NCBI GenBank assembly: GCA_903872505.1
Contig: CAIQKV010000028.1
Coordinates: 1 to 64,000, forward strand
DNA length: 64,000 nucleotides
Origin: an uncultured Opitutia bacterium
GTDB lineage: Bacteria; Verrucomicrobiota; Verrucomicrobiia; Opitutales; Opitutaceae
Direction of reading: 5' to 3'
The translations under genes and the position numbers were made by a program. Shown piece by piece: positions 1 to 64,000 of the stretch (position 1 is the first letter of the stretch; each line of letters opens with the position of its first letter). The notes below the pieces were generated by a model. The model saw nothing but the letters and a program-made list of their open reading frames with translations, ran no database searches and was not told the origin of the DNA.

Positions 1-130
1 CGGCGGCGAGCGTCGCCGCGACCTCGGCGGCCAGGGGCGCCGACAGCCGGCGGCCCGGCCGGGCGGCGGCGCCGCTGAGCGGGTGGATCTGAAACTCGTC
101 GGCGGGAGGGGTGTCGGGCTCGGGGTTCAT
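1..130 (-). CDS. Partial CDS, 5' end only (MNPEPDTPPADEFQIHPLSGAAARPGRRLSAPLAAEVAATLAA...); product not identifiable; immediately downstream of hypA
   Basis: Open reading frame on minus strand from ATG at 130 running off the window; 6 nt after hypA stop. Confidence 0.45.
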   Translation of the reverse strand, partial: MNPEPDTPPADEFQIHPLSGAAARPGRRLSAPLAAEVAATLAA

Positions 131-136
131 GGGAAG

Positions 137-481
137 TCAGGACATTTCAATGCGGGAAAGTTCCAGCTCGCGGCCCTGCCGGATATCGCCGGACAGCCGG
201 CGGCAGCGGGGGCAGGAATAGATGAAGCCGGAATCGACGGCGAAATCCTCGGCGCAGGTCGCGCAGTGCGCGCGCGCCGGCACGGACACGATCTCCAGCT
301 CCGCCCCGGCGGCGAGCGTGCCGTTGGTCACCACGTCGAAGGCAAACCGCAGTGAATCGGGCTCGACGCCGGCGAGCGCGCCGATCCGCAGGACAATGCG
401 GTGGACCCGCCGCGCCTCGTGGGTGCGGGCCTGGCGCAGGACCGCGTCGATGGCTGATTCCATGATGCCGACCTCGTGCAT
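137..481 (-). CDS. hypA: Hydrogenase maturation nickel metallochaperone HypA
   Basis: MHEVGIMESAIDAVLRQA start, zinc-site CATCAEDF...CPRC; adjacent to hydrogenase structural genes. Confidence 0.93.
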   Translation of the reverse strand: MHEVGIMESAIDAVLRQARTHEARRVHRIVLRIGALAGVEPDSLRFAFDVVTNGTLAAGAELEIVSVPARAHCATCAEDFAVDSGFIYSCPRCRRLSGDIRQGRELELSRIEMS

Positions 482-540
482 GGGGTATGGCGCACACTAG
501 ACGCCCTCCTGGTCCGCGCGTCCAGTCGGATGCAAATTTT

Positions 541-604
541 GCGCAAGATTCGCGCTGCCATCCGCAAGAAACGCGCAACCCTGCGGCCGACTTTCCGCTA
601 GGCT
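541..604 (+). promoter_or_regulatory. Putative shared operator/promoter (site A) for hydrogenase operon; TAGGCT -10 at 599-604
   Basis: GCGC 552, CCGCAA 562, GCGC 573, GCGG 583, -10 at 599, plus an extra GCGC at 541; same spacing as five other sites in the window. Confidence 0.65.
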
Positions 605-706
605 GGCGGGGCTCAGTGCTTCCTGAGCGCCGCGAAACCCCTCGCCCCCACCCGAAAATTTATCGCCCCGGCCGGAAATTTTCCCGACCGGCATTTTTCC
701 CATACC

Positions 707-1843
707 ATGAACTCCCTCATGAAAATCAACGAGACGGCACCCACCATCTACGAGCAGATGGTTTCCCGCGGCGTGGATCGCCGCGATTTCCTGAAGTTCT
801 GCGCCTGGATGGGCGCGTACCTGGGCCTCGAGAGCTCCGCCGCCGCGCAGATCGCGAAGGCGATCGAGACCAAGCGGCGCATTCCCGTGGTGTGGATGCA
901 TTTTCAGGAGTGCACCTGCTGCAGCGAGTCGTTCCTGCGCTCCTCGCACCCGATCGTCGCCGACATCCTGCTCGACAAGATTTCCCTCGACTACACGGAG
1001 ACCCTGCAGGCCGCCTCGGGCTTCCAGGCGGAGGAGATCCTCCACGACACCATCACGAAGTACAAAGGCGAGTACCTGCTGCTGGTCGAGGGCTCCGTGC
1101 CGCTCGGCGCGGACGGCGCCTACTGCGTCGTCGCCGGCAAGTCCGCCCTCGACTCCCTCCACGAGGTCGCCGCCGGGGCGAAGGCCATCATCGCCTGGGG
1201 CAACTGCGCCAGCTCCGGCTGCGTGCAGGCCGCCAACCCGAATCCGACGCAGGCCATGCCGGTCAGCGCCATCATCAAGGACAAGCCAGTCATCAACGTG
1301 CAGGGCTGCCCGCCGATCGCCGAGGTCATGGCCGGCGTGCTGGTCCACCTGCTCGCCTTCGACCGCATCCCGCAGCTCGACGCGCTCGGTCGGCCCAAGG
1401 CCTTCTATTCGCGCCGCGTGCACGACACCTGCGCCCGCCGCGCGAACTACGACGCCGGCCTGTTCGTCGAGAGCTTCGACGACGAGAACGCCCGGAAGGG
1501 CTTCTGCCTCTACAAGGTCGGCTGCCGCGGCCCGAGCACCTACAACTCCTGCGCCACGATCAAGTGGAACAACGGCACGAGCTATCCGATCCAGTCCGGC
1601 CACGGCTGCATCGGCTGCTCCGAGGCCAAGTTCTGGGACAACGGGCCGTTCTACCAGCGGCTCACCAACTTCCCCGGCTTTGGGATCGAGTCCACCGCCG
1701 ACAAGATCGGGCTCACCGTCGGCGGCGTCGTCGCCGCAGCCGTGCTGTCCCACGCCGTGCTGACCAACGTCCGCAAGGGCGAGGAAATCGGCGAAGGTCC
1801 CGGCGAGAAGTCCGACTCCGGCAAACCCGCCGGCCAGCCCTAA
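707..1843 (+). CDS. hyaA: [NiFe] hydrogenase small subunit, TAT signal (RRDFLKF) and C-terminal membrane anchor
   Basis: [41 protein letters not shown]-terminal hydrophobic helix. Confidence 0.95.
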
Positions 1844-1880
1844 CCCCTGCGCAACCCTGAACTAGCGAAGGCACCTTATC

Positions 1881-3608
1881 ATGAGCAACCGCATCGTAGT
1901 TGATCCCGTCACCCGCATCGAGGGCCACCTCCGCATCGAGGCCGAAGTCAAGGACGGCAAGATCGTGGACGCCTGGAGCGCCGGCACCATGGTGCGCGGC
2001 CTGGAAATCATCCTGAAGGGGCGCGACCCGCGCGACGCCTGGGCGTTCTGCGAACGCGTGTGCGGCGTGTGCACCACCGTGCACGCCCTCGCCTCGGTCC
2101 GCTCCGTCGAGGACGCGCTCGGCATCAAGATCCCGCCCGCCGCCGAGCTGATCCGCAACATCATGTATTGCGTGCAGAACGTGCAGGACCACGTCGTCCA
2201 CTTCTACCACCTGCACGCGCTCGACTGGGTGGACGTGGTCAGCGCGCTGAAGGCCAACCCGGCCGAGGCCTCGCGCATCGCGCAAAGCATCTCGCACTGG
2301 CCGAAGAGCTCGCCGGCGTATTTCGCCGACCTGCAGAAGCGCCTGACCGGCTTCGTGGCGAGCGGCCAGCTCGGCATCTTCGCCAACGCCTACTGGGGCC
2401 ACCCGGCCTACAAGCTGCCGCCCGAGATCAACCTGATCGGCGTCGCCCACTACCTCGAGGCGCTGGAATGGCAGAAGGAGATCGTGAAGGTCCACGCCAT
2501 CTTTGGCGGCAAGAACCCCCACCCGAACTACCTCGTGGGCGGCATGCCCTGCTCGATCAACCTCGATGAGGCCAACGCCATCAACGCCGAGCGGCTCGCC
2601 CTCGTGGGCCAGCTCCTCAAGAACGCCCGCGACTTCGTCGAGCAGGTCTACTACCCGGACCTCCTCGCGGTCGCGCCCTACTACCTCGACTGGGCCGGCA
2701 TCGGCGGCGGCCTCGAGAACTACCTGTGCTACGGCGATCTGCCCACCGCGGGCTTCAGCAACCTCGACAGCTACAAGTTCAAGCGCGGGGCGATCCTCGG
2801 GCGCAACCTCGCCGAGGTGCACCCGGTCGACCCGAAGGACACCCAGACCGGCATCGAGGAGTTCATCGACAACTCCTGGTACGACTACAAGGACGGCGCC
2901 ACCAAGGGCGGCCGCCACCCGTGGGCGGGCGAGACCAACCTGAAGTACACCGGCCCGAAGACGCCCTACGCGAACCTCGACGTCGACCAGAAGTACAGCT
3001 GGCTCAAGACCCCTCGCTGGAAGGGCCACGCCATGGAGGTCGGCCCGCTCTCGCGCATGCTCGTCGGCTTCGCCAGCAACCAGACCGAGATCAAGGAGGC
3101 CGTGCTCGAGACCCTCGGCGCGCTCAACGCCCCGGCGTCCGTCCTCTTCTCCACGCTCGGCCGCACCGCCGCGCGCGGCATCGAGGCGCGGCTCACCGCC
3201 AAATGGGGCCTCGAGTTCTTCGACACCCTCGTCGCCCTCATCAAGGCCGGCGACACCCGCACCTTCACCAAGGAGATGTGGGAGCCTTCGACCTGGCCGG
3301 CCGAATGCAAGGGCGTCGGCACCAGCGAGGCGCCCCGCGGCGCCCTCGCCCACTGGATCGTCATCAAGGACCGCAAGATCGACAACTACCAGCTTGTCGT
3401 CCCCTCCACCTGGAACGCCTCCCCGCGCGACGCGAAGGGCCAGCGCTCCGCCTACGAGGCGTCCCTCATCGGCACGCCGGTCCACGACCCCAAGCAACCG
3501 CTCGAAATCATCCGCACCATCCACTCGTTCGATCCCTGCCTCGCCTGCGCCGTCCACCTCTACGAGAACGGCGCCGAGGTCTCGCATCACGACCTGCTGG
3601 TGAAATAA
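1881..3608 (+). CDS. hyaB: [NiFe] hydrogenase large subunit
   Basis: L1 motif ERVCGVCTTVHALAS and L2 motif FDPCLACAVH followed by cleavable tail LYENGAEVSHHDLLVK. Confidence 0.96.
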   Translation: MSNRIVVDPVTRIEGHLRIEAEVKDGKIVDAWSAGTMVRGLEIILKGRDPRDAWAFCERVCGVCTTVHALASVRSVEDALGIKIPPAAELIRNIMYCVQNVQDHVVHFYHLHALDWVDVVSALKANPAEASRIAQSISHWPKSSPAYFADLQKRLTGFVASGQLGIFANAYWGHPAYKLPPEINLIGVAHYLEALEWQKEIVKVHAIFGGKNPHPNYLVGGMPCSINLDEANAINAERLALVGQLLKNARDFVEQVYYPDLLAVAPYYLDWAGIGGGLENYLCYGDLPTAGFSNLDSYKFKRGAILGRNLAEVHPVDPKDTQTGIEEFIDNSWYDYKDGATKGGRHPWAGETNLKYTGPKTPYANLDVDQKYSWLKTPRWKGHAMEVGPLSRMLVGFASNQTEIKEAVLETLGALNAPASVLFSTLGRTAARGIEARLTAKWGLEFFDTLVALIKAGDTRTFTKEMWEPSTWPAECKGVGTSEAPRGALAHWIVIKDRKIDNYQLVVPSTWNASPRDAKGQRSAYEASLIGTPVHDPKQPLEIIRTIHSFDPCLACAVHLYENGAEVSHHDLLVK

Positions 3609-3617
3609 AGGAGCCCC

Positions 3618-4379
3618 ATGAGCGCCTCACACGATTACCAGCGCGTCTACGTCTGGGAACAGCCGGTGCGGTGGTTTCACTGGATCAACGCCCTCGCCAT
3701 CACGGTGCTGGGCGTCACCGGTTACCTGATCGCCCACCCGCCCGCGTTCATGATCTCGCGGGAGGCGTCGTTCAGCTACTGGTTCGGCACCGTGCGGTTC
3801 GTGCACTTCACGACCGCCTACGTGCTGATGGTGAACTTCGTCGTTCGGCTCTACTGGTCCTTCGCGGGCAACAAGTACGCCAACTGGCGGAGCTTCTTCC
3901 CGCTGACCCGGGCCCAGCTGCGGCAGATCTGGGACGTGCTGAAGGTCGACATCCTCCAGTTCAGCAACAAGCCGGTCGAGACGCTCGGGCACAACTCGAT
4001 GGCCTATTTCACCTACACGGCCACGGGCCTGCTGACGATTTTCCAGATCGTCACGGGTTTCGCGCTCTACGCCCCGACCAGCGCGGCGTGGTTTCCCCAC
4101 CTCTTCACCTGGGTCGTGCCGCTGTTCGGCAGCGAGTACACGCTGCGAATCTTCCACTACGCCGCCATGTGGCTCTTCGCCCTGTTCACGATCATCCACG
4201 TCTACCTCGTGTTCTATCATGACTACGTCGAAGGCCACGGGGTGATTTCCTCGATGGTGGGCGGCTGGAAGTTCCTCGAGAAGGACCAGATCGAGGCCGA
4301 GCAGGCCACGGGCATGTCGCCGTTGCCCTCCCGGAAGCCGGACCCCAAACCCGCGGCCAAGCTGAAGCCCTCGGGCTGA
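3618..4379 (+). CDS. hyaC: Ni/Fe-hydrogenase b-type cytochrome subunit
   Basis: VYVWEQPVRWFHWINALAITVLGVTGYLI, four hydrophobic segments, position in operon. Confidence 0.93.
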   Translation: MSASHDYQRVYVWEQPVRWFHWINALAITVLGVTGYLIAHPPAFMISREASFSYWFGTVRFVHFTTAYVLMVNFVVRLYWSFAGNKYANWRSFFPLTRAQLRQIWDVLKVDILQFSNKPVETLGHNSMAYFTYTATGLLTIFQIVTGFALYAPTSAAWFPHLFTWVVPLFGSEYTLRIFHYAAMWLFALFTIIHVYLVFYHDYVEGHGVISSMVGGWKFLEKDQIEAEQATGMSPLPSRKPDPKPAAKLKPSG

Positions 4380-4386
4380 CCCAGCC

Positions 4387-4929
4387 ATGCTGCTGCTCGA
4401 CTCCAGGCTTGAGGGCGAGGCCTACGCCCGCCCCCCCGCCGATGCCCCGGGCTCCCGCGTGCTCATCCTGGGCATCGGCAATGTCCTGATGGGCGACGAG
4501 GGCGTGGGCGTGCACGTCCTTCGCCTGCTTGAACAGGAGCCCGCCGCGGCGGGCGTCCGCCTGCTCGATGGCGGTACCGGCGGCGTCAACCTCCTGGCCG
4601 AGTTCGGGGAGGTCGACTCGATCGTCCTGATCGACGCCACGCGGGACGGCCGTCCGGCCGGCACCATCACCTACCTGCACCCGGAGTGTGTGGGCGACCT
4701 GCCCCGCGGGCTCGGGGCGCATGACTTCGGGCTGAAGGACCTGTTTGCCGCCGCCGCGCTCATCGGCCGGTTGCCCGGCCTGCACCTCTACACCATTTCG
4801 GTCGAGACGATCCGGCCGATGTGCACCGAGCTTTCGCCCCCGGTCGCCGCCGCCGTACCCGAGGTGGCGTTCACCGCGCGGGCCCATGCCGCGCGCCTGG
4901 CGGCCCCGGCCGGTTCCGCCGCGGCTTAA
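4387..4929 (+). CDS. hyaD: Hydrogenase maturation protease (HyaD/HupD family)
   Basis: VLILGIGNVLMGDEGVGVHVLRLLE motif. Confidence 0.93.
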   Translation: MLLLDSRLEGEAYARPPADAPGSRVLILGIGNVLMGDEGVGVHVLRLLEQEPAAAGVRLLDGGTGGVNLLAEFGEVDSIVLIDATRDGRPAGTITYLHPECVGDLPRGLGAHDFGLKDLFAAAALIGRLPGLHLYTISVETIRPMCTELSPPVAAAVPEVAFTARAHAARLAAPAGSAAA

Positions 4930-4940
4930 GCACAATTTTT

Positions 4941-4993
4941 GCGCGGCCCTCCGCAATCGCTGCGGAGCCAGACGCGCGGCGCCGCGCCATACT
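4941..4993 (+). promoter_or_regulatory. Putative shared operator/promoter (site B); perfect dyad TCCGCA-N5-TGCGGA, -10 CATACT 4988-4993
   Basis: GCGC 4941, CCGCAA 4951, GCGG 4962, GCGC 4974, CATACT 4988. Confidence 0.68.
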
Positions 4994-5060
4994 GCCTCGA
5001 CTTCCCAGCCAACGCCACCACCTTAGACTGACCGCGGCGCGCCCCTTCCTTTTTCCATCC

Positions 5061-5399
5061 ATGAAACATCATAACCAAATCAAACTCACCGGCTGCCTTT
5101 TCCTGCTCGCCGCTGCGCTCAGTTACGCCGCCCCGGTGGCCGAGAACTGGGATAACAATTGCACCAAGTGCCACGGCGCCGACGGCAAGGGCCAGACCAA
5201 GGTTGGCAAGAAGCTCTCCCTCAAGGACTACACCGATGCTAAGGTCCAGGCCGAGCTGAAGGACACGGACATGGCCAAGGCCATCACCGAGGGCGTCAAG
5301 GACAAGAACGGCAAGGAGAAGATGAAGGCCTACGCCCCCACGCTTGCCCCCGCCGAGATCACGGACCTCGTCGCCTACATCCGGAAGTTCAAGGCCTGA
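5061..5399 (+). CDS. Small monoheme c-type cytochrome with signal peptide
   Basis: MKHHNQIKLTGCLFLLAAALSYA signal; NCTKCHGADGKG. Confidence 0.9.
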   Translation: MKHHNQIKLTGCLFLLAAALSYAAPVAENWDNNCTKCHGADGKGQTKVGKKLSLKDYTDAKVQAELKDTDMAKAITEGVKDKNGKEKMKAYAPTLAPAEITDLVAYIRKFKA

Positions 5400-5491
5400 C
5401 CCGGGCCGCTTCAACGTCGAGCCGACGCCCGGGGACCGAATTCCCGGCGCCGGCTCTTGCTTGTTCCCACTCCGCCTGATTTTTCCCCCCG

Positions 5492-6988
5492 ATGCCCGAT
5501 CCCACCCCCAAACCATCCGCCGCGCCGGCCCGGTCGCGGTCGCCGTTCAACAATTGGATCAGCGCCGCCGGCGGCGTCCTGGCCGTGGGCGCGCTCTTCT
5601 CGTTCGCGCTGCTCGTCTGGATCGACTTCACGTCGGGGGACAAGAACCCGTACCTCGGGATCTTTACCTACCTGGTCGCGCCCGGCTTCCTGATCTCGGG
5701 CCTGGTCGCGGTGTTCGCGGGTGCGTGGCTGCAGCGCCGCTACGCGATCAAGTACGCGGGGGAATCGCCCGATCGCTGGCAGCTGAAGTTCGACGATCCC
5801 CGCCAGCGCCGGATGATCATCCTGGCGACCATCGGCGCGGTGGCGTTCCTGCTGCTGAGCGTGTTCGGCAGCTACCAGACCTATCACTATTCCGAGTCCG
5901 TGCAGTTCTGCGGCGAGGTCTGCCACCGGGCGATGAATCCCGAGTTCGTGACCTACCAGCGCGGCGCCCACGCCCGGGTGGACTGCGTCGACTGCCATAT
6001 CGGCGCCGGCGCGGAGTGGTTCATCAAGGCCAAGATCAACGGCACCCACCAGCTGATCGCCTACACCCTGAACAACTACAGCCGCCCCATCGCGACGCCG
6101 ATCAAGAACCTCCGCCCCGCCCAGGACATCTGCGAGAAATGCCACTGGCCCGAGAAATTCCACGGCAACATCGATGTCAGCTTTGAGCATGTCCTGTCCG
6201 ACCGCGGCAACACGCCCTACGCCGTCCGCATGCTGATGCGCGTGAACACGACCCGCGCGGGCAGCCCGGCCGGCGGGATCCACTGGCACGTGAACCGGAA
6301 CGAGAAGGTCGAATACTTCGCCTCCGACGAGAAGCGGCAGGACATTCCCTGGATGCGCGTGACCAACAAGCGCGACGGCACCTCGCGGGTCTATCGCACC
6401 GCGGCCTACAAGGGCGAGCCGCCCGCGGGCGAGATCCGGACGATGGACTGCATGGACTGCCACAACCGTCCCGCCCACGTCTTCCCCACCGCCAACGAGG
6501 CCGTGGAGAAATCCCTCGCCGCCGGCACCCTCAGCCTGCAGCTGCCCAACATCAAGCGCGAGGCCGTGAAGGCGCTCCTCCAGAAGGAAATCACCACCGC
6601 GGCGGACGCCCCGCAGAAAATCGCCGACTACCTGCGCGCGAAGTACATCGGCGCGCCCGAGCTGCCCGCCACCATCACCGAGGTGCAGCGGATTTACACG
6701 GTCACCGTTTTCCCGGAGCGCAAGGCCGACTGGCGCGTCTACCCGAACAACATCGGGCACAAGGACTGGCCCGGTTGCTTCCGCTGCCACGACGACAAGC
6801 ACAAGACTTCGCTCGGTGAAACCGTGCGGTCCAGCGACTGCCGCTCGTGCCACACGATCCTGGCCCAGGGCAAGGCGGCCGAGATCGAGCTGCTCAACGC
6901 CAAGGGCATGGACTTCCAGCACCCCGGCGGCGACCTCGATCCCGACCTGACCTGCTCCGACTGCCACAACGGCGGCATCCAGAAATAG
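5492..6988 (+). CDS. NapC/NirT/NrfH-type membrane-anchored multiheme cytochrome c (6 CxxCH + 1 CX3CH)
   Basis: N-terminal TM helices; FCGEVCHRAMNPEFVTYQRGAHARVDCVDCHIGAGAEW; CEKCHWP; CMDCH; CFRCH; CRSCH; CSDCH. Confidence 0.9.
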   Translation: MPDPTPKPSAAPARSRSPFNNWISAAGGVLAVGALFSFALLVWIDFTSGDKNPYLGIFTYLVAPGFLISGLVAVFAGAWLQRRYAIKYAGESPDRWQLKFDDPRQRRMIILATIGAVAFLLLSVFGSYQTYHYSESVQFCGEVCHRAMNPEFVTYQRGAHARVDCVDCHIGAGAEWFIKAKINGTHQLIAYTLNNYSRPIATPIKNLRPAQDICEKCHWPEKFHGNIDVSFEHVLSDRGNTPYAVRMLMRVNTTRAGSPAGGIHWHVNRNEKVEYFASDEKRQDIPWMRVTNKRDGTSRVYRTAAYKGEPPAGEIRTMDCMDCHNRPAHVFPTANEAVEKSLAAGTLSLQLPNIKREAVKALLQKEITTAADAPQKIADYLRAKYIGAPELPATITEVQRIYTVTVFPERKADWRVYPNNIGHKDWPGCFRCHDDKHKTSLGETVRSSDCRSCHTILAQGKAAEIELLNAKGMDFQHPGGDLDPDLTCSDCHNGGIQK

Positions 6989-7050
6989 CCCGCCGCCCGC
7001 GCCGGTCGCCATGCCTTGATCGGGCGACCGGCGGGTTCACCGCAAAAAAC

Positions 7051-7103
7051 GCGCCGGTTCGCGCAAGTGCTGCGCAGCCGGTGCGCGGGGATTGTCGCAT
7101 ACT
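7051..7103 (+). promoter_or_regulatory. Putative shared operator/promoter (site C); dyad GCGCA-N5-TGCGC, -10 CATACT 7098-7103
   Basis: GCGC at 7051, 7061, 7072 and 7083; CATACT 7098. Confidence 0.68.
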
Positions 7104-7118
7104 GGCAATCGAGGATCT

Positions 7119-9347
7119 ATGAACGCATTCCACCGGCGTGTCTTTCTGCCAGCCTTCGCCCTGCTGGCTCCTGTTCTGGGGTTGGCGGCACCGGCCGCTC
7201 CCGCCGCCAGCAAGGCGCCCGTGGTCGCCAACTCGGACTGCCTGGACTGCCACGCCGCGGAGTTCAAACCCCGCCAGAAGGGCCAGCCGGCCGAGTGGAT
7301 CGGCGTCCGGCCCGAACTCTTCGCCAAGTCCGCGCACGCCAAGCTCAACTGCGTCGACTGCCACGCGACGATCACGGAAACGCCCCACGACTCGAAGCTG
7401 CCCCCCGTGCAATGCGCCTCGTGCCACGAGAAGTCGCTCTCGACCCATGCGTTTCACCCGCGCCTCGCGCTCACCCCCGTGCCCGCGGGCAAGGATACCT
7501 CCTGCACCGAGTGCCACGGCGCGCACGACACCGCCGCCGTCAAGCAGAAGGAATTCGCCTTCAACGGGGCGGGCCAGATCGCGGCGTGCAGCCGCTGCCA
7601 TGAAGCGGCGGCCAAGGATTACCTCGCCTCCGCCCACGCCGCCCGCCGGGACGGCGTCAAGCGCACCACGCCCGACTGCCTCGCCTGCCACTCGGAACGC
7701 CTCGCCAGCGTGGCCCCGGGCCAGTCGAAGGTGGCGCTGAAGCTCGCCCAGGCGAAACTTTGCGAGTCCTGCCACGTCGGCAAGGCCGAGGTCGCCGGCC
7801 AGTCCAATCTCGGCGCCAAGTTCGTCGCCTCGTTCGACCACTCCGTCCACGGCGCCGCACTGCGGGCGGGCAAGGACCAGGCCGCCGGCTGCGTGGACTG
7901 CCACGGCGCCCACGCCATGAACAAGGCCGCCGTCGCCGGGGCCCGGATCAACCGCATCCGCGTCACCGAGACCTGCGCCAAGTGCCACGAGAAACAGGCA
8001 AAGGAATACCGCACCAGCGTCCACGCCATCGCCCTGCTGAAGGGCAACCTCGACTCCGCCGGCTGCACCAGCTGCCACGGCGAACACGACATCAAGCTGC
8101 ACACCGACCCGACCGCGCCCGTGGCCAAGGCCAACCTCGCGCAGCAGGTCTGCGCCGAGTGCCACGCCTCCGTCCGGCTCACCCGCCGCTACGGCCTGTC
8201 CAACGACACCTTCAAGACCTTCTCCGACAGCTACCACGGCCTCGCGGTCCGCGGCGGCGCGGTGGAGGTGGTGAACTGCGCCAGCTGCCATGGCGTGCAC
8301 GCCATCAAGTCGCAGAACGACCCGACCTCCACCATCAGCAAGGCCAATCTCGCGCTGACCTGCGGGGAGTGCCACCCCGGGGCCAACACCCGGTTCTCGG
8401 TCGGCGCGGTGCACGCCAGCGAGTCGCAGAAGGACGCCTCGCCCTGGCTGTACTGGATTTCCAACTTCTATGTCATCCTGATCGTCGTCGTGGTCGGCGG
8501 GATGGTGCTGCACAACCTCCTCGATTTCCTGCGGAAGACGCGCCACAAGCTCGCCGTCCAGAAGGGCGAGGCCACGGAGCTGCATGTCGCCCACCGGCTC
8601 TACCTGCGCATGACGGTGAACGAGCGCCTGCAGCACGCCGTGCTCGTGCTCAGCTTCACCGCCCTCGTCATCACCGGCTTCATGCTGCGTTATCCCGAGG
8701 CCTGGTGGGTCGTCGGCATCCGGCACCTCAGCTCCGGGGCCTTCGAATTGCGGAGCCTGGCCCACCGCGTCGCCAGCGTCATCATGCTGGGCAGCGGCGT
8801 CTGGCATGTCTGCTACCTCGCGTTCACCGCGACCGGCCGGAAGCTCTTCCTCGACATCCTGCCGCGCTGGCGCGACGTCACCGATCCGTGGCGCGTGCTC
8901 AAATACAACCTCGGGCTGGCCCCGGACAAGCCGGCGTTCGGCCGCTTCTGCTACATCGAGAAGGCGGAATACTGGGCGATGGCCTGGGGCACCGCCCTGA
9001 TGACCCTGACCGGCGCCATCCTGTGGTTCGACAACGCCTCGATGGGCTACATCACCAAGCTGGGCTTCGACATCGCGCGGCTGGTGCACTTCTACGAGGC
9101 GATCCTCGCCACGCTCGCCATCATTGTCTGGCATTTCTACTGGATCATCTACAACCCCGACGTCTACCCGATGAACCTCTCGTGGCTCACCGGCCGGATG
9201 TCCGAGGGCGAGATGATGGAGGAGCACCCGCTCCAGCTCGAGGCGATGAAGGCCGCGGAGCGCGCCGCGCAGCCGGACGGATCCGACGACCCGGCGACTC
9301 CGCCGCCGGAACCGCGGCCACCGGGACCGGGGGTTCCGCCCCCATGA
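7119..9347 (+). CDS. Multiheme cytochrome c (13 CxxCH) fused to C-terminal cytochrome b561-like membrane domain
   Basis: Signal peptide MNAFHRRVFLPAFALLAPVLGLAA, 13 CxxCH counted, then five or so TM segments with cyt-b-like HRLYLRMTVNERLQHAVLVLSF. Confidence 0.9.
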   Translation: MNAFHRRVFLPAFALLAPVLGLAAPAAPAASKAPVVANSDCLDCHAAEFKPRQKGQPAEWIGVRPELFAKSAHAKLNCVDCHATITETPHDSKLPPVQCASCHEKSLSTHAFHPRLALTPVPAGKDTSCTECHGAHDTAAVKQKEFAFNGAGQIAACSRCHEAAAKDYLASAHAARRDGVKRTTPDCLACHSERLASVAPGQSKVALKLAQAKLCESCHVGKAEVAGQSNLGAKFVASFDHSVHGAALRAGKDQAAGCVDCHGAHAMNKAAVAGARINRIRVTETCAKCHEKQAKEYRTSVHAIALLKGNLDSAGCTSCHGEHDIKLHTDPTAPVAKANLAQQVCAECHASVRLTRRYGLSNDTFKTFSDSYHGLAVRGGAVEVVNCASCHGVHAIKSQNDPTSTISKANLALTCGECHPGANTRFSVGAVHASESQKDASPWLYWISNFYVILIVVVVGGMVLHNLLDFLRKTRHKLAVQKGEATELHVAHRLYLRMTVNERLQHAVLVLSFTALVITGFMLRYPEAWWVVGIRHLSSGAFELRSLAHRVASVIMLGSGVWHVCYLAFTATGRKLFLDILPRWRDVTDPWRVLKYNLGLAPDKPAFGRFCYIEKAEYWAMAWGTALMTLTGAILWFDNASMGYITKLGFDIARLVHFYEAILATLAIIVWHFYWIIYNPDVYPMNLSWLTGRMSEGEMMEEHPLQLEAMKAAERAAQPDGSDDPATPPPEPRPPGPGVPPP

Positions 9348-9435
9348 GCCGCCCCCGGCCGGGGTCATGAGGCCCGGCCGGAGTCCGCCAGCGGCGGCAC
9401 CGAACCATCGGCCGCTTATGGGATTGCCAAAATAC

Positions 9436-9488
9436 GCCCATGGACGAGCAATGCCTGCGTAGTCCGTTGGGGATAATTTCTATATGGT
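9436..9488 (+). promoter_or_regulatory. Putative shared operator/promoter (site F, degenerate); -10 TATGGT 9483-9488
   Basis: GCCC 9436, GAGCAA 9446, GCGTAG 9457, TATGGT 9483, at the common spacing. Confidence 0.45.
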
Positions 9489-9498
9489 TTTAAGGAGA

Positions 9499-11655
9499 GT
9501 GAAACTCTCATCGTCCGTTCCCACCCGGTTGGCCCGCAGGCTGACGGGATTGTTTTTATTGCTGGCGGCATCCGCCTTCGGGGCCGGCAGCCCGGTTGCG
9601 CCGGCCAAGCCCCCGGTCGTGCCGAACACCGAGTGCCTAGATTGCCACGAGGCGGAGTTCAAGCCGCTCAAGAAGGGGCAGGCCCCCGAGTGGATCGGCG
9701 TGCGCTCCGCGATCTTTGCGAAATCCGTCCACGGGAAACTGAACTGCGTCGACTGCCACGTCACCATCACCGAGACGCCGCACGACTCCAAGCTCCCACC
9801 CGCCCAGTGCGCGACCTGCCACTCGAAGGAGTCCACCCAGTACGCGACGAGCATCCACAGCGTCAGCCACCAGATGGGCGGGAACGATGCCGCCTCGTGC
9901 GCCAGCTGCCACGGCAAGCACGACATGGTGCCGGTCAAGCAGCTCGATTCGCCGGTGTTCAAGCTGAACCTCGCGAAGACCTGCGGCACCTGCCACGACG
10001 ACAACAAGCTCACGAGCGAGTACCGCATGGGCCAGAACAAGGCCGCCGGCCACTACCTCGACAGCATCCATGGCCGCGCCCTGATGAAAATGGGCCTGAT
10101 CGTCGCCCCCTCCTGCAACGACTGCCACGGCGTCCACGACATCAAGCGCAGCATCGACAAGAACTCGCACTCCAATCACGCGAACATCGCGGCGTCCTGC
10201 GGCAAGTGCCACGTCGGCATCGAGGAAACCTACAACGCCAGCGTGCACGGGCAGCTGCTCGTGAAGGGCGACAAGCGCGGCCCGGTCTGCACCGACTGCC
10301 ACAGCGCGCACGACATCGAGAAGCCGGCGACCGCCCACTTCAAGAGCCTCAGCGACCTGAGCTGCGGCAAGTGCCACCAGGACCGCCTCGAGCACTACCG
10401 CGAAACCTATCACGGCAAGGCGATGGCGCTCGGCCAGCCCAACGTCGCGTCCGAGGTCGCGGCCTGCTACGATTGCCACGGGCACCACGACGTGTTCCCG
10501 GTCAGCGATCCGCGCTCGCGGCTGTCGAAGGACCGGATCGTCGCCACGTGCTCCCAGTGCCACCCCGGCGTGAACGAGCAGTTCACCAAGTACCAGCCGC
10601 ACGCCAACCCGCTGGACAAGGCCAATTACCCGATCCTCAACAAGGTCTTCCTGTTCATGACGGCGCTGCTGATCGGCACGTTTGCCTTCTTCGGGCTGCA
10701 CACCCTCTTCTGGCTTTTCCGGTCGATCTATCTCTTTCTGACCGATTCGAAGACCTTCCGGGAGGCGGTCATCAAGCAGAATGCGGATGACGTCCAGTAC
10801 ACGCGCTTCACGCCGTTCGAGCGCTTCCTGCACATGCTCGTGGTCACCAGCTTCCTGCTGCTCGTCATCACCGGCATGCCGCTGAAGTTCTACTACACCG
10901 ACTGGGCCAAGGTGATCTTCCACTTCATCGGCGGGGCCGGCGTGGCGCGTTCGCTGCACCACTTTGGCGCCATCATCACTTTCACCTACTTCGCGCTCCA
11001 CCTCGGCGAGATCGTCACGATGCTGTGGCGGCGCCGCGGGCTGATCCGCAACCCGGCCACCGGCAAGATCGAGCCCTTCCGCTTCCTGCGGGCGGTGTTC
11101 GGGCCCGACTCAATGGTGCCCTCCTTCCAGGACCTGCGCGACTTCGTCGCCCACCAGAAATGGTTCTTCGGCAAGGGCCCGCGGCCGCAGTTCGACCGCT
11201 GGACGTACTGGGAGCGGTTCGACTACTTCGCGGTGTTCTGGGGCGTGTTCATGATCGGCGTCTCGGGCCTGATCCTGTGGTTCCCGAAGTTCTTCACCCT
11301 GTTCCTCCCGGGCTGGATGATCAACATCGCGCACGTGATCCACTCGGACGAGGCCCTGCTCGCCGCCGGGTTCATCTTCACCTTCCATTTCTTCAACACG
11401 CATTTCCGCATCGAGAAGTTCCCGATGGACACGGTCATCTTCTCGGGCCGGATCTCGCAGACCGAGATGTTGCACGAGCGGAAGCGCTGGTATGACCGGC
11501 TCGTCGCCGACAACCGGCTGAAGGATTACGCCGTGAAGGACGAATGGGAGGGCCGCAAGAAGGTCGCCAAGGCCATCGGCTTCCTGTTCTTCGGCACCGG
11601 CCTGGTCCTGCTCGTCCTCATCGTCTACGCCATGATGTCGCGCCTGGGGCACTGA
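9499..11655 (+). CDS. Multiheme cytochrome c (11 CxxCH) fused to cytochrome b561-like domain, paralog of the previous gene (start codon uncertain: ATG 9484, GTG 9499 or TTG 9529)
   Basis: 11 CxxCH; N-terminal region nearly identical to upstream paralog (ECLDCHEAEFKPLKKGQAPEWIGVR...NCVDCHVTITETPHDSKLPP). Confidence 0.88.
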   Translation: MKLSSSVPTRLARRLTGLFLLLAASAFGAGSPVAPAKPPVVPNTECLDCHEAEFKPLKKGQAPEWIGVRSAIFAKSVHGKLNCVDCHVTITETPHDSKLPPAQCATCHSKESTQYATSIHSVSHQMGGNDAASCASCHGKHDMVPVKQLDSPVFKLNLAKTCGTCHDDNKLTSEYRMGQNKAAGHYLDSIHGRALMKMGLIVAPSCNDCHGVHDIKRSIDKNSHSNHANIAASCGKCHVGIEETYNASVHGQLLVKGDKRGPVCTDCHSAHDIEKPATAHFKSLSDLSCGKCHQDRLEHYRETYHGKAMALGQPNVASEVAACYDCHGHHDVFPVSDPRSRLSKDRIVATCSQCHPGVNEQFTKYQPHANPLDKANYPILNKVFLFMTALLIGTFAFFGLHTLFWLFRSIYLFLTDSKTFREAVIKQNADDVQYTRFTPFERFLHMLVVTSFLLLVITGMPLKFYYTDWAKVIFHFIGGAGVARSLHHFGAIITFTYFALHLGEIVTMLWRRRGLIRNPATGKIEPFRFLRAVFGPDSMVPSFQDLRDFVAHQKWFFGKGPRPQFDRWTYWERFDYFAVFWGVFMIGVSGLILWFPKFFTLFLPGWMINIAHVIHSDEALLAAGFIFTFHFFNTHFRIEKFPMDTVIFSGRISQTEMLHERKRWYDRLVADNRLKDYAVKDEWEGRKKVAKAIGFLFFGTGLVLLVLIVYAMMSRLGH

Positions 11656-11743
11656 GCCCGCAGGCGCGCCATGACGGCCCTCCAGCCTCCAGCCATCGCC
11701 GGCGGGAGGGTGCAGGTGACGCGGGCCAGCAATGACAAGATAT

Positions 11744-11796
11744 GCGCAGCTTTCACCAACGGGCAGTTAGAAGGCCGCGCCGGTTTCGGTGATACT
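11744..11796 (+). promoter_or_regulatory. Putative shared operator/promoter (site E); -10 GATACT 11791-11796
   Basis: GCGC 11744, CACCAA 11754, GCGC 11777, GATACT 11791; third element degenerate. Confidence 0.55.
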
Positions 11797-11839
11797 GGGA
11801 TGTTCGGTCAACCCCAGCCCCCAAAATACTTCGACTACC

Positions 11840-12166
11840 ATGAAACGCGCCCTGATCCTTCTCGCTTCACTCTCCAGCCTCACTGTCGCCGCCTACGCCT
11901 TCGATGCCTCGGCCACGTGGGGTGAACAATGCGCCAAGTGCCACGGCAAGGATGGCAAGGGCGACACCAAGATGGGCAAGAAGCTCAGCATCAAGGATTA
12001 CTCTGACGCCACCGCGCAGGCCGCCTTCACCGATGACGAGGCCTTCAAGGCCATCAAGGAAGGCACGAAGGACAAGACCGGCAAGGTGCGCATGAAGGCC
12101 GTCGAAGGCATGTCGGACGCCGACATCAAGGCCATGGTCACCTATTTCCGGACGCTGAAGAAATAA
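11840..12166 (+). CDS. Small monoheme c-type cytochrome (paralog of 5061..5399)
   Basis: MKRALILLASLSSLTVAAYA signal; QCAKCHGKDGKGDTKMGKKLSIKDY. Confidence 0.9.
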   Translation: MKRALILLASLSSLTVAAYAFDASATWGEQCAKCHGKDGKGDTKMGKKLSIKDYSDATAQAAFTDDEAFKAIKEGTKDKTGKVRMKAVEGMSDADIKAMVTYFRTLKK

Positions 12167-12200
12167 GTCCTCCGCAGGCAACCAGCAAACGCCGCCCGCG

Positions 12201-12851
12201 ATGCAAGCCCGCAACCGGACCCCGATGGTGCTCACCATCCTGGTGGTTGCCTTCGCGGGCCTCGCGGCGGCGTTTCTTTCCGACTCCTGGGGATACCCGG
12301 CCCCGCGCGCCATCATTCCGCCGGTTGACCGGGCCATCCTCGATCCTGCCACCGTCCGCCGGTCCTATGCCGACTTGGTCCGGGCCAAGGAGGATCTGTC
12401 CGATTTTGACTGCTATGCCTGCCATGAAAAGGGCCACCCGCCGCCGCTGCGGTACGACGGCAATCAAAAGCTGATCGTCCCCCCGGAACACGCGGATGTG
12501 GTGATGGGGCACGGCACCCACGGCCGGAACAACAACTGTTTCAACTGCCACAACGAAAACAATCTCACGACCCTGCAGCCCCGGGACGGCCGCGAGTTGA
12601 AGCTGGAGGAAAGCACGCAGCTCTGCGGCAGCTGCCACGGCCCGACCTACCGCGACTGGGATTCCGGCGCGCACGGCCGCATCAACGGCTATTGGAACAC
12701 CAAGCTCGGCCCCGCGGTGAAGAAGGACTGCGTGAACTGCCACAATCCGCACTCCCCCCGCTTCCCCGGCCGCAAGCCGGCCCCCGGCCCGCACCCCCTT
12801 CATCCCGTCGCGGAACCCGCCCAGGCGGTTGAAGCTCCGCCCACCCACTAA
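12201..12851 (+). CDS. Tetraheme c-type cytochrome
   Basis: N-terminal hydrophobic segment; CYACH, CFNCH, CGSCH, CVNCH. Confidence 0.87.
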   Translation: MQARNRTPMVLTILVVAFAGLAAAFLSDSWGYPAPRAIIPPVDRAILDPATVRRSYADLVRAKEDLSDFDCYACHEKGHPPPLRYDGNQKLIVPPEHADVVMGHGTHGRNNNCFNCHNENNLTTLQPRDGRELKLEESTQLCGSCHGPTYRDWDSGAHGRINGYWNTKLGPAVKKDCVNCHNPHSPRFPGRKPAPGPHPLHPVAEPAQAVEAPPTH

Positions 12852-12852
12852 C

Positions 12853-13803
12853 ATGCCGACGCCCGGACTTCACGAGATCCCGACCGCCCCCGATGCAGGC
12901 ATGAGCCGGCGCAGCTTCCTGCGCACGTCCGCCGTGCTGGCCACCGGGCTCGCCGCGGTCGCCGCCAGCCTGAAGCCGCTGTTCGAGATGGAGGATTTCA
13001 CCTCCGCCGAGCAGTTCATGCAGAAATATTACAAGGAGCTCACGCCGGACGAAATGGCGAAGGTCCTGAAGCGCATCGAGCGCGAGGTGGAGAAGCAGTA
13101 CGGCGTCCGTCCGCATGTGCGCGACCTGAAGCCGATGGACGGCGTCGAGTTCGTCTACGCGCTCAACCTTTCCCGCTGCATCGGCTGCCGCAAGTGCGTG
13201 CACGCCTGCGTCGCCGAGAACAACCAGTCGCGCAACCCCGAGATCCAGTACATCCGCGTGCTGAAGATGCCGCACGGCACCTTCGACCTGGAGAAGGGCG
13301 ACCACAACTACGACACCGCCCAGGTCCCGGAAAAGGGCTTTTTCTACATGCCGGTGCAGTGCCAGCAGTGCCACAACCCGCCCTGCGTCAAGGTGTGCCC
13401 CGTCAACGCCACCTGGCAGGAAAAGGACGGCATCACCGTGATCGACTACGACTGGTGCATCGGCTGCCGCTACTGCGAGGCCGCCTGCCCGTATTGGGCG
13501 CGCCGGTTCAATTTCACCAAGCCTTCCATCCCGGCCGACCGCCTCAACCCCGAGATGGCCTACCTCGGCAACCGCCCGCGCAAGCAGGGCGTGATGGAGA
13601 AATGCCACTTCTGCGTGCAACGCACGCGCGCCGGCCGCTACCCCGCCTGCCTCGAGGTCTGCCCGACGGGCTCGCGCAAGTTCGGCAACATCCTCGATCC
13701 CGACAGCGAGATTTCCCAGATCCTGCGCACCAAGCGCGTGTTCATGCAGCTCAAGGAGGACGTCGGGACCAATCCGCGCTTCTTCTACTACTTCGACGTA
13801 TGA
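12853..13803 (+). CDS. TAT-exported ferredoxin-type subunit with four [4Fe-4S] sites (NrfC/HybA/DmsB-like)
   Basis: SRRSFLRT TAT motif; CIGCRKCVHAC, CQQCHNPPCVKVC, CIGCRYCEAAC, CHFCVQR...CLEVC. Confidence 0.92.
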   Translation: MPTPGLHEIPTAPDAGMSRRSFLRTSAVLATGLAAVAASLKPLFEMEDFTSAEQFMQKYYKELTPDEMAKVLKRIEREVEKQYGVRPHVRDLKPMDGVEFVYALNLSRCIGCRKCVHACVAENNQSRNPEIQYIRVLKMPHGTFDLEKGDHNYDTAQVPEKGFFYMPVQCQQCHNPPCVKVCPVNATWQEKDGITVIDYDWCIGCRYCEAACPYWARRFNFTKPSIPADRLNPEMAYLGNRPRKQGVMEKCHFCVQRTRAGRYPACLEVCPTGSRKFGNILDPDSEISQILRTKRVFMQLKEDVGTNPRFFYYFDV

Positions 13804-15551
13804 TCACCGCCGTCCGCAACTACCTCGTCTTCCTCAAGCGGTCCGGTCGCGTCGCCTTCGTGGGGGACTGGCGCTATTACACCTGGATGGGCGTGCTCAC
13901 CGTCGTGATCCTGTTCGGGCTGAATGCCTACGCGAAGCAGTTCTCCCACGGCTTGATCGTCACCGGCATGAGCAACGAGGTCTCCTGGGGCGTCTACATC
14001 GCCAACTTCACCTTCCTCGTCGGCGTGGCCGCCGCCGCCGTGATGATGGTCATCCCCGTCTACATCTACGACAACGAGGAACTCCACGACCTGGTGATCT
14101 TCGGCGAACTGCTCGCTGTCGCCGCGATCATCATGTGCCTCATGTTCGTGACGGTCGACTTGGGCCGGCCGGACCGGTTCTGGCACCTGATCCCGGGCCT
14201 CGGTCAGATGAACTTTCCCAATTCGCTGCTCAGCTGGGACGTCATCGTGCTCAACGGCTACCTCCTGCTCAATGTCCACATCTGCGGCTACCTGCTGTAT
14301 TGCCGCTACCAGAAGCGGATGCCGACCAAGTGGTTCTACGTCCCGTTCGTCTTCGTCGCCATCCTCTGGGCCATCTCGATCCACACGGTCACCGCCTTCC
14401 TCTACGTCGGACTCGGCGGCCGGCCCTTCTGGAACCAGGCCATCATCGGCCCCCGCTTCCTCGCCTCCGCCTTCACCGCCGGCCCCGCGTTGATCATCCT
14501 CGCCATCCAAGTGGTCCGGCGCGTCACCGCCCTCGTGCCCCAAACCGGCATCATGCGCCAACCCGGCTCCGGCACCCCGGCCCTCGCCGCCATGAGCCGC
14601 CCGGCCACCCTGGCCGACCTCGAGCTGCTCACCCGCCACCTGCCGCAATTCGAGTCCGTGCCCCTCGACACGCGCCGCGAGGTCCTGCCCACGCTCACCC
14701 TCCTGCAAGTCGGCGCGGGCGACATCCTCCTGCGCCAGGGCGAGCTCAACCCGGATGCGTTTTTCGTGCTGCAGGGTCGCGTGGTGGTCGAGCGCCAGGA
14801 ACGGGGCCGCTACCGCGTGACCCGCACCGCCGTGCCCGGCGAGCAGTTCGGCGAGGTCTCCGCCCTGGCCGGGACCGCGCGCCAGGCCACCGCCATCGCG
14901 GAGGCCGACACCCTCGTCCTCCGCGTGCCCTCCGCGGCGCTGCGGACCATGATGAAGGCGGGCCCGCTCAACAAAATCATCCGGGCCCGCATGTCCGAGC
15001 GGCTCATGTTCACCGATCACGCCCTGATGACCCTGCGCGGCATCGTCCAGGTCGCCATGGTCATCAATGTGTTCCTGCTGCTCTGCGAGCTCTTCACCGA
15101 GTTCTACGCCGGCGGCCTGCACATCGCGTCGTCCAAATACCTCTACCTCGGCCTCGACGGCCACCACGCGCTCGTGCCGTGGATCTGGACCGCCGTGGGT
15201 TTCAACCTCATCGCGATGGTCCTGCTGGTGCTGCCCGTCAGCCGCAGCCTCAAGTGGCTCGATGTCGCCTGCGTGCTCTGCATCATCGGCATCTGGATCG
15301 AGAAGGGCATGGGCCTCGTCATCCCCGGCTTCATTCCCACGCCGCTCGGCGCCATCGTCGAATACTCGCCGTCGCTCAACGAGACGCTCGTCTGCTTCGG
15401 CATCTGGGCGTTCGGCCTGCTCTGCTACACCCTTTTCCTCCGCATGGCCGTGCCGATCCTCCAGGGCCGGCTGACCAAGGCCAACGAGGGCGTCTTCGAG
15501 CCCGGCCCCGACGACAAGATCCCCGAGTTGCCCGTCGCGTCGAATCCCTGA
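13800..15551 (+). CDS. NrfD/PsrC-family polytopic quinone-interacting membrane subunit with an inserted cyclic-nucleotide-binding (cNMP) domain
   Basis: ATGA overlap with ferredoxin gene; six NrfD-like TM segments, then cNMP domain (FGEVSALAGTARQATAIA), then four more TM segments. Confidence 0.88.
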   Translation: MITAVRNYLVFLKRSGRVAFVGDWRYYTWMGVLTVVILFGLNAYAKQFSHGLIVTGMSNEVSWGVYIANFTFLVGVAAAAVMMVIPVYIYDNEELHDLVIFGELLAVAAIIMCLMFVTVDLGRPDRFWHLIPGLGQMNFPNSLLSWDVIVLNGYLLLNVHICGYLLYCRYQKRMPTKWFYVPFVFVAILWAISIHTVTAFLYVGLGGRPFWNQAIIGPRFLASAFTAGPALIILAIQVVRRVTALVPQTGIMRQPGSGTPALAAMSRPATLADLELLTRHLPQFESVPLDTRREVLPTLTLLQVGAGDILLRQGELNPDAFFVLQGRVVVERQERGRYRVTRTAVPGEQFGEVSALAGTARQATAIAEADTLVLRVPSAALRTMMKAGPLNKIIRARMSERLMFTDHALMTLRGIVQVAMVINVFLLLCELFTEFYAGGLHIASSKYLYLGLDGHHALVPWIWTAVGFNLIAMVLLVLPVSRSLKWLDVACVLCIIGIWIEKGMGLVIPGFIPTPLGAIVEYSPSLNETLVCFGIWAFGLLCYTLFLRMAVPILQGRLTKANEGVFEPGPDDKIPELPVASNP

Positions 15552-15562
15552 CCGCCCGCGCC

Positions 15563-16012
15563 ATGCCGACCCAACTGACGGCCGATGACGCCCGGGTTTC
15601 CCTGAACGCCCATGTGGCCGCCAAGGGCGCGGAAATCCGCGCCTCGTACGGCCCCGCGATCGGCTGGAACGAGCTCAAGCTCATCCTCGAGGACCGGGCC
15701 TGCGTGCGCTATCCGTGCACGCTCGAGTTCAACGCGGAGCCGCTGCAACCCGGCGAGTTCGCGCATCCGCAGGCGAAGGGAGAAAATCCCGAGGATGGCT
15801 TCACGATGTTTGTCCATCCGTACTTCATGGCCCATCTGTCGGAAGTGCCGTGGCTCGTGCTCTACCAGCTCGTGCTGGTGAACTACGGCGAGTTCGCCTC
15901 GGGCGACGACGCCCTGACTTTCGGGGCCGCCGCCCTCGGGCTCCCGGAGGACGAGTATTACCAGCGTTTGTGCGAGTTGACCGACCCCATCAGTGACTGC
16001 AGCTGCGGCTAG
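15563..16012 (+). CDS. Hypothetical protein, 149 aa, C-terminal DCSCG
   Basis: ORF directly after NrfD gene, same strand, short gap; no family recognised. Confidence 0.7.
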   Translation: MPTQLTADDARVSLNAHVAAKGAEIRASYGPAIGWNELKLILEDRACVRYPCTLEFNAEPLQPGEFAHPQAKGENPEDGFTMFVHPYFMAHLSEVPWLVLYQLVLVNYGEFASGDDALTFGAAALGLPEDEYYQRLCELTDPISDCSCG

Positions 16013-16107
16013 GCCGCTTTTTTCCAATACCCCATTCCAGCGCGCCGGCCGGTCCGCGGCCCCAATCGTTCCGACCGGCCAACCTGCTCCGTTTCCTCGA
16101 AGCCTGC

Positions 16108-17796
16108 ATGAGCGACGACGACCATCACCATCCGGATGAGACCCCGCCAGCCGTTGTGCTCGCGCGGCTGGAGCAGCGGCTGGCGCGGTTGGAAAAACAC
16201 CTCGCCCTCCCGCCGTTGGAGAGTCACGCGACGCCGGCGGAACCAACCGTCGCTCCCGTGGAAACGGCGGTCGCCCCGGCCGCCCCAGCTGAGGAGGACC
16301 TGGAGTATGTCGTCGGCCAGAACTGGTTCGCGGGCGTCGGCGTCGTGGTGCTGACCTGTGGCGTCGGGTTCGCGCTCTCGCTGCCATTTCCGGGGCTGCC
16401 CGCGCTGGTCCCGTCGTTGATCGGCTACCTGCTGACCGGGGGGCTGTTCCTCGCGGCCTTCGTCGGCCGCAAGAGTTTCGAACTGGTCGCATATTGCCTG
16501 AAGGGGGCGGCCATGGCGCTGCTCTATTTCTCGACCCTGCGGCTGTTTTTCTTCGGCGCCGTGCCGGCGCTGGACATCGGGTCGGGACCGAGCCGCCTGG
16601 TCCTGCTCGCCGCTGTGATCCTCAATCTGGCGCTGGCCGTGCGCCAGCCTTCCGGTGCCCTGGTGGTGCTGGCCCTGCTCACCGGCTACATGACGGCCGT
16701 GGTGGCAAACGCACCCTGGTGGCTGTTTGTCAGCCTGACCTTGCTTTCCGTTTTGGTGGTATCGGCCGCGAGCCGGCGCGCCGCGCCCGCCCTGCTGTTC
16801 CTGGGCATCGGTGGCGGCTATCTGGCGCACCTGCTCTGGGTGATGGGCAATCCCTGGTCGGGCCGGCCGGTCCACCTCGCCACGGCGCCGGTCGCCAGCG
16901 TCTACTTCCTGCTGCTCTATGCGGTGATCATCGGCGCCGGTCCGCTGCTGCGGCGCCGCCAGCGCGACGAGGACCAGTTCGGCATCCTGACGGCGATCTT
17001 CAATTGTGCCTCCGGCTATGGGCTGTTTCTCGTGCACACCTTTCTCGCCTTCCCGGCGCAGTTCGCGGTGGCGCACCTGGTCGCGGCGCTGGTCTTCCTC
17101 GGGCTGGCCGCGACCTTCTGGCTCCGGTGCGAGAGCCGCGTGTCGGTGTTCTTCTACGCGATGACCGGCTACCTGGCGCTGACCGCGGCCATCCTGAAGA
17201 CCTTCCCCGTCCCCGCCCTCTTCATCTGGCTTTCCCTCCAGAGCCTGCTGGTCGTGGCCACGGCGCTGTGGTTCCGCTCCCGCTTCATCGTGGTCGCGAA
17301 TTTCGTGATCTTCGTCCTTGTCGTGCTGGGGTATATGTTCACCCCGGGGCGCGAGACCGGCATCAGCCTCGGCTTCGGCGTCGTGGCGCTGCTGACCGCC
17401 CGCATCCTCAACTGGCAGTCCGAAAGGCTCGAACTGAAGACCGACCTGATGCGCAACGCCTATCTGGCGTGCGCGTTTGTGGTTTTTCCCTATGCGCTCT
17501 ACCATCTCGTGCCTCGCGCCTTCGTCAGCGTTGCGTGGGTCGGCGTGGCCCTCGCCTATTATGTGATGAATCTCATCGTCCGGAATGTAAAATATCGCTG
17601 GATGGGGCATCTCACGCTGCTGCTCACGGTGCTTTACGTGATCGTGGCGGCTGTCACCCAGCTGACCCCCGGCTACCGCATCGTCAGCTTCCTGGTGCTG
17701 GGCACGGTGCTGGTGGTGGTGTCGCTCATTTTCACCCGGGTCCGGGCGCGCTGGCGCGCTGGCTCTTCTGACGGTTCCGTCAGTTCAAGCCGGTGA
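16108..17796 (+). CDS. DUF2339-like polytopic membrane protein
   Basis: Coiled N-terminus, GQNWFAGVGVVVLTCGVGFALSL..., many TM segments. Confidence 0.75.
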   Translation: MSDDDHHHPDETPPAVVLARLEQRLARLEKHLALPPLESHATPAEPTVAPVETAVAPAAPAEEDLEYVVGQNWFAGVGVVVLTCGVGFALSLPFPGLPALVPSLIGYLLTGGLFLAAFVGRKSFELVAYCLKGAAMALLYFSTLRLFFFGAVPALDIGSGPSRLVLLAAVILNLALAVRQPSGALVVLALLTGYMTAVVANAPWWLFVSLTLLSVLVVSAASRRAAPALLFLGIGGGYLAHLLWVMGNPWSGRPVHLATAPVASVYFLLLYAVIIGAGPLLRRRQRDEDQFGILTAIFNCASGYGLFLVHTFLAFPAQFAVAHLVAALVFLGLAATFWLRCESRVSVFFYAMTGYLALTAAILKTFPVPALFIWLSLQSLLVVATALWFRSRFIVVANFVIFVLVVLGYMFTPGRETGISLGFGVVALLTARILNWQSERLELKTDLMRNAYLACAFVVFPYALYHLVPRAFVSVAWVGVALAYYVMNLIVRNVKYRWMGHLTLLLTVLYVIVAAVTQLTPGYRIVSFLVLGTVLVVVSLIFTRVRARWRAGSSDGSVSSSR

Positions 17797-17877
17797 AAGA
17801 ATGTTCTGTGCCCCGCCGAACTGCCTGCCATGATGCATTTTTTGCGTTTTCTTGCGCACCTTTGAATCACAAAGATT

Positions 17878-17930
17878 GCGCGTAACTCCGCAATCGATGC
17901 GCAGCCTCCGGCGCGTTAATTTCCGATACT
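17878..17930 (+). promoter_or_regulatory. Putative shared operator/promoter (site D); -10 GATACT 17925-17930
   Basis: GCGC 17878, CCGCAA 17888, GCGC 17899, GCGC 17911, GATACT 17925; additional TTGCG(T/C) copies at ~17842 and ~17852. Confidence 0.68.
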
Positions 17931-18024
17931 ACAGGCTAACTAATACACCGCTCCCTCTTTCTCGCTCCGTAGCCAACCTAATAGCCCCAAGCCTCAGACC
18001 AACAACCGACCCAACCTTCCCGTC

Positions 18025-18822
18025 ATGAATATGCGCCTACACTGGACCAAACAAACCCTCATCTACGGCGGAGCCGCCGTCTGGGGCCTGCTGCTCATCT
18101 CCTGCGTCGCGGCCAACCGCGCCGTGCTCGCCCCGCCACAGATCGCGGGGGCAACCTACGTTGGCTCCAAGGAATGCGCCCAGTGCCACGAAGAGGTGAC
18201 CACGCATTTCGCCTCGGCCAGCCACGCCAAGCTGGGCCTGAAGGATGCCAAGGGCAACGACAGCAGCTGTGAAGGCTGCCACGGTCCGGGCTCCCTGCAC
18301 GTGAACGCCGGCGGCGGCCGGGGCACGATCATCAACCCCAAGAAGTCGCCCGAGACCTGCTTCCAGTGTCACCTCGACAAGCGCGGCCAGTTCCAGCTGC
18401 CGTACACGCACCCGGTGCTCGCCGGCCAGGTTTCCTGCGTGGATTGCCACGATGTGCATTCCGGCAATGCCATTCGCGGCACCGGGACGGATCTCGCGGC
18501 GCAGAACGACACCTGCACCAAGTGCCACACGCAGCAGAAGGGCCCGTTTGTCTACTCGCACGATGCAATGAAGGAAGGCTGCGTCGCCTGCCACCAGCCG
18601 CACGGCTCGGTCAACCAGAAGATGCTCGTCGCCCGCGACGCCAACCTCTGCGTGCGCTGCCACCTCATGGCCCCCGCGACGCCAAGCTCCGGCATCGTCA
18701 ACATCGGCAACAACGACACCGCGGGCAACCACAACGCCCGTCTGCAGCAGGGCACCTGCTGGAGCGCCGGCTGCCACGAGGCACCGCACGGTTCGAACGT
18801 CAACAATCACCTCCGTCGTTGA
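18025..18822 (+). CDS. Multiheme cytochrome c of the MtrA/DmsE type (7 CxxCH + 1 CX4CH), possible lipoprotein
   Basis: CAQCH, CEGCH, CFQCH, CVDCH, CTKCH, CVACH, CVRCH, CWSAGCH; N-terminal LLLISC lipobox-like. Confidence 0.85.
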   Translation: MNMRLHWTKQTLIYGGAAVWGLLLISCVAANRAVLAPPQIAGATYVGSKECAQCHEEVTTHFASASHAKLGLKDAKGNDSSCEGCHGPGSLHVNAGGGRGTIINPKKSPETCFQCHLDKRGQFQLPYTHPVLAGQVSCVDCHDVHSGNAIRGTGTDLAAQNDTCTKCHTQQKGPFVYSHDAMKEGCVACHQPHGSVNQKMLVARDANLCVRCHLMAPATPSSGIVNIGNNDTAGNHNARLQQGTCWSAGCHEAPHGSNVNNHLRR

Positions 18823-18845
18823 TCACCCTCAACACCATCACTACC

Positions 18846-21047
18846 ATGCAAGCCAATGCTTTTTCTCTCCGTCGGTGCGCCGCCACCTTGGCCGCACTGA
18901 CCCTGGTCATCGGGGTTGCCAGGGGCAACGACGCCAGCCCGTCTGATGCGTTCCCGAACTTCGATAACTACGTCAAAATCGGGGCCTTCGGCACCGACCT
19001 CACGGGCAACGAGGCGGCCTTCCAAGCCCGCGCCCGCCAGGCGACCGGCACCGTCGGCATCGAGGACATGTACTTCGCGAAGGACCTGGACAAGACCACC
19101 TCGATGCTGATCGATGGCCATGCCCTCGCCATCACCGGCGACTACCTGGCCAAGTTTCTCGTCACGAAGTCCGACGTCGGGTCGGTCGAGATGGGTTACA
19201 AGTCCTTCCGCACGTTCTACGACGGCGCCGGCGGCTTCTTCCCGCTCAACAAGTATTGGTCCACGCTGAGCCCGGAGGACCTGCATGTTGACCGGAACCA
19301 GTTCTGGGCCGAGGCCAAGTTCCACCTGCCCAACCAGCCCGAGTTCATCGTCCGCTACTCCAACGAGACGCGCTCCGGCCAGAAGGATTCCACGATCTGG
19401 GGCAGCAGTGATTTCACCGGCCTCTCCATCCTGGGCGCCCCCATCACCCAGTATCGCAAGATGGTCCCGAGCTACCTCAACCTCGATGAGCGGCACGAGA
19501 CCCTCGAGCTCTCGGCGACGCACACGCTGGGCAATACCACGTTGAACGCCCGGCTGGCCTGGGAAACGGTTGACAATCTCGACACGCGGTTTGTCACAAA
19601 CTTCCCCGGTGAGGTCATTCCCTGGGCCATTGCCAGCCTGCCTTCGGCCTCCCAGCCCGCGGCGAAGGCCTTGGTCTCGCCCGCCAACTGGAACAATCAG
19701 GCGGTCACGGTCCAAAGCGACGGCATCAGCGGCAAGACATTCACCGCCATGGCCAACTCCACGACCACCTTCACGGACAAGATCCAACTGCTGGCCGGGC
19801 TCAGCTATCAGGACATCAACAACGACTTCACCGGCGACCGGCCGATCACGACCAGCACCCCGACGGCGGTGGGCGTCGTCGCCGTGACGCCGAACACCAA
19901 CCAGGGCCTGATGGGCAACACCAGTGGCGATATCTACACCGGGTTCGTCACGCTGGACATGCATAACAACAACTGGTCCGTCAAACTGTCGCTCAAAGGC
20001 GATGACACGTACACCAAGAGCAACGCCAACCTGACCAACTACACGGCCGCGACCAACACGACCACCGGTGTCGTGACCTACACCGCCACCCCCCAGCAGG
20101 AGTATTCCCGAGTCAAGGGAACGTCCTGGACCCCCACCCTTGACTTCAGTTACGCGGGCCTCTCCCAGGTCACGGTCTACGGGTCGATCAGCGATCGGTC
20201 AGGGGACTTCGACAAGTACTATGCGACGCCCTTCACCGCCGGCACCACGCCGTCCGCCAACAACCTTGAATTCAACGACCAGAAGGACAAACACCTCAAC
20301 ATGAACCTCGGGGCCAACTGGCGGCAGTCCTCGCTGCTCTCCCTGCGCGCCGAGGTGTTCCACAAGGATGAAACCATCAAGGACCCCGGCTACGGCATCG
20401 ATGTGGCTGACTTTTACGAACTCGCCAGCCAGTTCAGCGGCGTGAAGTTCACCGCCATCGTCAAGCCCATGGACACCCTCACGTCCACCACCCGCTACAT
20501 CTACCAGAAGGGCAAGATGCAGGTGACCGGATTCCAGCCGACGTTCCCGGAGTATGACTCATGCGATGCCGAGAACAACACGATCTCGGAGACGATCGAC
20601 TGGAACCCCAACGCGCAGTTCTACCTCCAGGTTAATGCCAACGCGGTGTTCAACACCATCAAGACGATCTATCCGCGGGCCGGCACCGTCGCCGCGGCGG
20701 GCTCCACGCCCGCCTGGGACGCCAACCAGGTGCTGCAGAACGCCAATAACAACTACTTCACCGGCAGCGTGCTCGCCGGCCAGGTGCTCACCAAGGAGGA
20801 CGACCTGCTCGTCAAGTTCACCTACTACAAGGCGAGCAACAACGACGCAAAGCTGGCGCCCATCACCATGCCCTACGGCGCCAACGCCGAGGAGAGCGCG
20901 GTGTCCGTCGGCCTGAAGCATAAGTTCAGCGCCACCTGCGTGGGCGACGCCAAGGTCGGCTACATCGACTCCAAGAGCGACCTCACCGGCGGCAACACGA
21001 ACTTCCACGGGCCGATGGGCTACGTCTCGTTCACCTTCGCCCTGTAA
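18846..21047 (+). CDS. Predicted outer-membrane beta-barrel protein, MtrB/PioB-like partner of the upstream cytochrome
   Basis: Signal peptide, repeated amphipathic strands, C-terminal ...MGYVSFTFAL; paired with MtrA/DmsE-like cytochrome. Confidence 0.75.
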   Translation: MQANAFSLRRCAATLAALTLVIGVARGNDASPSDAFPNFDNYVKIGAFGTDLTGNEAAFQARARQATGTVGIEDMYFAKDLDKTTSMLIDGHALAITGDYLAKFLVTKSDVGSVEMGYKSFRTFYDGAGGFFPLNKYWSTLSPEDLHVDRNQFWAEAKFHLPNQPEFIVRYSNETRSGQKDSTIWGSSDFTGLSILGAPITQYRKMVPSYLNLDERHETLELSATHTLGNTTLNARLAWETVDNLDTRFVTNFPGEVIPWAIASLPSASQPAAKALVSPANWNNQAVTVQSDGISGKTFTAMANSTTTFTDKIQLLAGLSYQDINNDFTGDRPITTSTPTAVGVVAVTPNTNQGLMGNTSGDIYTGFVTLDMHNNNWSVKLSLKGDDTYTKSNANLTNYTAATNTTTGVVTYTATPQQEYSRVKGTSWTPTLDFSYAGLSQVTVYGSISDRSGDFDKYYATPFTAGTTPSANNLEFNDQKDKHLNMNLGANWRQSSLLSLRAEVFHKDETIKDPGYGIDVADFYELASQFSGVKFTAIVKPMDTLTSTTRYIYQKGKMQVTGFQPTFPEYDSCDAENNTISETIDWNPNAQFYLQVNANAVFNTIKTIYPRAGTVAAAGSTPAWDANQVLQNANNNYFTGSVLAGQVLTKEDDLLVKFTYYKASNNDAKLAPITMPYGANAEESAVSVGLKHKFSATCVGDAKVGYIDSKSDLTGGNTNFHGPMGYVSFTFAL

Positions 21048-21075
21048 GCAGCCGCCAAGTTTAGTTACCCCAAAA

Positions 21076-21122
21076 AAGCCGGCCACATCGCACCGCAAGG
21101 TGCCAGTGGCCGGCTTGTTTTT
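21076..21122 (+). terminator. Intrinsic terminator after the porin gene
   Basis: AAGCCGGCCAC / GTGGCCGGCTT 11-bp stem followed by GTTTTTTT. Confidence 0.85.
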
Positions 21123-21343
21123 TGCCTGTTTGGCCCGGTGTGGAATCCTCCGCCGGGCCGCGCGTCCCGCCCAGCTCCTGCCGGGGCGGCCGGGCTCTGC
21201 AGCACCCGGGTCGATTTCGCGAAGACCGGTGGCGCGGGAGCTCGCCGCTTTACGGCTGCGGAATTTTGTCCTTTCATCGGTGCCGCCGTTTCCTGCCTGC
21301 ACCCCCGTCGAAGCCCCGCGATCCGCGAAGTGAAACCTGCGCC

Positions 21344-22153
21344 ATGAATCGACCGCCCTGTCATTCGTCGGGTCCGCCCGGCGCCGGGACCGCGCTGCTG
21401 CTCGCCTGCACCCTGCTGCTGACCGGTTGCGTCTCGACCAAGTACAAGATGGCGCCGAAGGAGACGGCCAAGCCGCCCGTCGTGCTCGATCTCGCGGCGA
21501 CCCAGTCCCCCCTGGCCCTCAAGCTCCACACGGTGATTGTTTTCAAGGGCCCGGGTTCGTGGAAGCAGGAGGCGTATTGGGATGAATATGTGGTCGCACT
21601 CTCCAACCAGGGCGCCGCCCCGGTCGTCCTCGAGTCCGCCACGCTGGTCGACGCGCTCGGGACCGAGCAGGCCTGCGGCACCGATCCGTGGAAACTGGAG
21701 AAACAGAGCCGGGAGAATCTCAAGAAATACGCGCATTATGGCCGCAAGGTCATGATCGGCGCCGGGCTGACGGTCGCCTGGGTCGTCTCGCCTGTCCTGG
21801 GATATTCCGCGGCCATGGCGGGGGCCGATGTCCTGGCCGGGGCGGCGGTCGGGGTCTTCGTCCTGGTGCCCGTGTGGGCGATCGGCAGTGGCGTGCGCTA
21901 CTTCATCGCGGAGAATGCCATTGAGGACGAGTTTGCCCGGCGCCGGATCAAGCTGCCGCTCGAGTTGAAGCCGGGCGAATCCCGGCTGGGCAGCTTGTTC
22001 TTCCCTGTCTCACCCGGGCCGCAACGGCTCGTGGTGCATGGCCGGGCCGGCGGGCAGGCGGTGGCCGACACCCTCGACCTGGCGCCCCTCGCCGGCCTGC
22101 ATTTCCTGAAGGAGCTGACCGACCCGGCACCGGCCGCTCCGGCCAAGCCATGA
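21344..22153 (+). CDS. Putative lipoprotein of unknown function (tandem copy 1)
   Basis: Lipobox LLTGC; shares GPGSWK(Q/R)EA.WDEYVV and DPWKLE with downstream gene. Confidence 0.75.
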   Translation: MNRPPCHSSGPPGAGTALLLACTLLLTGCVSTKYKMAPKETAKPPVVLDLAATQSPLALKLHTVIVFKGPGSWKQEAYWDEYVVALSNQGAAPVVLESATLVDALGTEQACGTDPWKLEKQSRENLKKYAHYGRKVMIGAGLTVAWVVSPVLGYSAAMAGADVLAGAAVGVFVLVPVWAIGSGVRYFIAENAIEDEFARRRIKLPLELKPGESRLGSLFFPVSPGPQRLVVHGRAGGQAVADTLDLAPLAGLHFLKELTDPAPAAPAKP

Positions 22154-22953
22154 ACCTTCGTGGCTCCCGTACCGTGCGCCTGCCGGGGGCCAAGGGCCTC
22201 GCCGCCCTGCTGGCCGGCATCTGCCTCACGGGCTGCATTTCGGATTCAAAATACGACATGGCGCGCGACGACACCCCCCGCGCCCAATTGCTCAACGTGG
22301 CCTTTCCGCCCGCGCCCCTGCAGGCGGCGCTCACCACCCTGATCATCTACGGCGGGCCCGGCTCCTGGAAGCGGGAGGCGCTGTGGGACGAATACGTCGT
22401 CACCCTCCACAATCCCGGCGACCAACCGCTCACGGTCTCGACCGCGGTGCTGGTCGATCAGTCGGGTGTCGCGCGCGCGCCCGGCGACGATCCGTGGAAG
22501 CTGGAGGACCAAAGCAAGGCGTTGTGCAAGGAATACGACCGAACCGGCGTGGCGTTCGTCAAGAATGCCACGCCCGCCGTTCTGACCATCGGCGGGATCG
22601 CGGCCGGCTCCGCCGCGCTCGCGGCGGCCAGTTCCACGGGGGCCGTGACGGTGACCGTCATGCAGGGCCCGCTGGCGGCCGTGACGGTCCCGACTTACTT
22701 CCTCGGCCGGGCGATCGCCAATGACGAGGACGGCGCCGACATCGAGGCCGAATTCCGCCTCCGCCGCCTGGCCCTGCCGCTCGTGCTCGCCCCGGGGCAA
22801 ACCCGGCTCGGCTGCCTGTTTTTTCCCATGGTGCCCGGCCCCCGCTCCCTGAGCCTGCGCTGGTCGCGCGGACCCGAGCAGGGCGAATGCCTGCTCCCGC
22901 TGGAGTTTCTCCACAGACTGCATCTCAAGAGTCCCGGCCCCGCCCAGCCCTGA
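22150..22953 (+). CDS. Putative lipoprotein of unknown function (tandem copy 2)
   Basis: Lipobox CLTGC; ATGA overlap with and similarity to upstream gene. Confidence 0.75.
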   Translation: MNLRGSRTVRLPGAKGLAALLAGICLTGCISDSKYDMARDDTPRAQLLNVAFPPAPLQAALTTLIIYGGPGSWKREALWDEYVVTLHNPGDQPLTVSTAVLVDQSGVARAPGDDPWKLEDQSKALCKEYDRTGVAFVKNATPAVLTIGGIAAGSAALAAASSTGAVTVTVMQGPLAAVTVPTYFLGRAIANDEDGADIEAEFRLRRLALPLVLAPGQTRLGCLFFPMVPGPRSLSLRWSRGPEQGECLLPLEFLHRLHLKSPGPAQP

Positions 22954-23000
22954 ACCGCCTCGCGGCCCGGAGACCCAAGGGTGTTTTCGCAATTATCGGG

Positions 23001-23903
23001 TTACCTGGCGGCATAAGCCGGAGTCGCTCCGGGCTGGCTCGCGACCCATTCGCCCAGGCGGCAGGCCGCGGCCAGACCTGCGGCGGGTGTCGTCCCTCGC
23101 AACCAGCCGGAAATGAAAGCCGCCAGAAACGCGTCCCCGGCACCCACGGTATCGGCGACCTGCACCGGGCGCCCCGCTTCCCAGAACCAGCGGTCCTGGC
23201 ACCAGACGCCGGCGCCGCGCGCGCCGCAGGTCACCACCACCGCAGCAGAGCCAAAGGTCTCCGCGAGGAGCCGGGCATGATCCGCTTCCTTGCCGGGTGT
23301 TTCCTCTCCTCCTTCCGCCAGCCGCGCCGCCTCGGCGGCATTGAGCTTCAGAATCGTGGCCCGGGCAGCCAAGGCGCGCACCAGGACGAGGTCATCGTGG
23401 GGCGGACGGAAATTCACGTCGAAGATCCGCTCGGCCCGGGGCGGCAGTGCGGCCAGCAGGCGCTCCAGAGTCGCGCGATTGGCCGCGGAGCGCAGGGCGA
23501 GCGAGCCGAAAACCAGGGCCCGCGCCGCTTGCGTGCGCCGTACCGCCTCGGCGTCCGCTGCCAGGTGATCCCAGGCGACGTCGCGGGTGATGTTGTAGGC
23601 CGGCTCGCCCCCGGCCGAGAGCGTGGCGCGGACCGTCCCCGTGGGAAATCCCGCGTGCCGGCTGACGCACGTCTGGTCCAGGCCCCAGCGGCCAAGGATG
23701 CGGCCCAGTTCGTCGCCGTTGGGGTCGCACCCCACCGCGGAAACCAGCACCGGCTCCAGGCCCAGCATCTGCAGGTGGTAGGCGACGTTCATGGGCGCGC
23801 CGCCGGGAAAGCGGCCCGATGGCAGGAGATCCCAGAGGATTTCGCCGAAACAAATCACGCGCGGGCGATCGGCGGCTGGGAGAGGGATGGCCGGGGCCGT
23901 CAT
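23001..23903 (-). CDS. PfkB-family carbohydrate kinase (fructokinase-like)
   Basis: CFGEILWDLLPSG.FPGGAPMNVAYHL and DTVGAGDAFLAAF. Confidence 0.92.
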   Translation of the reverse strand: MTAPAIPLPAADRPRVICFGEILWDLLPSGRFPGGAPMNVAYHLQMLGLEPVLVSAVGCDPNGDELGRILGRWGLDQTCVSRHAGFPTGTVRATLSAGGEPAYNITRDVAWDHLAADAEAVRRTQAARALVFGSLALRSAANRATLERLLAALPPRAERIFDVNFRPPHDDLVLVRALAARATILKLNAAEAARLAEGGEETPGKEADHARLLAETFGSAAVVVTCGARGAGVWCQDRWFWEAGRPVQVADTVGAGDAFLAAFISGWLRGTTPAAGLAAACRLGEWVASQPGATPAYAAR

Positions 23904-23993
23904 GATTTTTTCGCCGGGGTGGCAAATCTGTCAGATTTTGACCATCCGCTGGCTTGCCGAGCCGGGGCTTTTTTGAACCAAAAAAGCGCAGGC

Positions 23994-24070
23994 TGGCGTC
24001 CCCACGGGGATTCGAACCCCGGTTCTCACCGTGAAAGGGTGGTGTCCTGACCGGGCTAGACGATGGGGAC
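23994..24070 (-). tRNA. tRNA-Glu (UUC), CCA encoded
   Basis: Reverse strand GTCCCCATCGTCTAGCCCGGTCAGGACACCACCCTTTCACGGTGAGAACCGGGGTTCGAATCCCCGTGGGGACGCCA folds as cloverleaf; anticodon TTC. Confidence 0.95.
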
Positions 24071-24123
24071 TAACCGCGGAGCGCGCACCCTACGGCGCAC
24101 CTCTCCCCGCGCAAGGTGAAAAT

Positions 24124-24226
24124 ATGAGTGAAAGTGAGGGTGAAAGTGAAAGTGTACGGCACCGCTGCGGCCTCGGTTTTTCACTTTCAGATTCCCTTTC
24201 CCCCTCACTCTCACTTTCACTTTCCG
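24124..24226. repeat. Purine/pyrimidine GTGAAA-type imperfect inverted repeat in purC upstream region
   Basis: GAGTGAAAGTGAGGGTGAAAGTGAAAGTG ... CACTTTCAG...CCCTCACTCTCACTTTCACTTTCC. Confidence 0.7.
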
Positions 24227-24227
24227 C

Positions 24228-25139
24228 ATGAAATTCGCCGAGATCGCCGCCGCCCTGCCGAAAACCGCCGTCACCTCGATCGACGGCCTCCCCTTCCCGC
24301 GCATCGCCTCCGGCAAGGTCCGCGAGATCTTCGACCTCGGCGACGCCCTCCTGCTGGTTGCGACCGACCGGCTCTCCGCCTTCGACGTGATCCTGCCCGA
24401 CGGCATTCCCGGCAAGGGCGCGATCCTCACCCAGATGAGCAACTGGTGGTTCGCGCAGACCAGCGGCCTGATCCAGAACCACCTCCTGCCCGACCAGGCC
24501 GGCCTCCTCGCGAACAAATACAAGCTCTCCCGCGACCTCCAGCTGCGCAGCATGGTCGTGCGCAAGCTGAAGCCGCTCACCATCGAGTGCGTCGCGCGCG
24601 GCTACCTCATCGGCAGCGGTTGGAGTTCCTACCAGAAGACCGGCGAGGTCTGCGGCATCAAGCTCCCCGCCGGCCTGCGCCAGGCCGACCGGCTGGCCCA
24701 GCCTATCTTCACGCCGACGACCAAGGCACCCAAGGGCCAGCACGACGAGCCCATCAACGATGCGCAGGGCGCCGCCACCATCGGCGCCGCGCTCTACGAC
24801 CAGGTGAAGGCCATCAGCCTCAAGCTCTACCAGTTCGGCCACGACCGCGCGAAGCAGGCCGGCATGATCCTGGCCGACACGAAGTTCGAGTTCGGCACGG
24901 ACGCCGCCGGCAACCTGTTCCTCATCGACGAGGTGCTCACGCCCGACTCCTCGCGCTACTGGCCGGCCGACAGCTACGCGCCGAACCAGTCGCCGCCGAG
25001 CTACGACAAGCAGTTCGTCCGCGACCACCTGCTCGCCATCAAGTGGAACCAGTCGCCGCCCGCGCCGCGCCTCCCTGCCGACGTCATTGCCCGCACGCAG
25101 GAGAAATACCTCGCGGCACTGAAGAACCTGCTCGGGTGA
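24228..25139 (+). CDS. purC: Phosphoribosylaminoimidazole-succinocarboxamide synthase
   Basis: GKVREIFDLGDALLLVATDRLSAFDVILPDGIPGKG. Confidence 0.96.
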   Translation: MKFAEIAAALPKTAVTSIDGLPFPRIASGKVREIFDLGDALLLVATDRLSAFDVILPDGIPGKGAILTQMSNWWFAQTSGLIQNHLLPDQAGLLANKYKLSRDLQLRSMVVRKLKPLTIECVARGYLIGSGWSSYQKTGEVCGIKLPAGLRQADRLAQPIFTPTTKAPKGQHDEPINDAQGAATIGAALYDQVKAISLKLYQFGHDRAKQAGMILADTKFEFGTDAAGNLFLIDEVLTPDSSRYWPADSYAPNQSPPSYDKQFVRDHLLAIKWNQSPPAPRLPADVIARTQEKYLAALKNLLG

Positions 25140-25207
25140 GTTTCGCCCGTGCGTTGGCGCGGTCGGGGCGCTAGAGTTTGCGCGCCTCATCGCCTTTCCA
25201 TCTTTCC

Positions 25208-27133
25208 ATGAAAACCACCCGTGACCTCGCGTCCGCTTCCTGGACCCTGATCGGCTACGCGCCCGATGCCTGGCGCGCGCTCGCCGGCCTGGATCTCGGC
25301 GCGCCCGACTTCTGCAGCGAAATCGCCCCGATGCCCGCCCGCATCCCGGCCTCCGTCCAGCAGCTGCTGCTCGAGCAGAAGATGATCCCGGACTGGAATT
25401 TCAACATGGACAGCCGCGCCGCCGAATGGGTGGAGAACCGCATCTGGATCTTCTCCACCGTCATCCCGCGCGCGTGGCTCGAGGCGGGCAGCGTCCGCCG
25501 CCTGCGCTGCGCCGGCCTCGACCACGCCGGCTGGATCTGCTGCAACGGCCGCGAGGTCGCCCGCTTCGAGAACGGCTTCACCGAGCACGTCTTCGACCTT
25601 TCCGGCGTCCCGCTCGCCGACGAGAACAAGCTCTCCATCGTCTTCGACCTGCCGCCCCGCTGGCTCGGGCAGTTCAACTTCACGTCGAAGATCAAGGACT
25701 GGAAGGCGCGCTTCAACTACACCTGGGACTGGCAGCCACGCCTCGTGCAGATCGGCATCTGGGACCGCGTCACCCTCGAGGTTTCCGACCGCCGCGAACT
25801 CTCCGGTGTGCGCTGCGCGCTCTCGCCCAAGGGCTTCACGCTCTTCGGCACCGCGCCGGACCAAGTCACCGTGCTCCTCGAGGACGGCGACCGCTGCCTC
25901 CTGCGCACGTCCGTCGAGCCCGCCGTGCTGGCACGCGGCGCCGCATTCGACAACCTGCCCGTCGAGGCCTGGTGGCCCAACGGCTCCGGCGCACAGAAGA
26001 CCTACCGTCTCACCTGCCGGCTCGGCGGGCCGTCGGGCAGCGTGGCGGACGAGTGGACGCGCACCGTCGGTTTCAAGGACGTGACCTGGCGGGCCTGCGA
26101 GGGCGCGCCCAAGGCCGCCGACCCGTGGATCTGCGTCGTCAACGGCCAGCCCACGTTCCTGCAGGGCGTCAACTGGACGCCCATCCGGCCCAACTACGCC
26201 GACGTCACCCGCGAGGACTACGAGCTGCGCATCCGCACCTACGCCAAGATGGGCGCCAACGTGTTTCGGGTGTGGGGCGGCGCTTTCCTCGAGCGCGAGA
26301 TGTTCTACGACCTGTGTGACCAATACGGCATCCTCGTGTGGCAGGAGTTCCCGTTCTCGTCGTCGGGCATCGACAACTGGCCGCCGGAGGACCCGAAGGT
26401 CATCGCCGAGACGCGCCCGATCGTGCGCGACTACGTCGCCCGCCGGCAGCACCACGCGTCACTGCTCCTCTGGTGCGGCGGCAACGAGTTGCAGGGCGCG
26501 CTGGACGGCGGCGCCGTTGGCTCGGGCATGCCCACGCCGGCCACGCACCCGCTGCTGCAGGCGATGAAGGAGGAGGTCACTGCGCTGGACCCCGGTCACC
26601 GCTTCATCCACACCTCACCCACCGGCCCGCGCGCGCAGGCGACCGAGCAGGAATACGGCCAGGGGGTGCACTGGGACATCCACGGCCCGTGGTGGCCGGT
26701 GCCGCAGAGCTACTGGGATGGCGACGACTCGCTGTTCCGCTCCGAGGTCGGCACGGGCGGCGCGAGCCCGCTGGACATCCTCGAGAAGTATTTCGCGAAG
26801 GACGCGTTGATTCCCTTCGACGAGAGCAACCCGCACTGGCGCCGCTTCGGTTTCTGGATCCAGGGCGAGGCCTTCGCGAAGGACAACGGCCGCCCGGCGC
26901 GCAACCTCGCGGAGTTCGTCGCGTGGAGCCAGCAACTGCAGGTGAAGTCGCTCGACATGGCGGCGCGGGGCATCAAGCGCCGCTTCCCGAAGATCGGCGG
27001 CATGATCGTCTGGATGGGCCACGACCCGTTCCCCTGCCCGATCAACACCGCGGTGCTCGACTTCTACGGCCGGCCCAAGCCCGGCGCCGAGGCCCTGCGC
27101 AAGATCTGGCACGCAAAGCCGGAAACGCTGTAG
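25208..27133 (+). CDS. Glycoside hydrolase family 2, beta-mannosidase-like
   Basis: WGGAFLEREMFYDLCDQYGILVWQEFPFS and LLLWCGGNELQG. Confidence 0.9.
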   Translation: MKTTRDLASASWTLIGYAPDAWRALAGLDLGAPDFCSEIAPMPARIPASVQQLLLEQKMIPDWNFNMDSRAAEWVENRIWIFSTVIPRAWLEAGSVRRLRCAGLDHAGWICCNGREVARFENGFTEHVFDLSGVPLADENKLSIVFDLPPRWLGQFNFTSKIKDWKARFNYTWDWQPRLVQIGIWDRVTLEVSDRRELSGVRCALSPKGFTLFGTAPDQVTVLLEDGDRCLLRTSVEPAVLARGAAFDNLPVEAWWPNGSGAQKTYRLTCRLGGPSGSVADEWTRTVGFKDVTWRACEGAPKAADPWICVVNGQPTFLQGVNWTPIRPNYADVTREDYELRIRTYAKMGANVFRVWGGAFLEREMFYDLCDQYGILVWQEFPFSSSGIDNWPPEDPKVIAETRPIVRDYVARRQHHASLLLWCGGNELQGALDGGAVGSGMPTPATHPLLQAMKEEVTALDPGHRFIHTSPTGPRAQATEQEYGQGVHWDIHGPWWPVPQSYWDGDDSLFRSEVGTGGASPLDILEKYFAKDALIPFDESNPHWRRFGFWIQGEAFAKDNGRPARNLAEFVAWSQQLQVKSLDMAARGIKRRFPKIGGMIVWMGHDPFPCPINTAVLDFYGRPKPGAEALRKIWHAKPETL

Positions 27134-27160
27134 GGCAGGGTCTTCGACCCTCCCCCCGGC

Positions 27161-28024
27161 TCACCCCTTCACGCCCGTGGCGGCCACGCCCTCGACGAAG
27201 CGCCGCTGCACGATCACGAACAGCGCGATCACCGGCAGCACCATCACGGTGGCCAGCGTCATCACCAGGTGCCAGGGCACCTGGCCGGCGCTGCCGCCCG
27301 CGAGCTGGTCGGCACGGGCGATGAAGTAGAGCAGGCCCACGGGCAGCGTGTAGGTGGACTCGTCGTGGAGGTAGACGAGCGGGTTGAAAAGGTCGTTCCA
27401 GCTCCAGAGGAAGGTGAAGATGACCACCGTCAGCACGGCCGGCAGGCTCATCGGCACGACCAGCCGCCAGAGGATGGTCCACTCCGAGGCGCCGTCGAGG
27501 CGCGCGGCCTCGATGAAGCTCTTCGGGACCGTGCGGAAGAACTGCCGCAGGAGGAAGATCCCGAAGATGTTGCCGCCGAGCCAGGCGGGCACGACGAGCG
27601 GCAGATAGGTGTTCACCCAATGCAGCGCGGCGAAGGCCTTGAAGAGCGGGATCACCGTCACCTGCGCCGGCAGCATGAGGGTGGAGAGCAGCGCACCGAA
27701 CAGGAGCTCCTTGTGGCGGACGTCGTAGTAGGCGAACGCGTAGGCGGCGGGGCAGCAGGTGAGCACGGTGCCGGCGATGACCATCGCGGCGACGAAGGCC
27801 GAGTTGAGGAAGAAGCGGTAGTAGGCAAAGCCCTCCCAGACCGTGCGGTAGTTGTGCCACTGCGGCTGGCCGGGCAGCCAGGGCGCGGGGTTGCGGAGGA
27901 TTTCCGGGAAGGTCTTGAGGCTCGTGAGCAGCATCCACGCGAGCGGCAGCAGCATGACGCACGCGCCAAGCGCCAGCAGGAGCGCGACGAGGACGGAGAG
28001 GGAGCGCGGGCGGTGGTGGTCCAT
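27161..28024 (-). CDS. Carbohydrate ABC transporter permease (MalG type)
   Basis: PLAWMLLTSLKT... EAARLDGASEWTILWRLVVPMSLPA EAA loop. Confidence 0.93.
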   Translation of the reverse strand: MDHHRPRSLSVLVALLLALGACVMLLPLAWMLLTSLKTFPEILRNPAPWLPGQPQWHNYRTVWEGFAYYRFFLNSAFVAAMVIAGTVLTCCPAAYAFAYYDVRHKELLFGALLSTLMLPAQVTVIPLFKAFAALHWVNTYLPLVVPAWLGGNIFGIFLLRQFFRTVPKSFIEAARLDGASEWTILWRLVVPMSLPAVLTVVIFTFLWSWNDLFNPLVYLHDESTYTLPVGLLYFIARADQLAGGSAGQVPWHLVMTLATVMVLPVIALFVIVQRRFVEGVAATGVKG

Positions 28025-28033
28025 GGTTTCCGG

Positions 28034-28930
28034 TCAATCCCCGTAGTGCACCCAGCGGCGGCCGAGGCGGAAGTTGAGCCACGTCAGGAGCAGGATCACG
28101 GCGAAGAGGATCCACGCCATCGCGCTGGCCAGGCCCATGTGAAAATAGGTGAACGCCTGCTGGTAGAGGTTGAGGCCGTAGAAGAGCGTGGCGCGCGCCG
28201 GGCCGCCGGGGATCAGCCCCTGCGCCGCGCCGAAGGCATAGGCGAGGTCGAAGACCTTGAGCGCCCCGATGACACCCATGACGACGTTGAAGAACAGTAC
28301 CGGCGAGATCAGCGGCAGCGTGATGTGCCGGAAGCGCGCCCACGCGCCGGCGCCGTCGATGTGCGCCGCCTCGTAGAGTTCGCGCGGCACGGTCTGCAGG
28401 CCGCCGAGAAAGATCACCATCGGGTAGCCAAAGCCCCAGAGGCTGATGGCGATCAGCACGGGCAGCGCCCAGACGGGCGAGCTGGTCCACGCCGGGCCGG
28501 TGACGCCGCCCAGCGCCAGCAGGCGGTTGAGCAGCCCCCCGTCGGCCTGGAAAATGTAGACAAACACCGCGACGCTCGCCGCCTGCGGCAGGATGGACGG
28601 CAGGAAATACACGGCGCGCCAGAAGCCGCGGCCGCGCCCCGGCTGGTTGAGCAGCAGCGCCACGCCCAGGGCCGCGGCGACGGAGAGCGGCATCTGCACG
28701 GCGGTGAACACGAGCGTGACCTTCACCGACGGCCAGAAGGCGGGATCGGAGGTGAGCAGGTAGACGTAGTTGCGCAGCCCGATGAAGCGCGCCGGCGCGA
28801 CGACGTCGTATTGGCAGAAGCTCAGCCAGAGCGACTCGAGCATCGGCCAGAGGCTGAACAGCGCGAAGCCCGCCAGCGCCGGCCCGGCGAAGAGCCAGAA
28901 CCACAGGGTCTCGGGGCGGCGGGAGTTCAT
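28034..28930 (-). CDS. Sugar ABC transporter permease (MalF type)
   Basis: EAAHIDGAGAWARFRHITLPLISP EAA loop; TM pattern. Confidence 0.93.
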   Translation of the reverse strand: MNSRRPETLWFWLFAGPALAGFALFSLWPMLESLWLSFCQYDVVAPARFIGLRNYVYLLTSDPAFWPSVKVTLVFTAVQMPLSVAAALGVALLLNQPGRGRGFWRAVYFLPSILPQAASVAVFVYIFQADGGLLNRLLALGGVTGPAWTSSPVWALPVLIAISLWGFGYPMVIFLGGLQTVPRELYEAAHIDGAGAWARFRHITLPLISPVLFFNVVMGVIGALKVFDLAYAFGAAQGLIPGGPARATLFYGLNLYQQAFTYFHMGLASAMAWILFAVILLLTWLNFRLGRRWVHYGD

Positions 28931-30231
28931 GGGGCGGGCGGGGCGAAGGTGGCGAGGTACGCGTTGACGGCGCCGGCAGCGCGCCGGCCGGTCTCCTCGG
29001 GGCTGAGTTCGCCGAGGATCATCCGGTCCACCTCGGGCTGCACGACCTGCAGCATGATCTCGATGAAATTCGGGTGGCGCGGGATGGGCAGCGAATAGCG
29101 CAGCTGGCCATAAACCGCCGCCAGGTTCTGCGGGTGCGACCGGCCGCGGGGATCGCGCATCTCGGCCTCCGCAATCGAGCGGCGCACGGCCACGCCCCCG
29201 CGGGCGACGACGTGCCGGATGACCTCGGGCCGCGTCATGAACTTCATCAGCGCCCAGGTGGCCTCCGGGTGCCGGCAGGTGCGACTGAGGGAGTAGCCGG
29301 CGATGGCGACCTCGCCGCCGGTGCGTGAGTGCGGCCCGGCGGGCAGGAGCTGCACGTCCCAGTCAAGGTCCGGCACCTGGTTGTAGTTGAGCCAGAAATT
29401 CACGTGGCCGACCACGAGCATGGCGACGCGGCCGTTGACGAAGCCGTTCAGCGGCTCGTGGCCGCCCGGCGCGCTGATGTGGTACTTGCTCGATTTTTCG
29501 AGGTAGAAGCGAAGCCCGGTGATCGCCTCCGGCGAATCGAGCACGCAGCGGCGGCCGTCGGGCGAAAACACCGTGCCGCCGGCCTGCCGGATGTACGTCA
29601 GCCACTCGCCCCACCAGCCCTCCATGCGCGAGCACCCCCACACGCCGGGGTCGCCGGCCGTGGCGGGGCGCGTGAGTTTTTGCCCGGCGCGCACCAGGTC
29701 GTCCCAGGTCCACTCCGGCGACGGCTCGGCCAGGCCGGCGGCGCGGAACAGCCGCCGGTTGTAGTAGAGCAGCGAGATGTTCACCGCCTCGGGCACGACG
29801 TAGTAGCGGCCCGCGTGCTGCATCGCCGCGCGAATCTCGGGAAAATAGTCGTCCAGCCCGATCTCCCCGGCGTCGCGCTTCACGAGCGGCGAGAGGTCGG
29901 CCATGAAGGGCATCAAATAACTCAGCCACACGTCGCCGGAGTAGAACATGTCGGGCGTCTGCCCCGCCGCGGCGAGCGTCTTGAACTTCATGTGATACTC
30001 GCTCTGCGGCACCCAGATGATGCGCACGGTGATGTCCGGGTGCTGCCGCTCAAACTCGGCGATCTGCTGCTCGTAGAGGTCGCGCAACGGCGAAATAAAG
30101 ACGATCCACGTGATGACCTTGCGGCCTTCCTCCGCGGCCGGCGCGCGGCTGCGTCCCGCCCACCAAAAGCCCGCCGCCGCCAGGAGACCGATGACCAGCC
30201 AGAGCAGGAGTTCGCGGTGACGGGTGAGCAT
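28927..30231 (-). CDS. Extracellular solute-binding protein of sugar ABC transporter
   Basis: N-terminal hydrophobic signal, ITVRIIWVPQSEYHMKFKTLAAAGQTPDMFYSG; ATGA overlap with permease gene. Confidence 0.9.
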   Translation of the reverse strand: MLTRHRELLLWLVIGLLAAAGFWWAGRSRAPAAEEGRKVITWIVFISPLRDLYEQQIAEFERQHPDITVRIIWVPQSEYHMKFKTLAAAGQTPDMFYSGDVWLSYLMPFMADLSPLVKRDAGEIGLDDYFPEIRAAMQHAGRYYVVPEAVNISLLYYNRRLFRAAGLAEPSPEWTWDDLVRAGQKLTRPATAGDPGVWGCSRMEGWWGEWLTYIRQAGGTVFSPDGRRCVLDSPEAITGLRFYLEKSSKYHISAPGGHEPLNGFVNGRVAMLVVGHVNFWLNYNQVPDLDWDVQLLPAGPHSRTGGEVAIAGYSLSRTCRHPEATWALMKFMTRPEVIRHVVARGGVAVRRSIAEAEMRDPRGRSHPQNLAAVYGQLRYSLPIPRHPNFIEIMLQVVQPEVDRMILGELSPEETGRRAAGAVNAYLATFAPPAP

Positions 30232-30376
30232 GAAAGGTGACGCCGGGCGCCGGCCGGCAGTCGGGGTTGATGCGGGTCCGGAAGCGAAGTTTCCGCCGGG
30301 TGGCGGACGCTCGCATTCCGTCAGCCAGCATCCGCAGGAATGCGAACCCCGGCAAGCCAGCATTGCCCCGCCGGGC

Positions 30377-30505
30377 GTGGCATGGGTCTCCTGACCCATG
30401 ATCCAAAAGGTCAATGGTGCACCGGCGTCCTCGCCTGCTTCCCAAACCTTGCCGGCGAGGACGCCTGCGCTACCCCAGCATCACGGGTCAGGAGACCCGT
30501 GCCAC
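30377..30505. repeat. Compound nested inverted repeat (GTGGCAYGGGTCTCCTGACCCRTGAT outer arms, GGCGTCCTCGCC/GGCGAGGACGCC inner arms)
   Basis: Outer arms 30377-30402 and 30480-30505; inner arms 30424-30435 and 30454-30465. Confidence 0.85.
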
Positions 30506-30513
30506 CGCCGTCG

Positions 30514-31848
30514 TCACTGCATCAGGCCCGAGCGGCGCGCCGGCGTGACCGCGCCCGCTTGCGCGCGCACCAGCTCGCGGCGGAGCCAGTCCAGCGCGGC
30601 GTTCACCGCGCGCACCTTCACGGTCGCGCGCGGACCAGGGTAGTTGAGTTTCTTCGACCACACCCCCTGCGGCGCATGGAGCGCGATGAAGATCGTGCCC
30701 ACGGGATTGCCGCCGGGCCCCCCGGCGGCGCTCGCCCCGGCGAAACCCGTCACGGCCAGCGCGTAGTCCGCGCCCAGCGTCTCCGCCGCGCCGGTCGCCA
30801 TCGCGACCGCGGCCTCGGCGCTGACCGCGCCGTGCTGCAGCAGCAGGCACTCCGGCACGTCGAGCAGCTGCATCTTGGCGTCGTTGGAGCAGCAGACGAC
30901 GCCGCCGGCGAAAAACTTGCACGCCCCGCAGGCCTCGGTGAACGCATTGGCCAGCAGGCCGCCCGTCGCGGTCTCGACCACGGCCAGTTTCTTGTCCTGC
31001 GCCCGGAGCAGGTCGGCGCAGATCTTGGCCAGCGAATCGTGGCCGTAGCCCATGAAGTCCTCGCCGAGCAGTTGCGCGCACTCGGCGGCGATGGCCTCCA
31101 GCTGCGCCGTGGAAAGTTTGCCGCCGGGCGAGCTCACCCGGCAGTCCACCTGCGCCTGGTGCGCACAGAACGCCACGCTGAGCGCGTCGCCGTAGCGGTC
31201 GAACACCGGCTGCAGTCGCGTCTCCAGCGCGGATTCGCCGACGCCGGCGGTGCGCAGCTGGACGTAGGCCTCGCGGTCGAGCACCAGGCCGAGCTTCGCC
31301 AGCCGCGGGAGCACCTGCTCGATGAACATCGGCTGCAGCTCGTTCGGCGGGCCGGGCAGCATGCACAGCACCTTGCCGTCCTGCTCGACCCAGAGCCCCG
31401 GCGCGGTGCCATGGGCGTTGGGCAGCACCTCGCCGCGCTCAAACTTGTACGCCTGCTTGAGATTGTTCGGCGTCATCTTGCGGCCGAAGGCCGCAAACCG
31501 CGCGAGCATGGCCTGCTCGATCGCGGGGTCGAAAACCAGCTTTTGGCCCAGCACCCCGGCGAGGACCTCGCGGGTCCGGTCATCGCAGGTCGGCCCGAGG
31601 CCGCCCGTGGTGATGACGACGTCGGCCTTGGCCCAGCTCTCGCGAAACTGGCGGGCGATGGCCTCGGCCTCGTCGGTGATGGTGACGTTCCGCTCCAGCA
31701 GGACCCCGCGGCGCCCGAGTTGCGCGCCGATGAAGGTCAGGTGGCCGTTGGGGGTCAGCCCCAGCAGCAGCTCATCCCCGAGCGTAAGTAGTTCATAACG
31801 CTTGGGAACGGCGGGTGTGGGCGGGAGCTGGGAACCGGGTGAAACCAT
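30514..31848 (-). CDS. cinA: CinA family protein (competence/damage-inducible; nicotinamide mononucleotide deamidase)
   Basis: LTLGDELLLGLTPNGHLTFIGAQLGRRG, TTGGLGPTCDDRT, LPGPPNELQPMF, C-terminal ETATGGLLANAFTE. Confidence 0.93.
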   Translation of the reverse strand: MVSPGSQLPPTPAVPKRYELLTLGDELLLGLTPNGHLTFIGAQLGRRGVLLERNVTITDEAEAIARQFRESWAKADVVITTGGLGPTCDDRTREVLAGVLGQKLVFDPAIEQAMLARFAAFGRKMTPNNLKQAYKFERGEVLPNAHGTAPGLWVEQDGKVLCMLPGPPNELQPMFIEQVLPRLAKLGLVLDREAYVQLRTAGVGESALETRLQPVFDRYGDALSVAFCAHQAQVDCRVSSPGGKLSTAQLEAIAAECAQLLGEDFMGYGHDSLAKICADLLRAQDKKLAVVETATGGLLANAFTEACGACKFFAGGVVCCSNDAKMQLLDVPECLLLQHGAVSAEAAVAMATGAAETLGADYALAVTGFAGASAAGGPGGNPVGTIFIALHAPQGVWSKKLNYPGPRATVKVRAVNAALDWLRRELVRAQAGAVTPARRSGLMQ

Positions 31849-31885
31849 ACTTGCGAGTCGGTGAACTTAGGCGGAATTTGGCAAA

Positions 31886-33403
31886 ATGCCAGCTGAGGGT
31901 TCGCCCAATCTGAAGGAAAAGGTCCGCCGCCTGCCGGACAAGCCGGGCGTGTACCTGATGAAGGACCGGCTGGGCCGCATCATCTACGTCGGCAAGGCCA
32001 AGAGCCTGAAAAAACGCGTCTCCTCGTACTTCCAGCGCGGCCGGGCGCGCACCCTCTCCCAGCCCAAGATCCGCGCGCTCATCGGGATGATCGCCGACCT
32101 CGACACCATCGAGGTGAAGTCGGAGCCCGAGGCGCTGCTGCTCGAGGGCAAGCTCATCAAGCAGTGGCGTCCGCGCTACAACACCGACTTCACCGACGAC
32201 AAACGCTTCCTGCTCGTCCGCGTGGACCCCGGCGAGGAACTGCCGCGCTTCCGGCTCACGCGGATCAAGAAGGACGACCGCTCGCGCTACTTCGGGCCGT
32301 TCGCCCACAGCGGCCTGCTGCGCCAGACGCTCGCGCAGATGCGCCGCCAGTTCGGCATCCTGCTCGGCGACGGCACACCCCGGCAGCTCCCCAGCGGCCA
32401 CTGGCAGCTCTACGACGACGTGCGGCAGGAACTCTACGGCGCCGGCACGATCGTCACCGCCGCCGACTACCGCCGCCGCGTGGACGAGGCCTGCGCCTTC
32501 CTCGAGGGCAAGTCCCGGGAGTGGCTCGCGGCACTGCGGGCGGAGATGGCCACGGCCGCCGCGCGGCAGGATTTCGAGAAGGCGGCGGAGCTGCGCGACG
32601 TCGTGTTCGCCCTCGAGAAGACCCTGGCGAAGACACGCCACTTCGCGCGGACCGATCCCACCCGCCCGTCCGGCGACCGCGACGCGCTGCGCGAGCTCGG
32701 CGAGGCGCTCGGGTTGGCCGGCCCGCCGCGCACGATGGAGTGCTTCGACATTTCCCACATCTCAGGCACGTTCGTCGTCGCCTCGATGGTGCACTTCGCC
32801 GATGGCCGGCCCGACAAGGACGAGTACCGCCGCTTCGCGATCAAGAGCTTCATCGGCAACGACGATTTCCGCGCGATGGAGGAGGTGGTCGGCCGCCGCT
32901 ACCGCCGGCTCGCGAAAGAGGGCAAGCCCTTCCCCGACCTCGTCGTCATCGACGGCGGCCGCGGCCAGATCGGCGCGGCGCTGAAGGCGTTCGTGGGCCT
33001 CGATGTGATGCCGCCGCCGATCATCGGCCTCGCGAAAAAGCAGGAGACGGTGGTGTTTCCCGACGGGCGGACGCCGCTCAACCTGCCGTTGAGCCACCCC
33101 GCGCTCAACCTCCTCCAGCGCCTGCGCGACGAGGCGCACCGTTTCGCCAACACCTACAACGCCGACCTCCGGTCCCGCAAAATCCGCGAGAGCGTGCTCG
33201 ACGACTTTCCCGGCCTCGGGCCGGTGCGGCGGGCGGCGCTGCTGGCGCACTTCGGGTCCATCGGCCGACTGCACGCCGCCACCACCCCGGAACTCGCCGA
33301 GGTCGCGGGCGTCGGGCCGACGCTCGCCGCGGGGTTGCACGCCTTTCTCCACCGGCCGGCTCCCGCGGCGGCACCTCCTCCATCCGATGCGGTCAACCCA
33401 TGA
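31886..33403 (+). CDS. uvrC: Excinuclease ABC subunit C
   Basis: LPDKPGVYLMKDRLGRIIYVGKAKSLKKRVSSYF GIY-YIG; MECFDISHISGT; VIDGGRGQ; HhH C-terminus. Confidence 0.95.
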   Translation: MPAEGSPNLKEKVRRLPDKPGVYLMKDRLGRIIYVGKAKSLKKRVSSYFQRGRARTLSQPKIRALIGMIADLDTIEVKSEPEALLLEGKLIKQWRPRYNTDFTDDKRFLLVRVDPGEELPRFRLTRIKKDDRSRYFGPFAHSGLLRQTLAQMRRQFGILLGDGTPRQLPSGHWQLYDDVRQELYGAGTIVTAADYRRRVDEACAFLEGKSREWLAALRAEMATAAARQDFEKAAELRDVVFALEKTLAKTRHFARTDPTRPSGDRDALRELGEALGLAGPPRTMECFDISHISGTFVVASMVHFADGRPDKDEYRRFAIKSFIGNDDFRAMEEVVGRRYRRLAKEGKPFPDLVVIDGGRGQIGAALKAFVGLDVMPPPIIGLAKKQETVVFPDGRTPLNLPLSHPALNLLQRLRDEAHRFANTYNADLRSRKIRESVLDDFPGLGPVRRAALLAHFGSIGRLHAATTPELAEVAGVGPTLAAGLHAFLHRPAPAAAPPPSDAVNP

Positions 33404-33495
33404 TTCGCTCGCTTGCGGGCCCCCGGCACCGCTACACTTCCAGTCCGCCTCCCGCCTTTCTTCCTTGGGCTTCGGTTCAGCCCGCCTCGTGCCTC

Positions 33496-35004
33496 ATGAA
33501 AATCCTCCGCCTGCTCCTTGCCTGGTTCAGCCTCGGCGCCCTCAGCCGGGCCGACGTGACCCTGGCGCCGCTGTTTCAGGATCATGCCGTGCTGCAGCGC
33601 GACAAGCCGCTGCCGGTCTGGGGCCGCGCCGCGCCCGGCGAGCACGTGAGCGTGGCGTTTCATGACCAGCGGGTCGGCACCACCGCCGGGGCCGACGGGC
33701 GCTGGATCGTTTACCTCGGCGCCGCGGCGGCCTCGGCCGAGCCCGCCGAGCTGGTCGTGACCGGCACCAACACCCTCACGGTCCGCGACGTGCTCGTGGG
33801 CGAGGTGTGGCTGGCCTCCGGGCAGTCCAACATGGAGTGGCCCGTGGCCAAGGCCGCCGCCGGCGAAAAGGAGATCGCCGCCGCAAAGTTTCCCCTGCTC
33901 CGCCTCTTCACCGCCCAGCATCAGGTCGCAAGCCAGCCGGCCGACACCGTGCCCGGCGCCTGGCAGGCCTGCACCCCCGAGTCGGTGAAAAATTTCAGCG
34001 CCGTGGGCTATTTTTTCGCCCGCGACCTGCAGCGCAAGCTCGGTGTGCCCGTGGGTCTCATCAGCAGCCCGTGGGGCGGCACCGCGGTCGAGGCCTGGAT
34101 GGGCGACGCCGCGCTGCGGGGCACCGCGGCGTTCCCGGCGGTTGACGCGCGCTGGCAGCAGAGCCGGGCGGAATTTCCCCGGCGCCTGATCGACTTCCCG
34201 CTCGAGCAGGCGGCCTGGAAGAAGGCCGACGAGCACGCCAAGGCCACGCACACCAAGAACCCTCTGCCGTGGCCGCGCGTCCCGGTCGGTCCGGGCACGC
34301 CCTACGAGCCCAGCGGGCTGTTCAACGGCATGATCGCACCCCTGCAGCCCTACGCCCTGCGCGGCGTCATCTGGTACCAGGGGGAGTCCAACTGGCCGCG
34401 CCCGGAGGAGTATGCGGAATTGTTTCCCGCCATGATCCGCGCCTGGCGCGCCGGCTGGGGCGAGGGCGACTTCCCGTTTTATTTTGTGCAGCTCGCCAAT
34501 TACATCGAGCCCAGCGATCTCACCAACCGCGGCTGGGCGCGGCTGCGCGAGGCCCAGACGCGCGCCCTCGCGCTGCCGGCGACCGGCATGGCGGTCGCGA
34601 TCGACCTCGGCGACCCGCACGGCATCCATCCCCCCAACAAGCAGGAGGTCGCACGGCGGCTCGCCCTCCTCGCGAAGGCCCAGGTCTACGCCATTCCCGG
34701 GGACTTCAGCGGGCCGGTGTTCGCCTTCAAGACCACCGAGGGTTCGGCCCTGCGCGTGCGCTTCGATCAGGCCGGCACCGGCCTGATTGCGGGCAACCGC
34801 CCCGTGCAGTCGCTCGAAATCGCCGGTGCGGACCGCAAGTTCTACCCGGCCACGGGAAAGATCCAGCTCAACACCCTGCTCGTCTCCGCCCGCGAGGTGA
34901 AGGAGCCGGTGGCCGTGCGTTACGCCTGGACCAATTCGCCCGAGGCCAACCTCTACAACGGCGCCGGCCTTCCCGCCGCGCCCTTCCGCTCGGACGATTG
35001 GTGA
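33496..35004 (+). CDS. Sialate O-acetylesterase-like carbohydrate esterase
   Basis: FQDHAVLQRDKPLPVWG, WLASGQSNMEWPV, GVIWYQGESN. Confidence 0.92.
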   Translation: MKILRLLLAWFSLGALSRADVTLAPLFQDHAVLQRDKPLPVWGRAAPGEHVSVAFHDQRVGTTAGADGRWIVYLGAAAASAEPAELVVTGTNTLTVRDVLVGEVWLASGQSNMEWPVAKAAAGEKEIAAAKFPLLRLFTAQHQVASQPADTVPGAWQACTPESVKNFSAVGYFFARDLQRKLGVPVGLISSPWGGTAVEAWMGDAALRGTAAFPAVDARWQQSRAEFPRRLIDFPLEQAAWKKADEHAKATHTKNPLPWPRVPVGPGTPYEPSGLFNGMIAPLQPYALRGVIWYQGESNWPRPEEYAELFPAMIRAWRAGWGEGDFPFYFVQLANYIEPSDLTNRGWARLREAQTRALALPATGMAVAIDLGDPHGIHPPNKQEVARRLALLAKAQVYAIPGDFSGPVFAFKTTEGSALRVRFDQAGTGLIAGNRPVQSLEIAGADRKFYPATGKIQLNTLLVSAREVKEPVAVRYAWTNSPEANLYNGAGLPAAPFRSDDW

Positions 35005-35074
35005 TGCGGTCGCGCGGAATCCTCCCTAAGATTTCCGCCCCGGGAACGTCATTCCCCCTGAACCCTCCCCTCCC

Positions 35075-36760
35075 ATGAAACGTCTCCTCGCCTCCCTCGG
35101 CGCGCTTGTGGCCGCCGCCTTTGTCTCGGGCGCACCCGCGCCGGTCGAATCCACCATCACCGCCGTCACGGTCTACACGGACCGCGCCGTCGTCACCCGC
35201 ACCGCCGGCGTCGAGCTGGCCGGCGGGATCACCGAACTCGTCTTCGCCAACCTGCCCCAGGCCCTCAACGAGCAGTCGCTCCAGGTCAGCGGCAAGGGCA
35301 CGGCCGGGGCCACCATCCTCGATGTCGCCAGCAAGCAGACCTACATCGACTTCACGCCTAACGCCCGCGTGAAGGAGCTCGAGGATGTCCTCCGCGGGCT
35401 GCAGAAGCAGTCGCGCGGCCTCGACGACCGCGCCGGCATCCTCCAGGCCCAGACCGTCATTCTCGACCGGATGGAGGCCGCGCTTTTCGCCCCGCCGGCC
35501 AAGGACGTGCCGCGGCCCGACCTGACCCAGTTTACGAATTCGCTCACCTACCTGTCCGAACAGAAGACCCGGATCGTCGCCGAGCGCGCCACGCTCGATG
35601 AGCAGCACGAGGACCTGCAGAACAAGGTGACCGCCACGCAAAACCAGCTCAACGAGCTGCGCGGCGCCGGCGGCCGCGGCTACAAGACCGTGACCGTGCG
35701 CGTGTCCGCCGCGCAGCCCGGCAGCCTCACCGTCGCCCTCTCCTACACCGTGCCCGGCGCCAGCTGGGCGCCCAGCTACGACGCCCGCGTGCTCAGCGTC
35801 GAGCGCGCGGTGGCGCTCGGCTATTTCGGCGTCGTCCGCCAGAGCACCGGCGAGGACTGGAAGGACGTCGCCCTCACCCTCTCGACCGCGCGCCCCGGCT
35901 TCGGCGGCGCCGCGCCTGTACTCACCGCGTGGAACCTCGATGTATTCGTATTTAGTCCGCGAGAACCGTGGTCGGCTTCCAACGAGGCTCCTCGGCGTGA
36001 TGGCGCGATGTTTAAGGTCGCGGGCGCAGCCGGCGGCCAGGTGAACATGCAGTCGCTCACCAGTAACGCGCCCGCCGTGGAAGCGCTCGATCTGAAGAAG
36101 GAGAAGGACGCCGAGCTCGCCGCCGCCACGATCGAGGCCGGCGCGACCAGCGCCTCCTTCAAGATCGCCACCACCGCCAGCGTGCCGAGCGACAACACGC
36201 CGCAGAAGGTGCCGATCACCAGCATCAGGCTGGGCGCCAATCCCGAGTACCTCACCGTGCCGAAGCGCCTCGCGACCGCCTTCCTCACCGCCAAGGTATT
36301 CAACACCTCCGAGTTCCCACTGCTCAGCGGCGCGATGAACGTGTTCCTCGACGGCACCTTCGTCGCCACCAGCGGCCTGCGCACCGTCATGCCCGGCGAG
36401 AAGTTCGACCTCGCACTCGGCGCCGACGAGGGCATCAGCGTGAAATACAAGCGCGTGCAGAAGTTCACCGAGGACACCGGCCTGACCAACTCCGGCAAGC
36501 GCATCACCTACGAGTACCTGATCACGGTCCAGAACAACAAGCGGACCGCCGAGCGCGTGATCGTGGCCGACCAGGTGCCGCTCTCGCGCAACGAGAAGAT
36601 CACCGTCAAGCTGCTCTCGCCCGACGCGAAGGAAGTGAAGCCCACCGACGAGGGCACGCTCAAGTGGACGCTCGAGCTCAAGCCTGCCGAGAAACGCGAG
36701 CTGACCGTGAAGTTCACCGTCGAGTTCGCCAATGACGTGAACGTAGCCGGGCTGGAATAA
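35075..36760 (+). CDS. Mucoidy inhibitor MuiA-like (DUF4139) protein
   Basis: ITAVTVYTDRAVVTRTAGVEL..., GASWAPSYDARV, VRQSTGEDWKDVALTLSTARP. Confidence 0.87.
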   Translation: MKRLLASLGALVAAAFVSGAPAPVESTITAVTVYTDRAVVTRTAGVELAGGITELVFANLPQALNEQSLQVSGKGTAGATILDVASKQTYIDFTPNARVKELEDVLRGLQKQSRGLDDRAGILQAQTVILDRMEAALFAPPAKDVPRPDLTQFTNSLTYLSEQKTRIVAERATLDEQHEDLQNKVTATQNQLNELRGAGGRGYKTVTVRVSAAQPGSLTVALSYTVPGASWAPSYDARVLSVERAVALGYFGVVRQSTGEDWKDVALTLSTARPGFGGAAPVLTAWNLDVFVFSPREPWSASNEAPRRDGAMFKVAGAAGGQVNMQSLTSNAPAVEALDLKKEKDAELAAATIEAGATSASFKIATTASVPSDNTPQKVPITSIRLGANPEYLTVPKRLATAFLTAKVFNTSEFPLLSGAMNVFLDGTFVATSGLRTVMPGEKFDLALGADEGISVKYKRVQKFTEDTGLTNSGKRITYEYLITVQNNKRTAERVIVADQVPLSRNEKITVKLLSPDAKEVKPTDEGTLKWTLELKPAEKRELTVKFTVEFANDVNVAGLE

Positions 36761-36798
36761 ACCCCGGCCACGCCGCCGTCACCGCCCGAGGCCCCTCC

Positions 36799-36827
36799 GG
36801 CTTTGTAACCTAATAGGTTACAAAGCC
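36799..36827. repeat. Perfect 13-bp palindrome GGCTTTGTAACCT-AAT-AGGTTACAAAGCC (operator or terminator)
   Basis: Direct read of sequence. Confidence 0.8.
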
Positions 36828-36893
36828 GCGGGCGTTGACGAATCGCCGCACCCGGCTTGCGCTTTGGCCCGGGGACCGCTTTCTTGTCGCGCC

Positions 36894-37409
36894 ATGAAAC
36901 TCCGCCACCTCCTCGTGCTCTCCTCCTTCCTCGCCATGTTCTCCTTCGCCCGCGCCGAGCCCCTCAAAGTCGGCGACGCCGCCCCCGCCGTCACCGCCAC
37001 CACCGAAACCGGCGCCACGCTCGTCTTCGCCGACGTCTACGCCCGGCAGACCTACACGCTCGTCTACTTCTACCCGAAGGCCGACACTTCCGGCTGCACC
37101 GCCCAGGGCTGCTCCCTGCGCGACGGCTACGAGGCGCTCACCGCGAAGGGTGTGGCAGTCATCGGCGTGAGCCACGACGACGTCGCCGCCCAGAAAGCCT
37201 TCAAGGATAAGTATCGCTTCCCCTTCACCCTGATCGCCGACACGGACGGCAAGGTGATAGCGGCCTTCGGCGTCCCCACCTACCCGGTCGTCGGGTTCGC
37301 CCATCGCCAGGCCTACCTGATCAAGGGCGGCAAGATCATCTACGCCGACTACAACGGCACGACCGACAAGCAGGCCGAGGCCATCCTGAAGGTCCTCGCG
37401 GAGCAGTAA
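36894..37409 (+). CDS. Peroxiredoxin (Bcp/AhpC-TSA family), exported
   Basis: Signal peptide; YFYPKADTSGCTAQGCSLRDGYEAL. Confidence 0.93.
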   Translation: MKLRHLLVLSSFLAMFSFARAEPLKVGDAAPAVTATTETGATLVFADVYARQTYTLVYFYPKADTSGCTAQGCSLRDGYEALTAKGVAVIGVSHDDVAAQKAFKDKYRFPFTLIADTDGKVIAAFGVPTYPVVGFAHRQAYLIKGGKIIYADYNGTTDKQAEAILKVLAEQ

Positions 37410-37430
37410 ACGCGAAGCGCGTCCAATGTA

Positions 37431-37458
37431 GGGCGGGGTCTCCGACCCCGCCTTTTTT
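37431..37458 (+). terminator. Intrinsic terminator GGGCGGGGTCTCCGACCCCGCCTTTTTT
   Basis: GC-rich stem followed by T6. Confidence 0.85.
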
Positions 37459-37519
37459 GTAGCCACGAGCGTGAGCGAGTGGAGCTCCTAACCTGCCACT
37501 CGCTCACGCTCGTAGCTAC
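37459..37519. repeat. 24-bp inverted repeat GTAGCYACGAGCGTGAGCGAGTGG
   Basis: Arms 37459-37482 and 37496-37519, 23/24 complementary. Confidence 0.88.
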
Positions 37520-37525
37520 TGACTG

Positions 37526-38860
37526 TTAGGCCGACGCCTGCTCGCTGCCCGGGGCCGGCGGCGGGGCTTTCCCCACCAGCACCTTGTCCACGCGGCGGTG
37601 GTCCATGTCTACGACCTCAAACCGCCAGCCCGCCCAGTCGAAGTGATCCCCGGCGGCCGGGATCCGACCGAACTGGGTGACGACAAAGCCACCGAGCGTC
37701 TGGTATTCCGCCTCGCCCTCGTGCGGCAGGCCGGTGGTGAGGCCGAGCAGCTCCTTCAGGTCGCTCGTCGCCAGTGTCGCGTCGATCAGCCATGAGCCGT
37801 CGTCGCGGCGCTTCGCCTCCGGCTGGGCGCGCCGGCCCGCGTTCGGCAGGTCGCCCACGATCGCCTCGAGCACGTCGATCAGCGTCACGAGCCCCTGCAC
37901 CGCGCCGAACTCGTCGGTGACCACAGCGATGTGCTTGCCGGACTTCTTGAACTGCTCGAGCAGCTGGATCGCGTTGATGGTGTCGGACACCACGAGCGGC
38001 GGCAGGAGCAGGTTCTTCAGCGTGGTCGGCAGCCCGATGGCTGCATGCGCCCAGAGCGCCTTGACCGGCACCATGCCGACGATCTGGTCGCGGTTCGCCT
38101 GGTAGACGGGAAAATACGAGTGGCCGCTCGTGACGATCTTGCGCCAGTTGACCTCCTCCGGGTCGTCGATGTTCAGGAAAACGATCTTCGGCCGCGGCGT
38201 CATCAGCGCCGTCACCGGCAACTGGTCCAGCGCGAGCACGCCCTCGACCATCTGCTGCTCCGCCTGCTGGAACACCCCGGCGTGCAGCCCCTGCTCGACC
38301 AGCGCGCGCACTTCGTCGTCGCCCACGCTCTCGGACACCGGTCGCACGCGGAGGCGGATGAGGCGCGTGACCGCATTTGTCGCCAGCTCCAGCAGTCGCA
38401 GGAATGGCGCCGCCAGCCAGGCCAGCCCGCGCATCGAACCCGCCAGCAGGGTGGCAACCCTTTCCGGATGCGCCCGGCCGATCCGCTTCGGCACCAACTC
38501 GCCAAACAACAGCATGAACGCCGACAGCCCGAGGATGACGCAGACGTAAGCGAGTGATGGTGCATACGGCGCCAGCACCGCCATGCGCACAAACTGTTCC
38601 TCCAGCTGGCCCGCCAGTTCCGCGCCGCCGAGCACGCCGGCGATCATGCCGGAAAGCGTCAGCCAGAACTGCACCAGCGCGAGGAAGCGCGTCGGCTGCT
38701 CCGCGAGCGCGAGGGCCTTCGCCGCGCCCGGGTGTTTCTTCGCCAGCTCGCGCAGCCGGGACTTGCGCGACGACACGACCGCGGTCTCCGCCATGGCCAG
38801 CAGGCCGTTGGCCAGCACCAGCAGGCAGATGATCACAAATAATGCCGGGACGCTAAGCAT
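37526..38860 (-). CDS. HlyC/CorC (CNNM) family transporter with CBS domains
   Basis: LLAMAETAVVSSRKSRLREL, VMTPRPKIVFL-type CBS region, VVTDEFGAVQGLVTLIDVLEAIVGDL. Confidence 0.93.
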   Translation of the reverse strand: MLSVPALFVIICLLVLANGLLAMAETAVVSSRKSRLRELAKKHPGAAKALALAEQPTRFLALVQFWLTLSGMIAGVLGGAELAGQLEEQFVRMAVLAPYAPSLAYVCVILGLSAFMLLFGELVPKRIGRAHPERVATLLAGSMRGLAWLAAPFLRLLELATNAVTRLIRLRVRPVSESVGDDEVRALVEQGLHAGVFQQAEQQMVEGVLALDQLPVTALMTPRPKIVFLNIDDPEEVNWRKIVTSGHSYFPVYQANRDQIVGMVPVKALWAHAAIGLPTTLKNLLLPPLVVSDTINAIQLLEQFKKSGKHIAVVTDEFGAVQGLVTLIDVLEAIVGDLPNAGRRAQPEAKRRDDGSWLIDATLATSDLKELLGLTTGLPHEGEAEYQTLGGFVVTQFGRIPAAGDHFDWAGWRFEVVDMDHRRVDKVLVGKAPPPAPGSEQASA

Positions 38861-38934
38861 GGGAAAAATCTTAGGCTGGCCGAGGCGCGCCGGGACGCAA
38901 ATCCTTCCCGAGATCACCTATGTGCAGGATCCAG

Positions 38935-39327
38935 TTAAGTCTTTCTCTGGTCGCTCTCTATAAATTTTATCAGGTCCAATATCGTGAATTGCCTTAGATT
39001 GGAAGGGATCGCGAGTCCGAACTGGCTTCGCAGGTACTTCTCCAACGTTTCTGCCCCCGCATCGAAGTGCCATGAGTCGATCTTACTCAATTGGGAGATA
39101 AAACAGTCACTTGGCCTTAGCTTGGAGTAAGCAATTCCGTAACTCGCACCAATCTGCTTCAAAATCGTCAAGATCGTTTCGGGGGGTAACGACGAAAGAC
39201 CAAAGAGTTCTGTAAGATTTTGATCCGGGATATCTTCTCGAGCGCCTAACACTCGCCTCTGCGCTATGCGCGGAAAAACAAGCACCACGATAATACTAAC
39301 GAGTATAATTATCCCAAGGACAGTCAC
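38935..39327 (-). CDS. Hypothetical membrane-anchored protein in a low-GC patch
   Basis: Complete ORF with N-terminal TM helix (MTVLGIIILVSIIVVLVF). Confidence 0.65.
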   Translation of the reverse strand: MTVLGIIILVSIIVVLVFPRIAQRRVLGAREDIPDQNLTELFGLSSLPPETILTILKQIGASYGIAYSKLRPSDCFISQLSKIDSWHFDAGAETLEKYLRSQFGLAIPSNLRQFTILDLIKFIESDQRKT

Positions 39328-39372
39328 TGGCGACGGGGGAGTAATGTCGGGACATGCTTCCGGATGTTGGGC

Positions 39373-40221
39373 TCAGCTCAGCTTCGCGATCCGGCTGGCG
39401 ATATCCGCGCGGAGCCGGTCGACGCAGCCGAGCGTGAAATCCTTCACCAACAGCTTCTCGTCCGCCACCAGGGGCGTCAGATCCATCGCCCATGCGATGT
39501 CGGTAAGTGTGTCCGTGGCGTGGGAGGCAAAGAAGCTCGCGTTGGCCTTGCGACGCCCGATGGCGGCGAGGTCGTAGCGCTTGCCGCCCGCGATCTGCGA
39601 GTCGAAGACCTGCATCAGCTTGAGCGACAGCTCGGGGTTCGCGCTGCAGTCGAGCGGGACTTTCTCGTCGTCCATCAGCCAGTCGAGTCCGCGCCATGCT
39701 TCCACCCCCAGCACCCGCTTCGGCCGCTGGGCCGCCGGCAGGGCGCGGATCGCCTCGAGGCTGCGAAGCAAGACCGCCACATGCGTGTCGTGCTTGTCGG
39801 CGGGCTGGTGCAGGTAGACCACGCTCGGCCGGCATCCCGCGAAAATCGCCTTCAAATCCGCCGCCACGCCAGCGTTGCCCGGCTTTTTCAAGTCCACGCT
39901 GGGATGCGCGAGCTGGAGCTGCAGGTTGTACTTGCCGATGCGCGCGGCCTCGCGCTGCTCCTCGCGGCGGACGGCCTGCATCTGCGCGTCGGTGTGGTTC
40001 GCGAACTTTCCGGTCCGCGGCGAGCCGGCGCCGTTCGTGACCGTCACGCCCGTGAAGAACCGGTCGGCTTTCCCATAGCACTCAGCGATGCCGGGATAGG
40101 CATTGATCTCGATGTCGTCCTGGTGCGCGGTGACGCAGAGGTGGGTCGTGCGCGCGAGCGCCTTGGCCGGGTCGCTGCCATCCGGCGTGAAAATGTCGGC
40201 GTCGGGACGGGAGAGTTTCAT
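39373..40221 (-). CDS. PIG-L family (LmbE-like) deacetylase
   Basis: HLCVTAHQDDIEINAYPGIAECY and HDTHVAV motifs. Confidence 0.9.
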   Translation of the reverse strand: MKLSRPDADIFTPDGSDPAKALARTTHLCVTAHQDDIEINAYPGIAECYGKADRFFTGVTVTNGAGSPRTGKFANHTDAQMQAVRREEQREAARIGKYNLQLQLAHPSVDLKKPGNAGVAADLKAIFAGCRPSVVYLHQPADKHDTHVAVLLRSLEAIRALPAAQRPKRVLGVEAWRGLDWLMDDEKVPLDCSANPELSLKLMQVFDSQIAGGKRYDLAAIGRRKANASFFASHATDTLTDIAWAMDLTPLVADEKLLVKDFTLGCVDRLRADIASRIAKLS

Positions 40222-41342
40222 GTGCGGACGGCGGCGGCGATGATGCGCGTCATGGCATCCTGCGATGCCTCGATGCTGCGGACGAGCGCGAATTGCGTGC
40301 GGCAGCGGTCGAGGTTGTGGCGCGGGTGCTTGATCTTGTAATAAATGTCGCCCTGCAGGTAGTCGCTCAGGAAGCGCAGGCCGTTCTCGTAGGTCATCAA
40401 TTTGCCCGCGAAGCCAAGGTGCGCGCGCTCGGTGGCGTTGAGCACGCCGCCGACCGCCGAGGCGAGATAGCCCTCGACCAGCGCGCGGAAGAGCGGCAGC
40501 AGCACCCGCATGTTGCCGGCGTCGGGGTCGTCCTCGGCGGTCGAGCTGGCGGAGGTGCGGACCATCTCGCCGAAATCGTAGAGCGGCAGGCCCGGCATGA
40601 TCGTGTCGAGATCGATCACCGCGACCGTGCGGCCGGTGGTGTCATCGAGCATCACGTTGTTGATCTTGGTGTCGTTGTGGGTGACGCGCTCGGACACCTC
40701 GCCGCGCGCCAGCAGGTTGAGCAGCACGTCCGCGTCCGCCTCGCGGGAAAAAGCGAAATCGATCTCGGCCGCCACCTCGGCCTTCCGCCCGGCGGCGTTT
40801 TCCGCCACCGCGCGGCGGAAATTCTCGAAGCGGCTGCGCGTGTGGTGAAAGTTCGGGATCGTCTCGAACAGCCGCCCGCCCGGCAGGTCGGCCAGCTGTG
40901 CCTGGAACTCGCCGAACGCCGCCGCCGCCTCGCGCGCCTGCGCCTCGTTCGTCACGCGGTCCACCGTGTGCGCACCCTCGATGAAGTCGTAGACCCGCCA
41001 GTAGCCGCCCGCCGCGTCCTGTGTGAACGCCCGCCCGTCCCGGACCGGCAGCAGCGTGAGCACGCGCCGCGCCGCCGCCTCGCCGGACGCCGCGCGCACC
41101 TTCGTCGCGATGTGCGCGGTGACCCGGCGGACGTTGTCCATCAGCCCCGGCACGTTCTTGAAGATGCGGTGGTTGACCTTCTGGAAGATGTAGCGGCGCG
41201 TCCCCGCGCCCTCGGCGAAGACCGCCGCGTAGGTCTCGTTGATGTGCCCGCTGCCGTGCGGGGCGGCGGACACGAGCCGGCCGGGCAGCGGAAAGTCCGG
41301 AATGACGGCGTGAAGCTCGGGGGGAACGGGCGTGGAACTCAT
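40218..41342 (-). CDS. Aminoglycoside phosphotransferase-fold kinase (N-acetylhexosamine kinase NahK-like)
   Basis: GSGHINETYAA, VTHNDTKINNVMLDDTTGRTVAVIDLDTIMPGLPLYDFGE. Confidence 0.88.
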   Translation of the reverse strand: MSSTPVPPELHAVIPDFPLPGRLVSAAPHGSGHINETYAAVFAEGAGTRRYIFQKVNHRIFKNVPGLMDNVRRVTAHIATKVRAASGEAAARRVLTLLPVRDGRAFTQDAAGGYWRVYDFIEGAHTVDRVTNEAQAREAAAAFGEFQAQLADLPGGRLFETIPNFHHTRSRFENFRRAVAENAAGRKAEVAAEIDFAFSREADADVLLNLLARGEVSERVTHNDTKINNVMLDDTTGRTVAVIDLDTIMPGLPLYDFGEMVRTSASSTAEDDPDAGNMRVLLPLFRALVEGYLASAVGGVLNATERAHLGFAGKLMTYENGLRFLSDYLQGDIYYKIKHPRHNLDRCRTQFALVRSIEASQDAMTRIIAAAVRT

Positions 41343-43903
41343 GCGGCGGGCGTTATTTCAAGCGTGAGCGGCCGGCCCGGCGCGAGGGTTTTCTGGGTTT
41401 TAAATTCCTTCCCGCCGTAGCCCGTGAGCGCGAACCGTCCCAGCCGCAGTTTCCCGCCGAGGCAGCGCAGCGTGATCTTCGTGCGGCGGCGGGTGGGCGC
41501 GAGCTCGACCGTGCCCCACGCCGCGCCCGCCGACCAGAACCAGCGCACGTGGTGGCGGCTCGGCGCGAAAGCCAGCGCGCCCGTGAGCGCGGAGTAATGG
41601 AAGCCCGTGAGCGCGGGGATCAGCCCCCAGCTGTTCATCGCCCGGGCGTAGTGGTGGCCGCACTCGGCCTCGTCGAAGGGGTTGCGCTTGCGGCCGTCGT
41701 AGCGCGCGCGGATGTCGCGCACGACTTTCAGCGCGTCGCGCACCATCCCCTCCTGCGCGAGGTGCAGCGCCACGCAGTACTCGAAGCCGGTCATCACCTC
41801 CGTGTAGTAGGGAAACGGCCGCGCCGGCCGTTGCCCGCGCGGATACGACGCCATCAGCAGCGCCGTCTCGTCGCCCAGCGCATAGCTGCGCATGTGGTTG
41901 AAATGCCCGTTGAAGCCATGCCGGCGGTTGTGCGCGAGCACCGCCCGCAGCGCCTCGCGCTCGTGCACCGGGTCGAGCAGGTGGCCGAGCCCCTCGAAAT
42001 GCGCGTTCACCTGCCCCGCCAGCTGGTCGATCAGGCAACCGGCGCCGAGCTGGTAGGCGGGCGCGGCGGGATCCTTGCCCTCCGGCGCGTGCACCAGCCC
42101 CGGCCGGACCTTGTCCCAGCTGCCCGCCGGCTGGATGTGGTGCTCGTAATAGTCGTCGTTGAACAGGTTCGCGTCGACCCATGCCCGGCCGCGCTCGAAC
42201 AGGTCGCGGCACCGGGCGGCAAATTTTTTCTCCCCCAGCTCCCGCGCCATCTCCTCTGTTGCGCGCAGCGCGCCGAGGTACCACGACGCCATCTGCGGGT
42301 TCGGACCGAAATACTCCACGTCCATCGTGTTGTGCTGCGCACCCTCCATCACGCCGTCCTGGTCGGCGTCCCAGCCGCCCGGCAGCCACGCGAATTCCAG
42401 CGCCGCGCGCGCCCGCGGCCACAGCCCGCGCAGCCAGGCGGTGTCGCCCGAGAGCCGCCACTCCCGGTGCAACTTGAGCAGGCAGCCCATCTGCCCGTCC
42501 GCCGCGGCGAGATGGAAGCTCATCCCCGCCTTGAGCGGCAGCGCCACGCGGAAGCGCATCAACCCGTCCGCCTGCAGCATGTACTCGGAAAACTCCGTCT
42601 CCCGCATCGAGCGCGCCAGGTCGGGGAACAGGTGCGCGGTCGCGTGCTCGTAGTTCCAGACATGCGTGCAGTTGCCGTGGCAGCTCCCCTTGCGGTCGAA
42701 GCAGCCCTCCCAGCCGAAGAACCGTCCGTCCGCCGTGCGGAAACAGGTCTGCGACCGCAGCGTCGAGAGGTTGAAGAGTGCCGCCTCGCGCACCTCCGCC
42801 GGCAGGCCGCACTCCGCGACGCCCCGCACGAACGCCACGGTGTCGCGCTCCAGCGCCGGCCAGCGCTTGGCCGCGTGCACCGCCGCCGCCCACGCGTCGG
42901 CAAACTGCGTCGTGTAGAAATTCCCGACGATCGGCGGCACCACCCCGGGCTCCTGGTGCCACGCCTCGCGGTTCGGGAAATGCCACGCCAGCACGAACTC
43001 GACCGTGCGCTCGCCCATCGGCGGTACGTCCACCTCCACGGCGAGGGACGCCGTCGGTGTGTCGGTCTTCGCGGTGCGCGGCTCCAGCCTTCCGTCCGCC
43101 GTGAAGTCGTCCCAAAAATCCAGCAGCGCGTCGCTCCAGCCGAAATCCGCCCACGCCGTGCGGTGCGTCACCCCGCTCCGTGCCGTCGTGGCCAGGGCCA
43201 GCGTGCCCCAGGCCGGGTGCTCGCGGGCCACCCCGGCGGACCCCAGGGCCACTCCGCGCAGGCCGCCGGCCGCGCGCCACTCGTTGTGGTTGCCCGCCGC
43301 GCCCGTCGGGAAAAGCTTCCCGCGAAACTCATCCAGCTTCAGCGCGAATCCGTCCAGGCCGATGAAATTGGGCAGCACCGCCGCCACCGAGGCCGTCACC
43401 GGCGCGCGCGAGGGGTTGCGCAGGACCACGCGCACCAGCGCGACCGGCAGGCCGCTGCGCGCGCTGTCGCCGGGAATGAGCGGGTTGAACACCTGCAGGA
43501 CCGCGCTGACCGGCATGGCGTCGTCCGCCAGCTCGACCGACGCCAGCGGATAGGCGGCGCGGAACGTGCAGCGGTGAAACCGCGGCAGGCCGGCCTGGCG
43601 CGAGGGCGAGCCTTCATCACCCTCCCACTCGGACACCGGCAGCTGGCCCTCCAGCAGCCGCGCGACCGGCGCCTCGCCGCGGCGCGCCGCGCGCAGCGCG
43701 AAAAACGGCGCCGCACCGCCCTGCCCGGCCGGCGTGAAGTTCTTCGACGGCCGGTTCATCACCTCCCAGTGCCGCCATCCGCCCCAGCCCGTCAGCGACA
43801 CCGTGCCGGTGCCGATGCCGCCCACCGGCAGCGCGACGCGCGCGAGGTGGTCACCGGAGTAGGACTTGAGGACCGGCCAGCCGGCAGGGGATGTTTTCAC
43901 CAC
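41339..43903 (-). CDS. Glycoside hydrolase family 116-like (GBA2-type)
   Basis: LPVGGIGTGTVSLTGWGGWRHWEVMNRP; DADQDGVMEGAQHNTMDVEYFGPN. Confidence 0.88.
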   Translation of the reverse strand: MVKTSPAGWPVLKSYSGDHLARVALPVGGIGTGTVSLTGWGGWRHWEVMNRPSKNFTPAGQGGAAPFFALRAARRGEAPVARLLEGQLPVSEWEGDEGSPSRQAGLPRFHRCTFRAAYPLASVELADDAMPVSAVLQVFNPLIPGDSARSGLPVALVRVVLRNPSRAPVTASVAAVLPNFIGLDGFALKLDEFRGKLFPTGAAGNHNEWRAAGGLRGVALGSAGVAREHPAWGTLALATTARSGVTHRTAWADFGWSDALLDFWDDFTADGRLEPRTAKTDTPTASLAVEVDVPPMGERTVEFVLAWHFPNREAWHQEPGVVPPIVGNFYTTQFADAWAAAVHAAKRWPALERDTVAFVRGVAECGLPAEVREAALFNLSTLRSQTCFRTADGRFFGWEGCFDRKGSCHGNCTHVWNYEHATAHLFPDLARSMRETEFSEYMLQADGLMRFRVALPLKAGMSFHLAAADGQMGCLLKLHREWRLSGDTAWLRGLWPRARAALEFAWLPGGWDADQDGVMEGAQHNTMDVEYFGPNPQMASWYLGALRATEEMARELGEKKFAARCRDLFERGRAWVDANLFNDDYYEHHIQPAGSWDKVRPGLVHAPEGKDPAAPAYQLGAGCLIDQLAGQVNAHFEGLGHLLDPVHEREALRAVLAHNRRHGFNGHFNHMRSYALGDETALLMASYPRGQRPARPFPYYTEVMTGFEYCVALHLAQEGMVRDALKVVRDIRARYDGRKRNPFDEAECGHHYARAMNSWGLIPALTGFHYSALTGALAFAPSRHHVRWFWSAGAAWGTVELAPTRRRTKITLRCLGGKLRLGRFALTGYGGKEFKTQKTLAPGRPLTLEITPAA

Positions 43904-43970
43904 GGGGAACGCAGGGGACGCAGGGTTGGATCCGCAGCTTTCTTTTTCCCGAGCGGGGCGCCCGGCGCCA

Positions 43971-44942
43971 TCAAAATAATTTCGCGGGGTATTTTCCCGC
44001 GCGCACCAGCTCCGCGATCGCGGCGACCACCCGCGGCTTGTCTTCGCGGTAGGTGACGCCGAACCAGGCGCTATTCGTCGGCAGGACGCGCACCGTCGCC
44101 TCGTGGCGGGCGATCATCTCGCCCACTGCCACCGGCAGGTAAATCTCGGCGTGGCATGGGTCTCCCGACCCATGGGTCTTTTTCATATCCCTACTCACGG
44201 GTCGGGAGACCCGTGCCACGAAGAACTCATGGAGCTGCCGCTCCAGCCCCGCGAACACCGCCGGCGTGAGACCCCAGCAGTTCATCGAGACCGTCTCGCT
44301 GCCAGCATATTTCCGGCCCAGGCCCACCTCGGTCGCGAGAATACCCGTCTGCTCCGTGATGGACTGCAGCCGGCCGTCCGGCCCGGCGACGCACAGGCCG
44401 CGCGCCACGCCGCCGTGCTCCGACAGCGTGTTGGCCAGAGTGAAGCCGACCATGGCGAACTGCGCCGCCAGCGAATCCGGCGACTTGTGCCCCGACATTG
44501 GATCGAAGCCCCGCGGCGCCGCCGCCGGGCTCGTGAGGAATCTCGCCAGCTGCGCGAAGGAGTCCGCCCCGTAGAAATCGTCCGCATTGATCACCGCGAA
44601 CGGCTCGCGCACCGCCGTCCGCGCGCACCAGACCGCATGGGCGGTGCCCCACGGTTTCTCACGGCCCGCCGGGGCCGCGCAGCCCGCCGGCAGGGCGTCG
44701 AGCGCCTGGAAAACGTAGTCCACCGCGGCGCGCCCGACGTACTTGGCGCCGACCTGTTGGCGAAACACCGCCTCGAAATCGCGCCGGATGACGAACACCA
44801 CGCGGCCGAAGCCCGCGCGCAGCGCGTCGAACACCGCGTAGTCGAGCACCGTCTCCCCGGACGGCCCGACGGGATCGATCTGCTTGAGCCCGCCGTAGCG
44901 CGAGCCCATGCCCGCGGCGAGGACGAGGAGCGTGGGTGACAT
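43971..44942 (-). CDS. Sugar-nucleotidyltransferase (NTP_transferase fold) carrying an in-frame repeat insertion
   Basis: LLVLAAGMGSRYGGLKQIDPVGPSGETVLDYAVFDA; insertion ARVSRPVSRDMKKTHGSGDPCH encoded by palindromic repeat. Confidence 0.85.
   Translation of the reverse strand: MSPTLLVLAAGMGSRYGGLKQIDPVGPSGETVLDYAVFDALRAGFGRVVFVIRRDFEAVFRQQVGAKYVGRAAVDYVFQALDALPAGCAAPAGREKPWGTAHAVWCARTAVREPFAVINADDFYGADSFAQLARFLTSPAAAPRGFDPMSGHKSPDSLAAQFAMVGFTLANTLSEHGGVARGLCVAGPDGRLQSITEQTGILATEVGLGRKYAGSETVSMNCWGLTPAVFAGLERQLHEFFVARVSRPVSRDMKKTHGSGDPCHAEIYLPVAVGEMIARHEATVRVLPTNSAWFGVTYREDKPRVVAAIAELVRAGKYPAKLF
44151..44219. repeat. REP-like inverted repeat inside nucleotidyltransferase CDS
   Basis: GTGGCATGGGTCTCCCGACCCATG (44151-44174) / CACGGGTCGGGAGACCCGTGCCAC (44196-44219). 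Confidence 0.9.
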
Positions 44943-45010
44943 GGTGGCCAACCAGACGAAATTGCCGCGCGCCGGTCAATGCCTCAGCCGAGGTGGGCCA
45001 ATCGGGTTTA

Positions 45011-45067
45011 AGCCGGAAGCCAGGAAGCCATGAAAAATTCCTATTCCTGGTTTCCTGGCTTCCGGCT
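45011..45067. repeat. 16-bp perfect inverted repeat AGCCGGAAGCCAGGAA / TTCCTGGCTTCCGGCT between divergent genes
   Basis: Arms 45011-45026 and 45052-45067. Confidence 0.9.
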
Positions 45068-45111
45068 AAAAAAATTGCTCCGTTACCTTCCCTCTACGAC
45101 ACTGTGCTTCA

Positions 45112-48100
45112 ATGTTGCCGCTCAATCCCCTGCTTCAACTCACGCCCCTGCGCGCCCAGCGCGGCGTCGCCCGCCTCGCCGAGCTGATCTGGCACGATTC
45201 CCGCCCGCTGCGCGTCGAGGCCACCGCGGCCCGCCCGGACCACGTGCCGCTCGCCGCCGTCCGGAAATTCCCGCGCCGGCTGGTCCGTGCCGGCGAGGCG
45301 TGGGGCCGGCTCTACGACCAGCGCTGGTGCCGGGTCGCGGTACCCGCCGGCGGCGGCCGCTGGCTGCGCTGGGATGAACAGGGCGAGGCGACGCTGTTCG
45401 TGAACGGCATGCCGTTCTACGGCTTCGACGTGGCCCACCGCACCTGCGAGCTGCCCGCCGGCGTGCGCGAGGTCTGGCTCGAGTGCCTCTGCGTGCAGGC
45501 CGCCATCTGGCATCCCGACGCCAAGGGCCTGGGCGCGGACGGGAATGTTTTCCGCGGCGCGGAGCTGCTCCGGCGCAACGACGAGGCGTGGGCCGCCTAC
45601 CACGACCTCAACTGCCTCTACGATTTCATGCTCGAGCTGCGGGCCCGCGAATATCCCGGCGTGCCGCGCGAGCTGTTCAGCCAGACGCAGCAGCCGCCGC
45701 TGACGGACGTGTCGCCCCTCTACCGCCGGCTCCTGCGCGGGCTGGACACCGCGCTCGACGCCCTCGACACCGCCGGGGTGCCGGCCCTCCGCCGCGCGCT
45801 CGCCGGCGTCTATCGCGAGCTGCACGACGCGGCGCCGCTCGCCCGCGCGGCGCTCACCGGCCATTCGCACCTGGACCTCGTCTGGCTATGGACCGAGCAA
45901 GTTGGCGAGGGCAAGGCCGTGCACACCTTTGCCAATGCCAACCGGCTGATGGCGCTCTACCCGGAGTTCCGCTTCGCCTACTCGCAGCCCGCCAGCTACG
46001 AGGCCGTGGGCCGCCGCTCGCCCGAGCTGCACCGCGCGGTGCGGGCGCGCCTGCGCTCCGGCCAATGGGAGGCCACCGGCGGGATGTACGTCGAGAGCGA
46101 TTCCCACGTCCCGTGCGGCGAGGGCCTCGCCCGCGCCTTCCAGCTCGGGCAGGCGTCGTTTGAAAAACTCACCGGCCGGCGGTCGCGCGTGCTCTGGCTG
46201 CCCGACCTGTTCGGTTTCAGCGCCTGCCTGCCGCAGCTCATGCGCCTCAGCGGCGTGGATTATTTTTTCACGACCAAGACCACTTGGAACACGGTGAACC
46301 GGTTCCCCCACTCCAGCTTCGTCTGGCGCGGACCGGGCGGCCACGCGGTGGTCAGCCACGTGACGCAGGGCGTGCAGTTTAACAACACCGTTTCCGTCGA
46401 ACAGCTGCACACCGCCGCCCGCCAGAATCAGCAGGGCGACATCCATGACGAGTTTCTCATGCCCAACGGCTGGGGCGACGGCGGCGGCGGCCCGAGCGAG
46501 GAGATGTGCGAGCGCGCCCGCCGGCTCTCGGCGCTGCGCGGCCTGCCGGTGCTGACTTGGGACCAGCCCGAGGCGTTTTTCGACCGGCTCGCGACGAAGC
46601 GCGCGAAACTTCCCGCGCTCGATGGCGAAATCTACCTCGAGTACCACCGCGGCACGTTCACGACGCAGAGCCGCGTGAAGTCACACTTCCGCGACCTGGA
46701 GCGCGCCCTGCAGCTGCGCGAGGCCGCCCTGGTCGCCACTGGAGCCGCGGCGCCCTCGCCGCGGAAATCTGAACGCGACGAGGGCGTCGCGTCTCCATCC
46801 CACACCCCGGGAGATCTCGCGCACGCATGGCAGCGGATGGTGTTCGCGCAGTTCCATGACTACATCCCGGGCAGCTCTATCCCCGAGGTGTACGCCAAGG
46901 GCCTGCCCGAACTGGCTCGCCTGACGCGGGAACAGATTGAAGCTGCGACCGAGGCCTTGGGGTGGAACGCGTTGTCCCTAACGCGTTCAAAAGCCCGTCA
47001 AACCAAGCGCGTTAGGGACAACGCGCTCCACCTCGACCCCTGCCTTTTCAATTCGCTGCCGCTGGCGCGTCGCCGCGTCGTCGGTGGCAAAGTAGTTGAT
47101 CTGCCGCCGCTCGCTGGGGTGCGCATGGCTGATGCGCTCGTGCGTGGCTTGCCTCCTGTCACCGTCAAGGGTCGCACACTCACCAACGGCCGCGTCAGCG
47201 CCCGGCTCGATGCCCGCGGCGAACTCGCGGCGCTCAGCGTGGACGGCCGCGCTGTCGAGCTGTCGCCCGGCGCGGGCTGCCTCGTGACCTATCCCGACCA
47301 CGCCGCGAACTTCGGCCCGTGGGATATCGACCGGGCGACGCTTTCGCTGGGCCAGGCGGCGGACGCGCCGGCCCGGATCACCGCCGGAAAAGATTCCCTC
47401 GCCGTGACCCGGCGGATCGGCGCCGCCAGCACGGCCACCGTGCGCTATGCGCTGGAGCCGGGCGCCGGCGTCCTGCGCGTCACCGTCGAACTCGACTGGC
47501 AGGAAAAGGACGCGCTGCTGAAGCTGCATTTCCCGACAACCTATCGCGGCCGCGAGGTGCGCTGCGGCACGCCGTTTGGCAGCGTGCTGCGCCCGCAGCT
47601 CGCCACGACCCGCGAGGCCGAGGCGATGTGGGAATGGCCGATGAGCCGCTGGGCCACGGTGAGCGCCGACGGCGAGCGCGCGGGCCTGTTCGTCGTGACC
47701 GAGGCGAAGTACGGCCTGAGCTGCCGCGACGGTGACTTGGCGGTCACGCTGCTGCGCACGCCGCGCCACGTCGGCTTCGAGGAACACGGCAAGGCCTACC
47801 CGGCGCATCTCAGCCGCCTGCCGAAGCCGGCGACCCTCTACACGGACCTCGGGCGGCACACGATCCAGCTGGCCCTGGGCTTTTTTGATCTCGCCGCCCC
47901 GCGCGCCGAGCAGCCGGCCGCCTTGGCTGAGAGCCTGTTCACCCCGCCCCTGCCGTATCGCGGCTCCCCGCGTGCTTCCGCATTCGGCGGACTTGAAGGC
48001 GGCGAGACGCTCATCCCCCACTGGGCGCAGCCCCAAGCCCGCAACCGCTGGGTGCTGCGCCTGCACGAGGTGGGCGGCCAGCGTGACACGGCGAAACTCC

Positions 48101-48228
48101 GGCTCGCGCCCGGCTGGACCGCCCGGAAGATCGACCTGCTCGGCCGCGCGCTCGGCGCCCCCCTCCGCGGCGGCCGGCTCGCCTTCGATCCGTATGAGAT
48201 CGTGAGCCTGCAAATCAGCCGCACCTAA
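45112..48228 (+). CDS. Alpha-mannosidase, glycoside hydrolase family 38
   Basis: LTGHSHLDLVWLWTEQVGEGK; WLPDLFGFSACLPQLM; FAQFHDYIPGSSIPEV. Confidence 0.93.
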   Translation: MLPLNPLLQLTPLRAQRGVARLAELIWHDSRPLRVEATAARPDHVPLAAVRKFPRRLVRAGEAWGRLYDQRWCRVAVPAGGGRWLRWDEQGEATLFVNGMPFYGFDVAHRTCELPAGVREVWLECLCVQAAIWHPDAKGLGADGNVFRGAELLRRNDEAWAAYHDLNCLYDFMLELRAREYPGVPRELFSQTQQPPLTDVSPLYRRLLRGLDTALDALDTAGVPALRRALAGVYRELHDAAPLARAALTGHSHLDLVWLWTEQVGEGKAVHTFANANRLMALYPEFRFAYSQPASYEAVGRRSPELHRAVRARLRSGQWEATGGMYVESDSHVPCGEGLARAFQLGQASFEKLTGRRSRVLWLPDLFGFSACLPQLMRLSGVDYFFTTKTTWNTVNRFPHSSFVWRGPGGHAVVSHVTQGVQFNNTVSVEQLHTAARQNQQGDIHDEFLMPNGWGDGGGGPSEEMCERARRLSALRGLPVLTWDQPEAFFDRLATKRAKLPALDGEIYLEYHRGTFTTQSRVKSHFRDLERALQLREAALVATGAAAPSPRKSERDEGVASPSHTPGDLAHAWQRMVFAQFHDYIPGSSIPEVYAKGLPELARLTREQIEAATEALGWNALSLTRSKARQTKRVRDNALHLDPCLFNSLPLARRRVVGGKVVDLPPLAGVRMADALVRGLPPVTVKGRTLTNGRVSARLDARGELAALSVDGRAVELSPGAGCLVTYPDHAANFGPWDIDRATLSLGQAADAPARITAGKDSLAVTRRIGAASTATVRYALEPGAGVLRVTVELDWQEKDALLKLHFPTTYRGREVRCGTPFGSVLRPQLATTREAEAMWEWPMSRWATVSADGERAGLFVVTEAKYGLSCRDGDLAVTLLRTPRHVGFEEHGKAYPAHLSRLPKPATLYTDLGRHTIQLALGFFDLAAPRAEQPAALAESLFTPPLPYRGSPRASAFGGLEGGETLIPHWAQPQARNRWVLRLHEVGGQRDTAKLRLAPGWTARKIDLLGRALGAPLRGGRLAFDPYEIVSLQISRT
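46740..46797. repeat. REP-like inverted repeat inside GH38 CDS (copy 1)
   Basis: TGGAGCCGCGGCGCCCTCGCCGCGG / CGCGACGAGGGCGTCGCGTCTCCA. Confidence 0.85.
46961..47032. repeat. REP-like inverted repeat inside GH38 CDS (copy 2)
   Basis: GGTGGAACGCGTTGTCCCTAACGCG / GCGCGTTAGGGACAACGCGCTCCACC. Confidence 0.92.
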
Positions 48229-48258
48229 CTGGACCGAGCTGACAGAAGGAGCCTCAAA

Positions 48259-48843
48259 GTGAGAAAGATTAGGATCCTCGCCCACATCTCGCTGGACGGC
48301 ATCATTTCGCCCGGCGGGCGCGGTGAAGGCGCCGAGTTCGAGAACGGCGGATGGATGGCCGCGTATCGTCATCCGGCGGGGGCCCCGGCCATCGTCGAGG
48401 CCCAGGGCGCGAGCTACGACCTGCTGCTGGGCCGCCGCACCTACGACCTCTGGGCCGGCTACTGGCCGACGATGAAGGGCGGTCCGTTTGCGGACCCGTT
48501 CAACGCCGCAACGAAATACGTCGCGACCCACCGGGCGGACAGCCTTGGCTGGGGTCCGGCCAAGGGCCTGGGACCGGACCTCATCGGCGACGTCCGCCGC
48601 GTCAAGGCCACGGACGGGCCTGACCTGGTCGTCTGGGGCAGTTCCACGCTGACCTCGCTGCTGCTCGAGCAGGGACTGGTCGACGAGGTGGTGCTGATCA
48701 CCTACCCGGTCCTGCTGGGTCAGGGCACGCGCTTCTTTTCCGACAGTGTCGACCGGCGTGAACTCGCTCTTATCAGCTCGAAGGCCCTGCCCACGGGCGC
48801 GCTCCTCAACACGTATCGCCACGTCGGATCGCTGCGAAAATGA
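48259..48843 (+). CDS. Dihydrofolate reductase / RibD C-terminal family protein
   Basis: ISLDGIISPGG...LLLGRRTYDLWAGYW...GSSTLTSLLLEQGLVDEVVLITYPVLLGQG. Confidence 0.9.
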   Translation: MRKIRILAHISLDGIISPGGRGEGAEFENGGWMAAYRHPAGAPAIVEAQGASYDLLLGRRTYDLWAGYWPTMKGGPFADPFNAATKYVATHRADSLGWGPAKGLGPDLIGDVRRVKATDGPDLVVWGSSTLTSLLLEQGLVDEVVLITYPVLLGQGTRFFSDSVDRRELALISSKALPTGALLNTYRHVGSLRK

Positions 48844-49086
48844 CGGCCTAGCGGTGGGCTGGCGGAGAATCGCTGACTAGGGCCCGCGAGGCCCACCCTT
48901 GGCCCCCGGGGATAAAATGAAATTTCGGGGCGTCCTACTTGTAGGATAAACTCGCATTGCTTTTCCCTAGTGGCGGGCGGCGGGTTGCGCGTAATGTGGC
49001 GGCGTCCGTCCTTCCACTCCCAGCCCGGTTCCGCTGCTCGCGTCGGCGCGCACCAGGTAGGCCGTGAAATTCCCAGACCAACTCCC

Positions 49087-49980
49087 ATGAACCCCCTGAA
49101 TCCGCTCTATCTCTTCAACAACCACTTCGTCATGCATCGCCGCAACTACGCGTATCGCACGCGGCTCGCGATCGCCGCCGACCTGGGCTTCGAGGGCTAC
49201 GAATTTCACCCCATCGAGCCGGACGATGACAAGACCTGGAACGAGGCCGCCGCCGCGTTCAAGGCGAGCGGCCTCAAGCACGCGGGCATGTACGTCGTCG
49301 CCAAGGGCGCCACCGACGATGAGGTCGACAAGCTCGACGCCAGCATCGAGCGCACGCGCCGCATCATCGAGCGGCTGCACGCCATCGATCCCCACGCCTT
49401 CCTGAATTACACGATCCAGAGCAATCCCGCCGGGAAGAGCACCCCCGACTACCGCGATTCCGGCTCGGCCAAGGCCGAGCCCCGGCACTGGGAACGGACG
49501 GCGCGTCTGGTGAAGGCGGCCGATGACGAACTCGCCGCCCGGGGCATGAGCGGCAATATCTACAATCACGTCTGGTTCATGCTGGACACGCCCGCCGCCG
49601 GCGTGCGCGCCATTCGCGAATCCGGCGCGAAGGTCATCCGGCCCGGCATCGCGGTCTTCCACTCCCACTTCCATCTCGGCGTGCCCGACTTCGCCGAGCT
49701 GATGGCGCAGCCCGGCATGGAAAAACTCGGTTATTTCGCCGTGCTCAACGGCTGGCCGAAGCCCGCCGAGCCGTTCCGCACGCGCCCGCTCCACGACGGC
49801 AACATCGACATCGCCGCCGCGCTCGGCGTGCTCTGGGCCCGCGGCTACACCGGGCCGATCATCTCGCAGGCCTACGACCTCGGCGGCGATCCCTACGAGA
49901 CCGCCCGGCGCTCGCGGGACTATATCCGCGAGGTCCATGCGCGCTTCCTCCGCAATCCCGCCCTGAACCCGGCGAATTGA
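49087..49980 (+). CDS. Sugar phosphate isomerase/epimerase (xylose isomerase-like TIM barrel)
   Basis: IAADLGFEGYEFHPIEPDDDKTWNEAAAAFKASGLKHAGMYV. Confidence 0.8.
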   Translation: MNPLNPLYLFNNHFVMHRRNYAYRTRLAIAADLGFEGYEFHPIEPDDDKTWNEAAAAFKASGLKHAGMYVVAKGATDDEVDKLDASIERTRRIIERLHAIDPHAFLNYTIQSNPAGKSTPDYRDSGSAKAEPRHWERTARLVKAADDELAARGMSGNIYNHVWFMLDTPAAGVRAIRESGAKVIRPGIAVFHSHFHLGVPDFAELMAQPGMEKLGYFAVLNGWPKPAEPFRTRPLHDGNIDIAAALGVLWARGYTGPIISQAYDLGGDPYETARRSRDYIREVHARFLRNPALNPAN

Positions 49981-49996
49981 CCGGCCGCGCCCACCC

Positions 49997-51139
49997 ATGA
50001 GCCCCATCGTCAAGGTCGAGATCGGCCGCTTCGACTACGCGGTGGCGGGCGAGTTCAAGTTCTTCACGCCCGGCCCGGACGGCCGGGTCACCCGGCCCAG
50101 CGTGCTCGTCCGCCTGACCGACGCCGACGGCCGCACCGGCTGGGGCCAGGCCGTGCCCGTGCCGTCGTGGACCTACGAGACGGTCGAGACGGTGCTCACC
50201 ACGCTGCGGCATCACCTCGCGCCGCTGCTGCCGGGGCGCGATCCCGCGGACTTCGGCGGGCTGCACGCGGCCATGAACACCGCCATCCGCCCGGCGTTCT
50301 CCACCGGCCAGCCGCTGTGCAAGGCCGCGCTCGACCTCGCCTGCCATGACCTCGCCGGGAAGCAGCGCGGCGTGCCCGCGTGGAAACTCTTCGGCCCGCC
50401 CGGCGCGGCGCGCGCGGACCTCACGCTCAGCTGGACCGTCGCGTCGCCGAAGCGGGAGGTGATCGAGCAGCAGCTCGCCGAGGGCCGGGCGCGCGGCTAC
50501 CGGAATTTCAACATCAAGGTCGGCTACCCGCAGTCCGCGGAGTACGACCTCGAGCTCGCGCGCCGGGTGCGCGCCTTTGCGCCGGACAGCTTCCTCTGGG
50601 CCGACGCCAACACCGGCTACACGCCCGAGCAGGCGCTGGCCATGGCGCCGCAGCTGCACGCGGCCGGGGTGGACGTGCTCGAGTCCCCGCTCCCGCCCAC
50701 CGCGATCCGCGGCTACCAGGCGCTGAAAAAACAGGGCGCGCTGCCGATCCTGATGGACGAGGGCATCGTCGGGCCCGAGGTCGCCGCCGAGTTCATCGCG
50801 CTCGGCCTGATGGACGGCATGGCGCTGAAACCCGCGCGCAACGCCGGCCTCCGCCCGTCCGTGCTGATCGTCAACCAACTCCGCGCCGCGGGCCTCATGA
50901 TCCTCGGGTCCGGGCTGACCGACCCGGATTTTTCCCTCGCCGCCGCCGCGCAGCTCTACGCGTGGGCCGGCCTCACGTCGCCCTGCGCGCTCAACGGCCC
51001 GCAGTTCCTCGCCGATTCGCTCACCGGCGAAACGTTGGTGCCTAAGCACGACATGCTCACCGTACCCACCGCGCCCGGTCTCGGGCTCACGCCGGACGCC
51101 CGCGCCGCGCAGTGCCTCGAGCCGGTGGCCCCGCTCTAG
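49997..51139 (+). CDS. Enolase-superfamily (mandelate racemase/muconate lactonizing) enzyme
   Basis: KAALDLACHDLAGKQRGVPAWKLFG; FNIKVGYP; WADANTGYTPEQAL; PILMDEGI. Confidence 0.92.
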   Translation: MSPIVKVEIGRFDYAVAGEFKFFTPGPDGRVTRPSVLVRLTDADGRTGWGQAVPVPSWTYETVETVLTTLRHHLAPLLPGRDPADFGGLHAAMNTAIRPAFSTGQPLCKAALDLACHDLAGKQRGVPAWKLFGPPGAARADLTLSWTVASPKREVIEQQLAEGRARGYRNFNIKVGYPQSAEYDLELARRVRAFAPDSFLWADANTGYTPEQALAMAPQLHAAGVDVLESPLPPTAIRGYQALKKQGALPILMDEGIVGPEVAAEFIALGLMDGMALKPARNAGLRPSVLIVNQLRAAGLMILGSGLTDPDFSLAAAAQLYAWAGLTSPCALNGPQFLADSLTGETLVPKHDMLTVPTAPGLGLTPDARAAQCLEPVAPL

Positions 51140-52065
51140 CCGCTCTTCTCCAGCTTGGAGTAGTCGCAGCCGATGAACAGTCCGTCGGGCCCCGCGAATT
51201 TGCGGCGATATTCCTCCTGCGGCGCGATCTTGGTCTCGGCGCTCTGGTAGTGGAATTGCAGCGCGCGCCGGCGCAGGCCCGAGTTGTTCACCGGCGTCTC
51301 GTGCGGCAGCAGGCCGTGGAAAATCATCAGGCCGCCCGGCGGGAGCTCGATCGGCACGGCGTCGGCGGGATTGACCTCCGGGGTGGTGATCTCGCAGTCG
51401 ACCTTGGACCACTCATGCCGGCGCGGCCCCGCCACGTGCCCGCCCGGGATCACATGCATGCAGCCGTTCGCGATGATCGCGCGGTCGAGCGCGATCCAGA
51501 CGCCGCAGACGCCGTCGAACCGGTTGACCGAGAAATACGCGAGGTCCTGGTGCCAGGGCTTCTCCGCGCCACCGTGGGCGGGCTTGCACAGCGCCATGCT
51601 GGAATACGGCTTGAACCCCGCGCCGAGCACCCCCTCGATCAGCGCCTGCAGCCGCGGATGCCGGTGCGCGATGTAGTCATAGATCGGCAGCTCCATGTCG
51701 TAGGATTGGAATTTGCGGATATTGTCCGCGAGCTCGTCCAGCCGGTCGGGGCGCGCCTCGTAGGTGCCTTCCACCTGGAAATGGAAATCGGTTTTGCGGC
51801 TCTTGAAGAGCATGCCGCGGCCGTTCTTGATCGCCTTGCCGAACTTGCCGATGCCGCCGACGTGCTCCGTGAGCTCCTCGTTGAACGCGTACTTGCGCAC
51901 GAGCTGGTTGATCCCGTCCGAGGCCTCCTGCACTTCCTGCGGCGTCAGCGCCTCGAGAAAGGCCAGGTAGCCGTCCTCGCGATAACGCTGGAGCATGGCG
52001 GCGTCGGGGCGATCGGGCAGCACGGGGTAGATGGCGGGGGGGTTCGCGGTTTTCACGGCGGGCAT
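51136..52065 (-). CDS. Phytanoyl-CoA dioxygenase (PhyH) family protein
   Basis: WHQDLAYF...ALDRAIIANGCMHVIPGGHVAG...GLLPHETPVN. Confidence 0.92.
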   Translation of the reverse strand: MPAVKTANPPAIYPVLPDRPDAAMLQRYREDGYLAFLEALTPQEVQEASDGINQLVRKYAFNEELTEHVGGIGKFGKAIKNGRGMLFKSRKTDFHFQVEGTYEARPDRLDELADNIRKFQSYDMELPIYDYIAHRHPRLQALIEGVLGAGFKPYSSMALCKPAHGGAEKPWHQDLAYFSVNRFDGVCGVWIALDRAIIANGCMHVIPGGHVAGPRRHEWSKVDCEITTPEVNPADAVPIELPPGGLMIFHGLLPHETPVNNSGLRRRALQFHYQSAETKIAPQEEYRRKFAGPDGLFIGCDYSKLEKSG

Positions 52066-52068
52066 GCT

Positions 52069-54543
52069 TTAAAACCGAACAGACCAGGAAGTCACGTTCG
52101 ACGTGGCCATGAGCGGCAGTTTGTGGGTGTCGCTCTCGCCCGGCGTCCCGGCGATCAGGATGAAGCCCGGCTCGCCTTTCGGGCGGAGCAGTTTTCCCGA
52201 AAGCGTGCGCGTCGCGGCGTTCCAGCGCACGTCCGACAGCTCGCGGCCGCCGCTCTGGTGAAAGCTCGTGCCGACCGGCCACGGGTGCGGGCGCGGCCGG
52301 CGCAACACCAGCAGCTTCACCGCCGGGCCGTGAAACCCGATGTCCAGCAGGCCGGGACCCGACTCCAGGATCGGGTTCATAAAGTCGCCCGGATGCCGGT
52401 AGTCGGCCTCGGGCCGCGCCGCGCGCGGGATCACCCCGAGAAACTGGCCCGACCAGAATTCATAGGCCCAGAGCTTCGCGCTGGCCGGCAGGCCGAGCCG
52501 GGTCAACTCGACCTGGTACCGCCGGGCCAGGCCCACGCCCGACCCCGCCTCGGTGGCAGGTTCGGTCCAGTTCATCACCGCGACGAGCGTCCACTCGTCC
52601 CAGTCGGCCCGCACCGGCAGCGCCCAGACGCACGCCCCGGCGGGTTCGCGCTCCTGCAGCAGCTCCAGCGCCAGTTGCTGGTTGGGGTCGTCGACGCGCA
52701 CTTCCGTCGGCCGTTTCTTCCCCTTGGGCTTCGCCTGGATCAGCGTCAGGTACGGCAGCGTGCCGGTCCTGACCGGGTGGAACAGGTCCACCGGCGTCGC
52801 CGGCGTGTCGTTCGGCGGCAGGGTCGCGAGCAGGACGGCCCAGCGGTCCTCCGGCAGCGTCGTCAGGTTGTCGCCGAGGTCCACGTGACCCGCGCCCATG
52901 AACGTGACGGTCGCGCGCAACCGCGCCTCCTCCAGCGTGCCGGGCAGGCCGAGCACGAGGCACGAGGGCTGCAGCAGCACCCAGCGTTGCTTGAACAGAT
53001 GGCACGCATAGCTCGTGTAAACCTCGCGCAGGTGCCGCCAGCCCAGGCCGGTGTTGCCGGTGTCGAGAATCGTGTAGCACAGCGCCGCGATCCCCGCCCC
53101 GGCGAGGTCCGTGCCCGAGCAGTCCAGCAGCAGCGCCGGCTCGCCCTGCGAGTTCAGCGCCTCCTGCGCGATGCGCAGGGCGGTGCGCACCGCCTCCCGC
53201 GCCCGCGGGTTGACGAGGCGCGGGTTGTGCCGGCCGCGCAGCTTCTCGCCGGTGACGATGCCCGCAAAATCCCACTTCACGTAGCGCACGCCCTTGCGCG
53301 CCAGCGCCGTGAAACCCCGCCGCAGCCACGCCTGCGCGCCGGGATGCGACACATCGAGGGCGTAGACCGGGCAGAACGGCGCCCAGAACCAGTGGTAGTT
53401 GACGAACGGCTTGCCGTCGGCGCCGCGCAGCAGCCACTCGGGATGCTCGCGGGCGATCGGGTGCGTCTCTGCCACACAGAGGGAGCCCGCCCACACGCCG
53501 AGCTCGAAGGACTCCTTCCGCAGCTCGCCGCTCAGCCAGCCGAAGCCGCGGCCGAAGCGCTCGTTCTCCTCGAAGAAAGTCGGGATGTTACCCTGCTGCC
53601 AGCCGAGGTCGATCTGCAGGTATTTCAGGCCGAGCTGGTCGAGGCGGCGCGCCCGGGCGGCCCGCGCGGTGGCGAGCAGGTGGGCCTCGCTCACGCCGAG
53701 CCGGTAGGGATACCAGCTGCACCAGTTCGCCAGCGGCAGGGGCGTGGCCTTGAACCCGTTGCGCGCCTTGATCCGGTCGCCATGCGCCCCGAGCAGCGCG
53801 AGCGGATCGGGTCCCGCCTCGAGCGCAAAATCGCCGAGCGCAAGGATCTCGCCCGGTTCGAGCGGAAAGTCGCCGCCGTCGAGGTCGATCGTGAACCGGC
53901 GGAAGGGCGGGACCTTCCCGGACTGAGCGGCGGCCGTCCCGCCTGCGGGGGTGGCCTGCGCCGCGCCTCCGTCCACGTTGTCCTGCCCCGAGGTCATGCG
54001 GCCGGTCGCACCGGTCATCCGGCCCGTCAGGTTCGGCAGCCAGCGGTCCACCGTCTCGAAGCCGATCAGCAGGCCGCTGCGCGCGGCCGGATTATAGAAC
54101 ACGGCGTGCGTCTGGCTCGTGAACGCGCCCATCGTGCCGTCGAGCGCCTTGAGCCCGTCGCTGCCGGTCAGCATCTGCCGGGGCGTGCGGACGCGGCCCA
54201 GGTAGGCGCTCTGCTCGAGGATGCGCACGTTGTCGGGTTGGACGCCGAGGACCAGCCGCCGGGACTCGAAGAGGGTCGCGTGGTTGAGCGCCACCGGGCG
54301 GATGGTCGGGTTGCGCAGCGTGGTGGTCACGCGCACACGGTTCGGCGTCTCTTGGTCGAACACCTGGACCAGCTCCGCCCTGGCGCTGCGCCACGTCGCG
54401 GTCCGCTGGTTCGCGGCGCCGGTCACCCTGGCGAAACGCAGGGGTTCCGCCCGGCCGTCGAGCACGAGCTGCGGGCCGCCCGGGCCAAAGACAAACCCGC
54501 CCGCCGCCCACGTGACCTGGCCCGCGCTGAAGGTGATTTTCAT
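52069..54543 (-). CDS. Alpha-galactosidase-like glycoside hydrolase (GH36/clan D)
   Basis: YLQIDLGWQQGNIPTFFEENERF; VRYVKWDFAG; LLLDCSGTDLAGAG. Confidence 0.85.
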   Translation of the reverse strand: MKITFSAGQVTWAAGGFVFGPGGPQLVLDGRAEPLRFARVTGAANQRTATWRSARAELVQVFDQETPNRVRVTTTLRNPTIRPVALNHATLFESRRLVLGVQPDNVRILEQSAYLGRVRTPRQMLTGSDGLKALDGTMGAFTSQTHAVFYNPAARSGLLIGFETVDRWLPNLTGRMTGATGRMTSGQDNVDGGAAQATPAGGTAAAQSGKVPPFRRFTIDLDGGDFPLEPGEILALGDFALEAGPDPLALLGAHGDRIKARNGFKATPLPLANWCSWYPYRLGVSEAHLLATARAARARRLDQLGLKYLQIDLGWQQGNIPTFFEENERFGRGFGWLSGELRKESFELGVWAGSLCVAETHPIAREHPEWLLRGADGKPFVNYHWFWAPFCPVYALDVSHPGAQAWLRRGFTALARKGVRYVKWDFAGIVTGEKLRGRHNPRLVNPRAREAVRTALRIAQEALNSQGEPALLLDCSGTDLAGAGIAALCYTILDTGNTGLGWRHLREVYTSYACHLFKQRWVLLQPSCLVLGLPGTLEEARLRATVTFMGAGHVDLGDNLTTLPEDRWAVLLATLPPNDTPATPVDLFHPVRTGTLPYLTLIQAKPKGKKRPTEVRVDDPNQQLALELLQEREPAGACVWALPVRADWDEWTLVAVMNWTEPATEAGSGVGLARRYQVELTRLGLPASAKLWAYEFWSGQFLGVIPRAARPEADYRHPGDFMNPILESGPGLLDIGFHGPAVKLLVLRRPRPHPWPVGTSFHQSGGRELSDVRWNAATRTLSGKLLRPKGEPGFILIAGTPGESDTHKLPLMATSNVTSWSVRF

Positions 54544-54613
54544 GATCTTCGCATCGGCGATCCCCGATTCATACTAACCTATTGGGTTATAAACAGACTC
54601 GGGTTGCGGGGAA

Positions 54614-55528
54614 TCAGAGCAGCACTTCCTTGCCGTGGGCCGCGCTGCTTTCGTTGGCCGCCTCGATGAAGCGGATGAGCTCGATGGTTTCCTCCGGGTC
54701 GACCGGCACGGCGCCGCCCTGGAAAAACGCCAGGTACGCCTCGGTCAGGCTGGCATAGAACGGCTTCACCTGTGTCTGCACGTTCACCGCCACCGAGGTC
54801 TTCTCAAAGTGCACCAGCCCGTGCATCTCGTAGTTGCCGGTGCGGCTGCCCCGGACCGTGCCGATGCGGCCGTCCGCCCACACGCCCGTCGCGAGGTCGT
54901 ACGGCCCGTTCGTGACGCAGCGCACGCTGCGGCAGCCGCGGCCCATCGCGGTGTACAGCATCTCGACGGCGTGGATGCCGTACCAGAACAGCCCGGGGTT
55001 CGTCTTCTCGTGCGCGGCGGCGCCGCAGAAGTCCGCGCCCTTGACGGTCGCGCGTGTCTCGGGGGTCACGACCTTCACCAGCGCCTCGGTGAAGCGGAGC
55101 GACGAGGCCGAGAAGAGCCGCACGTTGTGCTTTTTCGCCGTCGCAAACATCGCCTTCGCGTCGGCCGTACTGACGGCGAAAGGCTTGTCCATGAAGACCG
55201 GCTTGCCGAAGGGCGCGATCCGCGCGAACTGCCCGGGATGGGTGCGCCCGTCGAGCGAGGTCAGCAGGATCGCGTCGCACGCCTGCGCCACCGCCTCGGG
55301 ACTGTCCACGATCGTCACGCCGAACTTGTCGCGCAGCTCGGCCGTGTAGCCGGGGACGCGGCTGATGCTCGCCTCGATGTCGGGCGAGCCGCCGGGCCAG
55401 GCCGCGGTGACGCGGGCGCCTTTCAGCGCCTGCTTCGAGGCGGGATTGTTGAACGTGTCGGTGAAGACGATCACGTGCGACGTATCGAGACCGATAATGC
55501 CGAGTTTCAATTCGCGGGACGGTTTCAT
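54614..55528 (-). CDS. Gfo/Idh/MocA family oxidoreductase
   Basis: LGIIGLDTSHVIVFTDTFNN; GKPVFMDKPFAVSTADAKAMFATAKKHNVRLFSASSLRF. Confidence 0.9.
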   Translation of the reverse strand: MKPSRELKLGIIGLDTSHVIVFTDTFNNPASKQALKGARVTAAWPGGSPDIEASISRVPGYTAELRDKFGVTIVDSPEAVAQACDAILLTSLDGRTHPGQFARIAPFGKPVFMDKPFAVSTADAKAMFATAKKHNVRLFSASSLRFTEALVKVVTPETRATVKGADFCGAAAHEKTNPGLFWYGIHAVEMLYTAMGRGCRSVRCVTNGPYDLATGVWADGRIGTVRGSRTGNYEMHGLVHFEKTSVAVNVQTQVKPFYASLTEAYLAFFQGGAVPVDPEETIELIRFIEAANESSAAHGKEVLL

Positions 55529-55630
55529 CGCCGGCGAGCTTGCTCCGCCCGGCGCGGTGGTTCCAGCGCAGAGTGCGGGCGCATTCGGTATTTTCATTCC
55601 CCGGGGTGATATGCATCATGCGGAAACCTG

Positions 55631-56641
55631 ATGGCCGCCCTCCCCGCCCCACCCACCCTGCCCCGCGTCCGCGTGCTCGCCACCGGCGGCACCATCGCCG
55701 GCGCCCACACCGACGGCTCGCGCAGCTACCAGGCCGCCGCCTTCTCGATCGACACGCTGATCCGGGCCGTCCCGCAACTCGCCACCCTGGCCCGGCTCGA
55801 GGTGGAGCAGGTCGCCGCCCTGGGCAGCCAGGACATGAACGAGGCCGTGTGGTTGAAGCTCGCCGCGCGGGCGCAGGCCGCGCTGGCGGAGCCCGACGTC
55901 GCCGCCGTGGTCATCACCCACGGCACCGACACAATGGAGGAGACCGGCTACTTCCTGAACCTCACCGTGCCCAGCGACAAACCCATCGTGCTCGTGGGCG
56001 CGATGCGCCCGGCCACGGAAATCAGCGCCGACGGCCCGATGAACCTCTACAATGCCGTGGCGGTCGCCGCGCATCCCGGGGCCCGCGGCCGGGGCGTGCT
56101 CGTGGTCGCCAACGACGAGATCCATTTCGCGCGCGAGGTGGCCAAGACCAACACGACCCAGGTCGGCACCTTCAAGGCCACGCACCGCGGCCTTGCGGGC
56201 CTGGTTCACGCCGGCCGGCTGCATCTCTATGCGCCGCCGGTGCGCCGGCACACCACCGCCAGCGAGTTCTCCCTCGCCGGGGTCACGGCCCTGCCGCGCG
56301 TGGACATCGTCTACGCGCACGCCGGGATGGGCCGCGAGCTGATCGACGCCGCGGTCCGCGCCGGGGCGAAGGGCCTCGTCATCGCCGGCGTCGGCGACGG
56401 CAACCTGAACGCCGTCGCCCTGGCGGCCGCGGCCGCCGCGGCCCGCGCGGGCGTAGCGGTCGTCCGCAGCTCGCGCACCGGCGGCGGCGTGGTCGAGCGC
56501 AACCTGGAGGTGGACGATGACGCGCTGGGTTTCATCGCCGCCGACGAGCTCAACCCGCAGAAGGCCCGGGTGCTGCTGATGCTGGGCCTGACGCGCACCA
56601 GCGATCCGCGCGGGCTGCAGGAGATGTTTTTCACCTACTAG
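55631..56641 (+). CDS. Type II L-asparaginase
   Basis: VLATGGTIAGAH and VVITHGTDTMEETGYFL. Confidence 0.95.
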   Translation: MAALPAPPTLPRVRVLATGGTIAGAHTDGSRSYQAAAFSIDTLIRAVPQLATLARLEVEQVAALGSQDMNEAVWLKLAARAQAALAEPDVAAVVITHGTDTMEETGYFLNLTVPSDKPIVLVGAMRPATEISADGPMNLYNAVAVAAHPGARGRGVLVVANDEIHFAREVAKTNTTQVGTFKATHRGLAGLVHAGRLHLYAPPVRRHTTASEFSLAGVTALPRVDIVYAHAGMGRELIDAAVRAGAKGLVIAGVGDGNLNAVALAAAAAAARAGVAVVRSSRTGGGVVERNLEVDDDALGFIAADELNPQKARVLLMLGLTRTSDPRGLQEMFFTY

Positions 56642-57134
56642 GCGGGGGCGCCGCCGCCGCGGCCAGCTCGCGGTCCTGCTCGGTGGAGTGAACCAGGGCG
56701 TAGGCCATGTACGCGACGATGCCGAGGTTGGTGGCCAGGATCCCGACCTTCAGCCCGGTAAAGTGGTGGAACAGCTCGTAGATCTCGACCGGCACGTAGA
56801 TCGCGCCCGAGGCGAGCGCGAACCACTCCGCCCAGCGCCGTTCATACCACAGGCCGTAGGCCTCGACCGCGCGGACCAGCGAGTAAATCGCCGCGAAGGA
56901 CGCGAAGAGCCAGAGGCGCGCGTCCGTCACCTGCTGCGCCGCATCCAGAAAAATCCGCGGGTACTTGCCGGCTGGGTTCAGGTGGCTGTGGCGGACCAGC
57001 TGTTCCGCCACGGCCTGCACGTCGCGGTGGATCAGCGCCAGCAACCCGAAGCCGGCGGCCAGCACCAGCACCGCCTTGGCGGCCTCCACGACCGCCACGG
57101 CCCGCATCCCGGCCAGCAAGGGTTTCCGAATCAT
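56631..57134 (-). CDS. DUF2127-like membrane protein
   Basis: AVVEAAKAVLVLAAGFGLLALIHRDVQAVAEQLVRHSHLNP..YGLWYERRWAEWFALASGAIYVPVEIYEL. Confidence 0.85.
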   Translation of the reverse strand: MIRKPLLAGMRAVAVVEAAKAVLVLAAGFGLLALIHRDVQAVAEQLVRHSHLNPAGKYPRIFLDAAQQVTDARLWLFASFAAIYSLVRAVEAYGLWYERRWAEWFALASGAIYVPVEIYELFHHFTGLKVGILATNLGIVAYMAYALVHSTEQDRELAAAAAPPPSR

Positions 57135-57305
57135 GGACCCGGATCATAAATTCTGGCTGGCCGGATGCAACCGGCACCACTCCCCACCCACCCGGTTGGT
57201 GCTCGCAAACGTCCGGATTTTTTATACCCCGGAAGGTGTCAAATCCACGGCCCGCGGACCACCCGCCTGCCGGCCGGCCATCACCTCCCTCCCGCGACCC
57301 ATACC

Positions 57306-57632
57306 ATGCGCATTACCACCCCCAACCCCGATGAGGAGCCTCCGCGGGAAATCCCGCTGGAGGTCCAGCTGTGGGTCTCGAAAGGCTGGACCGTCATCGA
57401 TACGCAGCGCCGGGGCTTCGTGCTGCTGGGCGTTAAATCGATGAATGGGCGGAGCAAGTTCCTCATCACGCTGGGCGTCATTCTCCTGTGCCTGTTCCAT
57501 TTCAGCCTGCGCCTGCCCCTCGCCGGCGTGCTGCTGCTCGTGGCGGCCTGGCTGGACTACAAGTTCCTGACCAAGCCGCCCACAAAGTTTTTTCCCGCCG
57601 AGGGGGAAAAGACCCGCACCATGGAGCGTTGA
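57306..57632 (+). CDS. Small membrane protein, hypothetical
   Basis: ORF with two adjacent hydrophobic segments; plausible start 57306. Confidence 0.6.
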   Translation: MRITTPNPDEEPPREIPLEVQLWVSKGWTVIDTQRRGFVLLGVKSMNGRSKFLITLGVILLCLFHFSLRLPLAGVLLLVAAWLDYKFLTKPPTKFFPAEGEKTRTMER

Positions 57633-57671
57633 GGGCGCTCCCGGCGGCCACCCGGCCACCGGGGAAGGCTC

Positions 57672-60005
57672 GTGTTCGTTGCCGGCATCAGCCAAGGTGG
57701 AGCAAGGCACCCGCCTGTTGCTCCCGCCGGCCATGACGAACCCGCAGCCCAGTCTCCCGCCGTGAAATCGCCGCCCCACGCGGAGTATTTCTGCCCGTGC
57801 TGCCCCGGCGTCGAGTCGGCCCACCCGGGCGATTGCCCGATGTGCGGCATGGCCCTGGAGCACCACCTCGGCCAGGCCGCGCCCGGACCAGCCGGCTACA
57901 CCTGCCCGATGCACCCGCAGGTCAAGCAGAACCACCCCGGCGATTGTCCCCTCTGCGGCATGGCCCTTGAGCCCGTGACGATGGGTGCAGCCGCGGCCGA
58001 CGCAGAAAACCCCGAACTGCGCGACATGACCCGGCGTTTCTGGATCGGGGGCGCCCTCGCCCTGCCGGTCTTCGCGCTCGGGATGGCCCACCTCGTGCCG
58101 GGGCTCGCGCACGCCGCCGGCGGCACCGTCAGCCGCTGGATTCAGTTCCTCTTGTCCACCCCGGTGGTCTGGTGGGCCGGCTGGCCGTTCTTTGTCCGCG
58201 CTGCGCGGTCCATCCGCAACGGCCACTGGAACATGTTCACGCTCATCGCCGCCGGCGTGGGCGCGGCCTGGACCTACAGCGTGGTCGCGTTTTTCCTGCC
58301 GGGCGTGTTCCCGCCGGCGGCGCGGTCCCACGGCGGCATGGTCGAGGTTTATTTTGAAGCCGCCGCCGACATCATCGTGCTGGTGCTGCTCGGGCAGGTA
58401 CTCGAGCTCCGCGCCCGGGCGCGTACCTCCGGCGCCATCCGGGCGCTCCTCGATCTCGCCCCGCCCACCGCCCTGCGTGTCACGGCGGCGGGCGACGTCG
58501 AGATCGCGCTGGCGGAGGTCAAGGCCGGCGACCGGCTGCGCGTGCGCCCCGGCGGGAAGATCCCCGTGGACGGTGTCGTGGAGGAAGGCGCGTCGTCCGT
58601 CGACGAGTCCATGCTCACCGGCGAGTCGCTCCCCGTGGAAAAAAAGGCCGGCGACGGCGTGACCGGCGGCACGGTCAACGGGACCGGCGGGTTCATCCTC
58701 CGCGCGGACAAGGTCGGGGCGGATTCGCTGCTGGCGCGCATCGTGCAGCTGGTGGCGGAGGCACAGCGCAGCCGCGCGCCGATCCAGGGCCTGGCCGACC
58801 GGGTGGCCGGCATCTTCGTGCCCGCGGTCGTGGCCGTCGCGCTGCTGACCTTTGTGCTCTGGTATTTCCTGGGGCCCGAGCCGCGGCTGGCCGTGGCGCT
58901 GGTGAACGCCGTGGCGGTGCTGATCATCGCCTGCCCCTGCGCGCTCGGCCTCGCCACGCCCATGGCCATCATGGTCGGCGTCGGGCGCGGCGCCCGGGCC
59001 GGCGTGCTGGTGAAAAACGCCGAGGCGCTCGAGCAGCTGGGCCGCGTGCACTGGCTCGTGGTGGACAAGACCGGGACCCTCACCGAGGGCCGGCCGCGGC
59101 TCACGGAGGTCCTGCCGGCTGCGGGCTTCGAGGCAACCGCGCTCCTTCAGGCGGCGGCCTCGCTCGAGCGCGGCTCCGAGCACCCGCTGGCCGCCGCCAT
59201 CGTGCGGGGCGCAGCCGAGCGAAAACTTTCGCTCCGCGAGGTCGCCGGTTTCCGCTCCGTCACCGCCGGCGGCGTCGCCGGCCAGCTCGACGGCCAAACC
59301 GTGCTCGTGGGGACGTTGTCCTTCCTGGCCGCCGAGGGCACCGCCGTGGACGCCGCGCTGCAGGCGCGGGCCGAGGTTTTGCAGGCCGACGGGCAGACCG
59401 TGCTGTTCGTCGCGCGGGCCGGGCGGGCGGCCGGCCTGCTCGCGGTCGCCGATCCGATCAAGGCCTCCACGCCCGAGGCGATCGTCATGCTGCACGCCCT
59501 GGGCGTGAAGCTGTTCATGACGACCGGGGACAACCGCCGCACCGCCGCGGCCGTCGCCCGCCAGCTCGGGCTCGATGAGTTCGAGGCCGAGGTCGATCCC
59601 GCCGGCAAGATCCGGAAGGTCCAGGCGCTCCGGCAGGGCGGCCGGGGCGTCGCCATGGCCGGTGACGGAATCAACGACGCGCCCGCGCTCGCCGCCGCCG
59701 ATGTCGGCATCGCCATGGGCACCGGCACCGACGTCGCGATGCAGAGCGCCGGGATCGTCCTCGTGCGCGGCGACCTGCGGGGCATCGCCAAGGCCGTCCG
59801 CCTGTCCCGGGCGACGCTGCGCAACATCCGGCAGAACCTGTTCTTCGCCTTCGTCTACAACGTGGCCGGCGTCCCGATCGCCGCCGGCGTGCTCTATCCG
59901 TTCTTCGGCGTGCTGCTCAGCCCCGTGCTCGCCGCCGCCGCGATGAGCCTGAGCTGCGTTTCCCTGATCACCAACGCCCTGCGCCTGCGGCACGTCGAGC
60001 TGTAG
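57672..60005 (+). CDS. Heavy-metal (copper-type) translocating P-type ATPase with two N-terminal heavy-metal-binding (CPMxP...CGM) modules
   Basis: [75 protein letters not shown]. Confidence 0.94.
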
Positions 60006-60018
60006 CGCCCCCCACTTT

Positions 60019-61221
60019 ATGACCCACCGCGAACGCATGCTGGCCGCCATCCGCGGCGAACCCACCGACCGGATTCCCTGGGCACCACGGATGGACCTGT
60101 GGTGCATCGCCCAGCGCGCCCGGGGCACGCTGCCGGACCAATTCGAGGGACTGGATACGGCCGGCCTGGCAGACGCGCTGGACCTGGGGTGCCACGCGGT
60201 GCGCGCCGACTTCACCCCGGCACGGGATCCGTGGGACTTCGCCTTGCGCGGCCTCGGGATCGAGAATCACCCGGACTCACCGTACCGGATTGAGCTGCGG
60301 GGGCTGCCGATGGAGTTCAGCCATAAGGGCGACACCTACCGGACGCGGATCCAAACCTCCGCCGGCGAGGTCAGCTGCTCCCTCGCGCACACCACCGAGA
60401 TGCGGCGGGAGGGAATTTCCATCCCCTGGGTGGAGGAGTTCGCGATCCGCTCGGTGGGGGATTGCGACGCCGTGGCGGAGGCCTTCGAGCACCTCGTGGT
60501 GGTGCCCACGCCCGACGCCTACGCGGCGTTCCGCCGGCGGATTGGCGAGCGCGGGATCGCGGTGACCAACGGCCTGCTCGGCGCCTCGCCCATGCACGGC
60601 ATCCTGCACGACCTGTTGCCGCAGGAACAGTTCTTCTACCTGTATGCGGACGAGCGCGAGGCGATCACCCGGCTCGCCGCCCGGATGGAGCCGTTCTGGG
60701 ACCGTGTCCTGGCCGCGGCGCTGGGCTGCGAGGCCGAGGTCGTCTACTGGGGCGCGAACTATGACCAGAACCTGACCTGGCCCCCGTTTTTCACGGCCGA
60801 GGTGGCGCCCTGGCTGAAGCGGTCGGCCGAGCGCGCCCATGCGGCGGGAAAGTTTTTGCTCACGCACACCGACGGCGAGAACCAGAAGCTGCTGCCGCTG
60901 TATCCCGCCTGCGGGTTCGACGTGGCGGAATCGGTCTGCACGCAGCCCATGACCCGCAGCACGCTGCGCGAGGTCCGGCAGGGGATGGGGCCGCGGACCA
61001 CGGTGTGGGGCGGAATTCCCTCCGTGGCCCTGATCCAGGACCAGATGGATGACCGCGCGTTTGAAAAATACCTCGACGGCCTGTTCGCCGAACTCGGCGC
61101 CGGTGAGCGCCTGATCCTGGGTGTGTCCGACAACGTGCCCCCGGATGCCGACTTGAAACGTCTCGACCGGATCACGGAGCGGGTCGCGGCCTTCGGCCCG
61201 GTCCGTCCGCCGGCGGCGTGA
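60019..61221 (+). CDS. Uroporphyrinogen decarboxylase (URO-D) family protein, probable methyltransferase-type
   Basis: MTHRERMLAAIRGEPTDRIPWAPRMDLW; THTDGENQKLLPLYPACGFDVAESVCTQPMT. Confidence 0.87.
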   Translation: MTHRERMLAAIRGEPTDRIPWAPRMDLWCIAQRARGTLPDQFEGLDTAGLADALDLGCHAVRADFTPARDPWDFALRGLGIENHPDSPYRIELRGLPMEFSHKGDTYRTRIQTSAGEVSCSLAHTTEMRREGISIPWVEEFAIRSVGDCDAVAEAFEHLVVVPTPDAYAAFRRRIGERGIAVTNGLLGASPMHGILHDLLPQEQFFYLYADEREAITRLAARMEPFWDRVLAAALGCEAEVVYWGANYDQNLTWPPFFTAEVAPWLKRSAERAHAAGKFLLTHTDGENQKLLPLYPACGFDVAESVCTQPMTRSTLREVRQGMGPRTTVWGGIPSVALIQDQMDDRAFEKYLDGLFAELGAGERLILGVSDNVPPDADLKRLDRITERVAAFGPVRPPAA

Positions 61222-61266
61222 TGGTTTTTCGTTCCGCGCTCCGCCAGCGCGGATGGACGGATCAAA

Positions 61267-62070
61267 TCACCGGCCGGCGGCGCGGAGAATCCCGTCATCG
61301 GGCCCCACCGGGCAGGCATGGGTCTCCGCCCGGGAGGTCAGCCCCATCGAGTCCTTGTAGCCGATCTGCAGCAGGGGGTTGGTGAGCGCGTTGTAGCACA
61401 TGATGACGGACCGGCGGTGCTTGGCGGAAAGATTCGGCCCCGAGCAATGCAGGAGGTTGCTGTGGAAAAACAGGACCGAGCCGGGTTTCATCTCGCAGTA
61501 CACGCGCTCGAACAGCGGCTCGAGCGCCTTGATGCGCACGGGATCGATGCCCGTCTGTCCGCCAAACGCGCCATGGGTGACGCGACCGAGGCGATGCGAA
61601 CCCCGGAGGACCTCGAGGCAGCCGTTTTCCCGCGTGGCAGGATCGAGTGCGGTCGAAGCGCTGATCAGGCGCGGAAAGGCAAACCCCTGATCATACCAGT
61701 AGCCGTAGTCCTGGTGCCACTCCCAGGCGCCGCCGGTGCGCGCTTCCTTCAGGATCACCTTGCCATGGAAGAAGGCGATCTCCTCGCCGAGCAGGATCCG
61801 CACGTTGTTCACGAGGCGCGGATTCGTGGAAAGCGCGGACCAGATGTCGGTGCCGGTCTCGAACCAGATGGCGAGCTTGGCCGCCTTGCCCGTCGCATCC
61901 TTCGGCGCGACGGTGGTTTTTGCGACCCGGTCACCGTGCTCCACCGCCTCGAGCAACGAGGCGACTTCATCGGGCCGAAATACATTTTCGATGATCAGAA
62001 AACCATCGCGATGATACTGCTGGACGAGCGCGTCGTCCAAGCCACGGAGCGGGAGCGGGGTGGTTGGCAT
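61267..62070 (-). CDS. Phytanoyl-CoA dioxygenase (PhyH) family protein
   Basis: WEWHQDYGYWYDQGFAFPRLISASTALDPATRENGCLEVLRGSHRLG; VLFFHSNLLHCSGPN. Confidence 0.92.
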   Translation of the reverse strand: MPTTPLPLRGLDDALVQQYHRDGFLIIENVFRPDEVASLLEAVEHGDRVAKTTVAPKDATGKAAKLAIWFETGTDIWSALSTNPRLVNNVRILLGEEIAFFHGKVILKEARTGGAWEWHQDYGYWYDQGFAFPRLISASTALDPATRENGCLEVLRGSHRLGRVTHGAFGGQTGIDPVRIKALEPLFERVYCEMKPGSVLFFHSNLLHCSGPNLSAKHRRSVIMCYNALTNPLLQIGYKDSMGLTSRAETHACPVGPDDGILRAAGR

Positions 62071-62308
62071 GGGGTAAATGTCCGAAACAATGCGGGGGAA
62101 CGGGGAGGCGGGCCGGGGCTGGGGTCAGCCAGGGAGGCGGGTTGATATGGCGGGCAGAGGCGGGGTTGGCAATCCATCGCGGAGGGCAACGCGCGCCGGT
62201 GATTGAATGCGGGACATTTTCTGGAACTGCCAACCGGGCTTCCCTTCGCGCAGACGGCCGGATATGGCTGCGGCCGATTCTCCGTCCACCCGCAGTGATC
62301 CCTTTGCC

Positions 62309-64000
62309 ATGAAGATAGCCGCGAATCGCACGGCCTTCCTTGTACTATTGCTTTGCCTCATCCCCCTGGCCCGGGCGATTCCTTGTGATGTTACGACCTA
62401 CGAGCAAAAGTCTGGTTCGCTTGAGCTGCGTCTTTCCACTGGCGAGTTAGTCCGGGTGGACGCCATCACGGCGGACATGGTGCGGGTGCGCATCGCGCCG
62501 CAGGGTGCATTTGGCCGGTCGCTGCCGATCGAACTGGGTTTTGTGAAAGACGACTGGCCCACGGTCCCGCTGTCGGTGGAGGCAAGCGGCTCCTCCCTCG
62601 TCGCGCGCACTGAGCGCATGATGATCAAGGTGGCCCGCCATCCCTTCGGTCTTGAGTTTCACGACCGGGAGACAGGTTTGCTGACCCAACTGCTTCCGTC
62701 CCCGTCCAGGCCGGCCCCGGCGGCGGCCGTCCCTGCCGCCGGTTCGACGCTGATGTTTGCCATGCAGCCCGAGGAGCATTTCTTTGGTTTCGGCTTTCAG
62801 CGCGTCGGACTGGATGCCCGGGGCAGGCAGCTGCATTGGGAACGGCGGTTCCGTCATGGCGAGGCGACGGTGCCGTTCTTCATGAGCACCGCGGGTTATG
62901 CCATTTATTCGAACAACCCATGGGATCAACGGTTCGATTTCACCGCCACGCAAACAAAGGATGACACTCCCGCCCACTATGAGATCCAGATGACGGGCGG
63001 GCAGGCGGATTTTTACGTCCTGCGCGGACCGGGCTTCCGCGCCCTGTTGGATCGCTACACCCAGCTGACGGGGCGCCCCCAACTCGCGCCGCGCTGGACC
63101 ATGGGCCAGCATTACATCTGCCGGTACTACGAGACGCAGAGCGAAGTGCTGCGCATCGCCGCCGAGTTTCGCCGCCGGGACATTCCGTGGGACATGATCG
63201 GTCTCGAGCCGGGCTGGGAGGCCAAGTCCTACAGCATGGATTGGCGGTGGAGTCCGGAACGGTTTCCCGATCCCCGTGAGATGATCCAGCGGCTCGGTCA
63301 GGAAGGTTTCCGCTTTGCGTTGTGGGAATCGGGCGCGGCCCCGACGAAGGACTTCACGAGCCCGCATTTACGCAGGGATTGGTATCGGAAGCGAGTGGCC
63401 GCGTCGGTGGATCTCGGAGTGAAGTTCTTCAAGCAGGACGATCCCTATCCGCGCATGATTCGGAGCACCGAGCTGGAGGACGGTGTTCTCGCGGAAGATC
63501 AGATCGGGGACGACATGGGCGAGGCGAAGAACGCGGCCAATTCCCTCTACTGCGAAACCGCCGTCAAAGAGTACGAACGCCTTACCGGCGAGCGCGCCTT
63601 TTTCATCTTCAATTCCTACTTCGCCTCGATCGGCTCCCATCGCTGGCCCACCGCCTGGGCGGGAGACTTTGCCGCGGCGGATGGCTTGCTCAACGCCGGC
63701 CTTTCGGGCCACGCGATGGTCAGCCTCGACATGGACGCCGCAACCCTGGCCGGGATCCACTTTGGCTACCTGACGCCCTTTGCGATCGTCGATGCCTGGG
63801 CGTATTACAAGGAGCCCTGGCTTTATCCGAAATACCTCGAGCAGGCGCATCAATTCTACGCCAAGTTGCGCCACCGCCTTGCCCCCTACCTTTATTCGAC
63901 CCTCCACCAGGCCCACCGCACCGGCATGCCGATGATGCGGGCGATGGTCCTGGATCACCCGCACGACCCCGCAACCTGGAATCTCAATACGCAGCACATG
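62309..64000 (+). CDS. Glycoside hydrolase family 31-like, secreted; truncated by window end (absent from supplied ORF track because no stop is in the window)
   Basis: ATG 62309, signal peptide MKIAANRTAFLVLLLCLIPLARA, RWTMGQHYICRYYETQSEVLRIAAEFRRRDIPWDMIGLEPGW, VKFFKQDDPY; 564 open codons to window end. Confidence 0.88.
   Translation, partial: MKIAANRTAFLVLLLCLIPLARAIPCDVTTYEQKSGSLELRLSTGELVRVDAITADMVRVRIAPQGAFGRSLPIELGFVKDDWPTVPLSVEASGSSLVARTERMMIKVARHPFGLEFHDRETGLLTQLLPSPSRPAPAAAVPAAGSTLMFAMQPEEHFFGFGFQRVGLDARGRQLHWERRFRHGEATVPFFMSTAGYAIYSNNPWDQRFDFTATQTKDDTPAHYEIQMTGGQADFYVLRGPGFRALLDRYTQLTGRPQLAPRWTMGQHYICRYYETQSEVLRIAAEFRRRDIPWDMIGLEPGWEAKSYSMDWRWSPERFPDPREMIQRLGQEGFRFALWESGAAPTKDFTSPHLRRDWYRKRVAASVDLGVKFFKQDDPYPRMIRSTELEDGVLAEDQIGDDMGEAKNAANSLYCETAVKEYERLTGERAFFIFNSYFASIGSHRWPTAWAGDFAAADGLLNAGLSGHAMVSLDMDAATLAGIHFGYLTPFAIVDAWAYYKEPWLYPKYLEQAHQFYAKLRHRLAPYLYSTLHQAHRTGMPMMRAMVLDHPHDPATWNLNTQHM

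Follow-up and report, generated by a model that had tools for sequence, protein, structure and literature searches.

A conserved, putatively low-oxygen/redox regulon of Opitutaceae with a tandem direct-repeat operator and a strong PocR-AraC regulator candidate

The AraC I1-I2 site is activated through tandem direct repeats, the proximal copy of which overlaps the -35 box. The XylS/Pm site consists of two 15-bp direct repeats of the form A-box-N6-B-box (PMC5481539). The promoters described here resemble both in their head-to-tail repeats of A-box, gap and B-box with the proximal copy over the -35 region, but they differ in the box sequences (CAA...YGCGCAG), in number (~18 strong promoters in the genome instead of one operon) and in the sensor of the candidate regulator, which is a PocR rather than a XylS/AraC effector domain. 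PocR-family proteins are chiefly known as sensors of small molecules, namely 1,2-propanediol and glycerol (PMC11264322). Salmonella PocR, the pdu/cob activator, has the same N-terminal PocR domain and C-terminal AraC HTH pair as our candidate (PMC11264322), whereas the targets here are respiratory, the set holds no propanediol genes, and the sensor carries a conserved set of cysteines that includes C99. In its targets (cbb3 oxidase, hemN, universal stress protein, hydrogenase and cytochromes) the regulon is like those of FNR, FixK and ANR; the protein fold and binding site are different, and there is no FNR-box motif. The RegA/PrrA redox regulons are alike in target classes as well (hydrogenase, cbb3, cytochromes). 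RegA/PrrA is a response-regulator protein with a Fis-type HTH, unlike the candidate described here. We found no description of this regulon or its regulator in the open-licence literature.

We analysed a 64,000-nucleotide stretch of DNA (the window) from a bacterium of the Opitutaceae (Verrucomicrobiota), in which an earlier note had recognised six promoters with a common layout. Each of them carries an operator of two direct repeats, CAA-N4-YGCGCAG, at a spacing of 21 bp, followed by a -10 hexamer whose first base lies 36 bp beyond that of copy 2:

542..557, + strand: hydrogenase promoter, operator copy 1, CGCAAGATTCGCGCTG
563..578, + strand: hydrogenase promoter, operator copy 2, CGCAAGAAACGCGCAA
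599..604, + strand: hydrogenase promoter, -10 TAGGCT
707-4929: hydrogenase operon (HyaA, HyaB, cytochrome b, maturation protease)
4931..4946, + strand: cyt c/NapC-like promoter, operator copy 1, CACAATTTTTGCGCGG
4952..4967, + strand: cyt c/NapC-like promoter, operator copy 2, CGCAATCGCTGCGGAG
4988..4993, + strand: cyt c/NapC-like promoter, -10 CATACT (genes 5061-6988)
7041..7056, + strand: multihaem cyt c-b561 fusion promoter, operator copy 1, CGCAAAAAACGCGCCG
7062..7077, + strand: multihaem cyt c-b561 fusion promoter, operator copy 2, CGCAAGTGCTGCGCAG
7098..7103, + strand: multihaem cyt c-b561 fusion promoter, -10 CATACT (gene 7119-9347)
9426..9441, + strand: second multihaem cyt c-b561 fusion promoter, operator copy 1, GCCAAAATACGCCCAT
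9447..9462, + strand: second multihaem cyt c-b561 fusion promoter, operator copy 2, AGCAATGCCTGCGTAG
9483..9488, + strand: second multihaem cyt c-b561 fusion promoter, -10 TATGGT
11734..11749, + strand: cyt c/multihaem/Fe-S/NrfD promoter, operator copy 1, GACAAGATATGCGCAG
11755..11770, + strand: cyt c/multihaem/Fe-S/NrfD promoter, operator copy 2 (degenerate), ACCAACGGGCAGTTAG
11791..11796, + strand: cyt c/multihaem/Fe-S/NrfD promoter, -10 GATACT (genes 11840-15551)
17868..17883, + strand: multihaem cytochrome/porin-like promoter, operator copy 1, CACAAAGATTGCGCGT
17889..17904, + strand: multihaem cytochrome/porin-like promoter, operator copy 2, CGCAATCGATGCGCAG
17925..17930, + strand: multihaem cytochrome/porin-like promoter, -10 GATACT (genes 18025-21047)

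Simple ORF calling places an ATG at 9484, within the fourth promoter's -10, and the true start codon must therefore lie further downstream. In the operon of the fifth promoter, the NrfD-like membrane subunit (13800-15551) has a cNMP-binding domain (PF00027) after its NrfD match in a Pfam scan; a 95% identical copy is found in a genome of the same genus (G015, L142:7733-9478). The domain could possibly provide allosteric control of the electron-transfer complex.

A profile built from the six sites alone recovers further sites throughout the genome. We count 18 strong sites at E <= 2e-5, with a profile built from those same 18 sites, and judged from the DNA sequence the six window promoters are part of a set of ~20. 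The set had been described as a hydrogenase/cytochrome regulon. Those genes are indeed served, but the regulon is much broader: it takes in the cbb3 oxidase cluster, hemN with a protoporphyrinogen oxidase-like gene, and ResB/CcsA for haem and cytochrome c biogenesis; genes for 2-oxoacid:ferredoxin oxidoreductase, a glutamate synthase small-subunit-like protein, a nitroreductase and an acetyl-CoA hydrolase-like protein; and genes for a universal stress protein, a HemN/HutW-like radical SAM protein, PdxH-like, EF-G-like and DksA/TraR-like proteins and small proteins without known function (gene names beyond the Pfam scans come from sequence inspection). A pattern search with one mismatch gave many chance matches in coding DNA, and profile models were used instead. 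R1/R2 tail matches at E > ~0.01 (e.g. on C12, C79 and C90) look like chance matches or half-sites and were left unused. Upstream of a bufferin-like operon (L063, G000:C96:76670-76712) the operator unit stands in tandem, CGCAAAATATGCGCAA CGCAATATTTGCGCAG, at a period of 16 bp instead of 21 bp and lacking a -10 at the usual distance; this tandem was kept out of the regulon. A single good copy upstream of the nuo operon (C108:23481) is an uncertain site.

The sites are not scattered: they precede respiratory genes both genome-wide and across the family, as expected of one regulon whose sites are conserved in relatives. The motif occurs in 44 of 61 Opitutaceae genomes. In a phylum-wide sample of 241 genomes it was found in 18 of 21 Opitutaceae and in none of the 220 sampled Verrucomicrobiota genomes outside this family. 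Among relatives, 10 genomes have sites before cbb3 genes, 7 before hemN, 5 before multihaem cytochrome fusions and 3 before pyruvate:ferredoxin oxidoreductase; in G005, which has the regulator described below, they precede both hemN and pyruvate:ferredoxin oxidoreductase genes. A small Cys-rich protein is encoded divergently from cbb3 in 10 genomes. A protein family of ~150-170 aa without a Pfam match (RWEALLR...TPLANPD..., most copies also with CPCGRNP and, towards their end, a C-x2-C) is among the two most conserved regulon members and lies divergent from cbb3 in ~10 genomes (L149, L171, L174, L144 and others), with a copy in the bacterium's own genome at L055:5676-6122. It is a candidate assembly factor or sensor.

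The earlier note saw no regulator gene in the window, which is correct; the likely regulator is encoded on another contig, at G000:C68:3780-4685. This gene follows a site and a nitroreductase gene and adjoins the cbb3 cluster. Its product is an AraC/XylS protein with a PocR domain (PF10114, 81.4 bits against a cut-off of 23.9 in the Pfam scan) and an HTH pair scoring 80.2 bits with HTH_18 and 62.1 bits with the second HTH model (PF12833/PF00165), above the cut-offs. The DNA-binding part has the AraC fold and matches the DNA-binding domains of AraC, SoxS, MarA and YesN in a fold search. In 40 orthologues the PocR-domain cysteines C61, C71, C74 and C94 are present in 40/40 and C99 in 38/40. The cysteine region has pLDDT < 50 in the AF2 model, and therefore no metal site can be claimed.

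It is very likely, in our assessment, that this protein activates a genome-wide regulon from the direct repeats; we favour low oxygen or a reduced redox state as the signal because of the target set. It may be that the protein binds these sites in response to a small molecule instead, an alcohol or fermentation product as in Salmonella PocR. The presence of the PocR domain and the propanediol/glycerol sensing of its characterised member (PMC11264322) speak for such a signal, as do the nitroreductase, acetyl-CoA hydrolase-like and ferredoxin oxidoreductase genes in the regulon. We nevertheless think it unlikely: the most conserved targets (cbb3 oxidase, hemN and cytochromes) are a classical low-oxygen set, the five cysteines are near-invariant, and no propanediol or glycerol catabolic genes were seen among the targets.

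The gene for the PocR-AraC protein recurs with the sites. It is present in 11 fetched regulon loci and recurs at such loci in ten relatives. Conversely, when 80 loci were fetched via the regulator alone (named Opitutaceae/Verrucomicrobiota contigs), 70 had strong sites, for a total of 153 sites compared with 2 in the reversed-sequence control. With orthologues defined at >=60% identity, the motif is present in 37 of the 40 Opitutaceae genomes that have an orthologue and in 7 of the 21 that lack one (Fisher p 2e-6). Across the 241 genomes of the phylum sample, 17 have both motif and regulator, one the motif alone and one the regulator alone (co-occurrence 17/18, p 7e-24, in a statistic that ignores phylogeny). 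The exceptions fall on both sides. Six genomes (near-complete G001, G030 and G049 and three less complete ones) have sites without an orthologue or close paralogue, and G002, G051 and G058 have an orthologue without a strong site. G002 and G051, of one genus, carry C99Y (FAGLYDS) in their regulators (G002:C6:119246 and G051:C1:1391924) and lack strong operator sites despite unchanged recognition helices.

A different or second regulator, be it a paralogue of 53-58% identity or another DNA-binding protein, would make the PocR-AraC gene a mere neighbour of the sites. Besides the six genomes with sites and no orthologue, both recognition helices are retained in these paralogues, which may share the operator sites. 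Against this, the bacterium's own genome has a single and distant paralogue (38%, C50), and HTH1 covaries with the A-box at a position known to contact bases, which singles out the PocR-AraC family. We applied a matrix with the A-box masked to loci of regulator homologues from other families. Loci with a changed HTH1 have best sites scoring 22-25, compared with a reversed-sequence maximum of 16.4, and keep a TGCNNAG-like B-box and the same -10 offset; in the STRHF loci the sites are found either in the interval separating the regulator from cbb3 or immediately before the regulator gene. Where HTH1 reads STRHFCK or SANYFSE, the CAA is absent in 18/18 half-sites, some of which are near-identical copies from close relatives. 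Where F226 is retained (L329, L331), CAA is present, at lower site scores; L336 (STRNFCK) has no site within its short locus. The A-box varies with HTH1 residue 226 while HTH2 and the B-box stay constant, which is what contact of HTH1 with the A-box and of HTH2 with the B-box would predict, though in few independent lineages. F226 aligns with a SoxS Trp, and the conserved HTH2 Arg R280 aligns with the B-box Arg. In MarA/Rob that Trp stacks on A-box bases, and the HTH2 Arg is a B-box contact (PMC8279559). The covariation ties the protein to the site beyond mere neighbourhood, though the independent changes are few; another regulator is improbable.

Two readings of the operator had to be compared. 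The earlier note divided it into four elements and read elements 2 and 3 as a dyad, as would suit a dimeric activator of the CRP/FNR or LuxR/NarL type in a class II position. CGCA-N5-TGCG dyads are present at 4950-4966 and 7061-7075, and the position is near -42. However, the column correlation between the two copies is 0.86 at 21 bp compared with 0.43-0.58 for self-dyads, and of the dyad only CA-N5-TG remains in the family-wide logo. This logo, drawn from 205 non-redundant sites of other genomes, reads CAARAWATGCGCAG in copy 1 and GSCAANNNNTGCGSAGC in copy 2. Element 1 is real but forms the right half of copy 1; the matching left half, a CAA lying 11-12 bp upstream, had been missed; elements 2 and 3 are real but together make up copy 2 of the same repeat; element 4 is not conserved in the 205 sites (0.04-0.11 bit per position). 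The element coordinates given earlier agree with the sequence, except that 573 reads GCGCAA rather than GCG[C/G]AG and 583 reads GCGG rather than GCGC. The logo, a CAA-N4-YGCGCAG direct repeat, does not resemble an FNR box (TTGAT-N4-ATCAA-like). A single full-length CRP/FNR protein was found; it is DNR-like, has an E-x-x-S-R helix and, by sequence inspection, lacks an FNR-type N-terminal cysteine cluster, and it was rejected as the regulator. The genome is 94.8% complete, which leaves a small chance that an FNR went unseen. We regard a dyad-binding activator as very improbable. The DNR-like gene (L068, G000:C96) and a ScdA/YtfE-like di-iron repair gene are arranged divergently, and the pair is likely a separate nitric oxide response.

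The tandem-repeat reading also fits the promoter geometry. The 205 sites were chosen on the 40-bp upstream core only, with the -10 left out of the selection; [TCG]A...T nevertheless starts at offset 57 in 168 of them and in <=17 at any other offset (44 to 74). Because of this choice the -10 offset counts as independently recovered, and the fixed distance to the -10 proposed earlier stands. The logo contains no -35 box, again as proposed. Given a normal -10-to-start distance, copy 2 lies at ~ -48 to -33 and copy 1 at ~ -69 to -54. The proximal copy thus overlaps the -35 region in a class-II-like position with a -10 present and the -35 absent, the start positions being assumed from the -10. From its sequence pattern, an A-box plus B-box unit repeated directly in tandem over the -35 region, the operator is of the AraC/XylS type, and the protein is linked to it by co-occurrence and covariation.

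In each leave-one-out round, five sites served to train a 69-bp position weight matrix, which was scanned over both window strands (128,000 positions). The held-out site ranked first in 6/6 rounds, with scores of 18-39 bits; with the -10 region removed from the matrix, five of six held-out sites still ranked first and the site at 11791 ranked second. With the six-site matrix, the top background score outside the listed sites is ~ -4 bits, and the highest non-site score, 3 bits, is a reverse-strand self-match on a listed site. Chance similarity of GC-rich upstream regions, which the GC content of 68% might suggest, is practically negligible and refuted by these ranks, the reversed-sequence controls, the independently recovered -10 offset and the 0/220 genomes of other families with matches.

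We propose that two PocR-AraC monomers would bind head-to-tail on the two 16-bp repeats, whose 21-bp spacing corresponds to two helical turns. Within a repeat, the distal CAA (A-box) would be read by HTH1 and the proximal YGCGCAG (B-box) by HTH2. Lying ~20 bp before the -10, the copy nearer the promoter would replace the -35 box, and the monomers would recruit RNA polymerase in its place as a class-II-type activator. The sequences themselves show the motif, its spacing, the regulon, its conservation, the co-occurrence and the HTH1/A-box covariation, from which we go on to infer direct DNA binding, activation and the signal. The signal would most likely be low oxygen or a reduced redox state, for which the conserved cysteines of the PocR domain may serve as the sensor. 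The C68 protein probably turns on low-oxygen respiration genes, and would take the role of FNR or FixK in switching on cbb3 oxidase, uptake hydrogenase and multihaem cytochromes, along with oxygen-independent haem synthesis (HemN), cytochrome c biogenesis and ferredoxin-dependent oxidoreductases. A further step, that it took over FNR's global oxygen-switch role in Opitutaceae by direct sensing via a cofactor bound to C61, C71, C74, C94 and C99, is a tentative proposal, possible yet somewhat doubtful; cofactor sensing is treated as hypothetical because the structural model is unreliable at the cysteines. If true, the protein would be an oxygen sensor of a new class, joined to the AraC DNA-binding fold.

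In summary, these promoters belong to a predicted low-oxygen/redox regulon that is conserved in Opitutaceae, is larger than first noted and comes with a strong candidate for its regulator. With the operator precisely defined, the gene named and a base contact predicted, the proposal is directly testable, and the motif model can assign poorly annotated multihaem cytochromes and small proteins to low-oxygen metabolism. The AraC/XylS family is better known for the control of single pathways; here, with no FNR protein detected, a member would be a global respiratory regulator, the predicted low-oxygen master switch of a family of bacteria often met with in soils, lakes, groundwater and termite guts.
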